Below, piece after piece: positions 1 through 64,000 of a stretch of 64,000 bases of DNA (positions are counted from its first letter, which is position 1; the number at the start of each line of letters is the position of its first letter). Both the position numbers and the translations under genes were made by a program. This DNA comes from a virus: IMG/VR virus record IMGVR_UViG_3300033145_003233, positions 124,001 to 188,000 of that record; one strand, given 5' to 3'. The notes beneath the pieces are model-generated. The model ran no database searches, had not been told where the DNA came from, and saw nothing but the letters and a program-made list of their open reading frames with translations.

Positions 1-144
1 CAAACTGAAGTGCTCCAGCCTGATGCTTTCCGGAGGGGAGAAAACTCTTTCACTAATAATATACAAAGAATCCCCCGAAAAGTCAAGAGAAAAATAAAAA
101 ATATTTAAAATTTTAAGTGCCTATAGAATAAAGAGTTATAAAAA

Positions 145-627
145 TCACAATATTAATATTTCCCATCTATTATGAATCATACTATTTTCAACACATTTTG
201 AGCAAGCATATGCCTTAGGAAAGTTATAGTGATTTTCAATCATTTCCTCGATTAAAAAATACTTTTTACAACTATTACAGAGATCATGATCGGGAGAAAA
301 TTTTTCTGGGTTTAAACCAACACAGGTTTCACAATAATAACCATCATAATCAATCATTTCTTCAATTAAAAATCTCTCTATACAGCTATTACAATACTGG
401 TAATCTGAAGATGATTTTTCTGGCATTAAATGGACACAATCCGAACAATAATAATAACCGTCACAATGATCATAATATAAATATTCTTTATATATTATTG
501 TTCCTCAATTTGAGCAGTCTCCATAATCCTCTATCATAAAAGAGCATCTAAGACAACCATCATCTTTACAATGCCTAATATGTAGTATGTCATCTTCTTC
601 TGAAAGATATCTATCAGGTACTTCCAT
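145..627 (-). pseudogene. Zinc-ribbon repeat protein broken by an in-frame TGA
   Basis: One reading frame of 161 codons runs from ATG at 627 to the stop at 145, interrupted only by TGA at 505-507. It encodes repeated four-cysteine units (CxxC, about 20 residues, CxxC). The TGA falls exactly where the second cysteine of the first CxxC is expected (DCSN-stop), so one base change from TGC or TGT explains it. The downstream part (145..426) could restart at an internal Met. The C-terminus NRWEILIL looks like a decayed copy of the RFEILDL tag found from 12.4 to 29.1 kb. TGA is a normal stop elsewhere in the window, so recoding is unlikely. Function unknown; zinc binding is inferred from cysteine spacing. 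Confidence 0.7.
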
Positions 628-952
628 AAGCTTTCATCCTATATATAGCATCATACGTTAATTGATCCTTTATATATTGTCCACAATCCTCCCACTTTGC
701 AACAGAAAAATTGTCAAAATTCTTAATATGATAAAAAGGGTCTACATCGCATTTCATCTCTCCACAAGCTATTTTTATACAAAAAGCATATCCCATGCTA
801 TTATCAAGCAACTCAAAATATATATAAAGAAGAGTTTTATCTTCAACCTGATATACCTCCCACTCTTGCCCTTCGATAAAGAAGCTTGTAAGATATTGAT
901 CTGAAGAAATAAGTTTCAATTCTTCTAAATGCTTTTTAACTAAATTTTCCAT
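614..952 (-). CDS. Hypothetical protein, 112 aa
   Basis: I do not recognise this protein. It is acidic, has no membrane segment, and has three cysteines without CxxC spacing. Its ATG lies inside the last codons of the upstream gene (17-base overlap with 936..1730) and its stop overlaps the start of the broken zinc-ribbon gene by 14 bases, so it is probably translated by coupling at the end of the long paralogue operon. It carries no C-terminal tag. Confidence 0.7.
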   Translation of the reverse strand: MENLVKKHLEELKLISSDQYLTSFFIEGQEWEVYQVEDKTLLYIYFELLDNSMGYAFCIKIACGEMKCDVDPFYHIKNFDNFSVAKWEDCGQYIKDQLTYDAIYRMKAYGST

Positions 953-1730
953 TTATAAAAGGATTGTCCCTCCATATAACATGATTTTTATCAACTCTAT
1001 CTTTGAAATTTTTAGCCATCTTTTTGTAATCTCCTGGTAATATTTTTTTGGGAAGAATATATGTAATGGGATCACTCACAAAATGGGACCAGACATATTT
1101 GAAATTATCTTTATCTATTTGTTGCAAAAAAGATTCTTTCCATATCTTAGAAAAATATTTATTACAACTAATTCTATCATAATGACCATGATATTTGTTC
1201 ACAAATCCTATTTTATCAACATGTAAGGTATACATGTAAAAAGCATAAAAAAAAGTTAGCATGTGACAAGTTTCTGTCCACCACCATGAAACACGGTCAA
1301 AATTAGTATATACCGGGAAGCACACTTTAAAAGCATCAGAATGAAAAGCTAATAAAATAGTGGTTTGATGTTCTATTTTATTAATAAAGTTATAGTAAAC
1401 AGTTCCAATAGCAGGTTGGTACTCTAATAAAAAATCATCAAATATTTGCCATGGATTCTTTCCCTCATCTTCAGGATATTTATCTTTTCTAATACGTAAT
1501 TCAAGGTCATTCTCCAAACAAACATAATATAAATATTTCTTAGGAACTATCTCTGCTAATTTATTTTTACCTTCCCAGCATGTGCTATTAGGAAAAAATA
1601 TACTATTTTTATACTCTACTGGCTTCTTCCACGATAAAATATATACGTCCCTTCCCATCTCTTCTAATGTTTTAACATATTTAGGGATATAGTCTGAAGT
1701 CTGAACTAGATATGCTATTTCTTTAGCCAT
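936..1730 (-). CDS. Tandem paralogue L: glycosyltransferase-like, decayed DDD motif
   Basis: Last (promoter-distal) of twelve tandem paralogues, 264 aa. It keeps the family start (KEIAYLVQTSDYIPKYVKTL) and the NKLAEIVPKKYLYYV block, but the acidic triad is LENDLEL instead of LDDDVEL, and the GRNK block has become GKNK. The central part is shorter than in most copies. It overlaps 1723..2532 by 8 bases and ends FINGKFS rather than FINE. If the acidic triad binds metal and sugar nucleotide, as in GT-A enzymes (inference), this copy may be weak or inactive. Confidence 0.8.
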   Translation of the reverse strand: MAKEIAYLVQTSDYIPKYVKTLEEMGRDVYILSWKKPVEYKNSIFFPNSTCWEGKNKLAEIVPKKYLYYVCLENDLELRIRKDKYPEDEGKNPWQIFDDFLLEYQPAIGTVYYNFINKIEHQTTILLAFHSDAFKVCFPVYTNFDRVSWWWTETCHMLTFFYAFYMYTLHVDKIGFVNKYHGHYDRISCNKYFSKIWKESFLQQIDKDNFKYVWSHFVSDPITYILPKKILPGDYKKMAKNFKDRVDKNHVIWRDNPFINGKFS

Positions 1731-2532
1731 TTATAAAAGGGTTATTCTTCCAAATATTATGATCTTTTTTTACTCTTTTTTTGAAATCCTCTGCTAATTC
1801 CAAATATTCTCCAGGATAAGGTTTTTTATATTTAATACCAGTAGAGGATCTACCATTCCTACATTTAAATCCTTCATCTATTTTTTTCTTATCTTCTTCA
1901 TATAATAAAGAAGTTTTATAGAACTTATCCCAGAAATATCTTCTACGATATTTAACTCTTCCACCTCTATGAAGCCCATTCTCCCAACAGATATCAAAAA
2001 AGCTAAGAATATATTTTTCAAAAGCTAGTCTAAAAGTAACCCAATTTATTTGTTCAGTCCAATCCATATTAATTATATCTAGACGATAGTACATGGGGTA
2101 ACATATTTTCATTGCGTCTCTATGAAAAGCCATACAACCAGTGTCTGGCATCCATGTTGTTTCTATTTCTCCCTTTTTTATTTTCTTTTTGTTAGAACAA
2201 TTAGGAAAACTAGGAGAACCAATAGCTGGTTCATATTCTAATAATAAATTCTCGAATTTCTCCAACGCATTAAGATGAGACAAAGATGGATCTCTCATAA
2301 ATACCTCTCCATCCTCATCCATAAATAAATAATATTTATATTTTCTAGAGACAATCTCCGCTAACTTATTTTTGCCTTCTCCATAGGTACATGGAAAGAA
2401 TATACTATTCTTATATTTTACTGGTTTTTTATAAGATAAGAGATATACATCTCTTCCCATTTTATCCAGTATTTCCATATACTTAGGAAGATAATCTGGA
2501 GTATGAATTAAATATACTATTTCTTTATTCAT
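1723..2532 (-). CDS. Tandem paralogue K: divergent glycosyltransferase-like protein
   Basis: 269 aa member of the tandem family and one of the more divergent copies. The acidic block reads FMDEDGEVF, and it has unique residues between 115 and 140 (KKKIKKGEIETTW). It keeps the N-terminal KEIVYLIHTPDYLPKYMEIL and the C-terminal KKDHNIWKNNPFING. Its ATG overlaps the end of 2525..3289 by 8 bases. Assignment to GT-A-like enzymes rests on the DxD-like motif and the N-terminal Rossmann-type strand; substrate unknown. Confidence 0.8.
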   Translation of the reverse strand: MNKEIVYLIHTPDYLPKYMEILDKMGRDVYLLSYKKPVKYKNSIFFPCTYGEGKNKLAEIVSRKYKYYLFMDEDGEVFMRDPSLSHLNALEKFENLLLEYEPAIGSPSFPNCSNKKKIKKGEIETTWMPDTGCMAFHRDAMKICYPMYYRLDIINMDWTEQINWVTFRLAFEKYILSFFDICWENGLHRGGRVKYRRRYFWDKFYKTSLLYEEDKKKIDEGFKCRNGRSSTGIKYKKPYPGEYLELAEDFKKRVKKDHNIWKNNPFING

Positions 2533-3289
2533 TTATAAAGCGATTTTTCCAAATAACGTGTTCTTTGTCTATCCTATTTTTAAAATTGTCTGACATTTCT
2601 TGATATTTTCCTGGACAAGACATTTTAGAAGAAGGCCTATAATGATGAACCATAAAATTAAAATTATCAATATCTTTTTTCTCTAAAAGAAATCTCTTCC
2701 ATATTTTTTTAAAATATCTATTAAGAGGACGTCTTGGATATTCCCCATCACGCTTATTTATAAACATTAATTTATCACATTGTAATATATACGGTTTAAA
2801 AGCATATGTAATAGTCATTAAATATGAGATACAACTCCAAAACCGAGAAACTTTTTCAAAACCTGTATATGCTGGGAACGATATCTCCATCGCATCACTA
2901 TGAATAGCAAATATAATTGGATCATACACTTCTCTATTAACGCCGTATTTAGAAGAAACTGTTCCTATAGCTGGCGTATTATCTAATAAAAATTCCTCAA
3001 ATATCTCCCAAGGATTTTTATTAATATCTTTAGGGTATTTTTCTTTCTTAATAAATAATCCTAGATCATCATCTAACATGACATAATATAAATACTTTTT
3101 AGGAACTATCTCTGCTAATTTATTCCTACCTTCCCATAGAGTGCTATCGGGAAAAAATATGTTATTCTTGTGAGCTAACGGCTCCTTCCAAGAATGTATA
3201 TAAACATCACTCTCCATATCCTCTAGTACTTTAACATAGTCAGGGATATAATCTGGAGTTTGAACTAAATATACAATTTCTTTACTCAT
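2525..3289 (-). CDS. Tandem paralogue J: glycosyltransferase-like protein
   Basis: 254 aa, the shortest copy. Conserved blocks are VYLVQTPDYIPDYVKVLEDM at the start, EGRNKLAEIVPKKYLYYVML, LDDDLGL at about residues 72-78, PAIG at about 107, and the ending HVIWKNRFINE. The usual DMGRDVYILS is DMESDVYIHS here. It is coupled by 8-base overlaps to both neighbours. Same putative function as the other copies. Confidence 0.82.
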   Translation of the reverse strand: MSKEIVYLVQTPDYIPDYVKVLEDMESDVYIHSWKEPLAHKNNIFFPDSTLWEGRNKLAEIVPKKYLYYVMLDDDLGLFIKKEKYPKDINKNPWEIFEEFLLDNTPAIGTVSSKYGVNREVYDPIIFAIHSDAMEISFPAYTGFEKVSRFWSCISYLMTITYAFKPYILQCDKLMFINKRDGEYPRRPLNRYFKKIWKRFLLEKKDIDNFNFMVHHYRPSSKMSCPGKYQEMSDNFKNRIDKEHVIWKNRFINE

Positions 3290-4127
3290 TTAATAAAGGA
3301 TGATCCTTCCATATAATATGATTCTTATTTATTCTATTCTTAAAATCCTCTACCATTTCTTTATATTTCCCAGGATAAGGCTTTTTATAGCGACCGTCCA
3401 GGGAATGAACCCAGAAAGGGACTCCTATCAATCTGGCTCTTTCCTTATCTTTTTCATATAACAAAGAAGATTTATATAGTTTATGGAAAAACTGCCTAGG
3501 TTTCCTTTTGGTATATTTTCCTGTCCACCTATGCAATTTATTCTGTAATATTATTTTATTACATTGCAAGACACAAGATTTAAAAGCAAGAGCCACATGT
3601 TCCAAATACAACATTGTAGTCCACCACCAACCAGTCTCGTCAAAACCCGTATATAATGGAGAGAATAATTTTAGAGCATCTTTATGAATAGCAGATATAA
3701 TAGGATCATGTATTTTAATAGTATTAGCATCTTTAGTGTCGTCCACATATAGCTCTATAATTTCTTGCTCTTCAAATATTGGCCAAATATAAATAGCCGT
3801 TCCTATAGCCGGTTCATACTCTAATAAAAAATCTTCAAATATCTTCCAAGGATTCTTGCCGACTTCTTCTGGATATCTTTCATCTCTAATATGTAATTCC
3901 ACATCTTCATCTAAAAATACATAATATAAATACTCTTTAGGGACCATTTCTGCCTGCTTATTTCTACCTTCCCAAACAGTGCTATCCGGCAAAAAGATAT
4001 TATTCTTATGTTCTAATGGCTTTTTCCACGAAAGTATATATACATCTCTTCCCATGTCCTCTATGATTTTAACAAAATCAGGGATATAGTCTGGAGTCTG
4101 AACTAAATATGCTATATCTTTATTCAT
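3282..4127 (-). CDS. Tandem paralogue I: glycosyltransferase-like protein
   Basis: 281 aa. Carries GRNKQAEMVPKEYLYYVFLD followed by LDEDVEL in place of LDDDVEL, an acid-to-acid change that could preserve metal binding. It has an extra stretch around residues 118-135 containing YVDDTKDANTIK, similar to the YLDDxKEINTVKE insert in copies D, E and B. The HKDAL and FSPLYTGFD blocks are intact. Overlaps both neighbours by 8 bases. Confidence 0.82.
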   Translation of the reverse strand: MNKDIAYLVQTPDYIPDFVKIIEDMGRDVYILSWKKPLEHKNNIFLPDSTVWEGRNKQAEMVPKEYLYYVFLDEDVELHIRDERYPEEVGKNPWKIFEDFLLEYEPAIGTAIYIWPIFEEQEIIELYVDDTKDANTIKIHDPIISAIHKDALKLFSPLYTGFDETGWWWTTMLYLEHVALAFKSCVLQCNKIILQNKLHRWTGKYTKRKPRQFFHKLYKSSLLYEKDKERARLIGVPFWVHSLDGRYKKPYPGKYKEMVEDFKNRINKNHIIWKDHPLLNE

Positions 4128-4899
4128 TGATAAAAGGATTATCTTTCCAAAAAATATGATTTTTATTTACTCTTTTTTTAAAATCTTCTGCCATTTCTTT
4201 GTATCCATTGGGGCAAATTTTATTATAATATCTCGGAATAATAAAAATGCTATGAACAAGAGAAAATATATAATCTATCGTATTTCTATCTTCTTCTCTT
4301 AATAAAGCATTTTTAAATAATTTACATAAAAATCTAAACTTACCTTTGCGAGGATATTCTCTATGATATTTATTTATCGTTAATAATTCATCACACGATA
4401 ATATGTATGGCTCAAAAGCAAGTATTGTAATAATTAGATGAAAAATAGTAGCCCAAAGCCAGGAAGTTTGATCAAAATCTGTGTACACAGGAAAACAAAT
4501 ATCAATAGTGTCTTTATGCATGCCCATAATAATAGTATCATAGAATTTTTTTACTTTCTTGTCGTGATCGCGAAAAAAAACTGCACCTATAGCAGGTTTA
4601 TATTCCAACAAAAAGTTATCAAATATCTCCCAAGGATTCTTGTTTGTATTCTCGTCCTTGATTCTTAACTCTAAATCATCCTCTGTAAATACGCAATATA
4701 AATACTTCTTTGGAACTATTTCTGCCAATTTATTCCTGCCCGTCCAGCATGTGCCGTTAGGAAAAAATATACTATTTTTATGCTCTACTGGCTTCTCCCA
4801 CGATAAAATATATACGTCCCTTCCCATCTCTTCTAAAGTTCTAACATAATCAGGGATATAGTCTGGTGTTTGAATTAAATATGCTATTTCTTTATTCAT
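4120..4899 (-). CDS. Tandem paralogue H: glycosyltransferase-like, altered triad
   Basis: 259 aa. The acidic block is FTEDDLEL rather than LDDDVEL. The N-terminal block (KEIAYLIQTPDYIPDYVRTL) and C-terminal block (NKNHIFWKDNPFINE) are typical. The GxNKLAE block reads TGRNKLAEIVPKKYLYCVF. Coupled by 8-base overlaps to its neighbours. Confidence 0.82.
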   Translation of the reverse strand: MNKEIAYLIQTPDYIPDYVRTLEEMGRDVYILSWEKPVEHKNSIFFPNGTCWTGRNKLAEIVPKKYLYCVFTEDDLELRIKDENTNKNPWEIFDNFLLEYKPAIGAVFFRDHDKKVKKFYDTIIMGMHKDTIDICFPVYTDFDQTSWLWATIFHLIITILAFEPYILSCDELLTINKYHREYPRKGKFRFLCKLFKNALLREEDRNTIDYIFSLVHSIFIIPRYYNKICPNGYKEMAEDFKKRVNKNHIFWKDNPFINE

Positions 4900-5716
4900 T
4901 TATAAAAGGATGATCTTTCCAAATAACATGATTTTTATCAATTCTATTTTTAAAGTCTTCAGCCATTTTTTTATACTTGCCAGGATAAGGTTTTTCATAT
5001 TCTCCGGCAGGTTCTCGATTAACCCATAACACATAAGCATTATCTTTATCCTCTTGACATAACAAAGATTTTTTACATATATCATACAGAAGCTTATTAG
5101 ATCTGATATGCTGAGATGTTTCTCCTCTGTGAAATTTATTTAGTAATAACAATTTATTACATTGCAATAACGATGATTTTGAAATTGCCGCCATAAAGAG
5201 CAGATGACTAGTACATGTCCAAAACCAAGAAGAATCATCAAATCCAGTATACATTGGAAAACATATGTTCATAATATCTTTATGAATAGCCATTATGATT
5301 ACCTCGAATTCTTTTAAGGTATTTGTTTCTTCATCACTTAAATATGTCAACATAGGGCTATTAGATGTCCCCCTGCCGCAATAAGCTGTCCCTATGGCAG
5401 GCTCATATTCCAATAAGAAATCATCAAATATTTTCCATGGATTCTTTCCCTCATCTTCAGGATATCTCTCTTCCCTAACCAATAAATTTACATCATCATC
5501 TAAAAACACATAATACAAATAGTCCTTTGGAACTATCCCTGCTAATTTATTCCTGCCTGTCGCAAAAGTGCTATTAGGAAAGAAAATGCTATTCTCATGC
5601 TTCACTGGTTCTTTATAAGAAAGTATATATACATCTCTTCCCATATCCTCTAACACTTTAACATAATCAGGGATATAATCAGAAGTCTGGACTAAATATA
5701 CTATTTTTTTATTCAT
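4892..5716 (-). CDS. Tandem paralogue G: glycosyltransferase-like protein
   Basis: 274 aa with an intact acidic triad (FLDDDVNL), TGRNKLAGIVPKDYLYYV, PAIGTAYC, IHKDIMNICFPMYTGFDDSS, LLQCNKLL and the ending KNHVIWKDHPFINE. It contains the acidic insert YLSDEETNTLKE at about residue 125. An out-of-frame ORF inside 4900..5085 is a shadow. Coupled to both neighbours. Confidence 0.84.
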   Translation of the reverse strand: MNKKIVYLVQTSDYIPDYVKVLEDMGRDVYILSYKEPVKHENSIFFPNSTFATGRNKLAGIVPKDYLYYVFLDDDVNLLVREERYPEDEGKNPWKIFDDFLLEYEPAIGTAYCGRGTSNSPMLTYLSDEETNTLKEFEVIIMAIHKDIMNICFPMYTGFDDSSWFWTCTSHLLFMAAISKSSLLQCNKLLLLNKFHRGETSQHIRSNKLLYDICKKSLLCQEDKDNAYVLWVNREPAGEYEKPYPGKYKKMAEDFKNRIDKNHVIWKDHPFINE

Positions 5717-6590
5717 CTTTTAATAAAGGATGATCTTTCCAAAAAATATGTTTCTTATTTATTCTGTTCTTAAAATTATTAACTATTTTTTTATATTTTC
5801 CTGGATATGGTTTTTTATATACTCCATCACAATACCCTTTTTCGAAAAAACGCCCTTCAGGTCCATATCTAATATTTCCATTATAATCGGGAGGAGGGGG
5901 ATCATTTTGATAAGGGTCTAAAAAGGCACGATCTTGGTCTTCTTTATATAATAAAGATTTCTTATAGATGGCAGAATAAAAACGGGGGGCACGATGCCTG
6001 TCACAATTTATTCTACGACCCTTATTTATAAATGTTAAATTATTATCTTGTAATACACAAGATTGAAATGCTATTTTATGTGTAATTCTGGCAATTGCCT
6101 CTGTCCACCATATCGAAATGTGGTCAAAACCAGTAAACATGGGAAAACATATGTCAAGAGCATCTATATGATATGCCAACATAGCACATTCAGTGCGATA
6201 TGTGGTTTCAGTTTGTTCTTCTATTTCTCTTATCTTTTTATATTTGAGTCTTCCCTCATAATAAACGCATCCTATAGCTGGCTCATACTTTAATAAAAAG
6301 TCATCAAATGTCTTCCACGGTTTTTTTTTAATTAATAGTTTATTTCTTACATATAATTCAACATCATCATCTATCTGAACATAATATAAGTATTTTTTAG
6401 GAACTATTTCTATTAATTTATTTCTGCCAGTAGACCATGTGCTATCAGGAAAAAATATATTGTTTTTATGCTCTACTGGTTTTTTATAAGAAAGGATATA
6501 AACATCTCTTCCCATATCCTCTAATACTTTAACATAATCAGGAATAGTATCTGTTGTTTGAGCTAAATATACTATGTCTTTATCCATCAT
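5709..6590 (-). CDS. Tandem paralogue F: longest glycosyltransferase-like copy
   Basis: 293 aa, the longest copy. Intact QIDDDVEL triad. It has a glycine- and proline-rich insert near residues 225-255 (DPPPPDYNGNIRYGPEG) not seen in the other copies, just before the common KKPYPGKYK block. Two ATGs occur at the start; the second (6587) restores the 8-base overlap used elsewhere in the array and is the more likely start. Confidence 0.83.
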   Translation of the reverse strand: MMDKDIVYLAQTTDTIPDYVKVLEDMGRDVYILSYKKPVEHKNNIFFPDSTWSTGRNKLIEIVPKKYLYYVQIDDDVELYVRNKLLIKKKPWKTFDDFLLKYEPAIGCVYYEGRLKYKKIREIEEQTETTYRTECAMLAYHIDALDICFPMFTGFDHISIWWTEAIARITHKIAFQSCVLQDNNLTFINKGRRINCDRHRAPRFYSAIYKKSLLYKEDQDRAFLDPYQNDPPPPDYNGNIRYGPEGRFFEKGYCDGVYKKPYPGKYKKIVNNFKNRINKKHIFWKDHPLLKDE

Positions 6591-7404
6591 TCAATAAAGG
6601 ATGATCTTTCCATATAACATGTTTTTTATTTACTTTATTCTTAAATCCTTTTACCATCTTTTTGTATTTTCCTAGATAAGGTTTTTTATATTCTTTCTCT
6701 GAAAAACGATTCTCCCATGATACATACGCTTCTTTTTTGTCTGCCTCCAATAATAAAGAATCTTGAAACATCTTATATAAGAAGTTAAAATCTACTATTC
6801 TTTTATATTTTTTATGATGCCTGTGAAACCTATTATTTATTATGAGCCTATTACATTGTAATATATAAGGATAAAAAGCTAACATTCTAGTAAGTAAAAG
6901 GGTCCCACCTGTCCAATACCATGTAACCTCATTAAATCCTCCAAATATGGGAAAACATAAATCTAAAGTATCTTTATGAAGGCCAGAAATAATACACTCA
7001 TATTCTTTAACTGTGTTAATTTCCTTGTTATCGTCTAAATATGAGACAAACCCACCATAAGAGCTATTATCACAAGAAACCGTTCCGATAGCGGGCAGAT
7101 GCTCTAATAAAAAATTCTCATATACTTTCCAAGGATGTTTATCATTAGGATATTTATCTTTCCTAATTAATAACTCTAAATCATCATCTAAAAACACATA
7201 ATATAAATATTTCTTAGGAACTATCTCTGCCAATTTATTCCTGCCTTCTGACCATGCACAATCAAACAAGAAGGTGTTATTCTTATGGTTAACTGGTTTT
7301 TTATAAGAAAGAATATAAACGTCTCTACCCATATCTTCTAATACCTGAACGTAATCGGGAATGTAGTCGGGTGTTTGAACTAAATATGCTATTTCTTTAC
7401 TCAT
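6580..7404 (-). CDS. Tandem paralogue E: glycosyltransferase-like protein
   Basis: 274 aa, intact FLDDDLEL triad, EGRNKLAEIVPKKYLYYV block, PAIGTVSC, GLHKDTLDLCFPIFGGFNEV and ILQCNRLI blocks. Contains the YLDDNKEINTVKEYE insert shared with copies B and C, which suggests these copies are closest relatives. Ends LLNDG instead of FINE. Confidence 0.84.
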   Translation of the reverse strand: MSKEIAYLVQTPDYIPDYVQVLEDMGRDVYILSYKKPVNHKNNTFLFDCAWSEGRNKLAEIVPKKYLYYVFLDDDLELLIRKDKYPNDKHPWKVYENFLLEHLPAIGTVSCDNSSYGGFVSYLDDNKEINTVKEYECIISGLHKDTLDLCFPIFGGFNEVTWYWTGGTLLLTRMLAFYPYILQCNRLIINNRFHRHHKKYKRIVDFNFLYKMFQDSLLLEADKKEAYVSWENRFSEKEYKKPYLGKYKKMVKGFKNKVNKKHVIWKDHPLLNDG

Positions 7405-8221
7405 TAATAAAAGGATGTCCTCTCCATAAAATGTGCGACTTGTCTATTCTATTTATAAAATTCTTCGCCATTTTTTTATATCTACCATTGCTAGGTTTTT
7501 TATATTCTTTATGAAGACAAGAATTACGAAAATGGAATGCATATGCTAATTTCTCCTTGTCCCCATCCTCCAATAAAGAGTCCTGATATATCTCAATAAG
7601 ATCATGATAATTAATTTCTCTAGGATATTCCCTATGCAATCTATCATTAAAGGTTAATTTATTACATTGTAAGACAAATGGAGATAAAAAAAACATACTA
7701 GTTGTTGAATATATCCATCCAGGCCACCACCAAGAAAAACTATCATAATGAGAACAAATGGGATAACAAACATCTATGACATCTTTATGAGCAGCAGAGA
7801 TAATAGAATTATGGAACCTGACAACATTTATCTCTTTAGTATCATCTATATACGTTGCTGCTCCGCTATTTGAAGCCTTCCCACAATAAACACTCCCAAT
7901 AGCAGGCATATGCTTTAATAAAAAATCTTCAAATATCTCCCATGGATTTTTGTCTATTTCTTCTGGATATCTCTCCTCTCTTACAAATAATTCTACATCA
8001 TCATCTAACAGAACATAATATAGATATTTCTTCGGGACTATCTCTACTAATTTATTTCTACCTTCGGCCCATGTACTATTAGGAAAAAATATATTGTTCT
8101 TGTGATCTATAGGTTTTTTATAAGACAATAAATAAACATCTCTTCCCATATCCTCTAATGTTTGAACGTAATCTGGAATATAATCTGGTGTCTGAACTAA
8201 ATATACTATTTCTTTACTCAT
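7397..8221 (-). CDS. Tandem paralogue D: glycosyltransferase-like protein
   Basis: 274 aa, intact LLDDDVEL triad, EGRNKLVEIVPKKYLYYVLL, the YIDDTKEINVVRFH insert, AAHKDVIDVCYPI and VLQCNKLT blocks, ending SHILWRGHPFINE. Overlaps neighbours by 8 bases. Confidence 0.84.
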   Translation of the reverse strand: MSKEIVYLVQTPDYIPDYVQTLEDMGRDVYLLSYKKPIDHKNNIFFPNSTWAEGRNKLVEIVPKKYLYYVLLDDDVELFVREERYPEEIDKNPWEIFEDFLLKHMPAIGSVYCGKASNSGAATYIDDTKEINVVRFHNSIISAAHKDVIDVCYPICSHYDSFSWWWPGWIYSTTSMFFLSPFVLQCNKLTFNDRLHREYPREINYHDLIEIYQDSLLEDGDKEKLAYAFHFRNSCLHKEYKKPSNGRYKKMAKNFINRIDKSHILWRGHPFINE

Positions 8222-9044
8222 TTATAAAGGGATGGTCCTTCCAAAGAATATGATCCTTTTTTACCTTATTTTTAAATTCTTCCATTAAATTTTTATATTT
8301 GCCAGGATAAGGTTTTTTGTATTCTCCTGGAATAGGGTCCTTTTTATAAACAAATTCTAAATACACCTCATCCTTATCTTTTTTATTTATTATAGAAGAA
8401 CCAAAAAACCAGAACAAGGTGACTTTAGGAAAAACCCCATATTCAGGCCTGTGAAGATTATTTTTTAATATCAACTTATTACATTGCAATATAGAATTAG
8501 AAGCAAAAGCTATTTTAGTAGTTAAGATATAACAACATGCAGGCCATACCATACTAAATCTATCAAAACCTAAAAATAGAGGAAAGCATAAATCTAAAAC
8601 ATCCTTGTGAATAGCAGATAATATAGGCTCATGTTCTTTAAGAGTATTTATTTCTTTGTCGTCATCCAAATAATGTTTAAACTTGGCTTCAGTTAGCTCG
8701 TTAGAACAATAAACCGTTCCTATAGCAGGTTCGTATTTTATGAGAAAATCCCCAAATATTTTCCAAGGATTTTTATCAACATCTTCTGGATATTTTTTCT
8801 CTCTTACAAATAATTCCACATCATCGTCTATCATAACATAATATAGATATTTCTTAGGGACTATCTCTGCTAATTTATTTCTGCCTGAAGACCATGTGCT
8901 ATCAGGAAAGAATATACTATTCTTATATTCTACAGGCTTTTTCCATGAGAGGATATAAACATCTCCTCCCGCAGCCTCTAACATTTTAACATAGTTGGGA
9001 ATATAATCTGGAGTTTGAACTAAATATGCTATTTCTTTATTCAT
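8214..9044 (-). CDS. Tandem paralogue C: glycosyltransferase-like protein
   Basis: 276 aa, intact MIDDDVEL triad, SGRNKLAEIVPKKYLYYVM, the YLDDDKEINTLKEHE insert, AIHKDVLDLCFPLFLGFD and ILQCNKLI blocks. The usual DMGRDVYILS motif is AAGGDVYILS. Overlaps both neighbours by 8 bases. Confidence 0.84.
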   Translation of the reverse strand: MNKEIAYLVQTPDYIPNYVKMLEAAGGDVYILSWKKPVEYKNSIFFPDSTWSSGRNKLAEIVPKKYLYYVMIDDDVELFVREKKYPEDVDKNPWKIFGDFLIKYEPAIGTVYCSNELTEAKFKHYLDDDKEINTLKEHEPILSAIHKDVLDLCFPLFLGFDRFSMVWPACCYILTTKIAFASNSILQCNKLILKNNLHRPEYGVFPKVTLFWFFGSSIINKKDKDEVYLEFVYKKDPIPGEYKKPYPGKYKNLMEEFKNKVKKDHILWKDHPFINE

Positions 9045-9876
9045 TAATAAAAGGATGGTCCTTCCACAAAAAATGATCTTTATCTACTTCGTTTTTGAAT
9101 CTATCTATCATCTTTTTATATTTGTATGGATAAGGTTTCTCATAGTCATCTGGAACAGAATCATTTTCATAACTAAACTCTAAATATGTTTCTTTTTTAT
9201 CTCCTTTATTCAATAGAGAATTAGCAAACATCCAAAAAAGGATATTAGTATCTAACCCTCCTCTATGTCTCTCCCTGTGGAGGCTATTCTCTAATGCCAA
9301 TTTATTACATTGTAATATAGATGCATGAATACCAAAAGCTATCTTTGTAATTAATATGTATAAACTGGCCGTCCAGCACCATGGTTTATGGGCCTCATCG
9401 AACTTTAAACAGACAGGGAAACATAAATCTAAAGCTTCTCTATGGACAGCAGAAATAATAGGCTCATGCTCCTTAATAGTATTGATCTTTTTACTATCAT
9501 CTAAATAATGTCTAAAACGAGCTTTGGGGTGAGTGGAATTACAATAGACTCCCCCTATAGCTGGCTCATGCTTCAATAAGAAATCATCAAATATCTTCCA
9601 AGGATTACTGCTCTCGTTAGGATACCTTTCTTTTCTTATATGTAATTTTATATCATCATCTAGAAAGACATAATATAAATATTTCTTAGGGACTATCTCT
9701 GCCAATTTATTCCTACCAGAATAACATGTACTATCAGGAAAGAATATATTATTCTTATGAGCTATTGGCTTTTTATAAGACAATAAATAAACGTCTCTTT
9801 CCATATCTTCTAATGTTTGAACAAAATCTGGGATATAATCGGAAGTTTGAACTAAATATGCAATGTTATTATTCAT
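9037..9876 (-). CDS. Tandem paralogue B: glycosyltransferase-like protein
   Basis: 279 aa, intact FLDDDIKL triad, SGRNKLAEIVPKKYLYYVFL, YLDDSKKINTIKEHE insert, AVHREALDLCFPV and ILQCNKLA blocks, ending KDHFLWKDHPFINE. Very similar in layout to copy C, as expected from recent duplication. Coupled by 8-base overlaps. Confidence 0.84.
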   Translation of the reverse strand: MNNNIAYLVQTSDYIPDFVQTLEDMERDVYLLSYKKPIAHKNNIFFPDSTCYSGRNKLAEIVPKKYLYYVFLDDDIKLHIRKERYPNESSNPWKIFDDFLLKHEPAIGGVYCNSTHPKARFRHYLDDSKKINTIKEHEPIISAVHREALDLCFPVCLKFDEAHKPWCWTASLYILITKIAFGIHASILQCNKLALENSLHRERHRGGLDTNILFWMFANSLLNKGDKKETYLEFSYENDSVPDDYEKPYPYKYKKMIDRFKNEVDKDHFLWKDHPFINE

Positions 9877-10708
9877 TGATAAAAGGATGATTTCTCCAAA
9901 GAATATGTTTCTTATTCACTCTCGTTTTAAAGTCTTCTACCATTTCTTTATATTTGTACGGATAAGGTCTTTTATATTCTTTATCGGGAGAATAGAGCCA
10001 AGAAGGAGAAGACATTAATGTTATTATATCTTTATCTGTTTCTTTTAAAAAAGAAGATTTATATAACTCATGAAAAAACTTTCCAGGATATAATAAATAT
10101 TTTCCAGTATGTCTTAATCTATCTGTGTTTTTTAATACTATTTTATTACATTGTAAAATACAGGACTTAAAAGCAAGTATAATATTTCTGGTGTATATGC
10201 CAGAAGCCCAATATATAGAAATTTTGTCAAAACCAGTATATATAGGAAAACATAGTTTCATAGCATCTTTATGGACAGCAGATAATATGGGTTCATGTTC
10301 CTTAACGGTCATTATGTCCATAGCATCATCTAAATACTTTGGTACAAGATTACCTTTTAATACAGGGTAGAAACAGAAACAGCTTCCTATGGCCGGTTTA
10401 TGCTCTAATAAGAAGTTCTCAAATATTTTCCAAGGATTTTTATTAGCATCTTCTGGATAATTTTTTATCTGGATGTTTAAATCTACATCGTCATCTAAAA
10501 ATACATAATATAGATATTTCTTAGGGACTATTTCAGCTAATTTATTTCTTCCTTCTGTCCATGTGCTATCTGGAAAAAATATATTGTTTTTGTGTTTTAC
10601 CGGCTTCTTCCATGAGAGAATATAAACTTCTCTTCCGATGTCCTCGATCATTTGAACATGATCGGGGATATAATCGGGGGCCTGAATTAAATATACTATC
10701 TCCTCCAT
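9869..10708 (-). CDS. Tandem paralogue A: first gene of the glycosyltransferase-like array
   Basis: 279 aa, promoter-proximal copy. Domain reading: N-terminal strand EEIVYLIQAPDYIPDHVQMI, then EVYILSWKKP, GRNKLAEIVPKKYLYYVF at about residues 52-70, acidic triad FLDDDVDL at about 70-77, NPWKIFENFLLEHKPAIG, AVHKDAMKLCFPIYTGFDK, ILQCNKIV, and YKRPYPYKYKEMVEDFK near the C-terminus. The strand-then-DDD arrangement suggests a GT-A glycosyltransferase acting on a sugar nucleotide (inference; substrate unknown). It has an upstream GGTGGGGT that may serve as ribosome binding site; downstream copies depend on overlap coupling. Confidence 0.84.
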   Translation of the reverse strand: MEEIVYLIQAPDYIPDHVQMIEDIGREVYILSWKKPVKHKNNIFFPDSTWTEGRNKLAEIVPKKYLYYVFLDDDVDLNIQIKNYPEDANKNPWKIFENFLLEHKPAIGSCFCFYPVLKGNLVPKYLDDAMDIMTVKEHEPILSAVHKDAMKLCFPIYTGFDKISIYWASGIYTRNIILAFKSCILQCNKIVLKNTDRLRHTGKYLLYPGKFFHELYKSSFLKETDKDIITLMSSPSWLYSPDKEYKRPYPYKYKEMVEDFKTRVNKKHILWRNHPFINE

Positions 10709-10841
10709 ACCCCACCTATTCTTTTAAACTAATAGCTGAATAGTATCTTGAATCGCAGGAAATAAGGAACATAAAGTAGTTGTGTCTAAATTAGTGCTAT
10801 AAATAAGATTGTTGATCTTTATAGCAATAAATGTAAAAAAA

Positions 10842-11144
10842 TTAATCATCGTTTTTCTCTTTCTCTATTTTAGAAATCACTTCGTTTATATCTTCTTTTA
10901 TTCTATCCTCTTGGGGAGATAAATCAGCAGCCCTAATAGCTTCAACTAACATCTCTAGATGTTCTACTGCCTCTTTAGAAGTATCAAACTTCCCCTTGTC
11001 AATGCTAACGATAGGAGTATTAATCTCTTCGTCTTTTAACATATATACAACTCCACCATATTTACCATCTTCAAATGGTCCCATAGAGACGCACTTAACA
11101 TCGTTTCCCCTAATCATTAGTGCTGATATTAGGCTCATTGCCAT
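10842..11144 (-). CDS. Hypothetical protein, 100 aa
   Basis: Unrecognised. Beta-rich N-terminal half (VKCVSMGPFEDGKYGG, VVYML) followed by a charged helical C-terminal half (residues 55-100) likely to form a coiled coil. The start at 11144 has a good AGGAG site 5 nt upstream, even though it lies 35 bases inside the HNH gene before it. No tag. Confidence 0.7.
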   Translation of the reverse strand: MAMSLISALMIRGNDVKCVSMGPFEDGKYGGVVYMLKDEEINTPIVSIDKGKFDTSKEAVEHLEMLVEAIRAADLSPQEDRIKEDINEVISKIEKEKNDD

Positions 11145-11529
11145 AGTCTCTCCTAGCAGAAATTAATTCTAACTTTTTCTTTTTCTTTTCTTCCATATGA
11201 AATTTGGCATGACAATTTAGACACAAAACATCACACTTATCAATTTCATTTTGAAGCCTCTTTAACCCATATCCTCTGTTCACCATATCTGAGATATTGC
11301 CCTCTTTATCTCCGTCTCTATGATGAAAAGACAAACAACAAGTTGTTGTTACTCCACATGGACAAGGGTGATTAATTTTATATGCTTCAACATATTTGCG
11401 ATTTCTTTTAACTACCCTTTTTCTACTTCTTTTAGCCTGTTCTTTTTTCTTCTTTTTATTCTTAGCATACCATTTTTTACTATACTCAGAATTATAATCG
11501 CGTCTTGCCGTTTTGTTTTTTCTTGGCAA
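11110..11529 (-). CDS. HNH endonuclease (homing-type), TTG start
   Basis: 139 aa. Very basic N-terminus (residues 1-50), then CPCG...CC, SFHHRDGDKEGNIS, and KCDVLCLNCHAKFH: the zinc-bound HNH core with catalytic FHHRD. Such proteins nick or cut DNA and spread as free-standing homing endonucleases (family knowledge). The start codon is TTG (11527-11529) behind GGGGAAGG. Promoter-like TTGAAA/TAAAAT lies upstream. It belongs with the FHHRDP...KCDLLCxNCH proteins at 50956, 54154, 58087 and 59048. Confidence 0.88.
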   Translation of the reverse strand: MPRKNKTARRDYNSEYSKKWYAKNKKKKKEQAKRSRKRVVKRNRKYVEAYKINHPCPCGVTTTCCLSFHHRDGDKEGNISDMVNRGYGLKRLQNEIDKCDVLCLNCHAKFHMEEKKKKKLELISARRDYGNEPNISTND

Positions 11530-11564
11530 AACCTTCCCCTCGTTATTAATATTTCATATTATCT

Positions 11565-11593
11565 ATTTTATCGTCTTATTTATCACTTTTCAA
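11565..11593 (-). promoter_or_regulatory. Sigma70-like promoter before the HNH gene
   Basis: TTGAAA, 17 nt, TAAAAT on the minus strand, 36 bases before the TTG start at 11529. The GTGA that follows the -35 is shared with the other promoters of this class in the window. Confidence 0.55.
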
Positions 11594-11602
11594 TTAGTTT
11601 TT

Positions 11603-11635
11603 AAAAAAAAACCCAGGCTTCCGAAGAAGACTGGG
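11603..11635 (-). terminator. Intrinsic terminator with UUCG loop
   Basis: On the minus strand CCCAGtCTTC, loop TTCG, GAAGcCTGGG, followed by nine T. A near-perfect rho-independent terminator closing the small RNA candidate at 11603..11661. Confidence 0.85.
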
Positions 11636-11661
11636 GCCTGATGGCATACCATCAGGGCGGT
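11603..11661 (-). ncRNA. Small RNA candidate, two hairpins, about 59 nt
   Basis: A promoter (11668..11695) and a strong terminator (11603..11635) are separated by only about 30 bases with no ORF. The predicted transcript contains a perfect hairpin CCTGATGG-TATG-CCATCAGG and then the UUCG terminator hairpin. Promoter, RNA and terminator are seen in sequence; expression and function are inferred. It could instead be an attenuated leader, but termination comes before any gene. Confidence 0.6.
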
Positions 11662-11667
11662 ATCTAT

Positions 11668-11695
11668 ATTATACCACATATACTTTCACTTTCCT
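11668..11695 (-). promoter_or_regulatory. Sigma70-like promoter of small RNA a
   Basis: AGGAAA, 16 nt, TATAAT, with the GTGAAAG block after the -35 and GGTATAAT at the -10, as in the promoters at 12057 and 57289. Confidence 0.7.
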
Positions 11696-11745
11696 CTATG
11701 TTTTTAAAAAAGGTAAATTTATTTTTTAATAGAAATAAAACTATT

Positions 11746-11979
11746 ATGGGATGGACATGGGGAGATAATGTAAAGAAGCCAGTAGTGAAGCTCAATGGGG
11801 AATGTATAAACAGATCCCAATGGAAATATTGCCCGTACTGGACTGCAAAACATAGGGTTGACTCAAAAAGAGTTACTGGTTTTCGTTGTTTATTGTTTGA
11901 TGTAGATAAGAATAACGGAATGTTGTCTTTACCACAATGTAATGCACGATATGGCACAACTTATGATGGTGATCCATAA
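11746..11979 (+). CDS. Small cysteine/tryptophan-rich phage protein, plus strand
   Basis: 77 aa from the Met at 11746 (an in-frame Met at 11698 is possible). It contains LNGECINRSQWKYCPYW and GFRCLLFD...LSLPQCNARYG. I recall this cysteine layout from small uncharacterised phage proteins but cannot name a function. It is one of only three genes read on the plus strand, placed between two minus-strand small RNA candidates. No clear ribosome binding site, so the start is uncertain. Confidence 0.6.
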   Translation: MGWTWGDNVKKPVVKLNGECINRSQWKYCPYWTAKHRVDSKRVTGFRCLLFDVDKNNGMLSLPQCNARYGTTYDGDP

Positions 11980-12008
11980 AAAAGACCTCCTATTACAAGA
12001 ATAGGAGG
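11978..12008 (-). terminator. Intrinsic terminator of small RNA b
   Basis: Minus-strand GGCCTCCTATT, loop CTTGT, AATAGGAGGTC followed by TTTTTT. No T run exists on the plus side, so it serves the minus strand. Confidence 0.8.
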
Positions 12009-12050
12009 CCTTCGGTTCAGGACTCGATGTTAATCGAATCAGGACAAGAT
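11978..12050 (-). ncRNA. Small RNA candidate, about 73 nt
   Basis: Promoter at 12057..12084 and a terminator hairpin (CCTCCTATT/AATAGGAGG plus six T, 11978-12008) frame about 70 bases with no ORF on this strand. The 5' part contains TCGAT-TAAC-ATCGA. The 3' end abuts the stop of the plus-strand gene. Read as an independent small RNA by inference. Confidence 0.6.
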
Positions 12051-12056
12051 ATAAGC

Positions 12057-12084
12057 ATTATACCAGAAATCTTTCACTTTTCAA
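12057..12084 (-). promoter_or_regulatory. Strong sigma70-like promoter, copy 1 of an identical pair
   Basis: TTGAAA, 16 nt, TATAATG. The 27 bases from TTGAAA to TATAAT are identical to those at 60208..60235; both copies precede noncoding RNA candidates. It overlaps the 3' end of gene 12074..12472. Confidence 0.8.
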
Positions 12085-12472
12085 GTGTTTTTATTTTTTC
12101 TTTATTCGGAGTATATATTCCGCCCCCTATTCCAAATCTTTCTTTTAAAACAATTGCCATTTGTTTTGAATCTTCAATAAAACTATCCCAATAATCTTCT
12201 CCAGAAGGAGAAGGAAGCTCTCCTCTTAATCTTCTTATATATCCGAATAATTTACCTATTCTTCCGCTCCCCCATATAAGGCCAGTTATTCTAGTGCTTG
12301 CCAAAAAGTAAATATTATTAAGGTTCCACATCATTTCTATTGAAGTCATTAATCTAAATCTATCTGGGTGTTTAGTTATTCCTATTCTCGTTTCTAATAT
12401 TATCGTAAATAAGATAAGAGGTATTGATATAATTATTAACATAAACATAAGAATGTATTTGAATATTTTCAT
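12074..12472 (-). CDS. Membrane-anchored hypothetical protein, 132 aa
   Basis: A hydrophobic N-terminal segment (about residues 5-27) after MKIFK predicts a single membrane anchor or uncleaved signal, followed by a basic region (IRRLRGELPSPSGEDYW) and a charged tail. No tag: it is the last gene of the tagged cluster and its ATG is coupled to the tag-encoding end of 12469..12696 by a 4-base ATGA overlap. Function unknown. Confidence 0.75.
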   Translation of the reverse strand: MKIFKYILMFMLIIISIPLILFTIILETRIGITKHPDRFRLMTSIEMMWNLNNIYFLASTRITGLIWGSGRIGKLFGYIRRLRGELPSPSGEDYWDSFIEDSKQMAIVLKERFGIGGGIYTPNKEKIKTLEK

Positions 12473-12696
12473 AAATCTAAAATGTCAAACCTATTATCTA
12501 TTGGATTATTTATTTTATAATCTAGTATATTACCTTCTTCATCTCTTTCAAATTTATTGAAACAAGATAAACAATATTTAAACTCACATTTTGACTGATC
12601 CTCTGGAGGAAAAAGATCTATTCTTACAGCATATTTATTCCCATCTAAAAGGTTGCCACAATGATCACAATAATATTTTTGTTCTTTTTCAATCAT
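12469..12696 (-). CDS. Zinc-ribbon mini-protein with C-terminal tag
   Basis: 75 aa. CDHC at 10-13 and CLSC at about 42-45 form a four-cysteine zinc ribbon with a 28-residue loop. Ends PIDNRFDILDL, the shared tag. The stop TGA is embedded in the next ATG (ATGA overlap). The fold is inferred from cysteine spacing; target unknown. Confidence 0.88.
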   Translation of the reverse strand: MIEKEQKYYCDHCGNLLDGNKYAVRIDLFPPEDQSKCEFKYCLSCFNKFERDEEGNILDYKINNPIDNRFDILDL

Positions 12697-13031
12697 AAAT
12701 CTAAAATCTCAAAACGATTATTAATAGGGTCAGGATTAACAATAGTGTTTTTCCCAACCCATATCTGATGTCCAATCGCAGCTTCTTCCCATGTAGAATA
12801 TCTTTCCTGCTCTCCATCGAGGGGGCCTCCAAATACCATAGTTTCAAAAACTATGGGAGGATCACTCTTATAATAATTATGATTCAAACCCAGAAACACA
12901 GTTGAAATCTCAATATCTCCTATCTTAGTTTGCGCAAGTACCCTATCAGCCTTAGCAAACCATTTGCCCCATTCATTAATGTCTTCACACATGACAGGTT
13001 TATGACCTTCTAATATATAATGCTCAGCCAT
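12693..13031 (-). CDS. Phage protein of the FETMVFGGPLDGE family, tagged
   Basis: 112 aa. The block DIEISTVFLGLNHNYYKSDP, then PIVFETMVFGGPLDGEQERY and STWEEAAIGHQ is a pattern I recognise from many phage and prophage hypothetical proteins of unknown function, usually ending shortly after this block. Here the C-terminus is extended by DPINNRFEILDL, the local tag, which shows the tag is added to a pre-existing family. ATGA-coupled to the next gene. Confidence 0.88.
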   Translation of the reverse strand: MAEHYILEGHKPVMCEDINEWGKWFAKADRVLAQTKIGDIEISTVFLGLNHNYYKSDPPIVFETMVFGGPLDGEQERYSTWEEAAIGHQIWVGKNTIVNPDPINNRFEILDL

Positions 13032-13038
13032 TTCTTAC

Positions 13039-13227
13039 CTATAAATCCAAAATTTCAAATCTACTCTCTATAGGAATAGGAAGTATTCCTTTCATTATTT
13101 CCTCTGTAGGCCAATATTCATCTTTATCATAACAAGTTTGGCAATAAGATGTGGCATGACCCTCAACATAAATAATTGTTTTGTAATACCCACATCGAGG
13201 ACAACGCATTTCATCTATAAAACTCAT
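13039..13227 (-). CDS. Zinc-ribbon mini-protein with tag
   Basis: 62 aa. CPRC at 9-12 and CQTC at about 29-32, with short connecting beta hairpin (YKTIIYVEGHATSY). Ends IESRFEILDL. It starts by 4-base overlap with the tag end of 13224..13442. Function unknown. Confidence 0.86.
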   Translation of the reverse strand: MSFIDEMRCPRCGYYKTIIYVEGHATSYCQTCYDKDEYWPTEEIMKGILPIPIESRFEILDL

Positions 13228-13442
13228 ATATCCAAAATCTCAAATCTATCATTAATTTTAACAATTTTATTTTTGTCTATGTTCTCCGAGACATTCTCTA
13301 AGGGGCAATCCGGAGAAATAAATGAAGAGACATAACTAGAATCAAATCTCTTCTGAGTTTTTTGGCAAACAAAAAAATAAACAACTTTTTCAAGAAAAGG
13401 ACACTCATCACAATATTCGATTAATAAATCTAATTTCTTCAT
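13224..13442 (-). CDS. Cysteine-rich small protein with tag
   Basis: 72 aa. CDECPF at 11-16, a lone Cys in VCQKTQKRF, and PDCPLE near residue 47: the CxxCP...C...CPL layout seen in many phage mini-proteins. Ends INDRFEILDI. ATGA-coupled at both ends. Confidence 0.85.
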   Translation of the reverse strand: MKKLDLLIEYCDECPFLEKVVYFFVCQKTQKRFDSSYVSSFISPDCPLENVSENIDKNKIVKINDRFEILDI

Positions 13443-13624
13443 ATATCTAAGATCTCAAATCTGCTATATATTGGCTCTGGAGGAATGTGCCTTCTAGCAC
13501 AAGTTGCACATGCTATAAATACTTTTCCTTCATCATCAGCGGATTCCCATTCCCATACTTCTTTAGCAACAGCAAATCTCTCATAACCTAGCATTATTTT
13601 TCTATTACAAAAAGCGCAATACAC
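13439..13624 (-). CDS. Zinc-ribbon mini-protein with tag
   Basis: 61 aa. CAFC at 3-6 and CATC at about 39-42 with an intervening WEWESADDEGKVF segment. Ends IYSRFEILDI. Overlaps its neighbours by 1-4 bases. Confidence 0.86.
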   Translation of the reverse strand: MYCAFCNRKIMLGYERFAVAKEVWEWESADDEGKVFIACATCARRHIPPEPIYSRFEILDI

Positions 13625-13863
13625 TATATATCCAATATTTCAAATCTACTATATATGCCTTCCGGCAATACATATTTACACTCATACCATCCACCATATG
13701 GCATTACATCATTTCTTTCACAACAAATAGAACAATATATTTTCGCTCTTTCATATTTGCCTTTAATCCCGATAGCCCACATCTTTTTATTTAAACGATA
13801 TTCTTTAATAGTTAAATATTTTTCACCTACCCATATCTCCTCACAACAAATATCACAATACAT
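13624..13863 (-). CDS. Zinc-ribbon mini-protein with tag
   Basis: 79 aa. Similar in plan to 13439..13624 (CDICCEEIWVGEKYLTIKE near the start, CSICC in the middle) but longer. Ends EGIYSRFEILDI. The two genes are probably duplicates. Starts and stops overlap the neighbours. Confidence 0.86.
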   Translation of the reverse strand: MYCDICCEEIWVGEKYLTIKEYRLNKKMWAIGIKGKYERAKIYCSICCERNDVMPYGGWYECKYVLPEGIYSRFEILDI

Positions 13864-14210
13864 TATATGTCCATTATCTCAAATCTATTTTCTATAATAG
13901 TATCTTTTTCTATAACTGTATTGCCTTTTGTAGGAAGAGGAGGTATGGGCATCCAATGAGTTACTGACCAAAATTTCTTTGATAAAGGGTTAAAAAAACC
14001 ATAGAACCTCTTATTTACATCAAACATAAACATTGAGGTGTCTCCTTTGTGAGATAAATGTTCAGGACAAATCCTCAATAGGGCAGAAAAGATTGTGCTG
14101 TCGGGAACTCCATTCTCCATTTTACCACGAACTGGGTCTATATCACAACAGAGAACCGTTTTCCCTATTGGGGGCAATCTCTTTTTAACATTATGCCATT
14201 GTCTTCTCAT
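13863..14210 (-). CDS. DUF551-like protein with tag
   Basis: 115 aa. QWHNVKKRLPPIGKTVLCCD at the start and FWSVTHWMPIPPLP near residue 80 match the plan of the DUF551 family of phage proteins (W...V..RLP..G..VL ... VTHWMPLP). The family normally ends near that motif; here it continues into ENRFEIMDI. Function of DUF551 is unknown to me. Confidence 0.86.
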   Translation of the reverse strand: MRRQWHNVKKRLPPIGKTVLCCDIDPVRGKMENGVPDSTIFSALLRICPEHLSHKGDTSMFMFDVNKRFYGFFNPLSKKFWSVTHWMPIPPLPTKGNTVIEKDTIIENRFEIMDI

Positions 14211-14446
14211 TATAAATCCATAATTTCAAATCTACTCTTTATTGGTGATGGTCTAGGAGCTTTTTTTGTCGTATCTATAGAACCATTTACTGCTCTGGCA
14301 TTCATCGAACATCTTCTATGATAACAATATAAACGATGTATCGGTTTCGACATATCAGTTAATCTTGCACTTTCTTCTGATGCCCAGATTTTTTTACCAC
14401 AATAATGACAAATTGTATAAGGAACTTTTATAGATGATGATCCCAA
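14210..14446 (-). CDS. Zinc-finger mini-protein with tag
   Basis: 78 aa. CHYCGKKIWASEES at 13-26, then LYCYHRRCSMNARA, a CxxC...HxxC-type zinc site. Ends SPIKSRFEIMDL. It starts inside the end of 14428..14778, with a 19-base overlap. Confidence 0.83.
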   Translation of the reverse strand: MGSSSIKVPYTICHYCGKKIWASEESARLTDMSKPIHRLYCYHRRCSMNARAVNGSIDTTKKAPRPSPIKSRFEIMDL

Positions 14447-14778
14447 TTCTCCCCTGGCCCCTCTCTTCTAAAGCAAGATTTATCTCTTAACATATCTGAA
14501 ATACGAACTGTTGTTCTTTTTGATGTTACCCACTCCTCACCCTCGACTAAATAAAGATCGGTCCATTCAAGTTCTACCTGTGTTCCGTCCTGTTCAGTAT
14601 CTTTTATTATATGTCCGTTAATTGGTATGCTATGTGTCTTTTTAAATTCCTTACACTTTTCATTTAATTCTCTTAATGCCGTGTGGATCTTCTCTCTTGC
14701 TTCATATTGTTTTCTTTTAAGATCCAGTAATTTCTTTTCTAATTGTTCTCTTTGTGTTTTAAGTGTTTTCTTTTTCAT
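14428..14778 (-). CDS. Coiled-coil hypothetical protein without tag
   Basis: 116 aa from the Met at 14778, which has GGAGAG 6 nt upstream; the longer ORF from 14817 overlaps the upstream tag and is less likely. Residues 1-50 are a lysine/glutamate-rich coiled coil; the second half is beta-like (DGTQVELEWTDLYLVEGEEW). No tag, and it has its own ribosome binding site instead of ATGA coupling. Confidence 0.75.
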   Translation of the reverse strand: MKKKTLKTQREQLEKKLLDLKRKQYEAREKIHTALRELNEKCKEFKKTHSIPINGHIIKDTEQDGTQVELEWTDLYLVEGEEWVTSKRTTVRISDMLRDKSCFRREGPGENWDHHL

Positions 14779-14797
14779 TTGTTCTCTCCTATCTTTA

Positions 14798-15067
14798 TTA
14801 TAAATCCATAATCTCAAATCTATTATCTATGGAATCTGATACCTCTTCTATTATTTTTGCAAACTCTTTTATTTCTCTTTCTGACCAATTATAGCCAATC
14901 TCTTCCATCTTATAAATTCTAAACATTTCATGCCCATTTGCGCTCTTTTCTCGAGTAAAATCTTTTATTGTAAATATGTTTTTATGTTTTTTTAATGCTT
15001 CTCGTATGTCTGTATTATAATTATCATGAGCTATTATCTCTACCTTATCTCCTATTTTATATTTCAT
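14798..15067 (-). CDS. SH3/KOW-like small protein with tag
   Basis: 89 aa. Starts MKYKIGDKVEIIAHDNY, the same start as the four tandem paralogues at 22933-24105 (YKVGDxVKIKTW), and keeps IGYNWSEREIKEFAK against their WxWTDDMIEGLAK. Probably a fifth, displaced member. Ends IDNRFEIMDL. The YKxGDxV start is typical of small beta barrels. Confidence 0.84.
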   Translation of the reverse strand: MKYKIGDKVEIIAHDNYNTDIREALKKHKNIFTIKDFTREKSANGHEMFRIYKMEEIGYNWSEREIKEFAKIIEEVSDSIDNRFEIMDL

Positions 15068-15252
15068 ATATCTAAAATCTCAAATCTACTATATATTGGC
15101 ACAGGTATCGGGAGAGGCTTTGGAACCTGTGGATAACTATATTCGTGCTCACCAGGACATGTCTCACAATAATAGATCACAGCATAATCATCAGGACAAG
15201 TAACAATAGTTTTTAATTTTCCACAACAAGAACAAATTCTTAACACAGCCAT
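15064..15252 (-). CDS. Zinc-ribbon mini-protein with tag
   Basis: 62 aa. CSCCGKLKTIVTC near the start and CETCPG at 29-34, then a proline-rich linker (PQVPKPLPIPVP) leading to IYSRFEILDI. The linker suggests the tag is held away from the folded part. Confidence 0.85.
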   Translation of the reverse strand: MAVLRICSCCGKLKTIVTCPDDYAVIYYCETCPGEHEYSYPQVPKPLPIPVPIYSRFEILDI

Positions 15253-15254
15253 GA

Positions 15255-15446
15255 TTACAAATCCAGAATATCGAACCTACTAACCACTGATTCTCCTTTT
15301 TCTCCTCCACGTCTTACCCACCAATAACAAGCTGTACAGTAATATTCATAAGAAGATCCCCAAGCAGGATAGACATAATGATATTCTCCAAATGGTTTGC
15401 CCATTAAAGATTTCTCACAACGAAAACATTTTACCGGGTCATCCAT
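15255..15446 (-). CDS. Zinc-ribbon mini-protein with tag
   Basis: 63 aa from the Met at 15446, chosen because it gives the usual 8-base ATGGATGA overlap with the gene before. CFRC at about 6-9 and CTAC at about 34-37. Ends VVSRFDILDL. Confidence 0.82.
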   Translation of the reverse strand: MDDPVKCFRCEKSLMGKPFGEYHYVYPAWGSSYEYYCTACYWWVRRGGEKGESVVSRFDILDL

Positions 15447-15810
15447 ACGATAAGTCCAATATCTCAAACCGACTTATTATAGGATCAAAAACTTCTTCTT
15501 CTGGTTCTTCTGTTTCTTCTTTATAATTTAATATAAACTGTTTTAATGCACTCTTATTGCAAGAATCATTTGAATCGATATTAAGGTCGAACAAACCCAT
15601 TCTATTTTTCATCAACTTAACTTTTTTATTGCCGCTATTATCAATATACCTATGTGCAATAACGCTCGCCGTGTGTCTCTCTCTCATCCCTAAAACACCG
15701 AATAGAGGACTTTTTAACCTTACTTCCTCCGTAAAAATTTTATTCTTGGCCATATCATCGTCATCAAGAATTATAATTTTTCCATATGTTACATGGTCTA
15801 AAGTTATCAT
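15439..15810 (-). CDS. Hypothetical protein with near-terminal tag
   Basis: 123 aa from the Met at 15810, which has GGGAGGG 3 nt upstream; the longer ORF is unlikely. The acidic linker EETEEPEEEVFDPI precedes ISRFEILDLSYG, so the tag is followed by three residues created by the overlap with the next gene. No known domain. Confidence 0.8.
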   Translation of the reverse strand: MITLDHVTYGKIIILDDDDMAKNKIFTEEVRLKSPLFGVLGMRERHTASVIAHRYIDNSGNKKVKLMKNRMGLFDLNIDSNDSCNKSALKQFILNYKEETEEPEEEVFDPIISRFEILDLSYG

Positions 15811-16004
15811 ATTCCCTCCCGCTTTATTGCTAACATAATTAATGTTGTTTGAGTACAATTAAACCATCTTTGCACAAAATCTAATGCCAAGTCGTCCTCT
15901 TTATATTTATCTAAAAAATAGAACAATACTTTCTTGTCATAATCTGTAAATTCTTGAGAAGTTCTCTTTTTCTGATCTCCTAATTGTGTTCTCAAGGAAG
16001 TCAT
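15807..16004 (-). CDS. Small helical protein without tag
   Basis: 65 aa, predicted all-helical and charged (YDKKVLFYFLDKYKEDDLAL). It ends KREGI with no tag, and its stop overlaps the start of 15439..15810 by 4 bases. Unknown function. Confidence 0.72.
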   Translation of the reverse strand: MTSLRTQLGDQKKRTSQEFTDYDKKVLFYFLDKYKEDDLALDFVQRWFNCTQTTLIMLAIKREGI

Positions 16005-16210
16005 AGGTCTAATATCTCGAATCTACTAAATATTGGATCAAAAATTGGTTCCTCATCGAAAATATACACAGAAGGCGAAGAAGATCTTTTTTCGGTACAG
16101 CTATTACAATAAAAATTTTGTGCATTAACCGTATGATTAACAATAGTAAGAGGACCTCCTCCAGGGATAATTATTTTACTACAACTATTACACATATATC
16201 CAGTTGCCAT
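16001..16210 (-). CDS. Zinc-ribbon mini-protein with tag
   Basis: 69 aa from the Met at 16210; the upstream Met at 16240 lies in the tag of the previous gene in another frame. CNSC at 7-10 and CNSC at about 35-38. An acidic linker (FDEEPIFDPI) leads to FSRFEILDL. Confidence 0.84.
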   Translation of the reverse strand: MATGYMCNSCSKIIIPGGGPLTIVNHTVNAQNFYCNSCTEKRSSSPSVYIFDEEPIFDPIFSRFEILDL

Positions 16211-16211
16211 A

Positions 16212-16388
16212 TTATAAATCCAAAATCTCAAATCTATCATATATAGGAGTTGGAACTAAAACTGCCATACTTCTTTTACATTTTTTCTGAATAACACAGT
16301 CTGTGCAATGAAAATTAGCATCAAAGAAAACAATCTCTTCATTATCTTCTATCTTTTTGCGACAAGCATGACACTTCATTTCTACCAT
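16212..16388 (-). CDS. Zinc-ribbon mini-protein with tag (short gene)
   Basis: 58 aa, easily missed because of its size. Starts MVEMKCHACRKK with the TAATG overlap to the gene before; CHAC at 6-9, CTDC at 28-31, and ends PTPIYDRFEILDL. The perfect tag and the one-base overlap with its neighbour make it a convincing gene. Confidence 0.88.
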   Translation of the reverse strand: MVEMKCHACRKKIEDNEEIVFFDANFHCTDCVIQKKCKRSMAVLVPTPIYDRFEILDL

Positions 16389-16657
16389 TACAAATCCATC
16401 ATCTCAAATCTATCTATATTTTCTCTTTTCTCTACCTCCTTTTTTAAGGGCCTTCTTACTATATGATCTCCCTTCTGTCTTCCCCAACCAACCACTATCT
16501 CCCATCCATCTGCAAGAAGATAATATATAGATTCCATATTTTGCCCCATATCACCATATCTGCCATAGTCATACTTGTCAAAAAATCCATATTCATAATT
16601 ATCTATTTCCATTCTTTTCGTAATAACATATTTATCTTTATATTTATCTCTAGCCAT
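16388..16657 (-). CDS. LADGWEIV-family small protein with tag
   Basis: 89 aa. KYVITKRMEIDNYEYGFFD, then IYYLLADGWEIVVGWGRQKG and HIVRRPL. Paralogues at 18490 and 18696 share the YYLLADGWEIV...DHIVRR block. Ends NIDRFEMMDL. Function unknown. Confidence 0.84.
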   Translation of the reverse strand: MARDKYKDKYVITKRMEIDNYEYGFFDKYDYGRYGDMGQNMESIYYLLADGWEIVVGWGRQKGDHIVRRPLKKEVEKRENIDRFEMMDL

Positions 16658-16911
16658 TACAAATCTAATATTTCAAATCTGCTCCCTATCGGAATAAAGA
16701 AAGATTTATTTTCCAAAATCTCAAAATAGCTACTTGATTTAACAGAATCTCCTTCAAAATAAGAGAGAAAACAAATTTCCATTATTTCTGGAATCTCTAG
16801 AATTTCTTCTCCATTAAAAATAAGACGATAACAAGCAGTATGGGTTCCGGAGCAAGCAAATCCAGCACAAGCGAAAGAACGTTGAAAACGATCTTTATTT
16901 CTAACTCTCAT
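16657..16911 (-). CDS. Hypothetical protein with tag
   Basis: 84 aa. Cysteines in FACAGFACSGTHTACYRLIF near residue 13-32, beta-like remainder, ending PIGSRFEILDL. Not recognised. Confidence 0.8.
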   Translation of the reverse strand: MRVRNKDRFQRSFACAGFACSGTHTACYRLIFNGEEILEIPEIMEICFLSYFEGDSVKSSSYFEILENKSFFIPIGSRFEILDL

Positions 16912-17348
16912 AAATCCATCATCCCAAAGCGACCGTCCTCAGCATTTATTGGTTTGGGGGTTTTTCTTTCAGGAGGACGAGGATCTAATTCATATCCAGC
17001 ACGTTCTGACTCTCCTATTCTTTTTATTTTTTTCCATTGTCTTCTAGATATTTGAGAAATACTTTTTTTCATACAAGATTGACAAGCACACGTCCATCCC
17101 CAAAAAGAAACTTGTAGAACTACACTGCTTGTAGTCTTGTTCCCAAATTTATCCTTCGTTTTAATTGGGGCCAAGCAAAAACTATGTTTTTCTCTGACAT
17201 CCATACCATGCTCTACATCATAACCAATACTCTGCCATGAATATTTTCCCTCTTCTTTGGTGCTTGTTGTAATCGTTTCTTTTTTCCCGCAAAAATCACA
17301 AATATATGTGCTTGTATGTTTATGACTTTCTTCTTTTTTTACTCCCAT
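16908..17348 (-). CDS. Zinc-binding protein with variant tag
   Basis: 146 aa. CDFCGKKETITTSTKEEG at 17-34 and WTCACQSCMKK at about 86-96 form a likely zinc site separated by a long beta insertion. The C-terminus GRFGMMDL is a divergent tag (E to G, IL to MM), which shows which positions tolerate change: R, F, D and L persist. Confidence 0.82.
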   Translation of the reverse strand: MGVKKEESHKHTSTYICDFCGKKETITTSTKEEGKYSWQSIGYDVEHGMDVREKHSFCLAPIKTKDKFGNKTTSSVVLQVSFWGWTCACQSCMKKSISQISRRQWKKIKRIGESERAGYELDPRPPERKTPKPINAEDGRFGMMDL

Positions 17349-17350
17349 AA

Positions 17351-17545
17351 TTATTTCTTCTTCAATTTTTTCAGAGCTTTTTTCGAAGCCACATCAATTC
17401 TTTTAATAATAAAAAATGGTCCCATCTCAGGATATTCAGAAACTATTTCTTCTTCAAAAGGACATTCAGAACAACATACAACTCTGTCTGATGCCAAATT
17501 CTTCTTACATAGTTTGACATGCTTTTTTAGCTTTTTCTTATCCAC
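17351..17545 (-). CDS. Lysine-rich small protein, CCSECPF motif, no tag
   Basis: 64 aa, basic ends (MDKKKLKKHVKLCKKN and KKALKKLKKK), central VVCCSECPFEEEIV. May bind nucleic acid by charge (inference). It directly follows 17545..17754 with a one-base stop/start contact. Confidence 0.7.
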   Translation of the reverse strand: MDKKKLKKHVKLCKKNLASDRVVCCSECPFEEEIVSEYPEMGPFFIIKRIDVASKKALKKLKKK

Positions 17546-17754
17546 TATCTCTTTTCCAATTTTGGAGTTTTAAATGATTCTTCATGACACTGTGTTAAAA
17601 TAGTTTTTAAAAGCCTACCAGAACCTTTGCACTTTTTACACGTTTCAGTCCAATGATCATAATGACCATTATGATAATCTGTTAATTCACTTTGATGAAT
17701 TACCCCTTCTCCTTCACATTTGGTGCATAAAATTATTTGCTTTTCTTTATCCAT
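17545..17754 (-). CDS. DnaJ-type zinc-finger mini-protein
   Basis: 69 aa. CTKCEGEG at 10-17 and CKKCKGSG at 39-46 are two CxxCxGxG repeats, the signature of the DnaJ cysteine-rich domain, here alone without J domain. It probably binds zinc and perhaps unfolded protein (family knowledge; role here unknown). No tag. Confidence 0.82.
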   Translation of the reverse strand: MDKEKQIILCTKCEGEGVIHQSELTDYHNGHYDHWTETCKKCKGSGRLLKTILTQCHEESFKTPKLEKR

Positions 17755-17959
17755 ATTTATGATCCTCCTTTACTTCTTGAATGCTCCCCACATGATCTCC
17801 ATGGAAATGGACAACACTAAATATGTTCATTAAAGGGTATTTCATAATCAACCCATTCTTGAGTTGAAAACAACAAAACCCACCCTTTGTGTAGATTGCC
17901 TCAACATCTTTTCTCACTAATGGCGTAGACGCTGAGTGAAAAATTATTTCAACTTCCAT
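17747..17959 (-). CDS. Hypothetical protein, 70 aa
   Basis: Not recognised; mixed beta content (VEIIFHSAS, GGFCCFQLKNGLIMKYP) and histidines in VVHFHGDHVG. Overlaps the next gene by 8 bases. No tag. Confidence 0.68.
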   Translation of the reverse strand: MEVEIIFHSASTPLVRKDVEAIYTKGGFCCFQLKNGLIMKYPLMNIFSVVHFHGDHVGSIQEVKEDHKYG

Positions 17960-17981
17960 TATTTACCCCCCACAATAATTT

Positions 17982-18245
17982 CTACAAATCTATGTCTCTA
18001 TCCCATTGCTGTCCAGGATGAACCCTTGTATATCTCCTGCTAGCACAGCCAGGAGTACTTAAAACATTCTTCCAAGACCAAAGTGCAAAGATCCCCAACA
18101 ACACAGCAGATAGGAGATTCCAAAAAGAAACATAAAACCACAAACAATATAAAGCCCTCAAAAAGAAAGCGCTAAATATTAAGGCCACGACACCTCTCAA
18201 GCTTTTAAACTTAGAGGCATTTCTTTTAATTAGAAACCAACTCAT
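17982..18245 (-). CDS. Two-segment membrane protein
   Basis: 87 aa. Hydrophobic segments at about 17-38 and 42-58 with basic N-terminus (KRNASKFKSLR). The cytoplasmic-type tail is arginine-rich and ends QQWDRDIDL, which resembles the end of the tag (D-L) only weakly. SD-like AAGGAG precedes the ATG. Confidence 0.72.
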   Translation of the reverse strand: MSWFLIKRNASKFKSLRGVVALIFSAFFLRALYCLWFYVSFWNLLSAVLLGIFALWSWKNVLSTPGCASRRYTRVHPGQQWDRDIDL

Positions 18246-18259
18246 CTTTTTAACTCCTT

Positions 18260-18433
18260 CTAAATTTCAAATTCATCTGCTAAATCTAACCACTTAACAA
18301 AAGCTTTAGCAATTTTAACACATCTTCCACATTTTTCAGCTTCTATATCACATAATTCCAGATGACACTTAGAACAAAGCCCATCTGGAGACTCCAACTC
18401 AAGCTCATTTTCACACATTCTACAATTTTTCAT
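18260..18433 (-). CDS. Zinc-ribbon mini-protein, truncated tag (short gene)
   Basis: 57 aa. CRMCENELELESPDGLCSKCH and CDIEAEKCGRC give two cysteine pairs. It ends LADEFEI: the tag seems cut after FEI by an early TAG stop. GGGAGG lies upstream of the ATG, and the 18453..18480 promoter sits 20 bases before it. Confidence 0.72.
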   Translation of the reverse strand: MKNCRMCENELELESPDGLCSKCHLELCDIEAEKCGRCVKIAKAFVKWLDLADEFEI

Positions 18434-18452
18434 TCTTCCCTCCCATTCCTAT

Positions 18453-18480
18453 ATTATACCCGTTTTACTTTCACTTTCTA
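18453..18480 (-). promoter_or_regulatory. Sigma70-like promoter inside the tagged cluster
   Basis: TAGAAA, 16 nt, TATAAT with the class-typical AAGTGAAAG after the -35 and GGGTATAAT at the -10. It would drive the genes from 18433 downwards. Confidence 0.7.
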
Positions 18481-18489
18481 ACTATTTTT

Positions 18490-18696
18490 TTAAACTTGTC
18501 TTCTTACGATGTGGTCATACCCGTATTTTCCCATACAAGCAACAATTTCCCACCCATCTGCAAGAAGGTAGTACCTACTATCTATCAGGCAATTATCACA
18601 TTCATCTTCGTTCTCATCATCTGAAAAATAACCATATTCATACCCTTTGATTATTTTTTTATCAATTATTCTATATTTCTCTTTTTTTTTAGCCAT
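18490..18696 (-). CDS. LADGWEIV-family small protein, no tag
   Basis: 68 aa paralogue of 16388..16657 (RYYLLADGWEIVACMGKYGY, HIVRR). It ends RRQV without the tag: the next base pairs are the promoter at 18453..18480, so the tag may have been lost when that region was rearranged (inference). Confidence 0.78.
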   Translation of the reverse strand: MAKKKEKYRIIDKKIIKGYEYGYFSDDENEDECDNCLIDSRYYLLADGWEIVACMGKYGYDHIVRRQV

Positions 18697-18947
18697 TATA
18701 TATCCATCATCTCAAATCTGCTAACTTGTGTCTTATCTTGTCTTATGAGAGGTCTTTTTAAATAAAAATCATCCTTATCTCCAGCAGAAGTGTTAGTAAT
18801 AACTTCCCAACCATCTGCAACAGCACAAAATAATGCTGGTGGTTTATCATTATTAGCAAGAAAACTGTAAAGAACACTATATTCATAGTCATCTATTACG
18901 ATAAAATCTGCCAAAACATATTTTGATTTATTTTTATCTTTATACAT
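18696..18947 (-). CDS. LADGWEIV-family small protein with tag
   Basis: 83 aa, third paralogue (DYEYSVLYSF, CAVADGWEVITNTSAGD, FYLKRPL). Ends QVSRFEMMDI. The stop overlaps the start of 18490..18696. Confidence 0.82.
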   Translation of the reverse strand: MYKDKNKSKYVLADFIVIDDYEYSVLYSFLANNDKPPALFCAVADGWEVITNTSAGDKDDFYLKRPLIRQDKTQVSRFEMMDI

Positions 18948-19247
18948 CTATTTTGTTTCATTTTTACATTCTTTTAAACATATTTTTCCACAATGTCCTT
19001 TATCACCACTCCATAATATATCTAAAGCATTTTGAGCTTCTATCTCTATCATTTGTAAATGACATCTTGAACAAGGACATGGGTCTTTTGTGCAATCTCC
19101 AAAATGAACATCTGCCCCCTCTAAAAACTGTTGGTATCCGAAATAAGAGGTACAAGCTTTTAAATTATCTATTTCAGACAATTTGCAAAACATAATAAAT
19201 TTTAAGTACTCATACATCTCTTCTCTTGTAAATTTTTTAGTCTTCAT
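18948..19247 (-). CDS. Cysteine-rich protein without tag
   Basis: 99 aa from the Met at 19247. CTSYFGYQQF, then CTKDPCPCSRCHLQM and CGKICLKEC: eight or more cysteines likely holding zinc. A helix EIEAQNALDILWSG lies between. Overlaps 19237..19461 by 11 bases. Confidence 0.72.
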   Translation of the reverse strand: MKTKKFTREEMYEYLKFIMFCKLSEIDNLKACTSYFGYQQFLEGADVHFGDCTKDPCPCSRCHLQMIEIEAQNALDILWSGDKGHCGKICLKECKNETK

Positions 19248-19461
19248 TATCATCCCTCTCAATTTCTTCTATTTCTATTATCTTTCCTATTGAGAAATGC
19301 CCCATAGCACAATAACAAGTGGTAGGATCACTTTCTGGAAAATAAAATGCCGCACAATTTTCCCTGCATGTCGCAGTTCTATTATAACAACAAATATCTT
19401 TGTTCTCAGCAACTCCATATACGCCGCCATTGTCTCTATCTATCATTACTCTTCTTGCCAT
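19237..19461 (-). CDS. Cysteine-rich small protein without tag
   Basis: 74 aa. CCYNRTATCRENCAAFYFPE and TTCYCAMGHFSIGK: this C...C..CAAF...CxC layout resembles small phage proteins of unknown function. Acidic C-terminal tail (EIEEIERDDNED) in place of the tag. Confidence 0.76.
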   Translation of the reverse strand: MARRVMIDRDNGGVYGVAENKDICCYNRTATCRENCAAFYFPESDPTTCYCAMGHFSIGKIIEIEEIERDDNED

Positions 19462-19485
19462 TTTTATTTACTCCTGACTTTGTTT

Positions 19486-19731
19486 TCATATATCCATTAT
19501 CTCAAATCTACTAATCTTTTCTATTTTATCTTGTTCTTCATGAAATATTTTACTTATTGCTTTTTCTATCTCTTTCTTAGATTCTCTATATACAGTAGTA
19601 TCATCAGAGTGCATGAAACTAATCTGAATATGAGCCTCATAATCTTGTATCTCAGCTATATTATTAATATTAATCCAGATCTTATTCTCTCCCCAGTCTG
19701 TCAATTCTATAAAAAATCCCATTCTTCTCAT
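19486..19731 (-). CDS. FlbD-like small beta protein with tag
   Basis: 81 aa. FIELTDWGENKIWININNIA, then an acidic turn and VYRESKKEIEKAISKI: the strand-strand-ESxxEI plan recalls the FlbD/DUF family of short proteins (weak match, from memory). Ends KISRFEIMDI. Confidence 0.78.
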   Translation of the reverse strand: MRRMGFFIELTDWGENKIWININNIAEIQDYEAHIQISFMHSDDTTVYRESKKEIEKAISKIFHEEQDKIEKISRFEIMDI

Positions 19732-20042
19732 GATAAATCCAAAATTTCAAATCTATTAATAATTCCTCTTTTAAGCCGCTTTGCACTTGTCCTTCCTTTA
19801 GCTGGCCCAGCGAGACCCAATATAAAAATTATCTCTTCTTCTATTGCTTCGGCATATTTAGGAATTCTTGTTATATTTTCTAAATGTTCCTCAACCTCTA
19901 AAAAAGAACCTTTGTTATCTTTTTGATAATATAGTTCTCTTTCTACGCTTTCTCTAAGAGCTTTAGCATATAATGCTCTTCCTTTAGCAGTTTTTAATCC
20001 TTCTCTTATTGTATCTCTTTGTTTCTTCGTTAATTTTTTCAT
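19728..20042 (-). CDS. Helical basic protein with tag
   Basis: 104 aa, mainly helical and basic (KKLTKKQRDTIREGLKTAKG). Central EEIIFILGLAGPAKGRTSAK. Ends INRFEILDLS. ATGA-coupled to the next gene. Confidence 0.8.
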   Translation of the reverse strand: MKKLTKKQRDTIREGLKTAKGRALYAKALRESVERELYYQKDNKGSFLEVEEHLENITRIPKYAEAIEEEIIFILGLAGPAKGRTSAKRLKRGIINRFEILDLS

Positions 20043-20260
20043 AAATCCATAATGTCAAATCTATCAATTATTGGTTTAGCATTTTTTTCTGATATATCAT
20101 GTTCTTTCCATAAACCACCTATCAATGCTGCAAGCTCATTATTAATTTTTCTTATCTTTTCTTCGGAGTCGGCATAATTGCAACTAAGAGAAGGATCATT
20201 GTTTATAGCATGTATCATGCTAATATGATTATTTAGTAATTTGCGTTCATCTGGTGTCAT
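20039..20260 (-). CDS. Small helical protein with tag
   Basis: 73 aa, helical (DERKLLNNHISMIHAINND, EEKIRKINNELAALIGGLW). Ends PIIDRFDIMDL. Unknown function. Confidence 0.8.
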   Translation of the reverse strand: MTPDERKLLNNHISMIHAINNDPSLSCNYADSEEKIRKINNELAALIGGLWKEHDISEKNAKPIIDRFDIMDL

Positions 20261-20718
20261 TCTATAACTATATCCAGTTCATTGCCTAAATTTGTATCGT
20301 CCATACTTATATCTAATATATCTGATCTATTTGAGATTTCTTCTGATGGCCCTACTGGAGGCGAAAGCAAGTTATCATTTATCTCTTCTATTGCTTCTTC
20401 TGGAGCAATTGAAAATTGAATCCTTCGTGCAGAATAACTATACGAAATACGCCATTTACTATATATCTCAGCAAGTTTTTCTAATAATATCTTTCTGATT
20501 AAACATGGAATAATATCACAATCTTTAATCTTTTTAGTTGATCTTAATACTGATTTGCTTAATTCTCTTTCTGAGATAGAAACTTTACCATCTTGAATTA
20601 AAGTCAAATAATTTTCTCTTAAGTACTCATCTATAAATGATTCAGACCTCGAGACATATTCTTCTGCTATTTTATTAAACTGATTTTCTTCTAAAAGATC
20701 ATTCGGGGTCAATGACAT
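20257..20718 (-). CDS. P-rich ~150 aa paralogue family, member 1, internal tag
   Basis: 153 aa. Family plan seen in about fourteen genes from here to 29110: TPxDI/L at the start, a helix ending IDxYL, a beta hairpin around GxVxIxE, a helix ending LxKIYxxW, then a beta strand and a flexible linker to the tag. Here the tag is SNRSDILDIS followed by 20 more residues, the longest extension. Function unknown. Confidence 0.8.
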   Translation of the reverse strand: MSLTPNDLLEENQFNKIAEEYVSRSESFIDEYLRENYLTLIQDGKVSISERELSKSVLRSTKKIKDCDIIPCLIRKILLEKLAEIYSKWRISYSYSARRIQFSIAPEEAIEEINDNLLSPPVGPSEEISNRSDILDISMDDTNLGNELDIVIE

Positions 20719-21115
20719 TACTATCTCCTAAATCCAATATGTCAGCCCTATTAGTTATTTCACTATCTTTTTTAGTCTCCGATGTAGTTTTTTCGAATTT
20801 TTTTATGGGAGAAAACTCTAATACATATTTAGAACTACCTGGCCCACCATATGTAGGACTTGCTTTTTCCTTTACAACCCAAGCAGGATATAGTTTGCCA
20901 AGAGCATCAATAAATTGTTCCCTAATTAGAACGGGGAATCTAGTATCATATGTACCCAATGTATGACCAATCAAATCTTCTTCCTTGATACGTACAAAAC
21001 CTTCCCTCATAAGTTGACTTGTATGGGTTCTTATATAATTATCTATATATGGCTCCGCCAATATAAGAGCACTATTTAATTTCTCTGATAAAATTTGATC
21101 AGGATCAACCGACAA
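20699..21115 (-). CDS. ~150 aa paralogue family, member 2
   Basis: 138 aa. DPDQIL start, PYIDNYIRTHTSQLMREGFV, IREQFIDALGKLYPAWVV, and tag TNRADILDLGDSNVIDPE. It overlaps 20257..20718 by 20 bases. Confidence 0.8.
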   Translation of the reverse strand: MSVDPDQILSEKLNSALILAEPYIDNYIRTHTSQLMREGFVRIKEEDLIGHTLGTYDTRFPVLIREQFIDALGKLYPAWVVKEKASPTYGGPGSSKYVLEFSPIKKFEKTTSETKKDSEITNRADILDLGDSNVIDPE

Positions 21116-21530
21116 TTCCTTCTCCTAAATCTAATATCTCTGACCTATGCTCTATCTGCTCTTCAGGTTGTAACACTTGCTTTTTCTTCTTAAAATTTTT
21201 GCGGGGAATAAAATCTAATGTATAATCAGGCCCATCACTTATTTTGTTAGTATAATTAGTCACTGTTCCCCTCTTTATCTCCCAATCAGGATATAACCTA
21301 ATAAGCTCCGCTATTAACTCCTCCCTAATTAATACGGGAAGTGAGCGACCATAAGTATCATTGTTAGTATGGAATATATGATGATTAAACGAAACTTCTC
21401 TAAAACGTATAAAGCCTGAGGTTAAAAGAGCAATCTCACAAGAAAGCAATGAATTGTCTATATAAGAGACTACACTATCAAGAGCATCTGAAAATCTTCT
21501 CTTTATAATATCATTAGAAGATACAGGCAT
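21105..21530 (-). CDS. ~150 aa paralogue family, member 3
   Basis: 141 aa from the Met at 21530 (MPVSSNDIIKRRF). The ORF extending to 21620 is out-of-frame overlap with the ThiS-like gene. SYIDNSLLSCEIALLTSGFI and IREELIAELIRLYPDWEI follow the family plan; tag EHRSEILDLGEGIVG. Confidence 0.8.
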   Translation of the reverse strand: MPVSSNDIIKRRFSDALDSVVSYIDNSLLSCEIALLTSGFIRFREVSFNHHIFHTNNDTYGRSLPVLIREELIAELIRLYPDWEIKRGTVTNYTNKISDGPDYTLDFIPRKNFKKKKQVLQPEEQIEHRSEILDLGEGIVG

Positions 21531-21732
21531 TCCCACCACCCATGAAATAAAGAAACTCCACCACATCCCCATCATTAAGGTTTGTAGTATCAAAGCCATC
21601 CCTACGAAGTATCTCTCCATTTAACTCAACAGAGACCATATCAGGCATCTTGACCTTCTGCTCAGTTAATAAACCACTTACACTAATACCATCCTTGCTC
21701 TCTATGTATTCACCATTTACAATAAGATTCAT
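21514..21732 (-). CDS. ThiS/MoaD-like ubiquitin-fold sulfur carrier
   Basis: 72 aa. NLIVNGEYIESKDGISVSGL, then VSVELNGEILRRDGFDTTNL and NDGDVVEFLYFMGGG match the ThiS family from end to end (N-terminal strand, LxxL helix, VAVNGxIVPR strand, DGDxVxxxxxxGGG). ThiS normally ends in Gly-Gly, adenylated and thiocarboxylated by ThiF. Here five residues (NACIF) follow GGG, encoded in the 17-base overlap with the next gene, so the glycine end would need trimming. Placed in the tagged cluster but has no tag. Phage role unknown. Confidence 0.82.
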   Translation of the reverse strand: MNLIVNGEYIESKDGISVSGLLTEQKVKMPDMVSVELNGEILRRDGFDTTNLNDGDVVEFLYFMGGGNACIF

Positions 21733-22091
21733 GATAAGTCCAAAATTTCAAATCTGCTGATTATAGGTTCCATATAAGTTGCTGTTATAGCATCCACTCT
21801 AGTATCCATTTCTCTAAAATCAAGAATAAGTATGATGTCATTAACATTATTTATTTGACGAAGAGAACAGGCGTAAAATTTACTGTCAATAATAAACCAT
21901 GCTGTACCTAATTCTAATTTAAATATTTCTGAATCCCTTCCAATCCCATAAAATTTATAATATCTTCCTGCACCACCATCGGTTATTAGCCATGGATCTC
22001 CCCTCTCCATATCAAATGTATTGACATTATCTCCCTGATAAACTTTGAGCCGTTGTTGAAGAATTCGTTCTATAATTATCTCATGAGTCAT
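21729..22091 (-). CDS. Hypothetical beta-rich protein with tag
   Basis: 120 aa. PWLITDGGAGRYYKFYGIGR and AWFIIDSKFYACSL suggest a beta fold. Ends IISRFEILDLS. Its ATGA overlap couples it to the ThiS-like gene. Unknown function. Confidence 0.8.
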   Translation of the reverse strand: MTHEIIIERILQQRLKVYQGDNVNTFDMERGDPWLITDGGAGRYYKFYGIGRDSEIFKLELGTAWFIIDSKFYACSLRQINNVNDIILILDFREMDTRVDAITATYMEPIISRFEILDLS

Positions 22092-22094
22092 TAC

Positions 22095-22511
22095 TTACCA
22101 TTCTCCATCTGAATCTTCTAAATCTAACAATTCCGACCTATTCTCTACAGGAGCTACAGTCTCCTCTACAGAAGCAACTTCTTCAACTACTTGCTCCCTT
22201 GCTTGAGGATAAAATGCAAAAAAGCATTCACAGTTGCTTGATTGCATTTCTTCTACTATTTTCCAATCGGGATATAAAGGACTAAGACCTGAGAGCACAC
22301 CCAACCTAATAACTTTTGGAAAGTTTTTTTTCTGGCGGAATAAATGAGCATTTAACTTGTGCTCAGAAATCTTTACATATCCCTTCTCTAAAAAACTGTC
22401 ATATCTCGATAGCAATTGAGCATCTATATATATCTCTAACTTTTTGATATACTCATCCATCTTCTTTTGAAATCCATTCCTTTTCATAATCTCTTGTGGG
22501 GAAACTCCCAT
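22095..22511 (-). CDS. ~150 aa paralogue family, member 4
   Basis: 138 aa. SPQEIMKRNGFQKKMDEYIK, YIDAQLLSRYDSFLEKGYVK, LSGLSPLYPDWKIVEEM; a valine/glutamate-rich linker leads to ENRSELLDLEDSDGEW. Confidence 0.8.
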   Translation of the reverse strand: MGVSPQEIMKRNGFQKKMDEYIKKLEIYIDAQLLSRYDSFLEKGYVKISEHKLNAHLFRQKKNFPKVIRLGVLSGLSPLYPDWKIVEEMQSSNCECFFAFYPQAREQVVEEVASVEETVAPVENRSELLDLEDSDGEW

Positions 22512-22933
22512 TATTTATCTCCTAAATCTAATATCTCAGACCTATTCTCTATCTCAGACTCTCCTATATCTACGGTAGTAGGGGGAACAGGAGCAACAGG
22601 TGCTTCTATAACTACTTCTGCTCCCGCATTAGGAGTAAACTTTACCCAAGGTTCTGCTCTGTCAATCTCCCAATATATCGTCCAATCAAAATATAAATTA
22701 CTAATAATGGGGAATAAAGAGTTCCTAAGCAATGCAGGAATCTTTTTCCCCTTCTCTAAAAATTTCTTAGGTAGAAAATCTTTCTCAGATATAGCTATAT
22801 TTCCATCATTAATAAGTTCCTGATAATGAGAACTTATATAAGAGTCGATGCCTTGCTCGGCCGCTATAGCACACTCTTGTACTAAAGCTTCAAAATTATT
22901 ATCTATTAAAACTTGACCTGGAGAAATAGCCAT
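22511..22933 (-). CDS. ~150 aa paralogue family, member 5
   Basis: 140 aa. SPGQVLIDNNF start, GIDSYISSHYQELINDGNIA, LFPIISNLYFDWTIYWE, a proline-rich linker (VIEAPVAPVPP) and ENRSEILDLGDK. Confidence 0.8.
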   Translation of the reverse strand: MAISPGQVLIDNNFEALVQECAIAAEQGIDSYISSHYQELINDGNIAISEKDFLPKKFLEKGKKIPALLRNSLFPIISNLYFDWTIYWEIDRAEPWVKFTPNAGAEVVIEAPVAPVPPTTVDIGESEIENRSEILDLGDK

Positions 22934-23235
22934 TATTCATTTCCTAAATCTAAAATTTCAAATCTGTTATCTATTGAATTAAATATTGCTTCTTCTACTA
23001 ATTCTTCTATCATCTCATCACTCCAAATCCAACCAATCTCTACCATAGAATAACGAACACCCTCATTGCAAATACCTTTTATTGTAAGAATTCTATTAGA
23101 AATTGATTTTAATGCTTCTTCCATATCAGTTACAAAACGCCCTGGAATTGCAATAGCAAGGCCTGTACTGTCAAACTCCTTTGCCATGTCTACCCATGTC
23201 TTTATCTTTACTCTATCTCCTACTTTATATTTCAT
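22933..23235 (-). CDS. YKVGD family, tandem copy 1, with tag
   Basis: 100 aa. MKYKVGDRVKIKTW start, a helix with DMEEALKSISNR, ILTIKGICNEGVRYSMVEIG and WIWSDEMIEELVEEA. Tag DNRFEILDLGNE. First of four tandem copies; the YKVGDxVxI start is typical of small SH3/KOW-like barrels. Confidence 0.84.
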   Translation of the reverse strand: MKYKVGDRVKIKTWVDMAKEFDSTGLAIAIPGRFVTDMEEALKSISNRILTIKGICNEGVRYSMVEIGWIWSDEMIEELVEEAIFNSIDNRFEILDLGNE

Positions 23236-23519
23236 ATATCTAAGATCTCAAATCTGTTATCTATTTCTTCTGCTAATCCCTCTCCTTCAAATCCTTCTAT
23301 CATCTCATCACCCCATTCATTGTCAGTTCCTTCCATGCGATAAGAATGATCCCCAATATATTGTATTGTAAGAATTCTATCAGGGAGGGATTCTAATAAT
23401 ATTTCCATACAAGTTGTAAAGGATAATGGCACTGCAATAGAAGAACCTTTAAGACCAAATTCTTTCTTCATGTCTACCCATGTTTTTATTTTTACTCTAT
23501 CTCCTATTTTATATCTCAT
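23232..23519 (-). CDS. YKVGD family, tandem copy 2, with tag
   Basis: 95 aa, same plan (MRYKIGDRVKIKTWVDMKKE, LPDRILTIQYIGD, EWGDEMIEGFEGE), ending EIDNRFEILDI. ATG overlaps the upstream tag by 4 bases. Confidence 0.84.
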   Translation of the reverse strand: MRYKIGDRVKIKTWVDMKKEFGLKGSSIAVPLSFTTCMEILLESLPDRILTIQYIGDHSYRMEGTDNEWGDEMIEGFEGEGLAEEIDNRFEILDI

Positions 23520-23815
23520 ATGTCTAAGATCTCAAATCTGTTACCTATTGGTTCGGGCATCTTTATTTCTTTTGCTAATCCCTCTATCATATCGTCAGTC
23601 CATCTCCAATCAATATCTTCCATATAATAATATCCTTTTTCAATGCTTTTTATTATAAGAATCCTGTCAGAATTTAAGTCGCTTTCCATTCTGCTTGTAA
23701 AATTGCCTGATGTTGCAAGAACCCAATCATCTGGCCTGTCCCACCTGTGCCCGAACTCTGCCAGCATCGCTTCCCATGCTTTTATCTTTACCTCGTCTCC
23801 TACTTTGTATTTCAT
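23516..23815 (-). CDS. YKVGD family, tandem copy 3, with tag
   Basis: 99 aa, same plan (YKVGDEVKIKAWEAMLAEFG, NSDRILIIKSIEKGYYYMED, WRWTDDMIEGLAKEI), ending PIGNRFEILDI. Confidence 0.84.
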   Translation of the reverse strand: MKYKVGDEVKIKAWEAMLAEFGHRWDRPDDWVLATSGNFTSRMESDLNSDRILIIKSIEKGYYYMEDIDWRWTDDMIEGLAKEIKMPEPIGNRFEILDI

Positions 23816-24105
23816 ATGTCTAAGATCTCAAATCTGTTATCTATTGGTTCTATTGTCTTTATGTCTTTTGCTAATCCCTCTATCATATCATCAGTCCAAG
23901 ACCAACGAACATTTTCCATCTCATAAAAATCTTCTTTAACTTTTCGTATTATAAGAATCCTGTCAGAATTTAATGATTTTTCCATGTCAGTTATAAAAGT
24001 TTTTGATACTTTAAGAACCCGATCTTCTCCTGGCTGACACCCAAACTCTGCTTTCATCTCTTTCCATGTTTTTATCTTTACCTCGTCTTCTACTTTGTAT
24101 TTCAT
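23812..24105 (-). CDS. YKVGD family, tandem copy 4, with tag
   Basis: 97 aa, closest to copy 3 (NSDRILIIRKVKEDFYEMEN, WSWTDDMIEGLAKDI), ending PIDNRFEILDI. First of the four in transcription order. Confidence 0.84.
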   Translation of the reverse strand: MKYKVEDEVKIKTWKEMKAEFGCQPGEDRVLKVSKTFITDMEKSLNSDRILIIRKVKEDFYEMENVRWSWTDDMIEGLAKDIKTIEPIDNRFEILDI

Positions 24106-24326
24106 ATGTCTAAGATCTCAAATCTACTTTCAATTATATCTTCAGAATTTAATCTCTTTGGATTATCATAATCTAAATGACCATACTCCCTATAAAACGA
24201 GGCAGCAGTACATTGCCATTTATTATAATAGTTACATTCAGGCAATCCATCATGGCCAGGTAATTTACAAAGTGTTTTTTTCTCAAATTCACACTCTCTA
24301 CTCATTTTGCCATAAGATTCCTTCAT
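24102..24326 (-). CDS. Cysteine-rich small protein with tag
   Basis: 74 aa. CEFEKKTLCKLPGHDGLPEC and WQCTAASFYREYG: four cysteines, C...C...C...C. Ends IIESRFEILDI. May start at the second Met (MSREC). Confidence 0.8.
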   Translation of the reverse strand: MKESYGKMSRECEFEKKTLCKLPGHDGLPECNYYNKWQCTAASFYREYGHLDYDNPKRLNSEDIIESRFEILDI

Positions 24327-24730
24327 TGCTCATCACCTAAATCCAATATCTCTGCTCTATTCGTGATAACCTCATCAGGAGTTATTTCTTTCTGAACTCC
24401 CTCACCCACACTAGTACCTAATTCTTCTCTATAATTTATCTTAACTTTAGGAGATAATGCCAAATATTGAGAACCAACCGCGAATTTTAAATTCCAGCTT
24501 TTATATATTTTTCGCAATGGAACCATAAGATCATTTTCTGCAAAACCATGACTAGATTCAGTAAGTAGTTTCCATGGAATCCATACATAATTTAATTTAC
24601 ATATCTGCTCTTGTTCATCTACTATGTACCCGTTGATTATTGTTATACATGCACCAACAGCAGCTTCTAACCTTTTTTTCTGCTTACCGATATAAGCTAT
24701 CTTAATATCTTCTGGAGTTATCTCTTCCAC
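24323..24730 (-). CDS. ~130 aa TPEDI paralogue family, member 6
   Basis: 135 aa. EEITPEDIKIAYIGKQKKRL, CITIINGYIVDEQEQICKLN, LRKIYKSWNLKF, YLALSPKVKI, tag TNRAEILDLGDEQ. The TPxDIKxxYI start defines a subfamily running from here to 29110. Confidence 0.82.
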   Translation of the reverse strand: MEEITPEDIKIAYIGKQKKRLEAAVGACITIINGYIVDEQEQICKLNYVWIPWKLLTESSHGFAENDLMVPLRKIYKSWNLKFAVGSQYLALSPKVKINYREELGTSVGEGVQKEITPDEVITNRAEILDLGDEQ

Positions 24731-24731
24731 A

Positions 24732-25127
24732 CTAATCCTCTAAATCCAATATCTCTGCCCTATGCTCTATCACTTCATTAGGAGCAACAGACTTATTTTT
24801 CTTCTTAATCTGACCAATATTTAAACTAAGCTCATCACTTATTTTTTTGCGGGAAGAAAAACGAATGTGTAATCCATCTTTTCTAATCTCCCAAGCAGTA
24901 TATATCTCTTTTAAGTATTTAAGTATGTCATCATATTCCCTGTTGTTTTCATAATTGATATGGTCACTAGTGATAAAATAGATATATCCATCTCTACATA
25001 TTTGTTCACATCTTTCTAATAATGCATCGTTAAGAGATTCTATAGCTGATTCTATCTTTATTTTTAGTTGCTCTCCATATGTCTCTATATATTTTTTTCT
25101 TACATCATCTGGTGTTATGCCATCCAT
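24732..25127 (-). CDS. ~130 aa TPEDI paralogue family, member 7
   Basis: 131 aa. DGITPDDVRKKYIETYGEQL, AIESLNDALLERCEQICRDG, YLKEIYTAWEIRKDGLHIRF, tag EHRAEILDLED. Confidence 0.82.
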   Translation of the reverse strand: MDGITPDDVRKKYIETYGEQLKIKIESAIESLNDALLERCEQICRDGYIYFITSDHINYENNREYDDILKYLKEIYTAWEIRKDGLHIRFSSRKKISDELSLNIGQIKKKNKSVAPNEVIEHRAEILDLED

Positions 25128-25128
25128 G

Positions 25129-25590
25129 CTATTCCCCTAAATCCAATAACTCAGATCTATTCTCTACTGGACTATCCCTAACAACAATCTCAACCTCACT
25201 ACAATTAGGTTCTTTTTCTTCTTCCGATTTTTCTTCTAAAGTATTATCAAAAGGAGTCTTTGGCCTAAATCTAAAATAATAGTTAGATCCATAATTAGAT
25301 TCAACTATCCAACTAGTAAAAGTATCTTGTACGGCTTTTTTTATGAATTTCCAATTATAACCTAAATTTATCTCTTCTTTTATAAAGGACCGTTTAGGAA
25401 AAATAGATGATTGGTATATATCAATATAACCATCTAATATTAATTGACTCTTATCTTTTGATAATGTTTTATTAATTATCTGTATAGCATGGTTAATAAG
25501 ATTCTCTATTTTTGTCTTATTTACTTTTATATATTGATTTCTAATCATATCAGGTGTTATTTCTTCTTTATTATCACTCCAAACTTTCAT
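25129..25590 (-). CDS. ~150 aa TPEDI paralogue family, member 8
   Basis: 153 aa from the Met at 25590 (KVWSDNKEEITPDMIRNQYI), right after the stop of the previous gene; the longer ORF to 25653 is a shadow. AIQIINKTLSKDKSQLILDG, WKFIKKAVQDTFTSWIVESN, FRFRPKTPFD, tag ENRSELLDLGE. Closest to members at 26524 and 27016. Confidence 0.82.
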   Translation of the reverse strand: MKVWSDNKEEITPDMIRNQYIKVNKTKIENLINHAIQIINKTLSKDKSQLILDGYIDIYQSSIFPKRSFIKEEINLGYNWKFIKKAVQDTFTSWIVESNYGSNYYFRFRPKTPFDNTLEEKSEEEKEPNCSEVEIVVRDSPVENRSELLDLGE

Positions 25591-25591
25591 A

Positions 25592-25777
25592 TCAACTTTC
25601 CAAAACCTTCTTAATCTTCTCTGCCATGTCCATACCAAGCTCTCTAGTCGCATAGTCTATTATTGCAATATTACATATTGCATTCTTAGAGGAATCTTTA
25701 CATACAACCCATATAGGACGGTCTTTTAACATTCCCGAACCTTTCCATGGCTCTATTTCAACTTTTTCTGTTTTCAT
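25592..25777 (-). CDS. Small protein without tag
   Basis: 61 aa. KVEIEPWKGSGMLKDRPIWV, CNIAIIDYATRELGMDMAEK. Compact alpha/beta composition; not recognised. Its start overlaps the tag end of 25774..26145 by 4 bases. Confidence 0.72.
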   Translation of the reverse strand: MKTEKVEIEPWKGSGMLKDRPIWVVCKDSSKNAICNIAIIDYATRELGMDMAEKIKKVLES

Positions 25778-26145
25778 TCTCTTAAATCCAATATTTCTGA
25801 CCTATTTTGAACTTTCTCAATTTCTTCTTCTATATCTGAAGAACTGACAGGTTTATCGTCTCTCATAACTTCATTTAAATGAATTTTTAACCCTTCTTTT
25901 AATGTAAAGAGGAGTTTTCCATCATCTTTTGTAACTTCCCAATCTTCATATATTGCATTTAAAGCCTTTATAAGAATTTCAAGATCATTATCATATTTAT
26001 AAGAAATATGACAGCGACCTGTTTGACCTACCTTTTTATAATTAGCCAATAATGTTTTATTAATAACTGTCATGGCCTTTTGTACTTCTTGACCTATAAA
26101 TTCTGTAAATTTTTCTTTAATATCATCTGATGTTACGGGTTTCAT
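25774..26145 (-). CDS. ~125 aa TPEDI paralogue family, member 9
   Basis: 123 aa. KPVTSDDIKEKFTEFIGQEV, AMTVINKTLLANYKKVGQTG, KALNAIYEDWEVTKDDGKLL, tag QNRSEILDLRE. Confidence 0.82.
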   Translation of the reverse strand: MKPVTSDDIKEKFTEFIGQEVQKAMTVINKTLLANYKKVGQTGRCHISYKYDNDLEILIKALNAIYEDWEVTKDDGKLLFTLKEGLKIHLNEVMRDDKPVSSSDIEEEIEKVQNRSEILDLRE

Positions 26146-26146
26146 A

Positions 26147-26524
26147 CTAAGTCCCTAAATCCAAAATTTCTGCTCTATTATCTATAATATCGTCAGTACT
26201 TACCGGCTTATTTTCTCCTTTAATCTTAACTGAATCTAATTTAATCTCATCTATAGAATCCTTAGCAGAAAAAGTCATAGAAAGACCATTCTTAGTGATA
26301 TTCCAATCAGCATATATCTTTTGTAAATATTCAATAATAGTGTAAATTTCTGTGCTATTAGCATATTCCATTCCACTAATAGGAATATTAACATAACCTT
26401 TCTGACAGATTAATCTATAATTAGCTAATAATGCCTTATTGAAATAAGCTACTGCTATACCAACCTTCTTCTCTAAATCAGCTTTATATGTATCTTTGAT
26501 AGTTTTAATAGTCATACCTTCCAT
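26147..26524 (-). CDS. ~125 aa TPEDI paralogue family, member 10
   Basis: 125 aa. AVAYFNKALLANYRLICQKG, YLQKIYADWNITKNGLSMTF, tag DNRAEILDLGT. The ASTDDI-like block near the end (PVSTDDII) repeats the start motif of the family. Confidence 0.82.
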   Translation of the reverse strand: MEGMTIKTIKDTYKADLEKKVGIAVAYFNKALLANYRLICQKGYVNIPISGMEYANSTEIYTIIEYLQKIYADWNITKNGLSMTFSAKDSIDEIKLDSVKIKGENKPVSTDDIIDNRAEILDLGT

Positions 26525-26979
26525 TATATATCCAATATCTCTGACCTATTATCTATTGAACTATCAACAACAACTTCTTCTTTTTTCTTTTTTTCCGATT
26601 TTTTATCTAATTTCATAGTGAAATCAGAGCCAGGATGAAATCTAAAGTAATATTCTCCACCAGCTCTATTAGATTCTATATTCCAACTTGTAAAAATATC
26701 CTGTACAGCTTTATTTATAAATTGCCAAGTATTTTTTAAATCTAATCTTTTTCCATCAAAGGATTTATTTGGGAAAATATGTTTTTGGCCTACATCAATA
26801 CTGCCACTCTCTATTAATTCTTTAGTTCCTGCTGATAGCTTTCCATTAATTATTTGTACAGTGTGACGAATAAGATTTTGTATCTTTATATCGTTTTTAT
26901 TTATATACTTATTTCTAAGCATATCGGGAGTTATCTCTTCTTCACTATCACTCCATGTTTCTTGAGGTTCACATCTCAT
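26524..26979 (-). CDS. ~150 aa TPEDI paralogue family, member 11
   Basis: 151 aa. RCEPQETWSDSEEEITPDML, TVQIINGKLSAGTKELIESG, WQFINKAVQDIFTSWNIESN, YYFRFHPGSDF, tag DNRSEILDI at the very C-terminus. Nearly the same N-terminus as the next gene upstream, a recent duplication. Confidence 0.82.
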   Translation of the reverse strand: MRCEPQETWSDSEEEITPDMLRNKYINKNDIKIQNLIRHTVQIINGKLSAGTKELIESGSIDVGQKHIFPNKSFDGKRLDLKNTWQFINKAVQDIFTSWNIESNRAGGEYYFRFHPGSDFTMKLDKKSEKKKKEEVVVDSSIDNRSEILDI

Positions 26980-26980
26980 C

Positions 26981-27432
26981 TTATTTCTCTAAATCTAACA
27001 ACTCTGACCTACTATCTATCGAAATATCAATAACATCAACTTTTTTTCTTTTGATTTTTTATCCAATGTTGTATCAAGAGGGGTTCTTGCTCTAAAGTTT
27101 AAAGATCTAGTCCGATCAACAATAGATTCAACATTCCAATTTGTAAAAGTGTTCTGTACGGCTCTAACTATAAATACCCAAGTACTGATTAAATCTATTT
27201 CATCTTTTTTAAACATAGGTTCAGGAAAAATAAATTCTTGATTTATTTTAATGCTGTTATTTTTCATTAGGTCTACAGACCCCTGTGATAAACCTTTATT
27301 AACCATTTGTATAGTATGACTAATAAGCTTTTTTATTTTTTCTGAGTTACGCTTTAAATACTCATCTCTGAGCATCTCAGGTATTATCTCTTCTTTATTT
27401 TTACTCCATGTGTTTTGAGGTTCACATCTCAT
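26981..27432 (-). CDS. ~150 aa TPEDI family, member 12: frameshift needed for tag
   Basis: The zero frame runs from 27432 to a TAG at 27016 (138 aa, ending KKLMLLIFR, no tag). At 27040-27046 the frame reads GAA AAA AAG, containing the canonical -1 slippery heptamer A_AAA_AAG. After a -1 shift the frame continues KKVDVIDISIDSRSELLDLE and K to TAA at 26981, giving a perfect tag and the normal 1-base gap to the next ATG. Either programmed frameshifting or a single-A deletion in an eight-A run explains this. N-terminus RCEPQNTWSKNKEEIIPEML matches member 11. Confidence 0.75.
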
Positions 27433-27433
27433 C

Positions 27434-27895
27434 TTATTTCTCTAAATCTAACAACTCTGACCTGTTCTCTATTGCCTCTCCAGGGACTATTGCCTCTTCT
27501 TTCGCTTCTAATTCTATTTTTATGTTTTTATCAATAAGTTCTTTGGGAGAAAATTTAAAATGAGGGTTTGCTTTATTCTTAACCAGCTTTACGTCCCATT
27601 CTGTGAAAACTCCATAAATAGTTACATAAATAAAATCTATTCTTTCAGATTTTTTCGAAAAATTCCAATTCTTTCCATTTATAGTGATTCTATCAATAAA
27701 AACCTCGTCCCATAAAGAAGCAAAAGTATCTTTATATACTATGATAATAGTGCCATCTTTAACAATAGAATCACTATGATATTTTAAATCTTCATTAACG
27801 ATTTTTATAGTTGAAGAAATAACCTTCTCTATTACAGAAATATGTTTATCCTTATATCCATTCAGGATGTTCTCTGGAGTTATAGGCTCTTCCAT
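27434..27895 (-). CDS. ~150 aa TPEDI paralogue family, member 13
   Basis: 153 aa. EEPITPENILNGYKDKHISV, TIKIVNEDLKYHSDSIVKDG, IYGVFTEWDVKLVKNKANPH, FSPKELIDKNI, tag ENRSELLDLEK. Confidence 0.82.
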   Translation of the reverse strand: MEEPITPENILNGYKDKHISVIEKVISSTIKIVNEDLKYHSDSIVKDGTIIIVYKDTFASLWDEVFIDRITINGKNWNFSKKSERIDFIYVTIYGVFTEWDVKLVKNKANPHFKFSPKELIDKNIKIELEAKEEAIVPGEAIENRSELLDLEK

Positions 27896-27898
27896 TAG

Positions 27899-28075
27899 TT
27901 ACTCTTCCGCAAATGGAAGGTTCATCCATTCTTCAAAACATTTTGCTTTGCAAAAATCTTTCTTATGGAATCTATCAGGCAATGTTATTCCACTCCTATT
28001 ACCAAGATATCCTTCTAATTTTATTCTTTCTTCCCCACAAATTTCTCCACAAAAATCACATTTTATAATAATCAT
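27899..28075 (-). CDS. Zinc-finger mini-protein without tag (short gene)
   Basis: 58 aa. KCDFCGEICGEERIK at 5-19 and FCKAKCFEEWM at 41-51. It fits between its neighbours, overlapping the tagged gene before it by 4 bases (ATGA). Ends PFAEE without tag. Confidence 0.78.
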   Translation of the reverse strand: MIIIKCDFCGEICGEERIKLEGYLGNRSGITLPDRFHKKDFCKAKCFEEWMNLPFAEE

Positions 28076-28275
28076 TTTTCTCCTCCTAAATCTAAAATAT
28101 CTATTCTACTCTCTATCCCTTCATCGAGAATTTCTTCTATTTTCTCTAATTGAGAAAACTGAACGACTTGGAACTTTTTTTGACAATGATCACAAATCTG
28201 TTCACCTGAGATGTCTTTTACCATTTTAAGTTTCTTATCACAATGAGGGCATATCTTACTATATAAATATTCCAT
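28072..28275 (-). CDS. Zinc-ribbon mini-protein with variant tag
   Basis: 67 aa. CPHCDKKL at 9-16 and CDHCQKKF at 28-35 form a classic ribbon; a helical linker (QLEKIEEILDEG) precedes ESRIDILDLGGEK, where Ile replaces Phe at the second tag position. Confidence 0.85.
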   Translation of the reverse strand: MEYLYSKICPHCDKKLKMVKDISGEQICDHCQKKFQVVQFSQLEKIEEILDEGIESRIDILDLGGEK

Positions 28276-28697
28276 TACTTTTCTCCCAAATCTAAAATCT
28301 CTGCTCTGTTATTTATAATATCGTTAAGAGTTACTTCTTTCTTCTGTTTCTTGTTAAAATCTACTCGTATTTCTATATCAATAGGAGTTTTAGGTCTAAA
28401 ACAAAAATAGTGACCTCCAGAATAGAAATAAGAACTTACTTTCCAATTCTTATAAAATTTACGTACGTTGTCCGCCAAAACCGTCCATCTACTTTCAATA
28501 GCTTTTGCACAGAATCCATCATTATCAAGATCTCCTCTGGCCTTCACATAAACAAAGCCATCATCTACTATCGCTTGATATCTCTCTTTTAATAATTTGT
28601 TTATAATATCTATAGAATAGGAAACGAGATTTTCCATTATCGGGGTTTCTTTGTCTATATATAATTCTTTAATATTTTCTGGTGTTACTTCTTCCAT
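28275..28697 (-). CDS. ~140 aa TPEDI paralogue family, member 14
   Basis: 140 aa. EEVTPENIKELYIDKETPIM, SIDIINKLLKERYQAIVDDG, LADNVRKFYKNWKVSSYFYS, CFRPKTPIDIEI, tag NNRAEILDLGEK. Confidence 0.82.
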   Translation of the reverse strand: MEEVTPENIKELYIDKETPIMENLVSYSIDIINKLLKERYQAIVDDGFVYVKARGDLDNDGFCAKAIESRWTVLADNVRKFYKNWKVSSYFYSGGHYFCFRPKTPIDIEIRVDFNKKQKKEVTLNDIINNRAEILDLGEK

Positions 28698-29110
28698 TAT
28701 ATATCCAATATATCAAATCTGCTCTCTACTGGTTCAGTAGTAATTAAAGGAATATCTTTTTTCTGTTCGGCAGTAGGGGCCATCTCTATTACAATAGGTT
28801 CTTTCGGCATAAATTGAAAATACCGTCCCTTATTTTCACAACCTGAAGCTATATCCCAACTTTTAAAAAATTTGCCTAAACAATCTCCCAAGAGTTCCCA
28901 ACTGGTATCTGTTGCTCTGAAGCCTTTAGGAAGATTTAAATCTGAACGAAGTATGTTAAGATATCCAGATGAGATAATAACTTTATACTTATCTACTAAT
29001 ATCTGATTAATAGTTTCTATACATGGAGACACTAATCCATCTAATAATGGAATCTCTTTTTCCATAAATATATTTTTGATATCTTCGGGAGTTACTTCTT
29101 TCATATCCAT
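28697..29110 (-). CDS. ~137 aa TPEDI family, member 15; first gene of the cluster
   Basis: 137 aa. MKEVTPEDIKNIFMEKEIPL, CIETINQILVDKYKVIISSG, GDCLGKFFKSWDIASG, tag ESRFDILDI. It is the promoter-proximal gene of the tagged cluster; the 29134..29161 promoter lies 24 bases upstream. Start at 29110 or the internal Met at 29104. Confidence 0.83.
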   Translation of the reverse strand: MDMKEVTPEDIKNIFMEKEIPLLDGLVSPCIETINQILVDKYKVIISSGYLNILRSDLNLPKGFRATDTSWELLGDCLGKFFKSWDIASGCENKGRYFQFMPKEPIVIEMAPTAEQKKDIPLITTEPVESRFDILDI

Positions 29111-29133
29111 TCCCCATAAAATTATCCAAACTT

Positions 29134-29161
29134 ATTATATACTAAATGTTTTCACTTTCAA
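29134..29161 (-). promoter_or_regulatory. Sigma70-like promoter of the tagged gene cluster
   Basis: TTGAAA, 16 nt, TATAAT with the class-typical AAAGTGAAAA after the -35. It is the only strong promoter seen before the ATGA-chained run that begins at 29110. Confidence 0.75.
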
Positions 29162-29178
29162 ATGTTTAATTGAGAAAC

Positions 29179-30417
29179 CTAGAGAAGAAATGCTAATTTA
29201 TAGTATTTAGATATGTTGTAGTCTATGTAGGGTAGATAGCTGTTTATGTCTATTTTGAGTGGGGTTATTTTTTTACCTATGTAAGATTCTAGGTGATATT
29301 GAGTAGTTTTAGTCCCGTATGAGTAGTGAAAATCTTCATGACAATTATGGCATAAACAGACAGTTTTTGATAATTCTTTGCTAATTTTACCGCGGCCTTC
29401 TTTGTGCATTATGCTTATTTTTTTATACTTTAAATCACTTTCTACGTGATGGAATAATAAGATAGCAGGATCGTTAATTTTACAATTTATACAAAATAGC
29501 GATTTTTTGAATTCCCAAATCATTAGATGGTTTCTGCATAAAGTTTTCTTATTAGTAGGAGAACGAAGATACCGTTTTATTAAAATATCTTCTCTCTCTT
29601 TAGAAGTTCCTATATGTATAATGGTATGACAATTCTTGCATTTAACCACCCCTTTTTTGAATTCTTTATTTATTCGCTCAATGCTGTGGCTACACATTTT
29701 TCTAATCGAATTATCTTTTTCTAAAGGATTTAAATGGTGGAAAGATAATTTGGTTATTTTTTTTTCTCCACAATCACATCCCTGAGTAGTCATGCGTTTT
29801 TTTATATCTTCCCATTTTATTGCCATTTTTGCTCTTTGGAGAGGCTTCTGTTTGTCCCACCATCTTTTTTTTATGAGTTTACTAACCTTTTCTTCTATTT
29901 GATCAGGAAAAGGAATGATGAAATATCTATATACCTTCTCTCTAGTTTTTTGGTGAATATGACATAAGTATTCTGCTTTCTGGCAAATATCATATGATCG
30001 TATTTTTAAGTATATGGAAGAATATTTTTCCATCCGTATATTATGTTGTTTTTTATTACGATTTTCTACAATTCTTTTTAATATCTTATTATGCTGAGTT
30101 AGATCTGAAGAGTACCAATGCTTGTAATATTTACTTCGTAAATCTCTTTTCTTATTGCAAATTTTTTCTTCTATTTGATCAGAAAAAGGAATGATAAAAT
30201 ATCTATATATTTTCTTTCTAGTTTTTTTATTAACTTCATAAAGAATTTCTGCTTTTACATCTATGTTATAAGATTTTATCTTATTATAAAATGGAGAATA
30301 TTGTTTTAACCATCTTTTGTCATTAGCTTTTTTTATGCTGTTCTTATACTTCTCGGGGTTTTCTTGTTGCCATTTTTTTTTATGTTGTAGTTGTTTTGAC
30401 TTATCTTTATATGCCAT
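29179..30417 (-). CDS. Large HNH homing endonuclease with internal duplication
   Basis: 412 aa, about three times the usual size. Two copies of a helical module (KIKSYNIDVKAEILYEVNKK...YRYFIIPFSDQIEEK at about 45-90 and KIRSYDICQKAEYLCHIHQK...YRYFIIPFPDQIEEK at about 138-183) are followed by two HNH cores: CDCG...LSFHHLNPLEKD...CKNCHTIIH and CINC...LLFHHVES...CLCHNCHEDFH. Lies between the tagged cluster and the next region. Likely DNA endonuclease (family knowledge). Confidence 0.85.
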   Translation of the reverse strand: MAYKDKSKQLQHKKKWQQENPEKYKNSIKKANDKRWLKQYSPFYNKIKSYNIDVKAEILYEVNKKTRKKIYRYFIIPFSDQIEEKICNKKRDLRSKYYKHWYSSDLTQHNKILKRIVENRNKKQHNIRMEKYSSIYLKIRSYDICQKAEYLCHIHQKTREKVYRYFIIPFPDQIEEKVSKLIKKRWWDKQKPLQRAKMAIKWEDIKKRMTTQGCDCGEKKITKLSFHHLNPLEKDNSIRKMCSHSIERINKEFKKGVVKCKNCHTIIHIGTSKEREDILIKRYLRSPTNKKTLCRNHLMIWEFKKSLFCINCKINDPAILLFHHVESDLKYKKISIMHKEGRGKISKELSKTVCLCHNCHEDFHYSYGTKTTQYHLESYIGKKITPLKIDINSYLPYIDYNISKYYKLAFLL

Positions 30418-30505
30418 ATAAATATATCGACATATAGATAAAAAATCTATTAATTATAGAGTGAAAAAATAGGTGGTTGGCAAAATAGGGTCCCAGGAAA
30501 GGATG

Positions 30506-30706
30506 TTAAGGGTAAGTATAAGTGTTCTCTGAAACTGGACGCCCACGGCACGGGGTAACGTAAAATGATTTTTCTGAGGAGTAATACTCCATTGTTCTAT
30601 CGAAAGTTTCGATTGAGTATATTATCCGTCTTATATGAGCATCTCCTGTAACTGCTGTAACCGTAAGTAGAACCCCCTGCAATGTATGGAGTCTATACCG
30701 AACCAT
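30506..30706 (-). CDS. Short overlapping ORF of doubtful status
   Basis: 66 codons, of which the first 25 overlap the metalloprotease-like gene in another frame. Only the part from the Met at about 30592 (28 aa, ending RGRPVSENTYTYP) lies in free sequence. I cannot tell whether it is translated. Confidence 0.3.
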   Translation of the reverse strand: MVRYRLHTLQGVLLTVTAVTGDAHIRRIIYSIETFDRTMEYYSSEKSFYVTPCRGRPVSENTYTYP

Positions 30707-31092
30707 GCCGTGTCAAGGTGGTGCATAATCTCATGGAGTAGAGTAGATATAGCCCCTTTGGGAGTTCTTACCTGTCGTCTCTTAGCTGTGAGTCTATATA
30801 CTTCTATCCATGACCTTTTACCCCTTATCCCTCTACTATGATAGACACCTTGAGTTTTTTCTCTCATAGTCTCTTTGCCTCTCTGTTTTTTGTGAGGCTG
30901 TATTCCCTGAAACTTGATAGGAATAGGTAATAAATCAAACCTGTCAAGGATACGGTCGCCCAGGATTTGCAACTGCTCTTCAGTAATAACAGATAGATTC
31001 CTAAATTCGTTATATAATCTCTTAACCAATTCAGAAAATTCTATCTTATCAGGAAGAGTCAATCTATTCGATTTTGTGTAGTTCGTTTCCAT
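30631..31092 (-). CDS. HExxH zinc metalloprotease-like protein
   Basis: 153 aa. AISTLLHEIMHHLDTAWFGI near residues 112-131 contains the HExxH zinc/catalytic motif, with a third ligand candidate in SIHCRGFYLRL further on; the basic middle part (KKQRGKETMREKTQGVYHSR) is unusual. Resembles small metallopeptidase-like domains of phages (inference). The ATG follows TATAAATT directly, the -10-like part of the CCAGACC element at 31095..31127, so no leader is left. Confidence 0.78.
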   Translation of the reverse strand: METNYTKSNRLTLPDKIEFSELVKRLYNEFRNLSVITEEQLQILGDRILDRFDLLPIPIKFQGIQPHKKQRGKETMREKTQGVYHSRGIRGKRSWIEVYRLTAKRRQVRTPKGAISTLLHEIMHHLDTAWFGIDSIHCRGFYLRLQQLQEMLI

Positions 31093-31094
31093 AA

Positions 31095-31127
31095 TTTATA
31101 GAACCAAAAAACTGCTGGTCTGGAAAA
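31095..31127 (-). promoter_or_regulatory. CCAGACC-type promoter element
   Basis: TTTTCCAGACC, 16 nt, TATAAA; ATG of 30631..31092 begins 2 nt after the hexamer. Confidence 0.7.
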
Positions 31128-31216
31128 TTAAAAGGCTTTTAATTTTCTCCCCCTTATCAGACTACCTATTATCTGTTTTATCTCAACCTGAGCTAATCTG
31201 AGCCGTTCTGAGGCAA

Positions 31217-31245
31217 ATTATAGCAGGTATCTAATCACTTTTCAA
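31217..31245 (-). promoter_or_regulatory. Sigma70-like promoter
   Basis: TTGAAA, 17 nt, TATAAT with AGTGA after the -35. It overlaps the end of 31231..31527 and points to the metalloprotease-like gene, giving that gene a second promoter. Confidence 0.65.
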
Positions 31246-31527
31246 TATGTCTTTAAGATAAGCAAGGAGGATTTCTCTTGCTGCCTCATGGTCAAAGACT
31301 TCACAATCATTTTCTCCTGCTACAGAGATAACAAAGCAATTTTCATCATCAACGCCGCCTGAGTCGTCTGGAAACGGACGATGGATATGTTTTGCTTTGA
31401 CAGTTCCATAAATTAGAAGTTCATCAGTAGTAGAGATCGAAGTTCCTGTCGCAAAAGACGCTGCTATAGCTGCCTTTTTTAACTCTCCTGCCAATGTCTT
31501 TATTGCTTCTTTTGCTGTTTTGTTCAT
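31231..31527 (-). CDS. Hypothetical protein, 98 aa
   Basis: Helical, alanine-rich N-terminus (TAKEAIKTLAGELKKAAIAA), then beta-like ISTTDELLIYGTVKAKHIHR and an acidic end. Not recognised. Starts by 4-base overlap with the membrane gene before it. Confidence 0.72.
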   Translation of the reverse strand: MNKTAKEAIKTLAGELKKAAIAASFATGTSISTTDELLIYGTVKAKHIHRPFPDDSGGVDDENCFVISVAGENDCEVFDHEAAREILLAYLKDILKSD

Positions 31528-31703
31528 TTTTTGATTCCCTGTTTTTTCTTTTGTTTGTTTTTAATCCTTCTCATATCAATCGCAAACCGTATTTCGATAT
31601 AAAGATAACAAGCCACCCAAGCTATAATAGTAGCTATAGCAGGCAATGACTTTATGATTATCATGGTTGCAATTACTGTTAATACTACTTCTGAAAAACT
31701 CAT
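31524..31703 (-). CDS. Single-span membrane protein
   Basis: 59 aa from the Met at 31703 (AAGGAATC upstream). Residues about 5-33 are hydrophobic (VVLTVIATMIIIKSLPAIAT...), followed by a strongly basic tail (RRIKNKQKKKQGIKK), so the tail should face the cytoplasm. Confidence 0.75.
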   Translation of the reverse strand: MSFSEVVLTVIATMIIIKSLPAIATIIAWVACYLYIEIRFAIDMRRIKNKQKKKQGIKK

Positions 31704-31736
31704 TTTTTGATTCCTTATTAGGTTTTCACTTAACAA

Positions 31737-31769
31737 TCTATAGGAAAGAAAAAACGTTGGTCTGGAAAA
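31737..31769 (-). promoter_or_regulatory. CCAGACC-type promoter element
   Basis: TTTTTCCAGACC, 16 nt, TATAGA. It lies between the terminator at 31778..31808 and the membrane protein gene. Confidence 0.75.
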
Positions 31770-31777
31770 ATAGAAAA

Positions 31778-31808
31778 TAGCCTTGCAAGCTGTTTACCTG
31801 CAAGGCTA
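31778..31808 (-). terminator. Intrinsic terminator after 31825..32502
   Basis: TAGCCTTGCA, 11-nt loop, TGCAAGGCTA, then TTTTCTATTTTT on the minus strand. Its T-rich tail runs straight into the next promoter element. Confidence 0.85.
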
Positions 31809-31824
31809 TAGTTCCGTGAAAACC

Positions 31825-32502
31825 TTAGCCCATTTTGTATTGAGCCGTGTTTAGATGTATTCGGGTTATATTGCCGAGCAAATAATCTCTGACAATAATC
31901 GGTTTTTTCAAGCCTTGACGTTCGCCCTCTTTTTTCTTAGGGATAAACGACTTCGCAATTGCAAGGTCTGCGGCTGTGAGTTCGTCGCCCGTATCTTTGT
32001 AACGATAAACGGCGGGTTTCGTTCCCAATATAGCCACTTGCAAATAGTAATTGTGCTGATTGTCTTTGTTGGTATGTTCAACCAAAATTCTTGACAATTT
32101 GCCCGAATAAGGGTCTCTGACATGAGTTCCCCACTGTCGGCTTTTTGCCTTAAACGTCGCGGCTGAGTTTTCTGTCATTTCTTTGACTTCGCCCTCAAAC
32201 TGAGCAAGAATTTCCTCTGACACTCCTGCCTCTAAGCAAGCCTCTCTGACTTCGGCTGTGAGTTCCCTGCCTCTTGCATTGTTGACCATATTGGTATAGG
32301 AAAAACCAACAATACAATTCGTGATGGAGTCTTTGACAACCTGCTTGTGTAGAGGATTTCCCCTTTTGTTCATTTTGAGTTCGGTTGTTGATGACAACTG
32401 AATAAATGTTGTCCCGTTCACTCTGAGCAACCGTTCTCTCAAATCTGCCTGATTGATAACGATTGCAGAGTCTTTTGTTTTTACTGCTGTGATTTCTGCC
32501 AT
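31825..32502 (-). CDS. 225 aa protein of higher GC, probably highly expressed
   Basis: Not recognised. Soluble, mixed alpha/beta (SAIVINQADLRERLLRVNGT, HVRDPYSGKLSRILVEHTNK, HNYYLQVAILGTKPAVYRYK), basic C-terminal half. Codons are richer in G and C than in the neighbours. It is alone in a unit with its own CCAGACC element, an AAGGAAT ribosome site and a strong terminator, the layout of an abundant product (inference). Confidence 0.78.
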   Translation of the reverse strand: MAEITAVKTKDSAIVINQADLRERLLRVNGTTFIQLSSTTELKMNKRGNPLHKQVVKDSITNCIVGFSYTNMVNNARGRELTAEVREACLEAGVSEEILAQFEGEVKEMTENSAATFKAKSRQWGTHVRDPYSGKLSRILVEHTNKDNQHNYYLQVAILGTKPAVYRYKDTGDELTAADLAIAKSFIPKKKEGERQGLKKPIIVRDYLLGNITRIHLNTAQYKMG

Positions 32503-32546
32503 TTTTTCATTCCTTAAAAGGTTTTCACTTGGTTCTCACTTACTAA

Positions 32547-32579
32547 TCTATAGAAGCTGAAAATCAAAGGTCTGGAAAA
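32547..32579 (-). promoter_or_regulatory. CCAGACC-type promoter element
   Basis: TTTTCCAGACC, 16 nt, TATAGA, 45 bases before the ATG at 32502. Confidence 0.75.
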
Positions 32580-32599
32580 TTAAATGATAGTATAATTAC

Positions 32600-32749
32600 T
32601 CATTTTCTTCTTCTTGTTCTTTTCTTCCATATTCTGTCAATATGTTTGTTTATTGCTCTGTTTATCCTATTATCACAGAAAATAGGTATTGGAAAACCTT
32701 TTACACATTGCCAAGCATAGAATTTTATTTGTCCGAATGTTAATTTCAT
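32600..32749 (-). CDS. Basic mini-protein (short gene)
   Basis: 49 aa, starts MKLTFGQIKFYAWQCVKGFP and ends with a cluster of basic residues (WKKRTRRRK). It sits between 32759..33238 and the next promoter element with a TAGAGAA upstream of the ATG. Could bind nucleic acid by charge (inference). Confidence 0.68.
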   Translation of the reverse strand: MKLTFGQIKFYAWQCVKGFPIPIFCDNRINRAINKHIDRIWKKRTRRRK

Positions 32750-32758
32750 TTCTCTATT

Positions 32759-33238
32759 TTACACTTTTTCATTCATTATGTCAAGCCCTAAATTGGGATA
32801 TTTTGCCTCAAGATACTTTTTCACTCCTGCACTATATACAGTGGTTACTATTCTATAACTACCTTCCTTATCCCCTTTTAGACGATAGACGGTTTGAGTT
32901 TTGCACCATCTTTTCACTTGTGCCTTTTGTTTTTTCCTTGCTTGGTCTTGTTCTACTGCTTCTACAAGGTTTGTAACGAATATATCACAATCCGTATCTA
33001 TTCCTTTGGGCATCATTGTTGACGGTTTTCTTGCTTGTGATAATGTTCTGCAATGGGCATCAAGTTTTTCTTTTTCCCCTTGATTGAGATAGAAGTCAAC
33101 CATGCCACCACCTGCCGTATCTGTTACTGTTCCGATTCTTTTACCATCTAACCACAAAGAGCAGGAAAAGCCATAGCCTTCTCTACCTACGAAACTTTTA
33201 ACTGCTTTTACTGTATATCCCATTATTTTTTTACCCAT
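32759..33238 (-). CDS. Conserved phage protein of the GREGYGF type
   Basis: 159 aa. VKAVKSFVGREGYGFSCSLW, then GKRIGTVTDTAGGGMVDFYL resembles a family of phage hypothetical proteins (KxFxGREGYGFNxxLxxDGKKVAxVxDDAxGG). Function unknown. Start may be the second Met (33223, MGYTVKAV). Codon use is less AT-rich than in neighbours. Confidence 0.8.
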   Translation of the reverse strand: MGKKIMGYTVKAVKSFVGREGYGFSCSLWLDGKRIGTVTDTAGGGMVDFYLNQGEKEKLDAHCRTLSQARKPSTMMPKGIDTDCDIFVTNLVEAVEQDQARKKQKAQVKRWCKTQTVYRLKGDKEGSYRIVTTVYSAGVKKYLEAKYPNLGLDIMNEKV

Positions 33239-33255
33239 TGTCTTATCCTTTTTAT

Positions 33256-33288
33256 TCTATCCCGCAGAAAAATCGTTGGTCTGGAAAA
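33256..33288 (-). promoter_or_regulatory. CCAGACC-type promoter element
   Basis: TTTTCCAGACC, 16 nt, GATAGA, followed by AAAAAGGAT as ribosome site for 32759..33238. Confidence 0.75.
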
Positions 33289-33483
33289 TTAGGCATCTAC
33301 CACTTCGACATCGCCAGGGTCAGTACCTAAATCTTCGAGTTCTTCGAGTTCGTCAACTATGATAACCGGGTTTCCTTCTGAGGCAAACTGATGGATATTT
33401 TCAGCATCATCTTCTATAGCTGAGGCATCGTCTGCTAGTTTCATCGCATAATAATTGCCGCTCATTCTTGTTACTCTAAACAT
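33289..33483 (-). CDS. Acidic hypothetical protein, 64 aa
   Basis: Short and strongly acidic (ASAIEDDAENIHQFASEG, VDELEELEDLGTDPGDVEVV). Such charge is seen in DNA-mimic proteins, but nothing specific supports that here. Its stop TAA begins the next TAATTTTCCAGACC element. Confidence 0.72.
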   Translation of the reverse strand: MFRVTRMSGNYYAMKLADDASAIEDDAENIHQFASEGNPVIIVDELEELEDLGTDPGDVEVVDA

Positions 33484-33486
33484 TTT

Positions 33487-33741
33487 TTACTCCATTTCTT
33501 TTTTTAACCTGTTAAAAACTCTTACTGAAATATGACTCCAATGCTCTCCGTTCTCTTCTAGGTCGAATAAAATAGCCACATAGTCTGGATATAACGGTTT
33601 GAATTCAGGATCTAGACAATATCCTACAACATTATGTCGTTTTATCCAAGCTAATAATTTATCATCATCTACAAATACTCCGTTAGGTATATCAGCATTA
33701 TAATTTCCATATCTGAAAGCATTTGGTGGTAATTCTTGCAT
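33487..33741 (-). CDS. Hypothetical protein, 84 aa
   Basis: QELPPNAFRYGNYNADIPNG, then FDLEENGEHWSHISVRVFNR. Not recognised. ATG follows TATAGATT directly (element 33744..33776). Confidence 0.75.
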   Translation of the reverse strand: MQELPPNAFRYGNYNADIPNGVFVDDDKLLAWIKRHNVVGYCLDPEFKPLYPDYVAILFDLEENGEHWSHISVRVFNRLKKEME

Positions 33742-33743
33742 AA

Positions 33744-33776
33744 TCTATACAAGCTGTTTTTTGTTTGTCTGGAAAG
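33744..33776 (-). promoter_or_regulatory. CCAGACA-type promoter element
   Basis: CTTTCCAGACA, 16 nt, TATAGA; ATG starts 2 nt after the hexamer. Confidence 0.75.
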
Positions 33777-34064
33777 TTAAAACCCACTTTTTCTCCAATC
33801 AACAGTAGGTATTGTAATGCTAGTTATTTTCTTTTCAAAATCGAGGTTTATTTCTAAATCATATAATTCTGACCAATAAGATACATATATGCTTTGTCCA
33901 GATGGAAGAGCTGCTTCAGAATAATGGACCATCTGGAAAACTATTCCTGACATATAAAGAAAGTCTCCATTCTTATATTTTTCTTCTAGTTCTTCTGGAG
34001 TTAAAGCCCTGATATGCTTTATAAAATGTGAGGCTAGTTGTCTGGTTTCAATTATCTTTGCCAT
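33777..34064 (-). CDS. Hypothetical protein, 95 aa
   Basis: Start chosen at the TAATG overlap with the gene before (34064), which has AAAGGGAAAAC upstream; the Met at 34085 is less likely. HFIKHIRALTPEELEEKYKN, then FQMVHYSEAALPSGQSIYVS. Not recognised. Confidence 0.75.
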   Translation of the reverse strand: MAKIIETRQLASHFIKHIRALTPEELEEKYKNGDFLYMSGIVFQMVHYSEAALPSGQSIYVSYWSELYDLEINLDFEKKITSITIPTVDWRKSGF

Positions 34065-34300
34065 TAGTTTTCCCTTTGCAACCAATGTTGTCTAGGTCGT
34101 CCTTCTTCTGGTAAATCTCCAAATCCCATTCCTTCTGCTGCTGCTCCGATAAGATTACTATTAACTACTGACCTATCTTTCATTTCTTTTGTAAAACGAG
34201 GTGGAGCACTTCGTCTGCATTGCCAGCATAATTCCGAGACAGAAGTAGTGTCTCTTCCACAACCTAAGCAACAAAATATTGGATCTGGTTTCTTACTCAT
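34064..34300 (-). CDS. Zinc-ribbon small protein
   Basis: 78 aa. CCLGCGRDTTSVSELCWQCR at about 10-29 is a CxxC...CxxC ribbon; the rest is basic and flexible. ATG follows TATAAATT directly. Confidence 0.78.
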   Translation of the reverse strand: MSKKPDPIFCCLGCGRDTTSVSELCWQCRRSAPPRFTKEMKDRSVVNSNLIGAAAEGMGFGDLPEEGRPRQHWLQREN

Positions 34301-34302
34301 AA

Positions 34303-34335
34303 TTTATACCAGTTGAAAATTATTTGTCTGGAAAG
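34303..34335 (-). promoter_or_regulatory. CCAGACA-type promoter element
   Basis: CTTTCCAGACA, 16 nt, TATAAA; ATG 2 nt after the hexamer. Confidence 0.75.
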
Positions 34336-34704
34336 TTAGCTTCCTACATTCGGCATTGGAAATTGTGTATCCCATTTTCTCTTTCTCACAATATCTAACG
34401 GGTCTAAAAGAACATTGCCATTTTGTGTCCAGACATCAATATCACAAAAAGCAGAAGAGGTTACAAGACCTGCTAATCCTACCCCTTCTAGATGATTAGT
34501 TTCTAATACTACATGAGGTCTGAAAAAACAGTCTCCCCAGACAAACTGATGAATCATCTTCGATCCATATTTGATTTTCGTATCCCTTATTGCCCCAACA
34601 AAAGATACTACTCCTTCATCAGCCTTTTGGACAATCATTCTCAGGGGAATATGTATCCCATTTTCCCCTACCATCATTCTAGTTGCTACATCACTTCCAA
34701 GCAT
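34336..34704 (-). CDS. Hypothetical protein, 122 aa
   Basis: Beta-rich (IVQKADEGVVSFVGAIRDTK, FFRPHVVLETNHLEGVGLAG). Not recognised. Preceded by TATAGAAT and an AAAAAGGGAAT ribosome site, showing the second layout of this promoter class, with a leader. Confidence 0.75.
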   Translation of the reverse strand: MLGSDVATRMMVGENGIHIPLRMIVQKADEGVVSFVGAIRDTKIKYGSKMIHQFVWGDCFFRPHVVLETNHLEGVGLAGLVTSSAFCDIDVWTQNGNVLLDPLDIVRKRKWDTQFPMPNVGS

Positions 34705-34721
34705 TTTTATTCCCTTTTTAT

Positions 34722-34754
34722 TCTATACTTTTAATTTTTCATTTGTCTGGAAAT
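34722..34754 (-). promoter_or_regulatory. CCAGACA-type promoter element
   Basis: ATTTCCAGACA, 16 nt, TATAGA. It lies inside the last codons of the short gene 34723..34860. Confidence 0.75.
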
Positions 34755-34860
34755 TTGATGAATTAGGTAATATTACTGGTTCTTCTCTATCTTTTCTAGC
34801 TTGTTGTTCTATTTGTTGTTGAGCTAGTTGTATTTCTTCTTCTGGGGTTAAATTATTCAT
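34723..34860 (-). CDS. Glutamine-rich mini-protein overlapping a promoter
   Basis: 45 aa: NNLTPEEEIQLAQQQIEQQA then a tail NSSNFQTNEKLKV encoded by the promoter element itself. ATG overlaps the stop of 34853..35110 by 8 bases, as in other chained genes. Confidence 0.6.
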   Translation of the reverse strand: MNNLTPEEEIQLAQQQIEQQARKDREEPVILPNSSNFQTNEKLKV

Positions 34861-35110
34861 TTGGAAATTTCTTCTTAACTAGTTTATCTTTGTAACAATC
34901 TTCACAAACAGCCACATGACCTTTTTTAACTAGTTCTTGTGCTCTTTTATCATCATAAAAGCCCTCTTGGTCTATCCATAGGAGTTTCTCAGACTGTTCT
35001 ATCTCACCGCATATATCGCAGCAATTAAGACCCATATCTCCCAGGGCATTTCTTTCCTCATCTGTTATATCTTTAATATTAAGATAGATTAGTTCTTTTC
35101 TAGTTCTCAT
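34853..35110 (-). CDS. Zinc-ribbon small protein
   Basis: 85 aa. CCDICGEIEQSEKLLWIDQE near 29-48 and CEDCYKDKLVKKK near 70-82. TraR/DksA-like spacing is possible but the helical hairpin is missing, so no function is assigned. Confidence 0.76.
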   Translation of the reverse strand: MRTRKELIYLNIKDITDEERNALGDMGLNCCDICGEIEQSEKLLWIDQEGFYDDKRAQELVKKGHVAVCEDCYKDKLVKKKFPNE

Positions 35111-35113
35111 TAG

Positions 35114-35329
35114 TTACCCCGGATGAATTATTATATCGCTTGTGTGTAATACATATTGGAAAGTAAAATCACAACCACAATTTTCACAATACCCTGATAA
35201 ATACAACATTGTCCTATTGTGTTGTAAAGTAGGACGATTTAAGTGTAGGTGTTTATCTTCTGATTTACAAGAGGGACAATTTCTATCGCCTCTTTCGTCT
35301 CTATAAATTTTTATTTCTCTTAATGCCAT
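35114..35329 (-). CDS. Zinc-ribbon small protein
   Basis: 71 aa. CPSCKSEDKHLHLNRPTLQH and YCENCGCDFTFQYVLH: a CxxC...CxxC ribbon with a beta hairpin. ATG follows TATAGATT directly. Confidence 0.78.
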   Translation of the reverse strand: MALREIKIYRDERGDRNCPSCKSEDKHLHLNRPTLQHNRTMLYLSGYCENCGCDFTFQYVLHTSDIIIHPG

Positions 35330-35331
35330 AA

Positions 35332-35364
35332 TCTATAGAAAAGATTTTTCATCTGTCTGGAAAT
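35332..35364 (-). promoter_or_regulatory. CCAGACA-type promoter element
   Basis: AATTTCCAGACA, 16 nt, TATAGA; ATG 2 nt after the hexamer. Confidence 0.75.
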
Positions 35365-35811
35365 TTAGCCAAACTCATAACAGCCATCATCAATCCATCT
35401 TTTTTTAGGAATTTTCCACTTAATATCAGGATTGCCCATAAAAGCAATTACCATCCAAAACCTAACCCACATTCCCACATACATAGCAACCTCTTGTTGT
35501 TTACTGTCTGGATTAAGCCACAAATCCTCCTGAAAGTGTTCATAGGTATAATTTGTTGAGCCATACCATTTCGGCGCAGTGGGTAAATCTAACACTTCTT
35601 TGATTTTCTCCCAAGGGTATCTGACATCACCTATTTCTTTGATAAAGAATTTAGTAGGATCAAAGCCAATTATTTCTTTACCTGCTTTATAGGCTTTTGT
35701 TAACTCGTGTTCATCTACGTTGGATAGAACAACGATAGTTTCATACCTACCATGTCCATCTCCCCATCTATCGCCAACTGTAAATGATATGATAAAGTCA
35801 TCCGTTTTCAT
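35365..35811 (-). CDS. Hypothetical protein, 148 aa
   Basis: TVGDRWGDGHGRYETIVVLS near the start, FDPTKFFIKEIGDVRYPWEK, a tryptophan-rich end (WVRFWMVIAFMGNPDIKWKI). Not recognised. Overlaps 35798..36166 by 14 bases. Confidence 0.76.
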   Translation of the reverse strand: MKTDDFIISFTVGDRWGDGHGRYETIVVLSNVDEHELTKAYKAGKEIIGFDPTKFFIKEIGDVRYPWEKIKEVLDLPTAPKWYGSTNYTYEHFQEDLWLNPDSKQQEVAMYVGMWVRFWMVIAFMGNPDIKWKIPKKRWIDDGCYEFG

Positions 35812-36166
35812 AATGGTCTATTGCTCCTTCATCACACTTCTGATTACGAATACAGTCTGAGCATTTCGTGATAGGTGCTTTCCCATAATAAATACAATCT
35901 TCCCAAGTGCAAGTAAACCTCATAGCTTTGTGGATAGACTGAACATCTTTTCTCATCTGTTTTATGTCTTTTTCTATTGTTGATACTCTATCTATGTATT
36001 TATCATAGAATACAAATAGTGTAACAACAAAAACTATTGACCCGCAGAGAGAGACATATAAAAATACGTCTACAGGAATAAATGCGATAGGTAATTCTGG
36101 ACATGAGAAAATAGCTAATAAAAGAACAATAGCAAACCACCATTTATATATTTTATCTAAGCTCAT
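35798..36166 (-). CDS. Membrane protein with coiled coil and cysteine motif
   Basis: 122 aa. Two hydrophobic segments (about 9-24 and 31-53), a coiled coil (DRVSTIEKDIKQMRKDVQSI) and a cysteine part (CTWEDCIYYGKAPITKCSDC, IRNQKC). ATG follows GATAAAAT directly. Confidence 0.76.
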   Translation of the reverse strand: MSLDKIYKWWFAIVLLLAIFSCPELPIAFIPVDVFLYVSLCGSIVFVVTLFVFYDKYIDRVSTIEKDIKQMRKDVQSIHKAMRFTCTWEDCIYYGKAPITKCSDCIRNQKCDEGAIDHYENG

Positions 36167-36168
36167 AT

Positions 36169-36201
36169 TTTATCTTATTAAAAAACCTTTTGTCTGGAAA
36201 A
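36169..36201 (-). promoter_or_regulatory. CCAGACA-type promoter element
   Basis: TTTTCCAGACA, 16 nt, GATAAA; ATG 2 nt after the hexamer. Confidence 0.7.
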
Positions 36202-36202
36202 A

Positions 36203-36600
36203 TAATGCCGGTTGGTGCCCGTTCTCTTAAGGGAGCGCCAGTTACCCCCGAAAAAGCCACTAGCAAGCACCAACCGGCTCTCTAATCGCGGGAGCATTGC
36301 CCCAGCGAGGTTACAATACGACTCTCCCTGCCGACCCATGCCAGCAGGGAGAGTTTCAACTACCTTACGTTTCCAAACGTTTCCGACATTGCTAAGAAGA
36401 GATTATATCGAAGGCCGATTTAATTGACTACAGCTTGTCAGGGGAAATCGACTAAAAAACCATCAAGCCTGCCGAATCTCTAATAATATTCTCTAATCAG
36501 TGTAAGAATTTTCGTTTACCGCATCATAGCCTCCTTTCGAGTCCGTTTGAAGTTTCGATATTAACTTGTTATTTGTTCTCTACTCTTTATTGGGTAAAGA
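36203..36600 (-). ncRNA. Structured noncoding RNA candidate, about 400 nt
   Basis: No convincing ORF, visibly higher GC than the flanks, and strong inverted repeats: GCCGGTTGGTGC (36267-36278) with GCACCAACCGGC (36207-36218), 12 of 12 paired, and CTCTCCCTGC/GCAGGGAGAG (36322-36353). A perfect AAAGGAGG and ATGATGCGGTAA mini-ORF lie at 36516-36537. The region fills the space between two CCAGACA elements. I could not match it to tmRNA, RNase P or a group I intron by eye. Confidence 0.55.
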
Positions 36601-36618
36601 AATTGATTGTCTGGAAAA
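36586..36618 (-). promoter_or_regulatory. CCAGACA-type promoter element before the structured RNA
   Basis: TTTTCCAGACA, 16 nt, AATAAA. The -10-like part is weak. Confidence 0.55.
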
Positions 36619-36786
36619 TTATAAATCTTCTCTGATAACTTCTTCTACTTCTTCTTCAGTGTAACCTGTTGCCTGTGCTATAGCTTCTATATACATTGAA
36701 GCAGAATCAGGTATAGACTTTAACATCCACTTTGCTTGTTTATAATCTTTGTGATCTCTTATTTTTTCTTTGTCAAATTTATCCAT
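36619..36786 (-). CDS. Small helical protein (short gene)
   Basis: 55 aa: DKFDKEKIRDHKDYKQAKWM, then YIEAIAQATGYTEEEVEEVI. Helical with a possible HTH-like end. AAGGATTAAAA precedes the ATG. Its TAA stop begins the TAATTTTCCAGACA element. Confidence 0.74.
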   Translation of the reverse strand: MDKFDKEKIRDHKDYKQAKWMLKSIPDSASMYIEAIAQATGYTEEEVEEVIREDL

Positions 36787-36788
36787 TT

Positions 36789-37109
36789 TTAATCCTTCTC
36801 TCTAGGTTTTCCACGACTTATACCTGCTCCTAACATAGCAGCTTCTTTTTGTGGAGAAGTGCCAAAATCCCAACATGCTCTTGAATCACATTCTTTGATG
36901 AGTTTCTTTATTTGTTCCAAGTTAGATACATTATACTCAACATTAAGCCCTCCCTCAGTAATGTTCGCATATATGTTTAACTTGTCCAGTTTTTTCTGGA
37001 GTTTGACAGCATTAAGATATTTTATTCTAGAGACAAAGATTCTCCTTTGTCTCGCCTCTTCCAATATCTCTATTGCTTTGGGATTGATTTTCTTATCTTT
37101 ATCACTCAT
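36789..37109 (-). CDS. Hypothetical protein, 106 aa
   Basis: Helical charged N-terminus (NPKAIEILEEARQRRIFVSR), then KLNIYANITEGGLNVEYNVS and LIKECDSRACWDFG. Not recognised. ATG follows GATAGAAT directly. Confidence 0.75.
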   Translation of the reverse strand: MSDKDKKINPKAIEILEEARQRRIFVSRIKYLNAVKLQKKLDKLNIYANITEGGLNVEYNVSNLEQIKKLIKECDSRACWDFGTSPQKEAAMLGAGISRGKPREKD

Positions 37110-37287
37110 ATTCTATCCCAGTAATTTTTCTTTTGTCTGGAAAATTAGCAGAGGGGCAAGTTTGAGGGCATAAATAAGAGGTTATTCCTTCTTCTGATAT
37201 TAACACTATCATATACCAGCCTCTTTTACATTTTCCATCTTTGATCTCTTTATATCGGCATTCTTTTTCGGTGTCAAAGGTCTCCAT
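37102..37287 (-). CDS. Cysteine-rich mini-protein reading through a promoter element
   Basis: 61 aa: ECRYKEIKDGKCKRGWYMIV, YLCPQTCPSANFPDKRKITG. The last 16 residues are encoded by the CCAGACA element itself, and its stop overlaps the next ATG. The C...C...C..CP layout is common in small phage proteins. Confidence 0.7.
   Translation of the reverse strand: METFDTEKECRYKEIKDGKCKRGWYMIVLISEEGITSYLCPQTCPSANFPDKRKITGIEYE
37112..37144 (-). promoter_or_regulatory. CCAGACA-type promoter element
   Basis: TTTTCCAGACA, 16 nt, GATAGA; ATG of 36789..37109 2 nt after the hexamer. Confidence 0.75.
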
Positions 37288-37320
37288 AACCTTTGATTTA
37301 ACTTTTTATTTTATATCCCT

Positions 37321-37560
37321 CTAAATTACTTCAAACCAACTACAAAGAACATTAAAAGAACAATGTCCGCTTGTAAATTCCATACATTCAATGAACATTC
37401 CATTACCTGAACACATCTTTTTAACTAATGTCGATGTCTCATCACTGATATAAACTTTTTCGGTGTGGCCTGCTTTTACTACTTCGGTGTAAGGTGCGGT
37501 GGTATCATCGGCTGATTCATAGATGGTCAGTGTTACATCTTGTCTCCATCTTATTCGCAT
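37321..37560 (-). CDS. Beta-rich hypothetical protein
   Basis: 79 aa from the Met at 37560 (GGGAGG 7 nt upstream, overlap with EVEKCE end of the gene before). RIRWRQDVTLTIYESADDTT, KAGHTEKVYISDETSTLVKK. Not recognised. Confidence 0.74.
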   Translation of the reverse strand: MRIRWRQDVTLTIYESADDTTAPYTEVVKAGHTEKVYISDETSTLVKKMCSGNGMFIECMEFTSGHCSFNVLCSWFEVI

Positions 37561-37787
37561 TTTTCTACCTCCCAATGATTGATTGCCCCGGAAAATTCTC
37601 TATTCATCATATTACAGATTTCACGGGCAAACTCATAAGAGAATTTTGTAGTTCCGTAATCTTTGAACCCTGTCAATTTTGATTCCCAGTATATCCTATA
37701 CATGGGAGGTTTATTCTCTTTCGCCACCCCGATATTAGTCAACATCAGAACAAATATTACTACAAATATTGCTATAAGCCTTTTCAT
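37551..37787 (-). CDS. Exported small protein
   Basis: 78 aa. N-terminus MKRLIAIFVVIFVLMLTNIG is a signal peptide (basic start, hydrophobic core), with possible cleavage after GVA. The mature part (KENKPPMYRIYWESKLTGFK) is soluble. ATG follows GATAGAAT directly. Confidence 0.77.
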   Translation of the reverse strand: MKRLIAIFVVIFVLMLTNIGVAKENKPPMYRIYWESKLTGFKDYGTTKFSYEFAREICNMMNREFSGAINHWEVEKCE

Positions 37788-37789
37788 AT

Positions 37790-37822
37790 TCTATCCAATC
37801 ATTTTTTTGTTTGTCTGGAAAA
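37790..37822 (-). promoter_or_regulatory. CCAGACA-type promoter element
   Basis: TTTTCCAGACA, 16 nt, GATAGA; ATG of the exported protein 2 nt after the hexamer. Confidence 0.75.
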
Positions 37823-38029
37823 TTAATCAGGTTCGACTGTTTCTACAAAACTATACTGCTTGCCACCCTTGTAGGTGTCATTACGAGAGGATATAAGAAC
37901 ATGATGTCCTACATATCTTTTATCCAGAGGATTTATAACCTCATAGATATTATATGGAACATCCATTGCATTAGCATAGGTCTGTGCTCTTTTTCTGGTA
38001 GCTGCTAAGGTAGATATAGTAATACTCAT
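37823..38029 (-). CDS. Small basic protein, 68 aa
   Basis: SITISTLAATRKRAQTYANA, YNIYEVINPLDKRYVGHHVL. Compact alpha/beta; not recognised. Begins by ATGA overlap with the 30 aa membrane peptide gene before it and has GGGAG upstream. Confidence 0.72.
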   Translation of the reverse strand: MSITISTLAATRKRAQTYANAMDVPYNIYEVINPLDKRYVGHHVLISSRNDTYKGGKQYSFVETVEPD

Positions 38030-38118
38030 TTTTTAACTCCCTTTTCTATTTTCTGAAAAATTTTCATGAATATAAAGACCGTAAGGGGCAACCATATATC
38101 TATATCTTTGATTAACAT
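38026..38118 (-). CDS. Membrane micro-protein candidate, 30 aa
   Basis: LIKDIDIWLPLTVFIFMKIF followed by QKIEKGVKK: one hydrophobic span with basic tail. The ATGA link to 37823..38029 and GGGAG inside its last codons support translation coupling. Start uncertain. Confidence 0.5.
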   Translation of the reverse strand: MLIKDIDIWLPLTVFIFMKIFQKIEKGVKK

Positions 38119-38124
38119 AATTCA

Positions 38125-38535
38125 TCAAAAGTTTTGTTCTATGTCCTTTTCATGGCAGATATGCTGTATATGGTTATAAATTTCATCAGCTATATCATTT
38201 CCCTGTGCAGGGATAAAATCTTGTTTGAAAACTGTTTTGACAATGACTTCAATAGTTGCAAATATTTCTGTTGAAAGTTCTTCCCAAAAATCGTAATGCT
38301 CTCCACCCTCTCCTTCAATAGTAATATCTTTTTCTGCCTTTATTATTGCATAGTCTAAAACTCTGCTTTTCTTCTCACTATCCGACATAGATTCTTTGTA
38401 GAAGATATGAATAGTCATATCATAAGTGGTTTCTTCTCCAGAACCCTGTATTTCAAATGTAAACTGCTGCTCACACTCTCTAAAAACCGAGTGAACTACA
38501 GCATTACATGTACCTTTTGACAATATTTCTAACAT
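38125..38535 (-). CDS. Acidic hypothetical protein, 136 aa
   Basis: FTFEIQGSGEETTYDMTIHI, KDITIEGEGGEHYDFWEELS, ending HICHEKDIEQNF. Soluble alpha/beta; not recognised. Downstream of the palindrome-flanked promoter at 38556..38602. Confidence 0.75.
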   Translation of the reverse strand: MLEILSKGTCNAVVHSVFRECEQQFTFEIQGSGEETTYDMTIHIFYKESMSDSEKKSRVLDYAIIKAEKDITIEGEGGEHYDFWEELSTEIFATIEVIVKTVFKQDFIPAQGNDIADEIYNHIQHICHEKDIEQNF

Positions 38536-38555
38536 TCTTTTTTCTCCATAATCGA

Positions 38556-38602
38556 ATCACTTGCACACATTATAACATTTTTCTACAATGTATGCAAGTG
38601 AT
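38556..38602 (-). promoter_or_regulatory. Promoter enclosed in a 15-base inverted repeat (operator candidate)
   Basis: TTGCAT, 17 nt, TATAAT (38569-38597) lies within arms ATCACTTGCAcACAT (38556-38570) and ATGTaTGCAAGTGAT (38588-38602), complementary except one position. One arm covers the -10 start side and the other the -35, as expected for a repressor site. Drives 38125..38535. Confidence 0.7.
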
Positions 38603-38621
38603 TTTTCATTTGTCTGGAAAA
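38589..38621 (-). promoter_or_regulatory. CCAGACA-type promoter element next to the operator
   Basis: TTTTCCAGACA, 16 nt, CATACA; the hexamer lies in the right arm of the inverted repeat, so the two promoter types overlap. Confidence 0.6.
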
Positions 38622-38792
38622 TTAGTTTTTGGGGAGAAACGACTTAATAGCTCTCCAGATGACAAACACCTGTAAGGTAACTATGGGCCAGAGAACCATC
38701 CATTTGGCAGTAAAAACTACCGAGTCAAAAGACACCTGTAAACTCAACAGGTTCTTGAGTAATCCTGCTAATGTAGCTTCTGTTCCGTTCAT
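38622..38792 (-). CDS. Membrane mini-protein (short gene)
   Basis: 56 aa: NGTEATLAGLLKNLLSLQVS, then hydrophobic FTAKWMVLWPIVTLQVFVIW and a basic end. GGAGATATG-like site before the ATG. One span; holin-like peptides share this plan but evidence is thin. Confidence 0.7.
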   Translation of the reverse strand: MNGTEATLAGLLKNLLSLQVSFDSVVFTAKWMVLWPIVTLQVFVIWRAIKSFLPKN

Positions 38793-38846
38793 TTCATATC
38801 TCCAATATTATATTAAGGTTGACAAGTTAAAAAAGGGAGAGGGGGT

Positions 38847-39077
38847 TCAACCCCCCTTGTTTCCCTTAGCGTTTCCCCAAGTCCACACGCTGTTACCATG
38901 ACCGCCTGTGTAACTGGGACCGGCTGCTCTGCTTTTCCACACTTCATTGTTGTTTTCATCTTTGTAGAAAGACTTCGCACTTGCTCCACCATGAAGGTCC
39001 ACTTGACAACCCGAAAATAGACCTATCAGGAGGAACACACAAATCACTACTGCTACTTCCCATAATCTACTACGCAT
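38847..39077 (-). CDS. Lipoprotein
   Basis: 76 aa. MRSRLWEVAVVICVFLLIGL, then FSGC: a signal peptide with lipobox, Cys 24 to be lipidated. The mature part (QVDLHGGASAKSFYKDENNN) is glycine- and asparagine-rich. Host-surface lipoproteins made by phages often block superinfection (family knowledge; role here inferred). A leader hairpin (CCCTGTT/AACAGGG) precedes it. Confidence 0.8.
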   Translation of the reverse strand: MRSRLWEVAVVICVFLLIGLFSGCQVDLHGGASAKSFYKDENNNEVWKSRAAGPSYTGGHGNSVWTWGNAKGNKGG

Positions 39078-39150
39078 TGTTCTAACTCCTAACTGAGTTA
39101 TTTACTTCCCTGTTATTGCTTTAAGAGCAACAATCTTTGTTACTCAACAG

Positions 39151-39183
39151 GGGATAGGAAGGAAAAACGACTTGTCTGGAAAT
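39151..39183 (-). promoter_or_regulatory. CCAGACA-type promoter element of the lipoprotein
   Basis: ATTTCCAGACA, 16 nt, TATCCC, then a leader of about 70 bases containing CCCTGTT...AACAGGG. Confidence 0.6.
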
Positions 39184-39251
39184 ATAAATGTAAGTTCCGA
39201 TAAGATAAGGACTTATGTATTTTTGGGGTTAAAGAGAGATTATTATGGGAC

Positions 39252-39287
39252 AAAAAAAGAGAGAGGCCATATCCTTATGGACTCTCT
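39252..39287 (-). terminator. Intrinsic terminator after 39313..39534
   Basis: Minus strand AGAGAG, 16-nt loop with an inner CCATAAGGATATGG, CTCTCT and seven T. Confidence 0.7.
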
Positions 39288-39312
39288 GGGGGGGAGAAAA
39301 AAATAGGTTCTC

Positions 39313-39534
39313 TTACTTAATTAACCAGTTTTCTCTTCTACTTATAGTAATGTCATTCGGTGTTGCAGACATAATAATAAAACCTATTGCATCAGTTTTG
39401 ATCAGTTTTTTCTCCACGTGCTCTTTACCACTCTTATCAAGGATAGTCCAGACAGTTTTCCCTTGCTCTTCTGCAATTTTAGCTTTCTCATACTCCGTTA
39501 TTATATCACACTCTATTGAGAGTTTTGCTTTCAT
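39313..39534 (-). CDS. Hypothetical protein, 73 aa
   Basis: KAKLSIECDIITEYEKAKIA, VWTILDKSGKEHVEKKLIKT. Preceded by AAGGTGGG. The plus-strand ORF over the same bases is judged a shadow. Not recognised. Confidence 0.7.
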   Translation of the reverse strand: MKAKLSIECDIITEYEKAKIAEEQGKTVWTILDKSGKEHVEKKLIKTDAIGFIIMSATPNDITISRRENWLIK

Positions 39535-39552
39535 CCCACCTTATTTTTAGCT

Positions 39553-39789
39553 TTATCCCTTCTTTACATTATCATTGGCCCACGAAGGTTCAATCCAACT
39601 TAGTTCTTCACAAGCCCTCTTAACAGACCGACCATCTCGTATGTCTGTAAATGTATCATCCATAATACGTTGTGCCATTTTTTTAAGGAGTTTCTTAGAA
39701 GTTCCAGCGGGCACACGGGTGCAATAAGAAGCATCTTCAACTTGTTCGAAAATTCCATCGGGTTCTGTATATACAGTAAATCTTAACAA
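39553..39789 (-). CDS. Hypothetical protein, 78 aa
   Basis: FTVYTEPDGIFEQVEDASYC, KKLLKKMAQRIMDDTFTDIR, ending WANDNVKKG. Not recognised. Follows 39800..40126 after 10 bases. Confidence 0.72.
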   Translation of the reverse strand: MLRFTVYTEPDGIFEQVEDASYCTRVPAGTSKKLLKKMAQRIMDDTFTDIRDGRSVKRACEELSWIEPSWANDNVKKG

Positions 39790-39799
39790 CTTGTCTTTG

Positions 39800-40126
39800 T
39801 CATTGTTTTCCCTCTAATAATATATCCGCATCAATTATATTAGTAAAAAGCACTTCTCCGATTTCAGGAGTAATGATTTCTTTTCTCTCAAAACTAATAT
39901 CAGGAATCATATTGGTGCAATATATATTATAACTCTCATCAGCTTCTGCGTTCAAGTTCATAAAATCGCCACGTTCAACTTTTCTAAATATATCATAGGG
40001 AGAATCTGGACCATAGAAAGTGTTGAGACAATGAATAAAAACATCTTGCGGGGATAAAGAATCATTTATAAAATGATGCCCTATCTCATTATGACCATCC
40101 CAAATTGTAATATACCATACGTTCAT
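39800..40126 (-). CDS. Hypothetical protein, 108 aa
   Basis: WYITIWDGHNEIGHHFINDS, DVFIHCLNTFYGPDSPYDIF, acidic end. ATG follows GATAGATT directly, though AGGA sits 7 nt upstream. Confidence 0.75.
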   Translation of the reverse strand: MNVWYITIWDGHNEIGHHFINDSLSPQDVFIHCLNTFYGPDSPYDIFRKVERGDFMNLNAEADESYNIYCTNMIPDISFERKEIITPEIGEVLFTNIIDADILLEGKQ

Positions 40127-40128
40127 AA

Positions 40129-40161
40129 TCTATCCTAATAAAAAATCACTTGTCTGGAAAT
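40129..40161 (-). promoter_or_regulatory. CCAGACA-type promoter element
   Basis: ATTTCCAGACA, 16 nt, GATAGA; ATG 2 nt after the hexamer. Confidence 0.75.
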
Positions 40162-40436
40162 AAGTGTTTTATTTCTTCCCAATCATAGAAAGTATCGTTG
40201 ATAGTGATACCTTTTTTATGTTCTCTCATAAAATCTAAGAGGTTAGCAATATCTTCTGAATCATCAGGACGATTTATGAGATGTTGGAGTGTGTCCATAT
40301 CATTTTGTGGGATTTCTTCTTCGGAGATATTTATACTGCCATACTCATAACTATCGAATATATCGACCTCATAATATATTTCACCACTACGAAGATTCTC
40401 AACTTTATTGGCATTAGCATATATTCTATTACTCAT
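40146..40436 (-). CDS. Acidic hypothetical protein, 96 aa
   Basis: YYEVDIFDSYEYGSINISEE, MDTLQHLINRPDDSEDIANL, ending WEEIKHLFPDK. Its last codons run into the CCAGACA element. One-base contact with the gene before. Confidence 0.74.
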   Translation of the reverse strand: MSNRIYANANKVENLRSGEIYYEVDIFDSYEYGSINISEEEIPQNDMDTLQHLINRPDDSEDIANLLDFMREHKKGITINDTFYDWEEIKHLFPDK

Positions 40437-40639
40437 TAAATCTCCACATCTGCACCCTTATTAGCATCTAAACAATGGATAGTATCTCTCTCTTCTCTAT
40501 CATTCCCATCATCTTGAAACTTTCTAAGTGCTACGTCTCTTATTTCTTCGGTATCGTACGGGCCATATAAGTTTGGTTCTACACAACCCCACATATGTAA
40601 AAAATAGTATTCTCTTTCTTTTTTCTCTTGTTCTGCCAT
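40436..40639 (-). CDS. Small acidic protein, 67 aa
   Basis: REYYFLHMWGCVEPNLYGPY, then DTEEIRDVALRKFQDDGND: this FxxxWGxxEPxLxGPYxTxxExxxxA pattern I recall from small phage proteins of unknown role. AAAAGGAT lies upstream. Confidence 0.76.
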   Translation of the reverse strand: MAEQEKKEREYYFLHMWGCVEPNLYGPYDTEEIRDVALRKFQDDGNDREERDTIHCLDANKGADVEI

Positions 40640-40656
40640 TTTTATATCCTTTTTAT

Positions 40657-40689
40657 TCTATACTAACTATTTTTCATTTATCTGGAAAT
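40657..40689 (-). promoter_or_regulatory. CCAGATA-type promoter element
   Basis: ATTTCCAGATA, 16 nt, TATAGA, then AAAAAGGAT before the ATG at 40639. Confidence 0.7.
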
Positions 40690-41237
40690 TAGTCAGGCAA
40701 ATATCCTGCAAGTTCCATTCCGGGTTCATTATATAACCAAGAGATAGAAATGTTAGGAAACAACTCTACCAACTTATTATATATACCAGTTGGAGGACTC
40801 CACGGAGTCATAAAGGAAAAATCAACATCACAATCGTATGCTTTACAGACTACATCACTTGCAGACCATTTTACTCCCCAATTATTTACACACCAGTCAT
40901 ACCAATTAGTAGCTCCATAGTCAGCCAAGAAACGCTTCTCCATTTTTTTAGTCATACCTCTTATAAACCAACTGCCGAGTTTTTTTTCCTCTCTTTCCTC
41001 TTTTGAAGCATTTTTCCACACTTCATATCTTTTTTCTTGTTCCTTAAATTGTGCCTCAGTGATAATATCAACAGGACGAGTAAATCCTTTTAACTCTGGA
41101 GGCAAAGAAAGAATCTTATCGAAGTCAAACTCATCAGTAATTAACTCCATAAGTTTCTTAATATCTTCTTCTGAGCCACTAATTCTTACTGTATTCTCAC
41201 ACCAATTAGGCAAAGCACACCTCACTTTCTTTTTCAC
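40689..41237 (-). CDS. DUF1281/Api92-like protein
   Basis: 182 aa. CALPNWCENTVRISGSEEDI at the start, NWYDWCVNNWGVKWSASDVV in the middle and FMTPWSPPTGIYNKLVELFP near the end are the marks of the ferredoxin-like Api92/DUF1281 family found in phages and plasmids. Function unknown. Its promoter-like element is displaced 490 bases upstream by an inserted LAGLIDADG gene. Confidence 0.84.
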   Translation of the reverse strand: MKKKVRCALPNWCENTVRISGSEEDIKKLMELITDEFDFDKILSLPPELKGFTRPVDIITEAQFKEQEKRYEVWKNASKEEREEKKLGSWFIRGMTKKMEKRFLADYGATNWYDWCVNNWGVKWSASDVVCKAYDCDVDFSFMTPWSPPTGIYNKLVELFPNISISWLYNEPGMELAGYLPD

Positions 41238-41320
41238 TTATATTGGGCATTTTATTAAAAGAAAATAGCATAATAATTAGAATAATATGTAATATAAATT
41301 AACTAATAAGGAATATATCT

Positions 41321-41725
41321 ATGAATAAAAAAGACTTAATTTACTCAGCAGGTTTTATTGACGGAGAAGGCTGTCTTACAACAGGGCATAAATTTGCTTT
41401 TCGTCTTACTATTTCCAGTACGGATAAAAGTATTTTAGAATGGTTACAAAGCAAATTCAAGGGTAACATCAATAATCAATGGCTTCCTAAAAACCCTAAC
41501 CATAATATGGCTTGGAAATGGGTTTTATGTAAGAAATCCGATTTACTCACTTTCTTATTAGCAATTATACCATATCTTAAATTGAAAAAGAGCCAAGCTC
41601 AACTTATAATCAATTATATGAAAACCTATCCTAATCGAAGAAAGAAAAATGAAATCTCTAATCGAGAAATAGATTTTCTAAAAATTAAAGAGCTATTGCG
41701 TTATTTGAAAAATGTTCATTCTTAA
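41321..41725 (+). CDS. LAGLIDADG homing endonuclease, single motif, plus strand
   Basis: 134 aa. YSAGFIDGEGCLTTGHKFAF near residues 8-27 carries the LAGLIDADG helix with catalytic Asp/Glu (DGEG). WLQSKFKGNINNQW and LLAIIPYLKLKKSQAQLIIN follow the family. One motif means it works as a dimer (family knowledge). AAGGAATAT precedes the ATG. It lies between a CCAGACA element and the gene that element should serve. Confidence 0.86.
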   Translation: MNKKDLIYSAGFIDGEGCLTTGHKFAFRLTISSTDKSILEWLQSKFKGNINNQWLPKNPNHNMAWKWVLCKKSDLLTFLLAIIPYLKLKKSQAQLIINYMKTYPNRRKKNEISNREIDFLKIKELLRYLKNVHS

Positions 41726-41758
41726 ATTATAGAACTAAAAAATCATTTGTCTGGAAAA
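41726..41758 (-). promoter_or_regulatory. CCAGACA-type promoter element separated from its gene
   Basis: TTTTCCAGACA, 16 nt, TATAAT, pointing through the plus-strand homing endonuclease towards 40689..41237. Confidence 0.75.
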
Positions 41759-42190
41759 TTATTCCCAAGTGATGGTTGCAGGTATTTCCTGGCAGGTTTT
41801 ACCATCAAAAATCCATCTCCATAAATAACCATCTTCGCCGCTCATCTCAATAAAACTATCCTTTTTAACAAAGAGTGCAATAGCCTCAAAGAGATGTTCA
41901 TCATTTCCCAACTTTTCTCCCTCAAAGTAGATAGAAGTGATATTGCCATCGCCATCGGTTTCAGGATGCCATCGAAAAGCATCTAAAATATCTTCGATAT
42001 TTTGAGCATTATCAAGTTCTGAGTTATCTACCCAAGAATATGACCTAATACATATATCAAACCCAGATCTACCGCCGCCTACTTTGTCTCTTTCGTCAAG
42101 TAATTTTTTATGAACGTGCTTGAATGCCTCTACCTTTTTATCAGCAGAGAGAAAAAAGTCTTGATCTTTTTGTTCCATACAATAACCCAT
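41759..42190 (-). CDS. Conserved MGYCMEQ-type phage protein
   Basis: 143 aa from the Met at 42190 (AAAGGAG upstream); the ORF to 42232 would overlap the promoter. GYCMEQKDQDFFLSADKKVE, FDICIRSYSWVDNSELDNAQ, ILDAFRWHPETDGDGNITSI, SGEDGYLWRWIFDGK. I recognise this as a family found on phages and plasmids; function unknown. Confidence 0.82.
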   Translation of the reverse strand: MGYCMEQKDQDFFLSADKKVEAFKHVHKKLLDERDKVGGGRSGFDICIRSYSWVDNSELDNAQNIEDILDAFRWHPETDGDGNITSIYFEGEKLGNDEHLFEAIALFVKKDSFIEMSGEDGYLWRWIFDGKTCQEIPATITWE

Positions 42191-42211
42191 TTTGATATTT
42201 CTCCTTTTTAT

Positions 42212-42244
42212 TCTATAAAAGGAATTTTTCATTTGTCTGGAAAA
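42212..42244 (-). promoter_or_regulatory. CCAGACA-type promoter element
   Basis: TTTTCCAGACA, 16 nt, TATAGA, then AAAAAGGAGAAA before the ATG at 42190. Confidence 0.8.
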
Positions 42245-42247
42245 TTC

Positions 42248-42760
42248 TTATTTCGGTGGAACATACTCATAAACTACAACATCAATACCATTCTCAAGCC
42301 ATATTTCCCTGATGAGTTCAAGGATGAAGTCCCAGTTGCCCTTTGCCAAATCACTGCCGAATTTAGGACAATGTATGACAGGTTTCGCATCATTTTGGCC
42401 ATAATTATCCTCGCAAAAGAAACGGACTCTTAACATTGCTTCTGATAAAGCCCAATATTTGACGGGTTTAGGATTATCCTGGTGAACTGTTCCGTGTTGA
42501 CCTATCATATTAACTACAACAATCTGATCCTCATTATTCATTTCTTGAACATGAGCAAAAGAAACAAACCCAAGAGTCAAAGATTGCATTTTATAAACAT
42601 CTTCTACTAAAGGCCATTTCTCTTTCAGTGCAAGTGCTACTCCCTTTCCCATAATCCCGAGATCATTACAGCAATGAGGAATGATTACTACTTCATTCTT
42701 ATTTGTGATCCAGGGGTTTGTTACATCACCCTGTACTACTTTTAGTTTTCCTTGTTCCAT
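42248..42760 (-). CDS. Macro-domain protein (ADP-ribose binding/hydrolysing)
   Basis: 170 aa. KVVQGDVTNPWITNKNEVVI, IPHCCNDLGIMGKGVALALK and KWPLVEDVYK match the macro domain: GDVT at the start, N-D-x-G-x-M-G-x-G-V-A binding loop at about 33-45, and VVNMIGQHGT. Poa1p/Appr-1''-pase-like members remove phosphate or ADP-ribose from ADP-ribose derivatives (family knowledge). Together with the PARP at 46126 it could reverse ADP-ribosylation. AAAGGAG before ATG. Confidence 0.88.
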   Translation of the reverse strand: MEQGKLKVVQGDVTNPWITNKNEVVIIPHCCNDLGIMGKGVALALKEKWPLVEDVYKMQSLTLGFVSFAHVQEMNNEDQIVVVNMIGQHGTVHQDNPKPVKYWALSEAMLRVRFFCEDNYGQNDAKPVIHCPKFGSDLAKGNWDFILELIREIWLENGIDVVVYEYVPPK

Positions 42761-42775
42761 CTTTTTTCTCCTTTT

Positions 42776-42898
42776 TCATAAGATAACCATAAGACAATGA
42801 CTTACATCACAATCTTCTTCACAGGTTTCACAATCTTCTGTTGTAGAAACCACTTCATTAGAAAGAACTTCATCTTCATAGATATGAAAAAGACTCAT
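42776..42898 (-). CDS. Cysteine-rich mini-protein candidate, 40 aa
   Basis: SLFHIYEDEVLSNEVVSTTE, DCETCEEDCDVSHC. The frame stays open upstream to 42938 without a usual start codon, so the start is unsure. Cysteine pairs suggest a real product. Confidence 0.4.
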   Translation of the reverse strand: MSLFHIYEDEVLSNEVVSTTEDCETCEEDCDVSHCLMVIL

Positions 42899-42929
42899 TG
42901 GATAACCACAACGAACTCTTTTGCCTTTT

Positions 42930-43127
42930 TTAGTAATTTATCCTACCCCCACAATTAAGACAATATATGCTATGTAAGCCATGACAAATAACATTGGAAA
43001 AATCGAACATAACAGGTTCTTTACAAACACACATATCTTTATGATTACCAAGTTCTACTCTCTTTTTATGAAGTTCAGCAGTTCTTTGGTTTATTTCTTC
43101 TGCAAATTGTCTTATTCTTACTTTCAT
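42930..43127 (-). CDS. Small cysteine protein, 65 aa
   Basis: VRIRQFAEEINQRTAELHKK helix, then CVCKEPVMFDFSNVICHGLH and YCLNCGGRINY; a zinc ribbon is likely. ATG follows TGTAGAAT directly. Confidence 0.73.
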   Translation of the reverse strand: MKVRIRQFAEEINQRTAELHKKRVELGNHKDMCVCKEPVMFDFSNVICHGLHSIYCLNCGGRINY

Positions 43128-43129
43128 AT

Positions 43130-43162
43130 TCTACACCACCTAAAAATTATTTGTCTGGAAAA
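43130..43162 (-). promoter_or_regulatory. CCAGACA-type promoter element
   Basis: TTTTTCCAGACA, 16 nt, TGTAGA; ATG 2 nt after the hexamer. Sits in the T-rich tail of the terminator at 43159..43196. Confidence 0.72.
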
Positions 43163-43196
43163 ATAAAAAAGAGAGTAGAATTGCTCCTACTCTCTT
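43159..43196 (-). terminator. Intrinsic terminator after 43219..43812
   Basis: AAGAGAGTAG, 8-nt loop, CTACTCTCTT followed by TTTTATTTTT on the minus strand. Confidence 0.85.
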
Positions 43197-43218
43197 AGTT
43201 ACTAAATCGGGGGGTCTC

Positions 43219-43812
43219 TTAGACCGCTTCGAGGGTGATTTTGTTAGCCGATACATCGACTGTTACCCGAACCTTCTTAGAGGATATACCTCTTTGAGCG
43301 ACACCGAGTCGGACTCGACCGTCTTTTTCGGGTTTACGGCAATGCAATGTGCCGTTGATTTCGATGTCATAGCTCCCACCTGTAGCATCGACCTTATCCA
43401 ACAGGGTCTTAGCGATGTTTATGCGACCGCCAGCCGCAATAGTATAAACATCGGAGTCGGTGCTGCCTGAGCCGACTGCATCTTCCAACTCATCATCATC
43501 GTCAGCATCGAGTGCGGGTGCGGCAGGTTTGATAGCAAGGGGATGGTCATAAGGGCTTTTGCCATGAGGGTAATACACCAAAACGACAGGGTTATTCGTA
43601 ACGTCCAACTCTACCGGGTCCCTGTTATAATTGCCCATTGCTCCGGTGCGGAACTCATTGACAACTATATCGCGAACGTCTTTGAGCAATACGGTTTCTG
43701 AGGTCGCTTTGCGAGCTGCTAACGTAACATCGAAAGCTGTAAAAATCTCAGAATTAGAGACCTTTACCCCCAAACAATCCAAAGTTTCTTGAGCTACTGT
43801 CACTGTACACAT
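43219..43812 (-). CDS. 197 aa protein of higher GC, own transcription unit
   Basis: Not recognised. CTVTVAQETLDCLGVKVSNS start, an acidic alanine-rich stretch (APALDADDDDELEDAVGSGS), then YTIAAGGRINIAKTLLDKVD and KKVRVTVDVSANKITLEAV. Codon use is richer in G and C than the neighbours. Flanked by its own promoter and terminator with AGGAGAAA before the ATG, like 31825..32502: both may be abundant proteins (inference). Confidence 0.78.
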   Translation of the reverse strand: MCTVTVAQETLDCLGVKVSNSEIFTAFDVTLAARKATSETVLLKDVRDIVVNEFRTGAMGNYNRDPVELDVTNNPVVLVYYPHGKSPYDHPLAIKPAAPALDADDDDELEDAVGSGSTDSDVYTIAAGGRINIAKTLLDKVDATGGSYDIEINGTLHCRKPEKDGRVRLGVAQRGISSKKVRVTVDVSANKITLEAV

Positions 43813-43859
43813 CTGTCTTTTCTCCTAATTTATTAGTTTTTATTCTTTTTTAACGACAT

Positions 43860-43892
43860 TGTATAGTAATGAAAAAACATTTGTCTGGAAAA
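43860..43892 (-). promoter_or_regulatory. CCAGACA-type promoter element
   Basis: TTTTCCAGACA, 16 nt, TATACA. A 45-base leader with AGGAGAAA follows. Confidence 0.78.
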
Positions 43893-44219
43893 TTAGCCCC
43901 AATATGGGCCTTCAAAAATTTTCAACAACTTTTCATTACCACCACTAGTTAAAACTATTTTAGTATAAGTAGGCTCTAACTTACAATAAAGAGGCCAATC
44001 TTCTGAAAGAACATCTTCAAAATATGTTTTATATTTTATAATAGCTCCATTAGATTGTAACGATGAATGACATTTACAAGGAGGTCTGAAATAACCATCT
44101 TCTAAAGGAGGATCATATAATGGATTAGCTCTTGGATCTGCATATACCTTTTCCTTCTTTTTGCGGAGAAAAAGATAACAAATAAAAACAATTGCTAAGA
44201 TTGCCAGAATCTTAATCAT
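43893..44219 (-). CDS. Membrane-anchored hypothetical protein, 108 aa
   Basis: N-terminal span IKILAILAIVFICYLFLRKK (signal-anchor, basic after it), then a soluble part with CKCHSSLQSNG and WPLYCKLEPTYTKIVLTSGG. AAAAAGGATG precedes. Confidence 0.74.
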   Translation of the reverse strand: MIKILAILAIVFICYLFLRKKKEKVYADPRANPLYDPPLEDGYFRPPCKCHSSLQSNGAIIKYKTYFEDVLSEDWPLYCKLEPTYTKIVLTSGGNEKLLKIFEGPYWG

Positions 44220-44310
44220 CTACATCCTTTTTAGAAATTAACCGATTTAAGGAACAAATAAAGAAGTGTCGGCACTATACAATAACCTATAGTCCCACCT
44301 ATTATACTAC

Positions 44311-44601
44311 TTACACTACGATCTCCTTCGAAAGCATTATAATATTAACTAATAATTTTAAAATCCAAACAATTATTCTTGCTAAAAACTTAAAAACTGA
44401 CTTCCACCATTTTTTACTACCAAATCTTTTGTTACATCCTTCTATAACCTTTTCTCCAATTTCATCTAATATTTCTAACCAATTTTCTTCTTCGATCTCT
44501 TCAGGTTCCTCATCCTCTTTATCCTCTTCTATAAACCAATATCTAAACCACTTTTTTATTGACTCTCCATCCATTCCTGCTCTCTTCTGTATTAATTGCA
44601 T
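44311..44601 (-). CDS. Acidic protein with C-terminal membrane helix
   Basis: 96 aa. Acidic middle (EEDKEDEEPEEIEEENWLEI) and a hydrophobic end (FLARIIVWILKLLVNIIMLS) suggest a tail-anchored protein. The EILDEI inside is not the cluster tag. AAAAAGGAGAAA precedes the ATG. Confidence 0.74.
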   Translation of the reverse strand: MQLIQKRAGMDGESIKKWFRYWFIEEDKEDEEPEEIEEENWLEILDEIGEKVIEGCNKRFGSKKWWKSVFKFLARIIVWILKLLVNIIMLSKEIVV

Positions 44602-44622
44602 TAACTTATTTCTCCTTTTTAT

Positions 44623-44654
44623 TCTATATTATCTATTTTCATTTGTCTGGAAAA
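44623..44654 (-). promoter_or_regulatory. CCAGACA-type promoter element, 15-nt spacer
   Basis: TTTTCCAGACA, 15 nt, TATAGA; the only clear copy with a 15-nt spacer. Confidence 0.75.
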
Positions 44655-46058
44655 TTATAATTTCCATTTGTATTCCATAGAAGGAACAGGACAACTACCT
44701 ATAATATCATAGAAAAGAGAGGATTGAGATTGATAAACTCTTATTCTATGTCTTTTGTAATATTCTCCCTTATATTTGTAACTATAAGGGAATACTTTAC
44801 ATATTTTACCATATTCTTTATCAATTTTTTCAACAATCATCTGTTGATTATCTTTTGTGAAACATTCACTACATAGAATTATTACAACCTGTTTGGTGCT
44901 ACTATTTTTTCTTCTCTGATAACTCGTTCCATCATCCATAAACCAATTCAACAAAGAAACAGGAGAAATATCTATATCTTCTGGAATCACTTTTTTATAA
45001 TTGTTCCATTCGGGATACCATTTTCTATATAACGGTTTTAATTCTTTATGAGACAAGCTCCTGATAGAGTATGCAGTATAAAATTCTTTTTTAAATCCCC
45101 ATTTTTTACTAGGAAAAGAAATCTCTTTTTTAATCTTCATTCTATTTTTATTAAAAATTTGTTTATAAACATACTCTATATGATCTTTACCAATATTCTT
45201 TTTATAAAAACGAGGATTAGATATATTACTCTTTCTATTATATACCCCTAAACCTGCATCCCCCAATAAAGAACCTTCTATTACAGGAATATTAAAAATA
45301 AAGCCATCTTCTTCTCTATTGCAAGTTAGCCCCTCACTGATATTCCTTACATTAATATTATGACGTAGAAGAGACTGTCTAGCAGAGTTAGGAGTCTTTG
45401 CCCCGCATAACTTTGTTATATTTCTGGTGCTACATTTTTCTTCAACATATTTTTGTTCTAACCATTCTTTATCATTCAATAATTCATAATAAAAAGATTT
45501 AGAAACTACATAGCGACGAGCTTCTCTATTATCTCTGATTTTTATATCAAATTTTCTTAATGCCCTTATTACGTTTCCACTATCACAACCTATCAATTTT
45601 GCCATCTGTTTAGATGATTGAGTCTCTTCAATATATTTTTGACATAACCATTCTCTACTTTCTAGCTCCTTATATTTAGATTTATATTCTTTTAATTTCC
45701 CAGCTTCGCTAATAGTTCTTGTAGAAATATTATGTCTTTTAAGTGCTGTAAATACTGATTTTTGATTAGAATTAGCTAACTCTGCTACTTGATAAGAGGT
45801 AAGTTGCTCTGTTATGTATTTCTGATAAAGCCAGTCTTTGTTATTTAGTTTTTCTGCTTTAAATTTTTTCTTGCCTTTTCTTTTTTTCGCAGCAGAAGAA
45901 CAATTACGAACTTTTATATCAAATTTTCTCAAACATCTTAAAACACTGCTAGGATTAACTCCTATTTCTTTGCCAATATCAACGGTGGATAATTGATCTG
46001 TTGTATACTTTCGAAAGAGCCAATCTTTATCATTTAAATACTTATTTGGTAATGCCAT
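44655..46058 (-). CDS. LAGLIDADG homing endonuclease with four HTH-like repeats
   Basis: 467 aa. Four tandem repeats of about 55 residues (W-L-x-x-K-Y...S-x-x-x-I/V-A...L-R-x-F/H-x-I-x-x-R) at about 8-55, 73-115, 130-175 and 195-240 read as winged or simple HTH modules. Then EGSLLGDAGLGV and LLNWFMDDGTSY, two LAGLIDADG-type motifs. The repeats probably extend DNA recognition (inference). Its stop TAA starts the TAATTTTCCAGACA element. TATATTATG start region is AT-rich. Confidence 0.84.
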   Translation of the reverse strand: MALPNKYLNDKDWLFRKYTTDQLSTVDIGKEIGVNPSSVLRCLRKFDIKVRNCSSAAKKRKGKKKFKAEKLNNKDWLYQKYITEQLTSYQVAELANSNQKSVFTALKRHNISTRTISEAGKLKEYKSKYKELESREWLCQKYIEETQSSKQMAKLIGCDSGNVIRALRKFDIKIRDNREARRYVVSKSFYYELLNDKEWLEQKYVEEKCSTRNITKLCGAKTPNSARQSLLRHNINVRNISEGLTCNREEDGFIFNIPVIEGSLLGDAGLGVYNRKSNISNPRFYKKNIGKDHIEYVYKQIFNKNRMKIKKEISFPSKKWGFKKEFYTAYSIRSLSHKELKPLYRKWYPEWNNYKKVIPEDIDISPVSLLNWFMDDGTSYQRRKNSSTKQVVIILCSECFTKDNQQMIVEKIDKEYGKICKVFPYSYKYKGEYYKRHRIRVYQSQSSLFYDIIGSCPVPSMEYKWKL

Positions 46059-46125
46059 AATATATATTCCATAAAAATAATGTTTATAGAATATACTTTC
46101 GACATATATTTAGAAAATCCTTTAA

Positions 46126-47430
46126 TTATTTCCCAAATTCTAATAAATATTTAAAATTAGACTGAGAAGGTCTATATACAATAAACTCATCATTTAATAT
46201 CCCACTAACACTAGCTTTAGCCCAAGTGCTATCGTAACCATTTTTAGGAAAGCTTCCCCATCTATCAGTAGGGGTATAGCATTTCCCCATAGCTACATCT
46301 GTAATAAATAAAAAACATCTATTATTATGAGAACCGTCCCAATATCCATAACTATAATTTAAACTTTTAGTTGAAGATGAGGCAAAATAACATCCTCTAC
46401 CAAAAAGGGATCCAGTAACATGGACAGAAGCAGCGGGAGGAATTATTAATCCCTGACGAAGTATACTCAAAATATGATGGCTGCGTGTTCCATGATAAAG
46501 ACTTTTAATATTCCCAACATTTTTCCCATCTCTTTCAAATGCCTCTTCCATTATATTTATAGAAACAGTATAAACAGTTTTTAGTTTTAAATGATTGCAG
46601 GAATGAGATCTTCTACGAGTTTTATTTATTTTTTCACTTATTTTGTCAATAACTTTTTTGTCAGTAACTATTTTCATTCCAACATTAAAAATTTGTGGAG
46701 TATCATCTTTTTTAGTTTTTTTCTTTTTCTTTTTAGGAGCAGCAGCGGTTGTAACTCCTACAAAAGAGGCGTCCAACCCATCTAATAAATCATTCTCTTG
46801 TTGAACAGTTGAAAGGTCAGGGAGTATATCTTCCGGAGACATTCTACTCCTGCCAAAATCTCTTGGAATAAGAGAAAGATACTCATTAAGTGCTTCCTCA
46901 ATATCCCAATTATCATCTGCTATTTCATCGGATATACTGCTTAAAAGACTTCGTGCTCTTGCCACTTGTGCAGGAACAACTACGCCCTGTGTAGTTCTAA
47001 ATTGTGCGGTGCTTGTATCATAAGTAATCCTCCCTTTTGTTGCTGTTAATATATTATGAGCATTAACATCAACTAAGTAATCAACCAGTTTTTGAACAAG
47101 AGGGTTTGAGTGCTTAATCTGCTTGCGTGCTATGGCTTTTATATCACCATTTCTTACTGAGGCTGTAGTAGCTGCTCCTGTTACTGTCCCGCTTCCTTCT
47201 ACAACTTCATTTTCTATGTAACCCTTTTTCTCTTTTGACCTAATCTTAGTCTCCATAAAAGAGCGACCTTCTCCATACCATGTTTTGCTTTGGGTGCTTG
47301 CTGAATGCCCCTGTCTCCCCCACTCACTCATTACATCGTCATTATCATAGAGAGTAACATTCCAATACTTGTTAGCGTTATTCCCTAAATTGGTAAGGCT
47401 AAATTTTTTGTGTTCAACTACTGTCGGCAT
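46126..47430 (-). CDS. WGR-PARP fusion: ADP-ribosyltransferase
   Basis: 434 aa. Residues about 8-75: NKYWNVTLYDNDDVMSEWGR, then SKEKKGYIE, a WGR domain. Middle helices 90-200 resemble the PARP regulatory region. A lysine-rich linker (PKKKKKKTKKD) precedes the catalytic domain: SLYHGTRSHHILSILRQGL (His of H-Y-E), GRGCYFASSSTKSLNYSYGY (Tyr), NDEFIVYRPSQSNFKYLLEF (Glu). PARPs transfer ADP-ribose from NAD to protein, DNA or RNA (family knowledge). A phage copy could modify host targets or phage DNA, or manipulate NAD-based defence (inference). Confidence 0.9.
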   Translation of the reverse strand: MPTVVEHKKFSLTNLGNNANKYWNVTLYDNDDVMSEWGRQGHSASTQSKTWYGEGRSFMETKIRSKEKKGYIENEVVEGSGTVTGAATTASVRNGDIKAIARKQIKHSNPLVQKLVDYLVDVNAHNILTATKGRITYDTSTAQFRTTQGVVVPAQVARARSLLSSISDEIADDNWDIEEALNEYLSLIPRDFGRSRMSPEDILPDLSTVQQENDLLDGLDASFVGVTTAAAPKKKKKKTKKDDTPQIFNVGMKIVTDKKVIDKISEKINKTRRRSHSCNHLKLKTVYTVSINIMEEAFERDGKNVGNIKSLYHGTRSHHILSILRQGLIIPPAASVHVTGSLFGRGCYFASSSTKSLNYSYGYWDGSHNNRCFLFITDVAMGKCYTPTDRWGSFPKNGYDSTWAKASVSGILNDEFIVYRPSQSNFKYLLEFGK

Positions 47431-47581
47431 TCTCTGCGTCCTTTAATCTTTGGTTTTCTGTCATATGAGATATTGCTTTTATACAAATTTCATCTGTATC
47501 GGCTGGTAATCCTAAATCTTCGAGCATCGCTGCCCAAATTACCTTACTCTTACAATCTTCTTTATATATTGTTCCATTCAT
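47414..47581 (-). CDS. Small helical protein before the PARP gene (short gene)
   Basis: 55 aa: NGTIYKEDCKSKVIWAAMLE, DLGLPADTDEICIKAISHMT. Strong promoter TTGACG/TATAAT and AAGGAAAAG upstream; its end overlaps the PARP start by 17 bases, so the two are coupled and may act together (inference). Confidence 0.75.
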   Translation of the reverse strand: MNGTIYKEDCKSKVIWAAMLEDLGLPADTDEICIKAISHMTENQRLKDAENADSS

Positions 47582-47594
47582 TCCACTTTTCCTT

Positions 47595-47623
47595 ATTATA
47601 ACCTATTTTCTACCTTACGTCAA
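47595..47623 (-). promoter_or_regulatory. Sigma70 consensus promoter of the PARP operon
   Basis: TTGACG, 17 nt, TATAAT: the closest match to the sigma70 consensus in the window, 14 bases before the short gene. A CCAGACA box at 47636..47647 lies just upstream without its own -10. Confidence 0.78.
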
Positions 47624-47635
47624 GAAAAAATTACT

Positions 47636-47647
47636 TGTCTGGAAATT
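47636..47647 (-). promoter_or_regulatory. Isolated CCAGACA box
   Basis: ATTTCCAGACAAG, with no TATAGA-like hexamer 16 nt downstream; instead a sigma70 promoter follows. Confidence 0.55.
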
Positions 47648-47686
47648 AATAACTTAATCCTTCTTTCACTTTCAAGTGTTATTTAA

Positions 47687-47758
47687 CAGGTCGCTAGGGG
47701 TACGATCCCTAAACTGAACTTTTGGAGAGTCCTGTGATGCCAATTTCACCAACGACCT
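47687..47758 (-). tRNA. tRNA-Trp(CCA)
   Basis: Anticodon arm GGACT-CTCCAAA-AGTTC; acceptor AGGTCG/CGACCT; T arm with GGGATCGTACCCC. No encoded CCA end. Confidence 0.88.
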
Positions 47759-47762
47759 ATAA

Positions 47763-47837
47763 TATCCCCGGAAGGACTTGAACCCTCACAAACCCAGATT
47801 CGTAGTCTGGTGCTCTGTCCATTTGAGCTACGGGGAC
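47763..47837 (-). tRNA. tRNA-Arg(ACG)
   Basis: Anticodon arm CCAGA-CTACGAA-TCTGG, T arm GGGTTCAAGTCC, acceptor GTCCCCG/CGGGGAT. Confidence 0.92.
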
Positions 47838-47843
47838 AATAAA

Positions 47844-47917
47844 CGCCCATAGTAGGACTCGGACCTACATTTTTCGCCTTAGGAGGGCGATACCTTATCC
47901 ATTTAGGCTATATGGGC
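47844..47917 (-). tRNA. tRNA-Arg(CCT)
   Basis: Anticodon arm TCGCC-CTCCTAA-GGCGA, T loop TCCGAGT, acceptor GCCCATA/TATGGGC. Confidence 0.92.
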
Positions 47918-47930
47918 ATATAAACAAAAC

Positions 47931-47953
47931 GCTTCTAGTGACAAACTAGAAGC
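47931..47953 (-). terminator. Terminator-like hairpin
   Basis: GCTTCTAGT, TTGTC, ACTAGAAGC followed by GTTTTGTTT on the minus strand, between the small gene at 48019 and the tRNAs. Confidence 0.65.
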
Positions 47954-48018
47954 ACATCGTTTGTAGAAGTCCTAATCTCAACCAAAAGGTTGCAAATTAG
48001 CAAATTTTATTAAAAAAC

Positions 48019-48246
48019 CTAGTTACAGGTCTCATCCCCAAATAGTTCTCGATCTTCTGATTCGTCTAAAGTAGCTTTTTGCAAAAAAGCAAAAGCAGCT
48101 AAAATTATAATTGATATCTCTTCATCATTCTTAGCTCCATCTATCAAGATATTTTCTAATCTATCAAGATATTTTCTTGCTTCAGCCCAACTTTCATTGA
48201 CAACTCTTTCACATCTGATCCTATATAAATCTTCTTTTTTAGCCAT
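48019..48246 (-). CDS. Small helical protein, 75 aa
   Basis: AKKEDLYRIRCERVVNESWA, DEEISIIILAAFAFLQKATL. Helical, CTAAGG before ATG. Not recognised. Two hairpins follow it before the first tRNA. Confidence 0.74.
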   Translation of the reverse strand: MAKKEDLYRIRCERVVNESWAEARKYLDRLENILIDGAKNDEEISIIILAAFAFLQKATLDESEDRELFGDETCN

Positions 48247-48372
48247 CCTTAGATCCCCACAAATAATATAAAAGAACTAGTCAAATATGTAACTATTAAA
48301 AATATAACAACTAATTAAACACTTTCAAGAAAAATCTTATAAATATTATATTTTTTTATATTAGGCCATAAA

Positions 48373-48403
48373 AAATGCCCAACCTATAAAAAGCTGGGCA
48401 TTT
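48373..48403 (-). terminator. Intrinsic terminator after 48422..48862
   Basis: AAATGCCCA, 13-nt loop, TGGGCATTT with continuing T run on the minus strand. Confidence 0.85.
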
Positions 48404-48421
48404 GATAGCTCTTAACTAGAG

Positions 48422-48862
48422 CTAAGCAGCGGAGGCAGGGATCTTCCTGCGCTTCCTTTGCCCGCTTTTTTGGAGAACAAAAACTCCTCGACTGGTTTTT
48501 TGTATCTTCCTGTCTCTATTGAGCTTGTTGTTCACCATGGTGTAAAATAGTCGGCTATTCGTGTGGTACAAATCCTGTTTCCGTATTGAAGATAGGACAT
48601 CCTGCATCGTCATCTTCTTACCAGGAACCATACTTTTTCGAATTGCGTCTCTCAAAATGACTGTATTATGCATCCTCGGCACATAACTCTTTATCCCCGC
48701 TGACTTAGAATTACGAGCTAAATAACGGGAAAGCCTTCTTTGCACCTTAGAGATCTGACGATCCATCTGTTCTTTCTGCCTTAGCAAGTCCTGTAAAGTT
48801 TGATAGTAGGCCTCTTCAGTTCTTACCGAGGCGTCCTTTCCCACTTTCTTCGTCTTCGGCAT
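48422..48862 (-). CDS. Basic winged-helix-like protein (HARE-HTH-like)
   Basis: 146 aa from the Met at 48862 (GGGAG 9 nt upstream). Coiled coil at 14-48 (TLQDLLRQKEQMDRQISKVQ), then LRDAIRKSMVPGKKMTMQDV, LSSIRKQDLYHTNSRLFYTM, VNNKLNRDRKIQKTSRGVFV: the plan of the HARE-HTH winged helix (start helix, xDVxxxI, SxxxxVxxxLxxxxxFxxxxRGxxxL). Less AT-rich codons than neighbours, perhaps acquired. Probably binds DNA. Confidence 0.78.
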   Translation of the reverse strand: MPKTKKVGKDASVRTEEAYYQTLQDLLRQKEQMDRQISKVQRRLSRYLARNSKSAGIKSYVPRMHNTVILRDAIRKSMVPGKKMTMQDVLSSIRKQDLYHTNSRLFYTMVNNKLNRDRKIQKTSRGVFVLQKSGQRKRRKIPASAA

Positions 48863-49111
48863 TTTAAAAACTCCCAAAAAAGAAACTAATTTAGTTAAAC
48901 TATACGATAGTCTAGACAAGTATTAATATAACAGATTCTTGTTAGTAGTTCAACTCTTTTCTCTATTTTTCTATCATAGATTATGGATAGGAAATAAAGA
49001 AAATAGATATAACTTGTTAGTCTATAGGAAGTTATGTAAAATGATAAAAGTGGAAATATATTTTATTTTTTGCTAAAGTTTCTTGACAATAGATCCGAAG
49101 AATAATAAGTT

Positions 49112-49154
49112 CTAATTAAATATCCCCGGTAGGACTCGAACCTACAACATCCAG
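49112..49154 (-). tRNA. Truncated tRNA, 3' half only
   Basis: Only TGTAGGTTCGAGTCCTAC and CGGGGAT remain (T arm plus acceptor 3' strand). The 5' half is replaced by the end of gene 49156..49368, whose stop lies in the fragment. Pseudogene. Confidence 0.7.
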
Positions 49155-49155
49155 C

Positions 49156-49368
49156 TTAGGAAGACATTCTAGTAAGTTTCCATTTTTGAATTTTTTTCTC
49201 CATTTTTTCTTCAGCTTCTTCTTTATCTCGACCCCAAGTTTCTCCGAAATCATCTTCTATTTTAGCATCATTACAATACATAGATTGGACTTTGGTAACA
49301 TAATAATATCTATTGCCAATTGGTGGTAACAATTCTCGACTATCTATATAATATTCATACTTATTCAT
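49156..49368 (-). CDS. Hypothetical protein, 70 aa, fused into a tRNA remnant
   Basis: NKYEYYIDSRELLPPIGNRY, GRDKEEAEEKMEKKIQKWKL. GGGAGAACATA precedes the ATG. The last codons and stop are formed by the tRNA 3' half. Not recognised. Confidence 0.68.
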   Translation of the reverse strand: MNKYEYYIDSRELLPPIGNRYYYVTKVQSMYCNDAKIEDDFGETWGRDKEEAEEKMEKKIQKWKLTRMSS

Positions 49369-49397
49369 TATGTTCTCCCTTGATTATACAAATGAAA

Positions 49398-49474
49398 CAC
49401 CTCAGGTAGGGATCGAACCCACATGTGTCCATTTACCCTTTCATCTGCTTAGAAGGCAGAGGGGATACTGAGGC
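49398..49474 (-). tRNA. tRNA-Arg(TCT), abnormal: no D arm
   Basis: Acceptor GCCTCAG/CTGAGGT, anticodon arm TCTGC-CTTCTAA-GCAGA and T arm GTGGG-TTCGATC-CCTAC are sound. Only seven bases (TATCCCC) stand where the D arm should be, while about 21 bases follow the anticodon arm, including GGGTAAATGGACAC. TATCCC may pair with GGGTA to lengthen the anticodon stem. Confidence 0.7.
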
Positions 49475-49479
49475 AAAAC

Positions 49480-50172
49480 CTAACTTTTTACCCATTTTCT
49501 TATTGAGTTATCAGAAACACCATATTTCCTACCAACAGCACAATAGTTAGTTTCTTCTATTTCTTGTAACAACCGTTCTTTAGACGGTCTATTTTTAACT
49601 TTTCTTTGTTCTATATCGACACAGTTTTTACACATATCTAATATAGAATATTTTTTTATTTCTTTTCCACATTTTTTACAATTATGCTTTTTTCTATTTT
49701 TTCTTCCAGCAAAAGTTTCTTGTTGACTATTGCAATTAGGACATAATAATCTTAAATTTTCTAATCTATGATCATTATTAACTCCATTTATATGATCTAA
49801 AACCATTACTAAATTTTGATTGTTATGAATTGGTAATTGATTACAAATAACACATCTATTTTCTAACATCCCATTTTGTAATAATCTTTTTTTAAGATTT
49901 CCTCTATCATAAGTAGAATTCTCTATCATAGCCTCTTTCAAAGGAAGAGATCTTTCTGGAAATTTTCTGTTTTTATTACTATTTAAACCTAGAGATATAT
50001 GAGAATAATCGATACTTTCTTCATCCAGTCTTTTTTTTAAAGCCTTATAATTACTACCTGCTATAACTAAATCAAAATACCTAATAATGGCAGCAATGCT
50101 ATCACTTTTAGCAACTATATTCTTTAATTCTTCGGTAGATATGCCCCAGATTATACTTGTTCTTTTTCTCAT
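49480..50172 (-). CDS. HNH homing endonuclease with terminal HTH
   Basis: 230 aa. N-terminal helical DNA-binding part (EELKNIVAKSDSIAAIIRYF), CVICNQLPIHNNQNLVMVLD, HINGVNNDHRLENLRLLCPN CNSQ core with catalytic D-H-I-N-G, a second zinc site CKKCGKEIKK...CKNC, and a C-terminal HTH (NYCAVGRKYGVSDNSIRKWV). A free-standing homing endonuclease between tRNA genes. The TCGAATATATAGATAG signature precedes it and TATAGGAGA is the ribosome site. Confidence 0.9.
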   Translation of the reverse strand: MRKRTSIIWGISTEELKNIVAKSDSIAAIIRYFDLVIAGSNYKALKKRLDEESIDYSHISLGLNSNKNRKFPERSLPLKEAMIENSTYDRGNLKKRLLQNGMLENRCVICNQLPIHNNQNLVMVLDHINGVNNDHRLENLRLLCPNCNSQQETFAGRKNRKKHNCKKCGKEIKKYSILDMCKNCVDIEQRKVKNRPSKERLLQEIEETNYCAVGRKYGVSDNSIRKWVKS

Positions 50173-50278
50173 CTCATTTTCTCCTATATAAATAACTTCT
50201 ATCTATATATTCGAGATAAAAGCCAGGACTCCTTTAATAAAATATTATATCCTCCTAATAAATAATAGAAATAAAAAA

Positions 50279-50350
50279 TACTCCTACAGAGAATCGAACT
50301 CTGATCTTCAGGGCGAAAACCTAATATCCTAACCGTTAGACGACAGGAGC
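50279..50350 (-). tRNA. tRNA-Glu(TTC)
   Basis: Anticodon loop TTTTCGC, T arm AGAGTTCGATTCTCT, acceptor GCTCCTG/TAGGAGT. Confidence 0.88.
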
Positions 50351-50354
50351 AAAA

Positions 50355-50436
50355 TGCGGCTGAGAGGAGTCGAACCTCCACGCCTTGCGGCACAAGATTC
50401 TAAATCTTGCGTGTCTGCCAGTTTCACCACAACCGC
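50355..50436 (-). tRNA. tRNA-Leu(TAG)
   Basis: Anticodon arm CAAGA-TTTAGAA-TCTTG, long variable arm, T arm GGAGGTTCGACTCCTC, acceptor GCGGTTG/CAGCCGC. Confidence 0.92.
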
Positions 50437-50441
50437 TTAAA

Positions 50442-50513
50442 TACGGGATACCGGACTCGAACCGATAGCTCCGACTTGGAAGGACGGCATGTTACCAATT
50501 ACACCAATCCCGC
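50442..50513 (-). tRNA. tRNA-Gly(TCC)
   Basis: Anticodon loop CTTCCAA, T arm CGGTTCGAGTCCG, acceptor GCGGGAT/ATCCCGT. Confidence 0.9.
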
Positions 50514-50520
50514 TTAATTT

Positions 50521-50646
50521 ACAGATAGGTAAGGATTTGCACCTTACAATTCTAATTTAGGGATGTTAGAATCTAACACGGGCAGGATAAATTAACTACC
50601 CCTTAGCACCCACATAATATTTACCTATTTCACCACTACCTGTCTA
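50521..50646 (-). tRNA. tRNA-like gene with internal insertion, about 125 nt
   Basis: Acceptor AGACAGG/CCTATCT (one mismatch), Leu-like D arm (GTGGTGAAATAGGTA), and T arm TAAGG-TGCAAAT-CCTTA are visible. Between D arm and T arm there are about 80 bases, with hairpins GGGTA/TATCC and GTGTTAG/CTAACAT. Either an intron-like insertion in the anticodon arm or a decayed class II tRNA. Anticodon not assigned. Confidence 0.5.
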
Positions 50647-50647
50647 A

Positions 50648-50718
50648 AGGCCGATGAGGGAATCGAACCCTCTTACACACTTTTGCAGAGTGCGACCTTG
50701 CCAATCGGACAATCGGCC
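50648..50718 (-). tRNA. tRNA-Cys(GCA)
   Basis: Anticodon arm GCACT-CTGCAAA-AGTGT, T arm GAGGGTTCGATTCCCTC, acceptor GGCCGAT/ATCGGCC. Confidence 0.92.
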
Positions 50719-50722
50719 ATGG

Positions 50723-50793
50723 GGTGATCGAGGGAATTCGAATCCCTACTCGCAGGATCACAACCTGCTGTGCTGCCATTACACCACGACCAC
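50723..50793 (-). tRNA. tRNA-His(GTG)
   Basis: Anticodon arm GCAGG-TTGTGAT-CCTGC, acceptor GTGGTCG/CGATCAC, discriminator C as usual for His. Confidence 0.9.
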
Positions 50794-50795
50794 AA

Positions 50796-50871
50796 TGCCA
50801 GAAGGTGGATTTGCACCACCAAGACCTCTCGGCCACAGTTTTACAGACTGCTTGGCTCACTAATGCCTGCC
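50796..50871 (-). tRNA. tRNA-Tyr(GTA), acceptor partly mismatched
   Basis: Anticodon arm GCAGT-CTGTAAA-ACTGT, long variable arm, T arm GGTGG-TGCAAAT-CCACC. The acceptor GGCAGGC/TTCTGGC pairs at only five of seven positions. Confidence 0.78.
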
Positions 50872-50880
50872 CTGACGGAA

Positions 50881-50954
50881 TACCCCCACCTGGAATCGAA
50901 CCAGGAACTCAAGGTTAAGAGCCTAGTATTTTCCCAATTAAACTATAGAGGCGC
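50881..50954 (-). tRNA. tRNA-Lys(CTT)
   Basis: Anticodon loop CTCTTAA, T arm CCTGGTTCGATTCCAGG. Acceptor pairing is imperfect, near the HNH gene that starts two bases away at its 5' side. Confidence 0.82.
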
Positions 50955-50955
50955 A

Positions 50956-51462
50956 TTAAAAGTTAAATAGATTCCTATAATAATTAGGATCCTTCATTTT
51001 TATCTCATCTTCTATTTCTATATGGCAATTTGAACAATACATATCACATTTATTAAATTCTTCAAGTATTGTCTCCCATTTTTTCGACCAAAGATTATTA
51101 ATTGTTAATCCAAAATTCTTTTGAGAAGGATCTCGATGATGAAATACCAATGCTTTAACATTCTTTTTATATCCACATCTTTTACAAGAGCCTCCCGCTT
51201 TTGCTACTAATTCTTGCTTTTTATTCCATCCTCTTTTATATATATTCCCTCTATGTTTTTGTTTAGATTCTTCACTCCAACAATAATAAGGCCCTTTTTT
51301 CTTAGCAGGACGACTAGGATCATCAGATTTTGTATTATGACCTCTATAGGGAGAACATTTTAAACAAAATTTTCTATTTCCAAGGTTCTTATTTTTTCCA
51401 TCAATTTTTGTCCAGTGAGGGATATATTCCCCACATTTTCTGCAATCTCTTTTATTACTCAT
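50956..51462 (-). CDS. HNH homing endonuclease with two zinc sites
   Basis: 168 aa. CRKCGEYIPHW and CLKCSPYRGHN near the start; CKRCGYKKNVKALVFHHRDP, then KCDMYCSNCHIEIE, the HNH core. Same family as 54154..54630. It ends 1-2 bases from tRNA-Lys. TATAGGAGATATGC gives its ribosome site; GAATATATCTTC lies upstream. Confidence 0.9.
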   Translation of the reverse strand: MSNKRDCRKCGEYIPHWTKIDGKNKNLGNRKFCLKCSPYRGHNTKSDDPSRPAKKKGPYYCWSEESKQKHRGNIYKRGWNKKQELVAKAGGSCKRCGYKKNVKALVFHHRDPSQKNFGLTINNLWSKKWETILEEFNKCDMYCSNCHIEIEDEIKMKDPNYYRNLFNF

Positions 51463-51554
51463 TGCATATCTCCTATAAAATAACTCTTATAGAAGATATA
51501 TTCTGTAACTTAATTAAAACTCCTCTTTCTATTTACTTTTTAAGTTACAATGAA

Positions 51555-51639
51555 TGAGGGTAGGAGGATTCGAACCTCCAGCGTCCTTACGGATCCGGGT
51601 TAAAAGCCCGGTGCAGCCTACCGTATCTGCAACACCCCC
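51555..51639 (-). tRNA. tRNA with UUU anticodon but class II variable arm
   Basis: Anticodon arm CCGGG-CTTTTAA-CCCGG reads TTT (Lys), T arm GGAGG-TTCGAAT-CCTCC, D stem GCAG/CTGC. The variable region contains TCC-GTAA-GGA, a class II feature typical of Leu, Ser and Tyr, not Lys. Charging identity uncertain. Confidence 0.75.
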
Positions 51640-51649
51640 TATATTTTAC

Positions 51650-52150
51650 CTGATTTCTCTTGTTTTCGTTTCATGAGAATTTTCCTTTCTATTCTCTTTA
51701 AGAAGAATAATTAAATTTGAACAACTAACTCCTCCAGCCGCAAAACCCATACTAAACCAAAAGAGAGGATGAATTAGTCAATTACCTCCACCATAAAGGT
51801 GGAGGCTTGTAATTAGCGTCAGGATGACGCTACTACAATAGGCTGATTGACATCAGCCTTACTAAGGTAACATATAGTATCTTAGTAATGTTCTTTAACT
51901 AATTATAAGGATTCACTAATTACAACCGTTAACTCTAATTTAGAGTGTCTTACCTGCCGTAGGCAGGAAAGTGACTTATAAGGGCCTGTGAGTTTTACTT
52001 TAACAAGATTTGTTAAAAACTCCATACTCTTAACTTTAAAAAGAACTATTATATAATTCGTCAGAAAGTAGTTAAAACCTTTAAGAAAATGATAATTTTA
52101 GAAAAAATAAGTTTTGAGATACTTCGTCAGCCTTTGGCTGACTTAATGTC
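51650..52150. other. Noncoding stretch of 500 bases rich in hairpins
   Basis: No ORF, between a tRNA and the gene 52151..52291. Clear hairpins on either strand: CCTCCACC/GGTGGAGG (51785-51805), GCGTC/GACGC (51816-51830), GGCTGA/TCAGCC, CTTACTAAG/CTTAGTAAG region, CCTGCC/GGCAGG and GTCAGCC/GGCTGAC. Could be a large structured RNA or the remains of a palindrome-ended mobile element. Strand not decided. Confidence 0.55.
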
Positions 52151-52291
52151 TCATTCCTCCCCTCCCACAAGAGAAGGGGTTTCCTGAGACCCGATTAATG
52201 AAGACACAAAAATAGCTGTAACTCCTATTGTAATAAGACTACTAAACATAACAGTACTTATAAATAAAGAAATAATTCGTTTCCGTTCCAT
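52151..52291 (-). CDS. Single-span membrane mini-protein (short gene)
   Basis: 46 aa: ERKRIISLFISTVMFSSLIT, IGVTAIFVSSLIG, then QETPSLVGGEE. Basic start and one hydrophobic span. AAAGGAG in the end of the gene before is its ribosome site. Its last codons lie in a CCCCTTCTC/GGGAGGGG hairpin bordering the noncoding stretch. Confidence 0.72.
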   Translation of the reverse strand: MERKRIISLFISTVMFSSLITIGVTAIFVSSLIGSQETPSLVGGEE

Positions 52292-52292
52292 A

Positions 52293-52580
52293 CTAATCTC
52301 CTTTCTTCCATAATTTTTGTAAAAATCTTATTATTTTATTAGAAGGTTTTTGAGCTTTTATCACCTCTACTATATCTGTTATATTCTTTTTTTGTCTAAA
52401 AATCTTATCACATTCTGGACAATATCTTTCGTGCAAATGAGTTTTCATTCCCCAACAAGATATAGGGATTTTTGTATGCATAGTATTTTTATTACCACAT
52501 AAAGGAATATTCCCCTCAGCAACATGATAGAAAAAACTGCTATGAATACTTTCTCTTATAACTAAATCTTTTTCACTCAT
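52293..52580 (-). CDS. Zinc-site hypothetical protein, 95 aa
   Basis: CGNKNTMHTKIPISCWGMKT and RYCPECDKIFRQKKNITDIV; histidines and cysteines suggest zinc. C-terminal basic helix (NKIIRFLQKLWKKGD). Not recognised. Confidence 0.75.
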   Translation of the reverse strand: MSEKDLVIRESIHSSFFYHVAEGNIPLCGNKNTMHTKIPISCWGMKTHLHERYCPECDKIFRQKKNITDIVEVIKAQKPSNKIIRFLQKLWKKGD

Positions 52581-52759
52581 AGATCTTCTTCTTTAATTTC
52601 TTTGCCTTTACAAGTAAAAATAATTACATCAGTTAATAATGGACAATCAGGAGGAAGATCATTATAGCTAGATGCTGTTTTTGTAATATTACATCTTGGA
52701 CCAGAAACCCCATATCCTTCTAAGAAACATTCTCCACAATTTTCTACTTCTATTTTCAT
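52577..52759 (-). CDS. Cysteine mini-protein of the DLPPDCPL type
   Basis: 60 aa. CGECFLEGYGVSGPRCNITK, then NDLPPDCPLL: CxxC...C...CPL as in many small phage proteins. ATGA overlap with the next gene. Confidence 0.78.
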   Translation of the reverse strand: MKIEVENCGECFLEGYGVSGPRCNITKTASSYNDLPPDCPLLTDVIIFTCKGKEIKEEDL

Positions 52760-53269
52760 TTATTCTAATCCTTTCTTTACTACATCCCAATCTATATGAC
52801 TCCATTTCTGATCTTTTGATTGTTCTAATAATGACTCAGCTCTTTTATTCCCATATGATAAGATTCTTTCAGCATGTTCTTCCGGTGTTATCTTCTTAGG
52901 TGCTTTATAAGGAGGAAGGCCTAAAGCCCTATTTATCTCAGGTTCTTTTTTGAGAGGTGCTCGTGCCTTTTTTAAGATCTTCTCTTTCTCTTCCTTTTCA
53001 TCTTTTTCTTTTTTCGCCGAAACAAAATCAAAACCACACCCTGGGCATTTCTTTGTAACTCCTCCTATAATGATGTTACATTCTGGGCATTTCTTTCTTC
53101 CTTGTCCCAAAGATGTATAAATTTTAGGGGCTACTACCTTATTCTTTTCTTTTAAAAGATCTTCTCTTATCTGTTTTGTGGGGAAATGATATCCACAACT
53201 ACAAAGAGAACTTCTTGCTCCTAATTCGGTGTGACAATTAGGACAATCTTTTTTACCTCTACCTGACAT
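52760..53269 (-). CDS. Double zinc-ribbon protein
   Basis: 169 aa. RGKKDCPNCHTELGARSSLC then SCGYHFPTK; second ribbon CPECNIIIGGVTKKCPGCGF; charged linker; C-terminal helices ITPEEHAERILSYGNKRAES. The GKKxCPxCxxxxGxRxxxCxCGYxF block is known from phage proteins, function unknown. A 140-base leader with GATATTAG/CTAATATC precedes it. Confidence 0.8.
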   Translation of the reverse strand: MSGRGKKDCPNCHTELGARSSLCSCGYHFPTKQIREDLLKEKNKVVAPKIYTSLGQGRKKCPECNIIIGGVTKKCPGCGFDFVSAKKEKDEKEEKEKILKKARAPLKKEPEINRALGLPPYKAPKKITPEEHAERILSYGNKRAESLLEQSKDQKWSHIDWDVVKKGLE

Positions 53270-53413
53270 TGTTAATCTCCATTATTATTCGGTGCTAATA
53301 AGATAGATATTAGTCCCTACAGGAATGGTAGTTCATCCTAATATCTACACTATTTCCATTATAACTTGATTGATAGGGGCTATAAGTCCCTAGGTCATAA
53401 TGACCATCTTCAA

Positions 53414-53446
53414 TCTAATATAATGAAAAAACAGTTGTCTGGAAAA
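53414..53446 (-). promoter_or_regulatory. CCAGACA-type promoter element
   Basis: TTTTCCAGACA, 16 nt, ATTAGA; overlaps the last codons of 53415..53924. It leads to the structured leader of 52760..53269. Confidence 0.65.
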
Positions 53447-53924
53447 TAAATGGAAATTCTGCTTTTAAATCGTTTCTAAAAACAGTATTATATTTAAAAT
53501 TAGTGGTAAGAATGATAACAGGTATTATTATGTATATGGATACAAATAGAATAAGAGGAAAAAAGTTGTCTCCTTTCTTTTTTTTATTATCATAACAATT
53601 ATCTCGAAAACATATTATATTCCATAATAATAAAAATACACAAAATATTGTATATAAAACCCAGGCTGTCTCATCGTCCATAGGCAAATCCCCCGGAGAA
53701 TCGATCCAGCTAATAACAGGCAACCAACTCCCACATAAAAAAGATACTATTATAGCTCCTATAATAGATCCCTTAAATAAGCTATAATAGTATTTCATTT
53801 CTCCTTTTACTTCATTAGCCATTATTCTTCTACGTTTGATTTTCTCCGCTTCTTTAAGGATCTTTGCTTCTTTAAGGATCTTTCTAACTTCTCTTACATT
53901 TTTTTCCCACCAGCTCTCACTCAT
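53415..53924 (-). CDS. Membrane protein reading through a promoter element
   Basis: 169 aa. Charged N-terminal coiled coil (VREVRKILKEAKILKEAEKI), then hydrophobic spans at about 53-70, 88-105 and 122-140. The last residues FPFIFQTTVFSLY are encoded by the CCAGACA element. Start could be the Met at about 53819 (ANEVKGEMKYYY). Confidence 0.74.
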   Translation of the reverse strand: MSESWWEKNVREVRKILKEAKILKEAEKIKRRRIMANEVKGEMKYYYSLFKGSIIGAIIVSFLCGSWLPVISWIDSPGDLPMDDETAWVLYTIFCVFLLLWNIICFRDNCYDNKKKKGDNFFPLILFVSIYIIIPVIILTTNFKYNTVFRNDLKAEFPFIFQTTVFSLY

Positions 53925-53973
53925 GCTCTTATCCCCATTAAATTATTATTTCATAAATAGTTATTCATCCTAT

Positions 53974-54006
53974 ATAGTTATTATAGAAAAACAATTGTCT
54001 GGAAAA
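53974..54006 (-). promoter_or_regulatory. CCAGACA-type promoter element
   Basis: TTTTCCAGACA, 16 nt, AACTAT; weak -10. Follows tRNA-Met directly. Confidence 0.6.
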
Positions 54007-54011
54007 TTAAA

Positions 54012-54087
54012 TGGGTCCTCTTGGATTTGAACCAAGGATATCCAAGTTATGAGCTTGGTGCTTTAGGCCAGGCTAAGCTAAGAACCC
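54012..54087 (-). tRNA. tRNA-Met or Ile2 (CAT)
   Basis: Anticodon arm CCAAG-CTCATAA-CTTGG, T arm CTTGGTTCAAATCCAAG, acceptor GGGTTCT/AGGACCC. Confidence 0.9.
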
Positions 54088-54094
54088 AAAGAAG

Positions 54095-54167
54095 TGGTAC
54101 TCCCCGGAGTCGAACCGGGTCCTCAAGATTTTCAGTCTTGCGCTAAATCCACATCAGCTAGAGCACC
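54095..54167 (-). tRNA. tRNA-Phe(GAA)
   Basis: Anticodon arm CAAGA-CTGAAAA-TCTTG, acceptor GGTGCTC/GAGTACC. Its first 14 bases are also the last codons of the HNH gene 54154..54630. Confidence 0.92.
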
Positions 54168-54630
54168 TTTTTTGTAGATAATGAACTTCTGCATGACAAT
54201 TCTTACAGAGTAAATCACACTTTTTAGCTTCTTTCTCGAGTCTCTCCCATTTCAATAACAAACCCGAATTGCTAATTGACATCTCTTTTTCTTCTGGATC
54301 TCTATGATGAAAATCCATACTAGCAATACATTTATTATATCCACATTTTATACATTTACTTCCCTGTAACTCTATTAGAGCTTTTTTTCTTTCTTCTCTT
54401 TTATTTTTTTGATAAGACCAATATTTTTTTCTATTGTTATCTTTTTTTCTTCTGTTTTTATTGATCTCGAATTCTTGGAAAGTTTCTCCATATCTACACA
54501 GCTTAGCATGATTCCCACTCCCAAAAGGAGAACAATTAAGACAATATTTTCTCCTTTGCATATTCCTTTGTTTTCCATCAATCTTGACTTTAGTTTTAAA
54601 TTCTTCTCCGCATAATTTACATGTTTTCAT
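54154..54630 (-). CDS. HNH homing endonuclease ending inside tRNA-Phe
   Basis: 158 aa. CKLCGEEFKTKVKIDGKQRN, CLNCSPFGSG, then CIKCGYNKCIASMDFHHRDP and KCDLLCKNCHAEVH, the HNH core. Ends QKRCSS, encoded by the 5' part of tRNA-Phe. Upstream sequence has the TATCGAATATATC signature. Confidence 0.9.
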   Translation of the reverse strand: MKTCKLCGEEFKTKVKIDGKQRNMQRRKYCLNCSPFGSGNHAKLCRYGETFQEFEINKNRRKKDNNRKKYWSYQKNKREERKKALIELQGSKCIKCGYNKCIASMDFHHRDPEEKEMSISNSGLLLKWERLEKEAKKCDLLCKNCHAEVHYLQKRCSS

Positions 54631-54710
54631 TTTTATACCTAGATTAACAGTCGCTCTAGATATATTCGATATAATAGCTCAAAAACCTTTAATTAATAAA
54701 AACTGTTTTA

Positions 54711-54782
54711 AGCTCCCTGCCGGAATCGAACCGACTTTTCTGGAGTACGAAACCAGTAGATCACCATTTATCCTTAGGAAGC
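54711..54782 (-). tRNA. tRNA-Thr(CGT)
   Basis: Anticodon loop TTCGTAC in CTGGT...TCCAG (one mismatch), T arm GTCGGTTCGATTCCGGC, acceptor GCTTCCT/AGGGAGC. Confidence 0.82.
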
Positions 54783-54784
54783 AA

Positions 54785-54856
54785 AGCCGATGAGAGGAGT
54801 CGAACCCCCATTCCCTGATTACAAAACAGGTGTCTTAGCCATTAGACGACAGCGGC
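54785..54856 (-). tRNA. tRNA-Thr(TGT)
   Basis: Anticodon arm CCTGT-TTTGTAA-TCAGG, T arm with GGTTCGACTCC, acceptor GCCGCTG/CATCGGC (one mismatch). Confidence 0.86.
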
Positions 54857-54888
54857 ATGATTAAAAACTTTTACCTTCAGCATATCTT

Positions 54889-55458
54889 TTATAATTTATC
54901 TAGCATTTCTCTTGGAGTTAAATGAAAAAAAGAAAAAACCCATTTTCCATTTTTTAAATATAAATGTCTTTTTACATGACAATTCTTACAAATTATTTCA
55001 AAATTTTCCATAACATTATTTGTTCTATCTTTATCTTTATGATGAACTTCCAAAAGATACTCTTTATCTTCTGAACATCCTTCACAAACAGGATTTATAT
55101 GATTTTTTATTAACTTTCTATATATCTCCCTACCTTGAGATGTTCCATAATGAGAAGGTCTTATTTCAGGACAATTCCCTTTTAGACTTTGTGATTTTTC
55201 TTTACATTTCCTTGAGCAAAAATGGAAACCATATTTTGAATTTTTAAGCTTAGATGGAGGTCTTTCTATCTTATTATTACAATTATAACAATAAACCGTA
55301 ATCCTATTTTTACGACTTATATCATGACATTTTTTATTACAATATTTTTTAGGCTTAGAAGCATTTTTTCTTCTTAAAAATTCTTTTCTACAATATTTAC
55401 AACTATGTTTTTCTGCTCTTCTTTTTTCCCCAGATTCCATAATAAATAATTGTTCCAT
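54889..55458 (-). CDS. HNH homing endonuclease with zinc-finger N-terminus
   Basis: 189 aa. CKYCRKEFLRRKNASKPKKY, CNKKCHD, CYNCNNKIERPPSKLKNSKY, then CEGCSEDKEYLLEVHHKDKD and MENFEIICKNCHVKRH, the core. Two or three zinc sites before the HNH part read the DNA (inference). Ribosome site TATAGGAGA; GAATATATAATAG signature upstream. Confidence 0.9.
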   Translation of the reverse strand: MEQLFIMESGEKRRAEKHSCKYCRKEFLRRKNASKPKKYCNKKCHDISRKNRITVYCYNCNNKIERPPSKLKNSKYGFHFCSRKCKEKSQSLKGNCPEIRPSHYGTSQGREIYRKLIKNHINPVCEGCSEDKEYLLEVHHKDKDRTNNVMENFEIICKNCHVKRHLYLKNGKWVFSFFHLTPREMLDKL

Positions 55459-55541
55459 TTAAATCTCCTATAAAATAGATATCTAACTATTATATATTCA
55501 ATATAAATGGGAGGAATCCTTCATTGCATTGCAAATTTTAA

Positions 55542-55613
55542 TGGAGACTGAGGGTTATGATCCCTCTACTGAACTTTGCAAGAGTTCTGTGATACCCGAT
55601 TTCACCAAGCCCC
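55542..55613 (-). tRNA. tRNA-Ala(TGC)
   Basis: Anticodon arm GAACT-CTTGCAA-AGTTC, T arm GAGGGATCATAACCCTC, acceptor GGGGCTT/AGTCTCC with a mismatch. Confidence 0.85.
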
Positions 55614-55617
55614 CAAA

Positions 55618-55641
55618 GTAGCACCGCCTAAGCAGTGCTAC
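55618..55641. repeat. Hairpin between tRNA genes
   Basis: GTAGCAC and GTGCTAC arms, 7 of 7 paired with a 10-base loop. May aid processing or termination. Confidence 0.5.
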
Positions 55642-55644
55642 GTT

Positions 55645-55775
55645 TGTAGATGTGTGTGAGCAAATAAGGATTTAGCGTGCTGCCATTACACTATAGGATT
55701 GATCTCTCAATCCTAGCAAGATTCGAACTTGCTCTGCTCGTTCCGTAGACGATAACTTATTCACATTCAACCTAC
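55645..55775 (-). tRNA. Circularly permuted tRNA candidate (Arg ACG-like)
   Basis: On the minus strand an anticodon-like arm (TCGT-CTACGGA-ACGA), a T arm (GCAAG-TTCGAAT-CTTGC) and the acceptor 3' strand TAGGATTG come first. After six bases (AGAGAT) the acceptor 5' strand CAATCCTA and a D arm (GTGTAATGGCAGCAC) follow. The eight acceptor pairs are perfect. The outer flanks TGTGAATAAG and CTTATT...TCACA can also pair. This is the order of a permuted tRNA; whether it is processed is unknown. Confidence 0.6.
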
Positions 55776-55779
55776 GTAA

Positions 55780-55854
55780 TCGGAGTATCCGGATTTGAAC
55801 CGAAATTATTCCTGGCCCCAAACCAGGTGCCATACCAAATTAGGCGATACTCCG
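55780..55854 (-). tRNA. tRNA-Pro(TGG)
   Basis: Anticodon arm CCTGG-TTTGGGG-CCAGG, T arm TCGGTTCAAATCCGG, acceptor CGGAGTA/TACTCCG. Confidence 0.92.
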
Positions 55855-55863
55855 TATAATTAA

Positions 55864-55936
55864 TCTGGGCGGAAGGATTTGAACCTTCACCCCCTGGCTC
55901 CAGACCAGGAATGCTGCCAAGTAACACTTCGCCCAG
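55864..55936 (-). tRNA. tRNA, Pro(TGG)-like with C33
   Basis: Acceptor CTGGGCG/CGCCCAG and T arm GAAGGTTCAAATCCTTC are perfect. The loop TCTGGAG gives TGG at the anticodon positions but has C instead of T at position 33. If the loop is read one base earlier it would be CTG (Gln). Identity uncertain. Confidence 0.72.
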
Positions 55937-55939
55937 GAC

Positions 55940-55980
55940 AGACAAAAACTCCATAGCTATGAAACTATGAAGTTTTGTCT
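55940..55980. repeat. Long hairpin between tRNA genes
   Basis: AGACAAAAACTCCATAG and CTATGAAGTTTTGTCT arms pair almost fully. Likely transcript punctuation between tRNAs. Confidence 0.55.
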
Positions 55981-56002
55981 AATATTAACATTTGTTTAAG
56001 AA

Positions 56003-56077
56003 TTGCGGGAGGTGGATTTGAACCACCGACCTTCAGGTTATGAGCCTGACAAGCTAACCAAACTGCTCTACCCCGCT
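56003..56077 (-). tRNA. Initiator-like tRNA-fMet(CAT)
   Basis: CAGG-CTCATAA-CCTG, D arm AGAGCAGTTTGGTTAGCT, T arm GGTGGTTCAAATCCACC and unpaired first base (A1 against A72) resemble bacterial initiator tRNA, though the three G-C pairs of the anticodon stem are not all kept. Confidence 0.85.
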
Positions 56078-56093
56078 ATGTTTTTAATAATAG

Positions 56094-56204
56094 TGTACAG
56101 GGTAGGATTTACACCTACATTTTTTCACAACAACGATAAATCACTACTGCAAAACGTCTTAAATAGAAAGGCGAACCAAACTACTTTATTAAGACCACCT
56201 GAAC
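56094..56204 (-). tRNA. tRNA-like gene with internal insertion, about 111 nt
   Basis: Acceptor GTTCAGG/CCTGTAC and T arm GTAGG-TGTAAAT-CCTAC are clear. The D region is extended by a GTCTTAA/TTAAGAC helix and no standard anticodon arm can be drawn. Intron-bearing or decayed tRNA. Confidence 0.5.
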
Positions 56205-56208
56205 ATGG

Positions 56209-56280
56209 CATCGGGGCATGGACTTAAACCATAGCATCCCATCAGTTAAGCTGATGCGCTTTACATGTAAGCTACCCGAT
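56209..56280 (-). tRNA. tRNA, anticodon region TTA (identity uncertain)
   Basis: Acceptor ATCGGG/CCCGAT, T arm TATGG-TTTAAGT-CCATG, D arm AGC...GC. Stem CATCA/TGATG encloses GCTTAAC, placing TTA at 34-36, which would read UAA stops; position 33 is C. Could be a suppressor-type or non-functional tRNA. Confidence 0.6.
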
Positions 56281-56287
56281 ATAAAAT

Positions 56288-56357
56288 AGTAGAAACTGGA
56301 GTTGAACCAGTATAATCCTTCTTATGAGAAAGGAGCATTCCCGTTATGCTATTCTAC
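56288..56357 (-). tRNA. tRNA-Met or Ile2 (CAT)
   Basis: Anticodon arm CCTTT-CTCATAA-GAAGG, D stem GCAT/ATGC, acceptor GTAGAAT/TTTCTAC. The HE gene 56358..57014 stops at the very next base. Confidence 0.86.
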
Positions 56358-57014
56358 CTAGAAAAGCCATTTATCAGAATTATCATTTACATATTCCTTT
56401 ATAGAACCAAAAATTTGTTGAGCAATCTGAGTATTTCCGATAGCAATAGAACAAATACCATAAGGATGTTTAATTTTAGAGGTGCTATAATATTTACTTT
56501 TTAAAGTGCATTTTCTTAAACAACTCTTTGGTAATTTTAATTGATTACACCAATAAGTCTGAATCTCTTCTAAAGTTAAACCATTATCAAGATAATATTG
56601 AAAAGTAAGAGCAACATCTTCATTAGCAACCGAAAAATACTTTCTAAGAAAATTAATAAAAAAAGACATCAGCTTAGGATCGCTATTTACTAACCTTACA
56701 TAATTCTTACATTTACTTCCTTCTCCCCAGAATAAAGCACATCCAAAAGCATAATATTGATCTTCTGTCCTAGCTTTTTCTCTTCCCTGTTGTTGATACT
56801 CTCTTCTTTTATTCCTAAAATTCTCAGAATGATTTATATATGCTTTATCTCTAAATTGTAATTTCTTTTTTTGCTTATTTGTAAGGTCAATATCTCTAAC
56901 CCATATACTAACAGAACCTTTAGATACTTTAATTTGTTTTGAAATATTTCTAAGCGACATTCCTTGTTTGCGAAGTTTCCTACATTCTGCTTTTTCTTTA
57001 ATTTTTGCTTTCAT
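56358..57014 (-). CDS. LAGLIDADG-like homing endonuclease with N-terminal HTH
   Basis: 218 aa. HTH CRKLRKQGMSLRNISKQIKV SKGSVSIWV at 11-39, basic linker, then YYAFGCALFWGEGSKCKNYV, a GxxxWGEG motif of the LAGLIDADG type, and DPKLMSFFINFLRKYF; C-terminal SIAIGNTQIAQQIFGSIKEY. The stop TAG touches tRNA-Met. GAATATATAAGG lies upstream of the start. Confidence 0.82.
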   Translation of the reverse strand: MKAKIKEKAECRKLRKQGMSLRNISKQIKVSKGSVSIWVRDIDLTNKQKKKLQFRDKAYINHSENFRNKRREYQQQGREKARTEDQYYAFGCALFWGEGSKCKNYVRLVNSDPKLMSFFINFLRKYFSVANEDVALTFQYYLDNGLTLEEIQTYWCNQLKLPKSCLRKCTLKSKYYSTSKIKHPYGICSIAIGNTQIAQQIFGSIKEYVNDNSDKWLF

Positions 57015-57059
57015 AATAGAACCCCTTATATATTCAAACTCTTATTAAGCATTCGAAAT

Positions 57060-57240
57060 AAAAGGGTTCATATCCTTTATTTATTTAAAATATATGAAAG
57101 TTGCGTGATATCCCATTTCACTATATTGCTGTGAAATTATTAAAAATTACGGATGTGTTATTGCAAAAAAGCTGGTTTCGGTTTTGATATCGATAACTTT
57201 TTCACTTCAACCCGTATAAATGTCAATTAAACTTTTCATA
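57060..57240 (-). other. Decayed tRNA-like remains before a promoter
   Basis: The stretch 57015-57372 has no gene. On the minus strand GGTTGAAGTGAAAAAGTTATCG matches the leader of the permuted tRNA candidate (GGTTGAATGTGAATAAGTTATCG), and TAGTGAAATGGGATATCACG is a D-arm-like piece further on. No T arm or matching acceptor remains. Read as a relic of a second permuted gene. Confidence 0.45.
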
Positions 57241-57288
57241 GGTCAAGTCTATTTTTATTTTAAAGAACCATAAACTACAGTATATAGC

Positions 57289-57316
57289 ATTATACCACAT
57301 CTGCTTTCACTTTCAA
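57289..57316 (-). promoter_or_regulatory. Sigma70-like promoter inside the tRNA cluster
   Basis: TTGAAA, 16 nt, TATAATG with GTGAAAG after the -35 and GTGGTATAAT. Would drive the tRNAs from 57240 downwards. Confidence 0.78.
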
Positions 57317-57372
57317 GGACTTTTTTATATTTTTCTGAAAAAAGTTATAAACTCTTTTAAAAAAATGACTTA

Positions 57373-57444
57373 TACCCCTACAGAGAGTCGAACTCTGGTC
57401 TTCAGTTAGAGAGACTGATATCCTATCCACTAGACGACAGGGGC
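57373..57444 (-). tRNA. tRNA-Glu(CTC)
   Basis: Anticodon arm TCAGT-CTCTCTA-ACTGA, T arm CAGAGTTCGACTCTCTG, acceptor GCCCCTG/TAGGGGT. Confidence 0.9.
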
Positions 57445-57450
57445 AAATAA

Positions 57451-57536
57451 CGGAGAGTAATCGAATCGAACGATCAACCAGTAATAGGTTGGGCCAGTTT
57501 TCAAGACTGGGTGGGAACCATTTCCCCCTACACTCC
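57451..57536 (-). tRNA. tRNA-Ser(TGA)
   Basis: Anticodon arm CCAGT-CTTGAAA-ACTGG, long variable arm (CAACC...GGTTG), acceptor GGAGTGT/ACTCTCC. Confidence 0.9.
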
Positions 57537-57541
57537 ATAAG

Positions 57542-57627
57542 CGGAAAAGACAGGGAACGATCCTGCACTACCCGAAAGTAGGATAGTTTAGCAAACTACT
57601 TGGCACGCCAACCTTGCCAGCTTTTCC
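57542..57627 (-). tRNA. tRNA-Ser(GCT)
   Basis: Anticodon arm GTAGT-TTGCTAA-ACTAT, variable arm CTAC-TTTCGG-GTAG, acceptor GGAAAAG/CTTTTCC. Confidence 0.9.
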
Positions 57628-57639
57628 AAAAATAGGCAA

Positions 57640-57705
57640 GAGCCGTGTGTAACCCTTTTACTCCCTAACTCTCCTTGTTAGGGAAACCTAACCCCCTCAC
57701 ACGGT
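57640..57705. repeat. Large hairpin overlapping the end of tRNA-Asp
   Basis: CCGTGTGTAACCC and the CACACGG near 57703 pair, with an inner GTTAGGG...CCTAAC helix. It competes with the T arm of tRNA-Asp for pairing. Confidence 0.5.
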
Positions 57706-57763
57706 TACGATCCGAGTATTTTTGCTCGACAAGCAAATGTGATAGCCAGTTCACTATAAGGGG
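57692..57763 (-). tRNA. tRNA-Asp(GTC)
   Basis: Anticodon arm TTTGC-TTGTCGA-GCAAA, acceptor CCCCTTA/TGAGGGG; T arm ATCGTAA loop with one mismatch in the stem. Confidence 0.85.
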
Positions 57764-57768
57764 TTAAT

Positions 57769-57887
57769 GAGAACAATATTCAAGGACGAGTCGAACACCC
57801 ATTTCCGGCTTGTTGGCCGGTGCCCTACCATTAGACGACTAAAGTATCCTCGATATCGTATCTAGAAAAATATATCGGATAGTTCTC
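57769..57887 (-). tRNA. tRNA-like gene with hairpin inserted near its 5' end
   Basis: D arm AGTCGTCTAATGGTAGGGC, anticodon-like stem CCGG...CCGG and T arm GGGTG-TTCGACT-CGTCC are clear. Between the outer GAGAAC/GTTCTC pair and the D arm lies a hairpin TATCCGATAT...ATATCGAGGATA. The anticodon loop is not standard. Insertion in, or decay of, a tRNA. Confidence 0.5.
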
Positions 57888-57890
57888 AAA

Positions 57891-57965
57891 TGGGCGAGAG
57901 AGGATTTGAACCTCTGACTATTTCCGTGTAAAAGAAACACTCTATCCAGACTGAGTTACACGCCC
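57891..57965 (-). tRNA. tRNA-Val(TAC)
   Basis: Anticodon arm TTTCT-TTTACAC-GGAAA, T arm GAGGTTCAAATCCTC, acceptor GGGCGTG/CTCGCCC with one mismatch. Confidence 0.87.
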
Positions 57966-58086
57966 TAAAAACTATTCGAACTATTATTTTATTTGATATG
58001 AACCATAAAATAATTTTGTATATAAATTAAAGGTTTTTATAAAAATAGTTCGAATATATAATAGAAACATTTATAGGAGAAATATT

Positions 58087-58707
58087 ATGAATAAAGGTCT
58101 TAAAGAAAAAATAATATCATTAAGAATAAAAGGGACTAGTTATCGTCAAATTGCTAAAAAACTAAATTGCTCTAGAGGAACAATTAGCTTACATTGTTCT
58201 AAATTAGAAGAGAATAAAACAATTGAACAATGTAATAGAAAAATGTTGGCTTTTCACCAAAATGAAAGTCTTAATTTTTCAAAAAAAACAATTAGAATCA
58301 TAAAAATACTTTATAATTACGGAATTCAAACTACTGAAATAGCAGATATCCTTAATATAGATATTAGACCAATTAGATCTTTTTGTATAAAACTTCCTAA
58401 AAAAGATTACTCCTTTTTATCAAACTATGAGAAAGTTAAGAGAAGAAGAAAGAAAATTAAAATATTAGGAGTTATCTATAAAGGAGGCAAATGCCAAAAA
58501 TGCGGTTATAATAAATATTTTGAAAATCTAGAATTTCATCATGTAGATCCTAACAAAAAAGAATTTACAATCGCTCAGAAATGTAACCATAGGTGGTTAA
58601 CTATTAAAAAAGAATTAGACAAATGTGTTTGTTTATGTTCAACTTGTCACAGAGAAGAACATATAAAAAAACATATTACAGATATAACACCCATAGATTT
58701 AGAATAG
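58087..58707 (+). CDS. HNH homing endonuclease with two HTH motifs, plus strand
   Basis: 206 aa. HTH 1 TSYRQIAKKLNCSRGTISLH at 17-36, HTH 2 IQTTEIADILNIDIRPIRSF at about 82-101, then CQKCGYNKYFENLEFHHVDP and KCVCLCSTCHREEH, the HNH core. Only such gene of its family on the plus strand; it converges on tRNA-Ile, and its stop overlaps the tRNA 3' end. TTCGAATATATAATAG and TATAGGAGA upstream. Confidence 0.9.
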   Translation: MNKGLKEKIISLRIKGTSYRQIAKKLNCSRGTISLHCSKLEENKTIEQCNRKMLAFHQNESLNFSKKTIRIIKILYNYGIQTTEIADILNIDIRPIRSFCIKLPKKDYSFLSNYEKVKRRRKKIKILGVIYKGGKCQKCGYNKYFENLEFHHVDPNKKEFTIAQKCNHRWLTIKKELDKCVCLCSTCHREEHIKKHITDITPIDLE

Positions 58708-58774
58708 GATTAATAGGAGTTGAACCTATATACCCGCCTTATCAGGACGGAGCTTTGCCATTAAGCTATAATCC
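58706..58774 (-). tRNA. tRNA-Ile(GAT)
   Basis: Anticodon arm CCGTC-CTGATAA-GGCGG, T arm TAGGTTCAACTCCTA, acceptor GGATTAT/TTAATCC. Confidence 0.88.
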
Positions 58775-58780
58775 TAGAAA

Positions 58781-58802
58781 TGGGGAGTAGGCAAACTCCC
58801 CA
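58781..58802 (-). terminator. Hairpin before tRNA-Ile
   Basis: TGGGGAGT, 6-nt loop, ACTCCCCA then TTTC; perfect 8-pair stem, weak T tail. Confidence 0.55.
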
Positions 58803-58865
58803 TGGGAATTTACAAAACTTCATTTGTGGCCCTCTTGGACCCCCTATTAACTTTTTATAGATCAT

Positions 58866-58967
58866 AAATCGTAATATCTTACGACTTATATAATATTTCC
58901 TGCTTAAGTCGTAATATCTTACGACTTATATAATATTTCCTGCTTAAGTCGTAATATCTTACGACTT
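58866..58967. repeat. Three palindromes repeated every 40 bases (operator or iteron array)
   Basis: AAGTCGTAATATCTTACGACTT occurs at 58906-58927 and 58946-58967 and with one change at 58866-58887. Between them the 18 bases TATATAATATTTCCTGCT are identical. Each palindrome folds as a 9-pair hairpin. The TATAAT in each spacer suggests regulated transcription. Confidence 0.85.
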
Positions 58968-58969
58968 AG

Positions 58970-59040
58970 CTCCACCACCTAGATTCGAACTAGGACCGAA
59001 GCATTAACAGTGCTCTATGCTACCGTTACACCATGATGGA
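58970..59040 (-). tRNA. tRNA-Asn(GTT)
   Basis: Anticodon arm GAGCA-CTGTTAA-TGCTT, T arm CCTAGTTCGAATCTAGG, acceptor TCCATCA/TGGTGGA. Confidence 0.92.
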
Positions 59041-59047
59041 ATTATAT

Positions 59048-59380
59048 TTATTGGTTATAATCTTCTTTGTCATGTAATTCCATATGACATCTACAACATA
59101 ACAAATCACATTTATCTACTTCTTTTTTAAGCCTCTTAAGACTTTTATCATAACTCTTAGCTATTTGTAATTCTTTTTCTTTTTTATCACGATGATGAAA
59201 AGAATAAGCAGCTGGTATACCTTTATTATATCCGCATTCTTGACACTTACCACCCTTGTAAAGAACAAGCTTCCATTTAGTTCTTTTTCGACAATTAATT
59301 ACATTTCTGGATCTTCTTTGCTTTTGATATTCTTCCCACTTTTCTTCTCCCATCTCTGCTCTGCGTTTAGTGATCCTCAT
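59048..59380 (-). CDS. HNH homing endonuclease, compact
   Basis: 110 aa. Basic start (RITKRRAEMGEEKWEEYQKQ), CQECGYNKGIPAAYSFHHRD, KKEKELQIAK, KCDLLCCRCHMELHDKEDYN. Minimal HNH with one zinc site. Seven bases before tRNA-Asn. TATCGAATATATAGATAG and TATAGGAGAGA upstream. Confidence 0.89.
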   Translation of the reverse strand: MRITKRRAEMGEEKWEEYQKQRRSRNVINCRKRTKWKLVLYKGGKCQECGYNKGIPAAYSFHHRDKKEKELQIAKSYDKSLKRLKKEVDKCDLLCCRCHMELHDKEDYNQ

Positions 59381-59478
59381 TTTTCTCTCCTATATAGATA
59401 ATTTACTATCTATATATTCGATATATAATGATAAACTCCTTTAGTTAACCAATAAATATTTACTTTTTAAAGATCTAA

Positions 59479-59549
59479 CAGCCCCATCAGGGTTCGAACC
59501 TGAGACGCGAGATTCAAAGTCTCGAATGTTACCGCTACACCACAGGGCT
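59479..59549 (-). tRNA. tRNA-Gln(TTG)
   Basis: Anticodon arm CGAGA-CTTTGAA-TCTCG, T arm TCAGGTTCGAACCCTGA, acceptor AGCCCTG/TGGGGCT. Overlaps the stop of the RelB-like gene by two bases. Confidence 0.92.
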
Positions 59550-59703
59550 ATTCGGTGCTACTATCGTCTTTATTCAATTCTTCAAAAAGTTCTTCTACTG
59601 TATCACAAGTAAAAATATCTTTACCAAGATGAGCATCTTCAAAAGCTTGTATTGTCTCAGCATTCGGTACTAAAAATTTTCTTTTTCTTTTTATAGTTCC
59701 CAT
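59548..59703 (-). CDS. RelB/DinJ-like antitoxin tail protein
   Basis: 51 aa from the Met at 59703. FLVPNAETIQAFEDAHLGKD and TCDTVEELFEELNKD match the C-terminal part of RelB-family antitoxins (AIEEARxGK...FDSVEELFxEL), which wraps the toxin. The DNA-binding N-terminal half and any toxin are absent. The terminator at 59714..59742 is directly upstream. It could neutralise a host toxin (inference). Confidence 0.68.
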   Translation of the reverse strand: MGTIKRKRKFLVPNAETIQAFEDAHLGKDIFTCDTVEELFEELNKDDSSTE

Positions 59704-59713
59704 ATCTACCAAT

Positions 59714-59742
59714 AAAAAAAGACGACTGAGTTTTTCAGTCGC
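59714..59742 (-). terminator. Intrinsic terminator of the large RNA candidate
   Basis: GCGACTGA, 5-nt loop, TCAGTCGT followed by seven T on the minus strand. Confidence 0.88.
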
Positions 59743-60201
59743 CTTTGAACGAGAAAATATATATTCAAAAGCGACTATCCAGGGCTTCCTACTGTGAGGA
59801 TAAACCAATTATCCATGTAGGATTGGACTGACGGTTCCGCCGTAGCGGCCGATAAATCCTGCCTACATAGATTGCGTCTATGTTTAGTTATGGCTTCTGG
59901 ATATTTGATTGTGATAGTCATCTTCTGGGACTTTCCCTAATAAATAAATAACGAATTACTATATTATATCATATATAGTCGGCATTTCCTTCTTTTTTCT
60001 TTAATCTTTTCAACTTTTTTTTCAATACTTATAAAAGCTGGGTTAACTACCCAAAAAAGCGATACCCTCTTGAGTAGTTAAACCCAGTCGGAGGAGGCTG
60101 TTTAATTTAAAAAGCGGGAAAAAGGAAAACAGGCCCTTTTAGGTTTTGTCGGCAGACATCCTATCTTCCTATTCCCAATCTTCTTCATCAACTCCATATC
60201 A
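59714..60201 (-). ncRNA. Large structured noncoding RNA candidate, about 490 nt
   Basis: Framed by a strong promoter (60208..60235) and a strong terminator (59714..59742), with no convincing ORF. Structures seen: CTGGGTT-AACTAC/GTAGTT-AACCCAG near the 5' part, a long-range TATCCAG/CTGGATA stem enclosing CATAGA/TCTATG, AGGATT/AATCCT and GGATAA/TTATCC helices. Position at the end of a phage tRNA cluster recalls GOLLD and ROOL RNAs, but I cannot confirm identity by eye. Confidence 0.7.
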
Positions 60202-60207
60202 AAACAC

Positions 60208-60235
60208 ATTATACCAGAAATCTTTCACTTTTCAA
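60208..60235 (-). promoter_or_regulatory. Strong sigma70-like promoter, copy 2 of an identical pair
   Basis: TTGAAA, 16 nt, TATAATG, identical over 27 bases to 12057..12084. Confidence 0.82.
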
Positions 60236-60267
60236 CTACTTTATAAAAAAAACATTTGTCTGGAAAA
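60235..60267 (-). promoter_or_regulatory. CCAGACA box just upstream
   Basis: TTTTTCCAGACA, 16 nt, AGTAGT (weak). It overlaps the -35 of the sigma70-like promoter. Confidence 0.5.
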
Positions 60268-60268
60268 A

Positions 60269-60339
60269 TAAGACTCCTATAGAAGCACATCTCACAAGCC
60301 CGCCAAAGTTTCTGATCCACACTATCCACAGGAGTCTTA
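60269..60339 (-). terminator. Terminator-like long hairpin after the RadA-like gene
   Basis: TAAGACTCCT (including the stop) and AGGAGTCTTA pair 10 of 10 across a 51-base loop, followed by TTTTT. Confidence 0.65.
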
Positions 60340-61263
60340 GTAATTACCAAACAAACATCTACAAATGAAGCTACGCTCACTCGGTGCTACTTCTTCTTCT
60401 ACAAAGCCACTATAGTCAGGAAGGGAGTTATAATAAACCTCCATATCCCTAACAGAGATACCATGAGTGAGACACCATCTATCATCTTCCAAACTATAAT
60501 CTGAAATACACTCTACACCATTATCAGAATGCTCCCAGATACTATAAAACTCTTTACCAGTTCTACCATATCGGTGCTTGATACCTACACCCAAAACAAA
60601 CAAGTTGCCTCTTTGACCCTGTAGATGTTTGAGATTCAGTGCTATATCTACTAAGTGAGGCAAAGAAGTGCCACCCTTAATAGTACCATCCTGGTTTAAT
60701 TGAGAAAGTAGTATCACATGACACTTAACCTCTAAACAAGCATCCCTAAATCCTTTTTTAATACCACCACCCTCTATAATCAAACGGGCTTGTTTCTTAC
60801 TACCTGTCTCAAATTCTTCTATCTCATTGACACTATCAACAATAACTATGCTAGGATTAACATAGTAAATAGCCTCTATCATCTTTCCCAAGGTCTTAGC
60901 ATCACTACAAATAAAACTATCAAGTTGAGAGCCAGAGAGACCAGACGTTTGTTTTACCCAACCAGCAAAGGTTGAAACATCTACCTCATTTTGAAAATAA
61001 AGAACCTTTACGCCTGCTCTAGCATAACTACCTGCCAACTTTATAGCTGCTCTACTTTTACCTACACCACTCTCACCACTCCACAAGCTAATCTTACCTT
61101 GTGGAATTCCCCATTGGTAAGTTATTTGGCGTCTAGCATGAGTAGCATTAAAAGTGCTACAACCATAAATCCAATCTAACTCTTGGAATCCGGTAGGCGC
61201 TCTTAATACAGGTTTAGCCTCAACCTCTGAGATTTTAAAAATATTATCCATTCCTGTCTCCAT
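60337..61263 (-). CDS. RadA/RecA-like ATPase
   Basis: 308 aa. GFQELDWIYGCS, then ISLWSGESGVGKSRAAIKLA (Walker A at about 59-66), VLYFQNEVD (catalytic Glu region), SIVIVDSVNEIEEF (Walker B) and LLSQLNQDGTIKGGTSLPHL, VDIALNL...IKHRYGRTGKEFYSIWE, the RadA/Sms pattern (KNRFG-like KHRYG). Lacks the zinc finger and Lon-like domain of bacterial RadA. Probably a recombination or branch-migration motor. Met 5 (61251) has GGAGACAGG upstream and may be the start. Confidence 0.88.
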   Translation of the reverse strand: METGMDNIFKISEVEAKPVLRAPTGFQELDWIYGCSTFNATHARRQITYQWGIPQGKISLWSGESGVGKSRAAIKLAGSYARAGVKVLYFQNEVDVSTFAGWVKQTSGLSGSQLDSFICSDAKTLGKMIEAIYYVNPSIVIVDSVNEIEEFETGSKKQARLIIEGGGIKKGFRDACLEVKCHVILLSQLNQDGTIKGGTSLPHLVDIALNLKHLQGQRGNLFVLGVGIKHRYGRTGKEFYSIWEHSDNGVECISDYSLEDDRWCLTHGISVRDMEVYYNSLPDYSGFVEEEVAPSERSFICRCLFGNY

Positions 61264-61268
61264 TCTAT

Positions 61269-61301
61269 TATATTGAAAGAGTTTTCCAATTGTCTGGAAA
61301 A
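61269..61301 (-). promoter_or_regulatory. CCAGACA-type promoter element of the RadA-like gene
   Basis: TTTTCCAGACA, 16 nt, AATATA (TATAAT two bases on). Confidence 0.65.
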
Positions 61302-61778
61302 TTATTTCTTATTTCCCGAAAAAAAGACACAAGCATATAAAATACATATTATAGCAGGACTCCAAAATAGACACGCAGGATGAAATATCCTGGGACTTAT
61401 ATATAAACAAGCTGCTGATTTGTCATGCATAGCAAAAACCCTATGATCTGTATGGTATCCATTAAGAGTATCACCACCAGGCCTCCACATCCTACCAGGT
61501 ATAGTAACACTCATCAAGCTCTTTAGATCTACAGAATGACCATCATTATTGTATACCCTATGAACTAATAGATCTGAACCATCTTCTGCTTTTAAAGGAT
61601 TAGGAGTAGCTACCTCCAGAACAAATAATCCCACTACTGCCAAGACAACAGCTATAAAAGAGCCATTAGGAGACCTAGCTGCCAATATAAAGCAGATTAT
61701 TAGATAAACTATGCCTACAGCACAAAAAGCTGATTTTATGCTCCACAAGCTCACTGGGATGTCAATTTCTGCTAACAT
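61302..61778 (-). CDS. Membrane protein, 158 aa
   Basis: Hydrophobic segments at about 15-33, 38-56 and 136-153 with a soluble middle (VHRVYNNDGHSVDLKSLMSV, DTLNGYHTDHRVF). AGAAAGGAAA precedes the ATG. Not recognised. Confidence 0.76.
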   Translation of the reverse strand: MLAEIDIPVSLWSIKSAFCAVGIVYLIICFILAARSPNGSFIAVVLAVVGLFVLEVATPNPLKAEDGSDLLVHRVYNNDGHSVDLKSLMSVTIPGRMWRPGGDTLNGYHTDHRVFAMHDKSAACLYISPRIFHPACLFWSPAIICILYACVFFSGNKK

Positions 61779-61794
61779 ATAGTTTCCTTTCTAT

Positions 61795-61827
61795 ATTAGT
61801 ATAGCATAAAATTGATTGTCTGGAAAA
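61795..61827 (-). promoter_or_regulatory. CCAGACA-type promoter element
   Basis: TTTTCCAGACA, 16 nt, ACTAAT (TATACTAAT overlapping). Confidence 0.65.
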
Positions 61828-61837
61828 TTATTCGGTG

Positions 61838-62419
61838 CTATAGGGTGAAATCCCTACCTTTACAGAAATCAGATATAGCCTGCATTATCTTCTTAATCTC
61901 AACCCTATAGGGACCACCAAACCAATAATTCTGAGTTTTTAGCTCAGTGAGTAGTTTTACTATTAATTCACATAGGTCGAATACATTGCTATAGTTCTTC
62001 TGATTCTTATCTGAAAACCTTTCTAGATTCTCATATTGAGTAGTAAGAGTTTTAAGGTCTTCTGTGATCTGCCCTAACTCTCCATCCATTTCTTTTTTCG
62101 CGGAAAGAAAAGTACTGACACTACTCATTTGTTGTTTCTCTTCAGTCCATCCTCTTACCCACCAATTAGAAGAATCTTGAGTTAAAGAACCACTACCATA
62201 AGGATTATCTTTAAGTTGCTTACCATCCATAAAAGCTATCTTACCTTCTGCATAAGCCTCTGACATATTAATATTGTAGAGAATAAGCTCTTCTGTAGAA
62301 GTTACTGTTTCAGATAGTTCTATTTCGGTGTTACAGTTACTACATTTTATACAACATTTACCATCTTCCCTAGACCCTATAAAAAGAGTATCATGGTAAC
62401 ATTTATTACATTTTAGCAT
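61838..62419 (-). CDS. Zinc ribbon plus RMF-like protein
   Basis: 193 aa from the Met at 62419 (GGGGATAT upstream). CNKCYHDTLFIGSREDGKCC and IKCSNC at 3-29 form a zinc ribbon of the Lar/restriction-alleviation type in layout. AYAEGKIAFMDGKQLKDNPY and WWVRGWTEEKQ match the ribosome-modulation-factor plan (A..G..A...G......PY......W..GW). A coiled coil and a tail follow. Function inferred only from these parts. Confidence 0.74.
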   Translation of the reverse strand: MLKCNKCYHDTLFIGSREDGKCCIKCSNCNTEIELSETVTSTEELILYNINMSEAYAEGKIAFMDGKQLKDNPYGSGSLTQDSSNWWVRGWTEEKQQMSSVSTFLSAKKEMDGELGQITEDLKTLTTQYENLERFSDKNQKNYSNVFDLCELIVKLLTELKTQNYWFGGPYRVEIKKIMQAISDFCKGRDFTL

Positions 62420-62420
62420 T

Positions 62421-63107
62421 TTATATCCCCTGCTTAATAACATCGTCACTAGTTATAATAGTACCAATAAACTTATTACTTACATATTTATTACGGTGCT
62501 TGAGAAATTTAAACCGCTTATAATTTCTTATAGGAAAGGCCTTTGCGGTGTTAGAGTATGTAGATAATCTATAGAAGAAGATACCATTAGATATACCTCT
62601 CTTAGATACCCTCTTCATATCTATAGCAGCACCTACCTGCATTAGTTTGTAGGCATAAGGATGTCTCTCTCCTAGCCTTTGAAAGAATATGAAATTCTCT
62701 TGTATCCTACCAATGTGATCCTTACATTTTACAGCATGGTCTCTCTCTGATTTCCCCTTATATTTCTCCCAAGCATTGAAAAAACCTGGTCCCTTGGCTG
62801 GGATGGCAGACATGATTGCTTCTATCTTTTTAAGAACATCAGATAAACTATGCCATTGATTGCCACCTAACAAGAATAGAGATTGTATTTGATAATAGTA
62901 AATACCTTTTCTATAGGGGTTAAAAAATAACCTACCTGATTTTTTCCTAATTCTCTTATCTACTTTTCTAACATCTAATAACCAGCTTGTTCTAGTAGCT
63001 GTTTTCTCTTCCTCTGTCATGTGATATTTTCTTCTCAATACTAATTTTCCATTCTTACTGATGACTTGCTTCCCTGCTTCTTCCGGGTTGTAAATTATAT
63101 CGGACAT
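62421..63107 (-). CDS. Basic hypothetical protein, 228 aa
   Basis: SDIIYNPEEAGKQVISKNGK, RKVDKRIRKKSGRLFFNPYR, HSLSDVLKKIEAIMSAIPAK, IRNYKRFKFLKHRNKYVSNK. Very basic; probably nucleic-acid binding (inference). Not recognised. AAAGGAAAT precedes the ATG. Confidence 0.76.
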   Translation of the reverse strand: MSDIIYNPEEAGKQVISKNGKLVLRRKYHMTEEEKTATRTSWLLDVRKVDKRIRKKSGRLFFNPYRKGIYYYQIQSLFLLGGNQWHSLSDVLKKIEAIMSAIPAKGPGFFNAWEKYKGKSERDHAVKCKDHIGRIQENFIFFQRLGERHPYAYKLMQVGAAIDMKRVSKRGISNGIFFYRLSTYSNTAKAFPIRNYKRFKFLKHRNKYVSNKFIGTIITSDDVIKQGI

Positions 63108-63119
63108 ATTTATATTTCC

Positions 63120-63152
63120 TTTCTAAAGAACCTATTTTTGTAGTCTGGAAAG
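63120..63152 (-). promoter_or_regulatory. CCAGACT-type element, left member of an inverted pair
   Basis: CTTTCCAGACT, 16 nt, TAGAAA. Faces 62421..63107; the opposite-strand copy is at 63166..63180. Confidence 0.6.
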
Positions 63153-63180
63153 TTATTTGATAGTTTAATTTTCCAGACTA
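63141..63180. repeat. Inverted pair of CCAGACT boxes, copy 1
   Basis: TAGTCTGGAAAGTTA and TAATTTTCCAGACTA pair across 10 bases (14 matches and one G-T). The same arrangement recurs at 63231-63272. Confidence 0.8.
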
Positions 63181-63211
63181 TCGATTTTCTATATCATACT
63201 ACTTTCTAACC

Positions 63212-63244
63212 AACTTGTCAAGCAAAAAACAGTTGTCTGGAAAG
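63212..63244 (-). promoter_or_regulatory. CCAGACA box without clear -10
   Basis: CTTTCCAGACA followed 16 nt on by CAAGTT; poor hexamer. Confidence 0.45.
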
Positions 63245-63272
63245 TTATTCGATAGTTTAATTTTCCAGACTA
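63231..63272. repeat. Inverted pair of CCAGAC boxes, copy 2
   Basis: GTCTGGAAAGTTATTCGATA then GTTTAATTTTCCAGAC: nearly the same 38 bases as copy 1, with one or two changes. Confidence 0.8.
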
Positions 63273-63358
63273 TTAATTTTTAGATTTAAAATCTATTTTT
63301 ATTTCAAGACAAAAAAGATCCAGTTTATCCATTTCTGTCGATAAACCATTTTTTCTTC

Positions 63359-63496
63359 CTATTCACTACTCTCTAGTTTTTTTAATCTTTCATTTAAATT
63401 TTCAACATTTTTTCTATTAGTTTGAATGTTACGATCTATTGTGTACAACAATACACCTATTACAACTATCAAAGCAATTCCATAAAATTCCAGCAT
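63359..63496 (-). CDS. Single-span membrane mini-protein (short gene)
   Basis: 45 aa: LEFYGIALIVVIGVLLYTID span, then a charged coiled-coil tail (RKNVENLNERLKKLESSE). AGGAGAAAGAAAA precedes the ATG. The plan resembles the next gene and both could be Rz-like or holin-like, but nothing specific shows it. Confidence 0.72.
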   Translation of the reverse strand: MLEFYGIALIVVIGVLLYTIDRNIQTNRKNVENLNERLKKLESSE

Positions 63497-63507
63497 TTTT
63501 CTTTCTC

Positions 63508-63640
63508 CTATTGATCTTTCAATTCTCTTATTTTCTTTTGTACATCTCTATGTAATTTTCTCATAAGGAAGAGATGACCACTTATAGCCAACACACATAT
63601 CCCAAAGAACACAACAACTAATATTATCTCATCCTTATTA
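63508..63640 (-). CDS. Single-span membrane mini-protein, start uncertain
   Basis: About 43 aa: KDEIILVVVFFGICVLAISG then HLFLMRKLHRDVQKKIRELK. No ATG, GTG or TTG at a good place; ATT near 63637 behind AGAGG may serve. Paired with 63359..63496. Confidence 0.5.
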
Positions 63641-64000
63641 ATAATTAACCTCTTTGAAAGTTTCTACTTCTACTCTATCAAAACTATGATCTTGTCCTAC
63701 TATATCAAATCCCTTTGTTACTATAACTTCTGATTTTTCTTGTCCTTCTACCCCTATATCCGTAATCAACCTTTTTGGTATTAAGCATTTTATTATTTTT
63801 CTACTTGATGAAGTTAAACATAGCCATCGTGTTGCTCCCCCTCTATTCACATGTAAATGATAATAAGCTATATATGATGTCCATCCTCTTTTTGGAGTAT
63901 CGCACCATGTTATCTCTTTTTTGGAAGTATTACCTTCCCTAGGTTTTTGGAGTCTATTTTTTCTTTTATATGGTTTGCCATCATATATAGGTGGAGAGAA
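63638..64000 (-). CDS. Hypothetical protein, partial at window end
   Basis: At least 120 residues; the frame is open to the last base, so the GTG at 63850 need not be the start. PPIYDGKPYKRKNRLQKPRE, ITWCDTPKRGWTSYIAYYHL, HVNRGGATRWLCLTSSSRKI, FDRVEVETFKEVNY. A zinc or HNH-like fold cannot be seen. Not recognised. Confidence 0.7.
   Translation of the reverse strand, partial: FSPPIYDGKPYKRKNRLQKPREGNTSKKEITWCDTPKRGWTSYIAYYHLHVNRGGATRWLCLTSSSRKIIKCLIPKRLITDIGVEGQEKSEVIVTKGFDIVGQDHSFDRVEVETFKEVNY

What the first reader, a model, noticed from the sequence alone, without database searches (positions are those of the whole stretch)
46126..47581. Phage WGR-PARP ADP-ribosyltransferase with a coupled small protein
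WGR, helical part and a PARP catalytic domain with H, Y and E positions in place are fused in one phage protein, driven by the best sigma70 promoter of the window and overlapped by a 55 aa gene. DNA-dependent PARPs are rare in phages. It could mark phage DNA or host proteins, or act on NAD-based defence.
Basis: partly seen in the sequence, partly recalled or inferred. Interest (0 to 1): 0.85.

Follow-up and report, generated by a model that had tools for sequence, protein, structure and literature searches.

The report
Phage PARP in conserved ADP-ribose cassette
A giant bacterial virus carries a complete, apparently intact copy of the enzyme type our cells use to sense broken DNA (PARP); such phage enzymes were already known, but in many giant phages the gene sits in a fixed-order cluster with ADP-ribose-removing enzymes and an undescribed, probably DNA-binding protein, which suggests a built-in write-and-erase ADP-ribosylation system.

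Summary
Window 46126-47430(-) encodes a 434-aa WGR + PARP-regulatory + PARP-catalytic protein (Pfam, all three above cut-off). Its AlphaFold model matches human PARP1 bound to a DNA break over residues 1-434 (Z 26.7). H313, Y348 and E415 are in place and invariant in 65 aligned relatives. The protein is not new as a kind: phage PARPs were reported in 2014 and 2021. The 55-aa overlapping ORF is not a conserved partner, and the 'best' promoter ties with nine others.

The winged-helix family is tied to PARP: 39 of 94 non-redundant PARP loci have it, always downstream on the same strand, and all 25 loci found by searching for it that have enough upstream sequence carry PARP. In 18 of the 94 the order is PARP > macrodomain > NADAR > winged helix; the window carries a reordered variant.

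I read it as a DNA-break-activated ADP-ribosyltransferase in a write/erase island. Activity and biological role are untested.

The parts
46126..47430 (-). PARP gene, 434 aa: WGR + helical regulatory domain + ART catalytic domain
   Evidence: ORF; Pfam; AF2 pLDDT 85.3, pTM 0.81; Foldseek 1.6e-26 and Z 26.7 to PARP1 bound to a DNA break
47209..47403 (-). WGR domain (aa 10-74), W37-G38-R39, N20
   Evidence: PF05406 1.4e-07; G38 in 62/62 and R39 in 59/62 aligned relatives
46768..47097 (-). PARP regulatory / helical domain (aa 112-221); L216 and D217 largely conserved
   Evidence: PF02877 1.4e-06
46135..46647 (-). PARP catalytic (ART) domain, aa 262-432; H313 codon 46492-46494, Y348 46387-46389, E415 46186-46188
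   Evidence: PF00644 1.8e-27; HYE invariant in 65/65
47414..47581 (-). 55-aa ORF overlapping the PARP start by 17 nt; not a conserved partner
47595..47623 (-). sigma70-like promoter match, 11/12, one of ten such in the window
43219..43812 (-). 197-aa winged-helix protein with a low-confidence beta C-terminal part; no Pfam, NCBIfam or significant PHROG match; single copy in this genome; conserved downstream neighbour of phage PARPs
42248..42760 (-). 170-aa macrodomain of SCO6735/BT1257 type (N32, Q88, G90 = SCO6735 N27, Q85, G87); missed by Pfam
   Evidence: DarG models 5e-06 and 3.4e-06; PMC9411070
44655..46058 (-). LAGLIDADG homing endonuclease between PARP and its neighbours; absent at this place in L011; probably an insertion, not part of the system

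Best explanation
The gene encodes a PARP1/2/3-type, DNA-dependent ADP-ribosyltransferase reduced to WGR, helical domain and ART domain. Most likely mechanism: the WGR domain binds a DNA break in the infected cell, the helical domain unfolds and opens the NAD+ site, and the enzyme attaches ADP-ribose (mono or poly, undetermined) to itself, to proteins at the break, or to the DNA end. In these phages it works inside an ADP-ribosylation island: a SCO6735-type macrodomain and, in many relatives, a NADAR enzyme remove ADP-ribose again, and a winged-helix protein is the linked DNA-binding partner or target. The likely purpose is to mark, protect or repair phage DNA broken by host nucleases or by replication and homing events. 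Shown here: domain architecture, intact active site, fold, conservation, and conserved gene order with erasers and the winged-helix protein. Inferred: enzymatic activity, DNA activation, substrate, and purpose.
For: Architecture and active site. Full-length structural match to PARP1 on a DNA double-strand break, 368 residues, 1-434 on 542-1007. Bacterial proteins of the same three-domain build are DNA-dependent: H. aurantiacus PARP needs DNA and makes long PAR (as reported in PMC4245714), and C. difficile CD160 PARP automodifies with NAD+ and activated DNA (PMC5966428). Conserved neighbourhood: of 94 non-redundant PARP loci, 39 have the winged-helix family, all 39 downstream on the same strand, and 18 have PARP > macrodomain > NADAR > winged helix. 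Reverse test: of 26 loci found by searching for the winged-helix protein, 25 have PARP upstream and the 26th has only about 0.6 kb of upstream sequence; 14 of 14 whole records searched hold PARP. In the phage collection two of four winged-helix queries matched one record only, LR756511, which carries PARP about 1.5 kb away, and two matched nothing. Macrodomains lie within 6 kb of PARP in 6 of 21 records chosen without regard to macrodomains, against 1.2 expected.
Against: No activity was measured. The same macrodomain type occurs in 1,218 phage records, most without PARP, so the erasers need not act on PARP's products. SCO6735 prefers thymidine-ADP-ribose over protein-ADP-ribose (PMC9411070) and was reported inactive on 5'-phosphate-linked ADP-ribose (PMC11833690 results); no phage PARP is known to modify DNA bases. 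43 of 94 PARP loci show none of the three neighbours within the flank. No PARG was found in this genome, but that search had no positive control. The macrodomain statistic weakens when related phages are merged. The winged-helix C-terminal part has no confident fold.
Confidence: 0.6

Rival explanations
1. Counter-defence island: the macrodomain and NADAR exist to undo DNA ADP-ribosylation by host DarT-type toxins, and PARP is co-inherited because it modifies and disables a host defence protein or signals DNA attack. It does not form a writer-eraser pair with them.
For: The macrodomain carries the N/Q catalytic pair of SCO6735, which reverses DarT thymidine modification (PMC9411070). NADARs reverse guanine ADP-ribosylation (PMC11125620 abstract). 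Both eraser families are common in phages without PARP (PMC9503650). The genome also has a NAPRTase, a NADAR with cREC, and two further macrodomains.
Against: Does not explain why PARP and the winged-helix protein stay together even without erasers (15 of 94 loci are PARP > winged helix only), nor the fixed order.
Confidence: 0.2
2. Host takeover: like T4 Alt/ModA/ModB, the PARP modifies host proteins (RNA polymerase or DNA-bound proteins) to redirect the host.
For: Suggested for jumbo-phage PARPs by Iyer et al. 2021 (PMC7824862); ARTs are common in such phages (PMC9503650).
Against: WGR and helical domains, typical of DNA-gated enzymes, are retained across the family; not fused to or beside recognisable head genes here.
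Confidence: 0.12
3. Toxin-antitoxin-like or superinfection-exclusion module: PARP drains NAD+ or damages DNA of competitors when it senses breaks, and the adjacent macrodomain is the antidote.
For: In one clade a macrodomain gene is directly upstream, ending within about 50 nt of, or overlapping, the PARP start; three of three such macrodomains found by their own search sit next to PARP.
Against: In the window and the larger cassette clade macrodomain and PARP are separated by other genes; no DarT match; bacterial WGR-PARPs are not known as toxins.
Confidence: 0.08

Closest known systems
Bacterial WGR-PARP_reg-PARP proteins (H. aurantiacus, C. difficile CD160; Variovorax and Leifsonia homologues)
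   Same: Same three domains, similar length, same catalytic triad; the Variovorax, Leifsonia and Armatimonadota proteins fall inside the phage clades
   Different: Phage-borne; here linked to a macrodomain and a winged-helix protein, which were not detected beside the three bacterial loci
Phage PARPs already reported: Xanthomonas phage XacN1 BBA65562.1, Cellulophaga phage phi4:1, Aeromonas phage Aeh1, Klebsiella phage FBKp34
   Same: XacN1 and FBKp34 proteins align over 98-99% of the query at 30-32% identity; FBKp34 is annotated WGR + PARP_reg + PARP
   Different: The XacN1, phi4:1 and FBKp34 loci lack the winged-helix gene within the flanks examined; Aeh1 was not in the hit list
Human PARP1/PARP2/PARP3
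   Same: WGR-HD-ART core and active-site residues; full-length fold match
   Different: No zinc fingers, no BRCT; shorter loop before the catalytic glutamate; 23-25% identity in structural alignment
DarT/DarG and DarT-NADAR modules
   Same: Macrodomain (DarG/SCO6735 class) and NADAR erasers near an ADP-ribosyltransferase
   Different: The transferase is a PARP with WGR and HD, not DarT (no DarT match)

Membership tests
DNA-dependent PARP (PARP1/2/3 type, clade 1) | ART catalytic domain with H-Y-E triad | tested here: met
   PF00644 1.8e-27; H313/Y348/E415 aligned to PARP1/2 and invariant
DNA-dependent PARP (PARP1/2/3 type, clade 1) | Helical regulatory domain (PARP_reg) | tested here: met
   PF02877 1.4e-06 above cut-off; helices in the model
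DNA-dependent PARP (PARP1/2/3 type, clade 1) | WGR domain with WGR motif | tested here: met
   PF05406 1.4e-07 above cut-off; W37-G38-R39
DNA-dependent PARP (PARP1/2/3 type, clade 1) | Same domain arrangement in three dimensions | tested here: met
   Z 26.7 over 368 residues to PARP1 on DNA
DNA-dependent PARP (PARP1/2/3 type, clade 1) | Activation by DNA breaks; ADP-ribose transfer; polymer formation | not testable with these tools
   Needs purified enzyme
SCO6735/BT1257-type macrodomain (window 42248-42760) | Macrodomain homology | tested here: met
   Two-sequence profile: 2afc 1.1e-17, 2fg1 2.1e-17, 5e3b 2.1e-16; Pfam Macro alone gave no match
SCO6735/BT1257-type macrodomain (window 42248-42760) | Catalytic Asn27 and Gln85 with Gly87 (PMC9411070) | tested here: met
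   N32 and Q88-H-G90 in the BT1257 alignment
DarTG toxin-antitoxin | DarT-family transferase as the toxin | tested here: not met
   No DarT match for the PARP in PADLOC; it is a Pfam PARP
Winged-helix DNA-binding protein (window 43219-43812) | Winged-helix fold | tested here: inconclusive
   Residues 1-90 modelled at about 90 pLDDT as helices plus a two-strand wing; top Foldseek rows are mostly winged-helix regulators but E is 0.1 or worse

The most novel reading that the evidence does not exclude
Giant phages run their own DNA-damage-type ADP-ribosylation circuit: a break-activated PARP writer, dedicated erasers (macrodomain and NADAR) and a PARP-specific winged-helix partner, inherited in fixed order. 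That would be a viral counterpart of the eukaryotic PARP-PARG response, used to protect or repair phage DNA against host nucleases.
Probability: 0.3. Interest if true: 0.88.

Novelty: new variant of a known kind. Interest (0 to 1): 0.62.

Why it matters
PARP signalling at DNA breaks is seen as a eukaryotic speciality with scattered bacterial copies of unknown purpose. A conserved phage cassette with writer, erasers and an apparently exclusive, probably DNA-binding partner gives a genetically simple system in which the purpose of a prokaryotic PARP could be tested. It may also reveal how giant phages deal with host nucleases or DarT-type defences.

Tried and rejected
55-aa ORF as partner: one relative only, not adjacent there. 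Promoter as special: ten-way tie. Single-protein scan of viral contigs with the PARP found nothing; the alignment-based scan found 60 loci. PARG search: none found, but no positive control anywhere. First reverse scans for the winged-helix family found mostly the query's own contigs; the tighter cassette alignment gave the informative test. PDB profile of the winged-helix family gave only AbrB at E 0.38, not used as identification. Nearest relatives by DNA: only tRNA-sized matches in the phage collection, so the host is unknown. Proximity of macrodomain and PARP as sole proof of pairing: rejected, because that macrodomain type is in 1,218 phage records. Fold search found no significant solved match for the winged-helix protein; a missing match is not evidence of a new fold.

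Full report
WHAT WAS CHECKED. The window is bases 124001-188000 of a 547,943-base virus record. ORF 46126-47430 on the minus strand (434 aa, ATG) matches Pfam PARP (1.8e-27), WGR (1.4e-07) and PARP_reg (1.4e-06), all above curated cut-offs, and PHROG 23333 'polymerase' over nearly its full length (1.5e-57). It is the only PARP found in the record by that Pfam model.

ACTIVE SITE AND FOLD. Alignment to solved PARP1/2 puts H313, G314, Y348, K355, S356, Y359 and E415 on the PARP1 H862-G863-Y896-K903-S904-Y907-E988 set (PARP1 numbering from my own knowledge). Across 65 distinct relatives H, Y, E, G314, K355 and Y359 are invariant and S356 is 62/65. WGR residues G38 (62/62) and R39 (59/62) and HD residues L216/D217 are strongly conserved. 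The position I align with PARP1 H826, linked to chain elongation (own knowledge), holds H in 45 of 47 proteins with a residue there. The loop before the glutamate is short, so poly versus mono transfer cannot be called. The AlphaFold2 model (42-sequence alignment; pLDDT 85.3, pTM 0.81) matches human PARP1 bound to a DNA double-strand break best: Foldseek 1.6e-26, VIA-align Z 26.7, 368 residues, model 1-434 on PARP1 542-1007. So the whole DNA-gated core is there, not only the catalytic fold.

NOT NEW AS A PROTEIN. Perina et al. 2014 listed PARPs in phages Aeh1 and phi4:1 (PMC4245714). Iyer et al. 2021 noted PARPs in a few jumbo phages, naming BBA65562.1 of XacN1 (PMC7824862), which is our hit H2. 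Klebsiella phage FBKp34 is annotated with all three domains. A scan of viral contigs gave 60 loci; together with later scans, known phage records and three bacterial loci there are 137 loci, or 94 clusters at 90% PARP identity. In the tree three bacterial PARPs (Armatimonadota, Variovorax, Leifsonia) fall among phage branches, which points to repeated exchange; roots and deep branches are not secure.

SMALL PROTEIN AND PROMOTER. The 55-aa ORF overlaps the PARP start by 17 nt, with AAAGGA ahead of the PARP ATG, so coupling is plausible here. Its only relative is in L011, where it lies 1.3 kb upstream of PARP with other genes between. The promoter is one of ten 11/12 matches in the window against 3-8 in simulated sequence.

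THE CONSERVED NEIGHBOURS. Clustering genes around PARP gave two recurrent neighbours. First, macrodomains. The window's is 42248-42760(-), missed by Pfam but found by profile against BT1257 and SCO6735 structures and weakly by DarG models. It keeps the Asn and Gln that SCO6735 needs to remove ADP-ribose from thymidine in DNA (PMC9411070). Within 6 kb of PARP a macrodomain occurs in 6 of 21 records chosen without regard to it, 1.2 expected; two pairs of these are related phages, so the support is moderate. In one clade (L045, L047, L050, L053-L055, L063) a macrodomain gene is directly upstream of PARP.

Second, a winged-helix family. The window's copy is 43219-43812(-), single in this genome, with no Pfam, NCBIfam or significant PHROG match. 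In the first set it occurs in 15 PARP loci spread over about seven branches of the tree, always downstream, always on the same strand. Reverse test: searching for the winged-helix protein itself gave 26 loci. 25 carry PARP upstream on the same strand; the other (L106) has only about 0.6 kb of upstream sequence. All 14 whole records searched contain PARP. In 50,697 phage records the family was seen only in LR756511, again beside PARP. These searches reach only moderately distant relatives, so members without PARP may have been missed, and seven of the 26 loci lie on contigs already known to carry PARP.

THE CASSETTE. In the clade of L041 the order is PARP > macrodomain > NADAR > winged helix, all on one strand (NADAR by Pfam 4e-31 to 4e-36). 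Starting from PARP in that clade, 21 of 39 loci with a detected PARP show all four in that order, 4 lack NADAR, 2 have PARP > macrodomain > NADAR without a detected winged helix (both near a contig end), 5 have PARP and winged helix only, 7 have PARP only, and none has another order. Over all 94 clusters: 18 full cassettes, 15 PARP > winged helix, 4 PARP > macrodomain > winged helix, 2 PARP > winged helix > macrodomain (the window and L011), 7 macrodomain > PARP, 2 with macrodomains on both sides, 2 PARP > macrodomain > NADAR, 1 PARP > macrodomain, 43 PARP alone. The winged helix is downstream in 39 of 39, at 1 to 4,722 nt. These totals are enriched by searches that began from the cassette. 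In the window phage the NADAR is elsewhere (record 381,571, next to a cREC gene), and there are two more macrodomains and a nicotinate phosphoribosyltransferase. I found no description of this PARP cassette in the papers read (PMC9503650 section 3.7.1; searches); the library is open-access only.

MECHANISM. Shown: architecture, active site, fold, conservation, gene order. Inferred: DNA-break activation (from PARP1 and the bacterial enzymes of PMC4245714 and PMC5966428), ADP-ribosylation of itself, nearby proteins or DNA, reset by macrodomain/NADAR, and involvement of the winged-helix protein as DNA-binding partner or target. Main rival: the erasers serve against host DarT-type toxins, since the same macrodomain type is found in 1,218 phage records while PARP was found in only 17. 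I give the DNA-break-activated write/erase reading 0.6 and the fullest form of it (a dedicated phage DNA-damage circuit) 0.3.

VERDICT.

Noticed in passing
window 936-10708 (-): Twelve consecutive ORFs of about 250-290 aa that overlap by a few bases, looking like a tandem array; the three tested have no PHROG match.
   Followed up: partly
window 47686-59550 (-): 27 tRNA genes on one strand interleaved with small ORFs, starting just upstream of the PARP gene.
   Followed up: no
window 44655-46058 (-) and 49480-50172 (-): A LAGLIDADG endonuclease with repeated helix-turn-helix segments and an HNH endonuclease flank the PARP region; the former seems inserted between PARP and its downstream neighbours compared with L011.
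   Followed up: partly
L079 3922-4422 and 5643-6995 (record about 43.9-47.0 kb): Another macrodomain near a nicotinate phosphoribosyltransferase in the same phage genome, a possible NAD-related cluster.
   Followed up: partly
L080 3181-4039 (record about 381.2-382.0 kb): NADAR gene overlapping a cREC (cyclic-phosphate receiver) gene, domains that Iyer et al. discuss together in jumbo phages (PMC7824862).
   Followed up: partly
L081 6194-7126 (record about 519-520 kb): ORF whose start reads like a patatin-type phospholipase (from memory); strong match to PHROG 25573 of unknown function.
   Followed up: no
L056, L057, L058: PARP split into a short WGR ORF and a separate HD-ART ORF.
   Followed up: no
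records of L094 and L096: A second PARP about 11 kb from the cassette PARP in the same contig.
   Followed up: no
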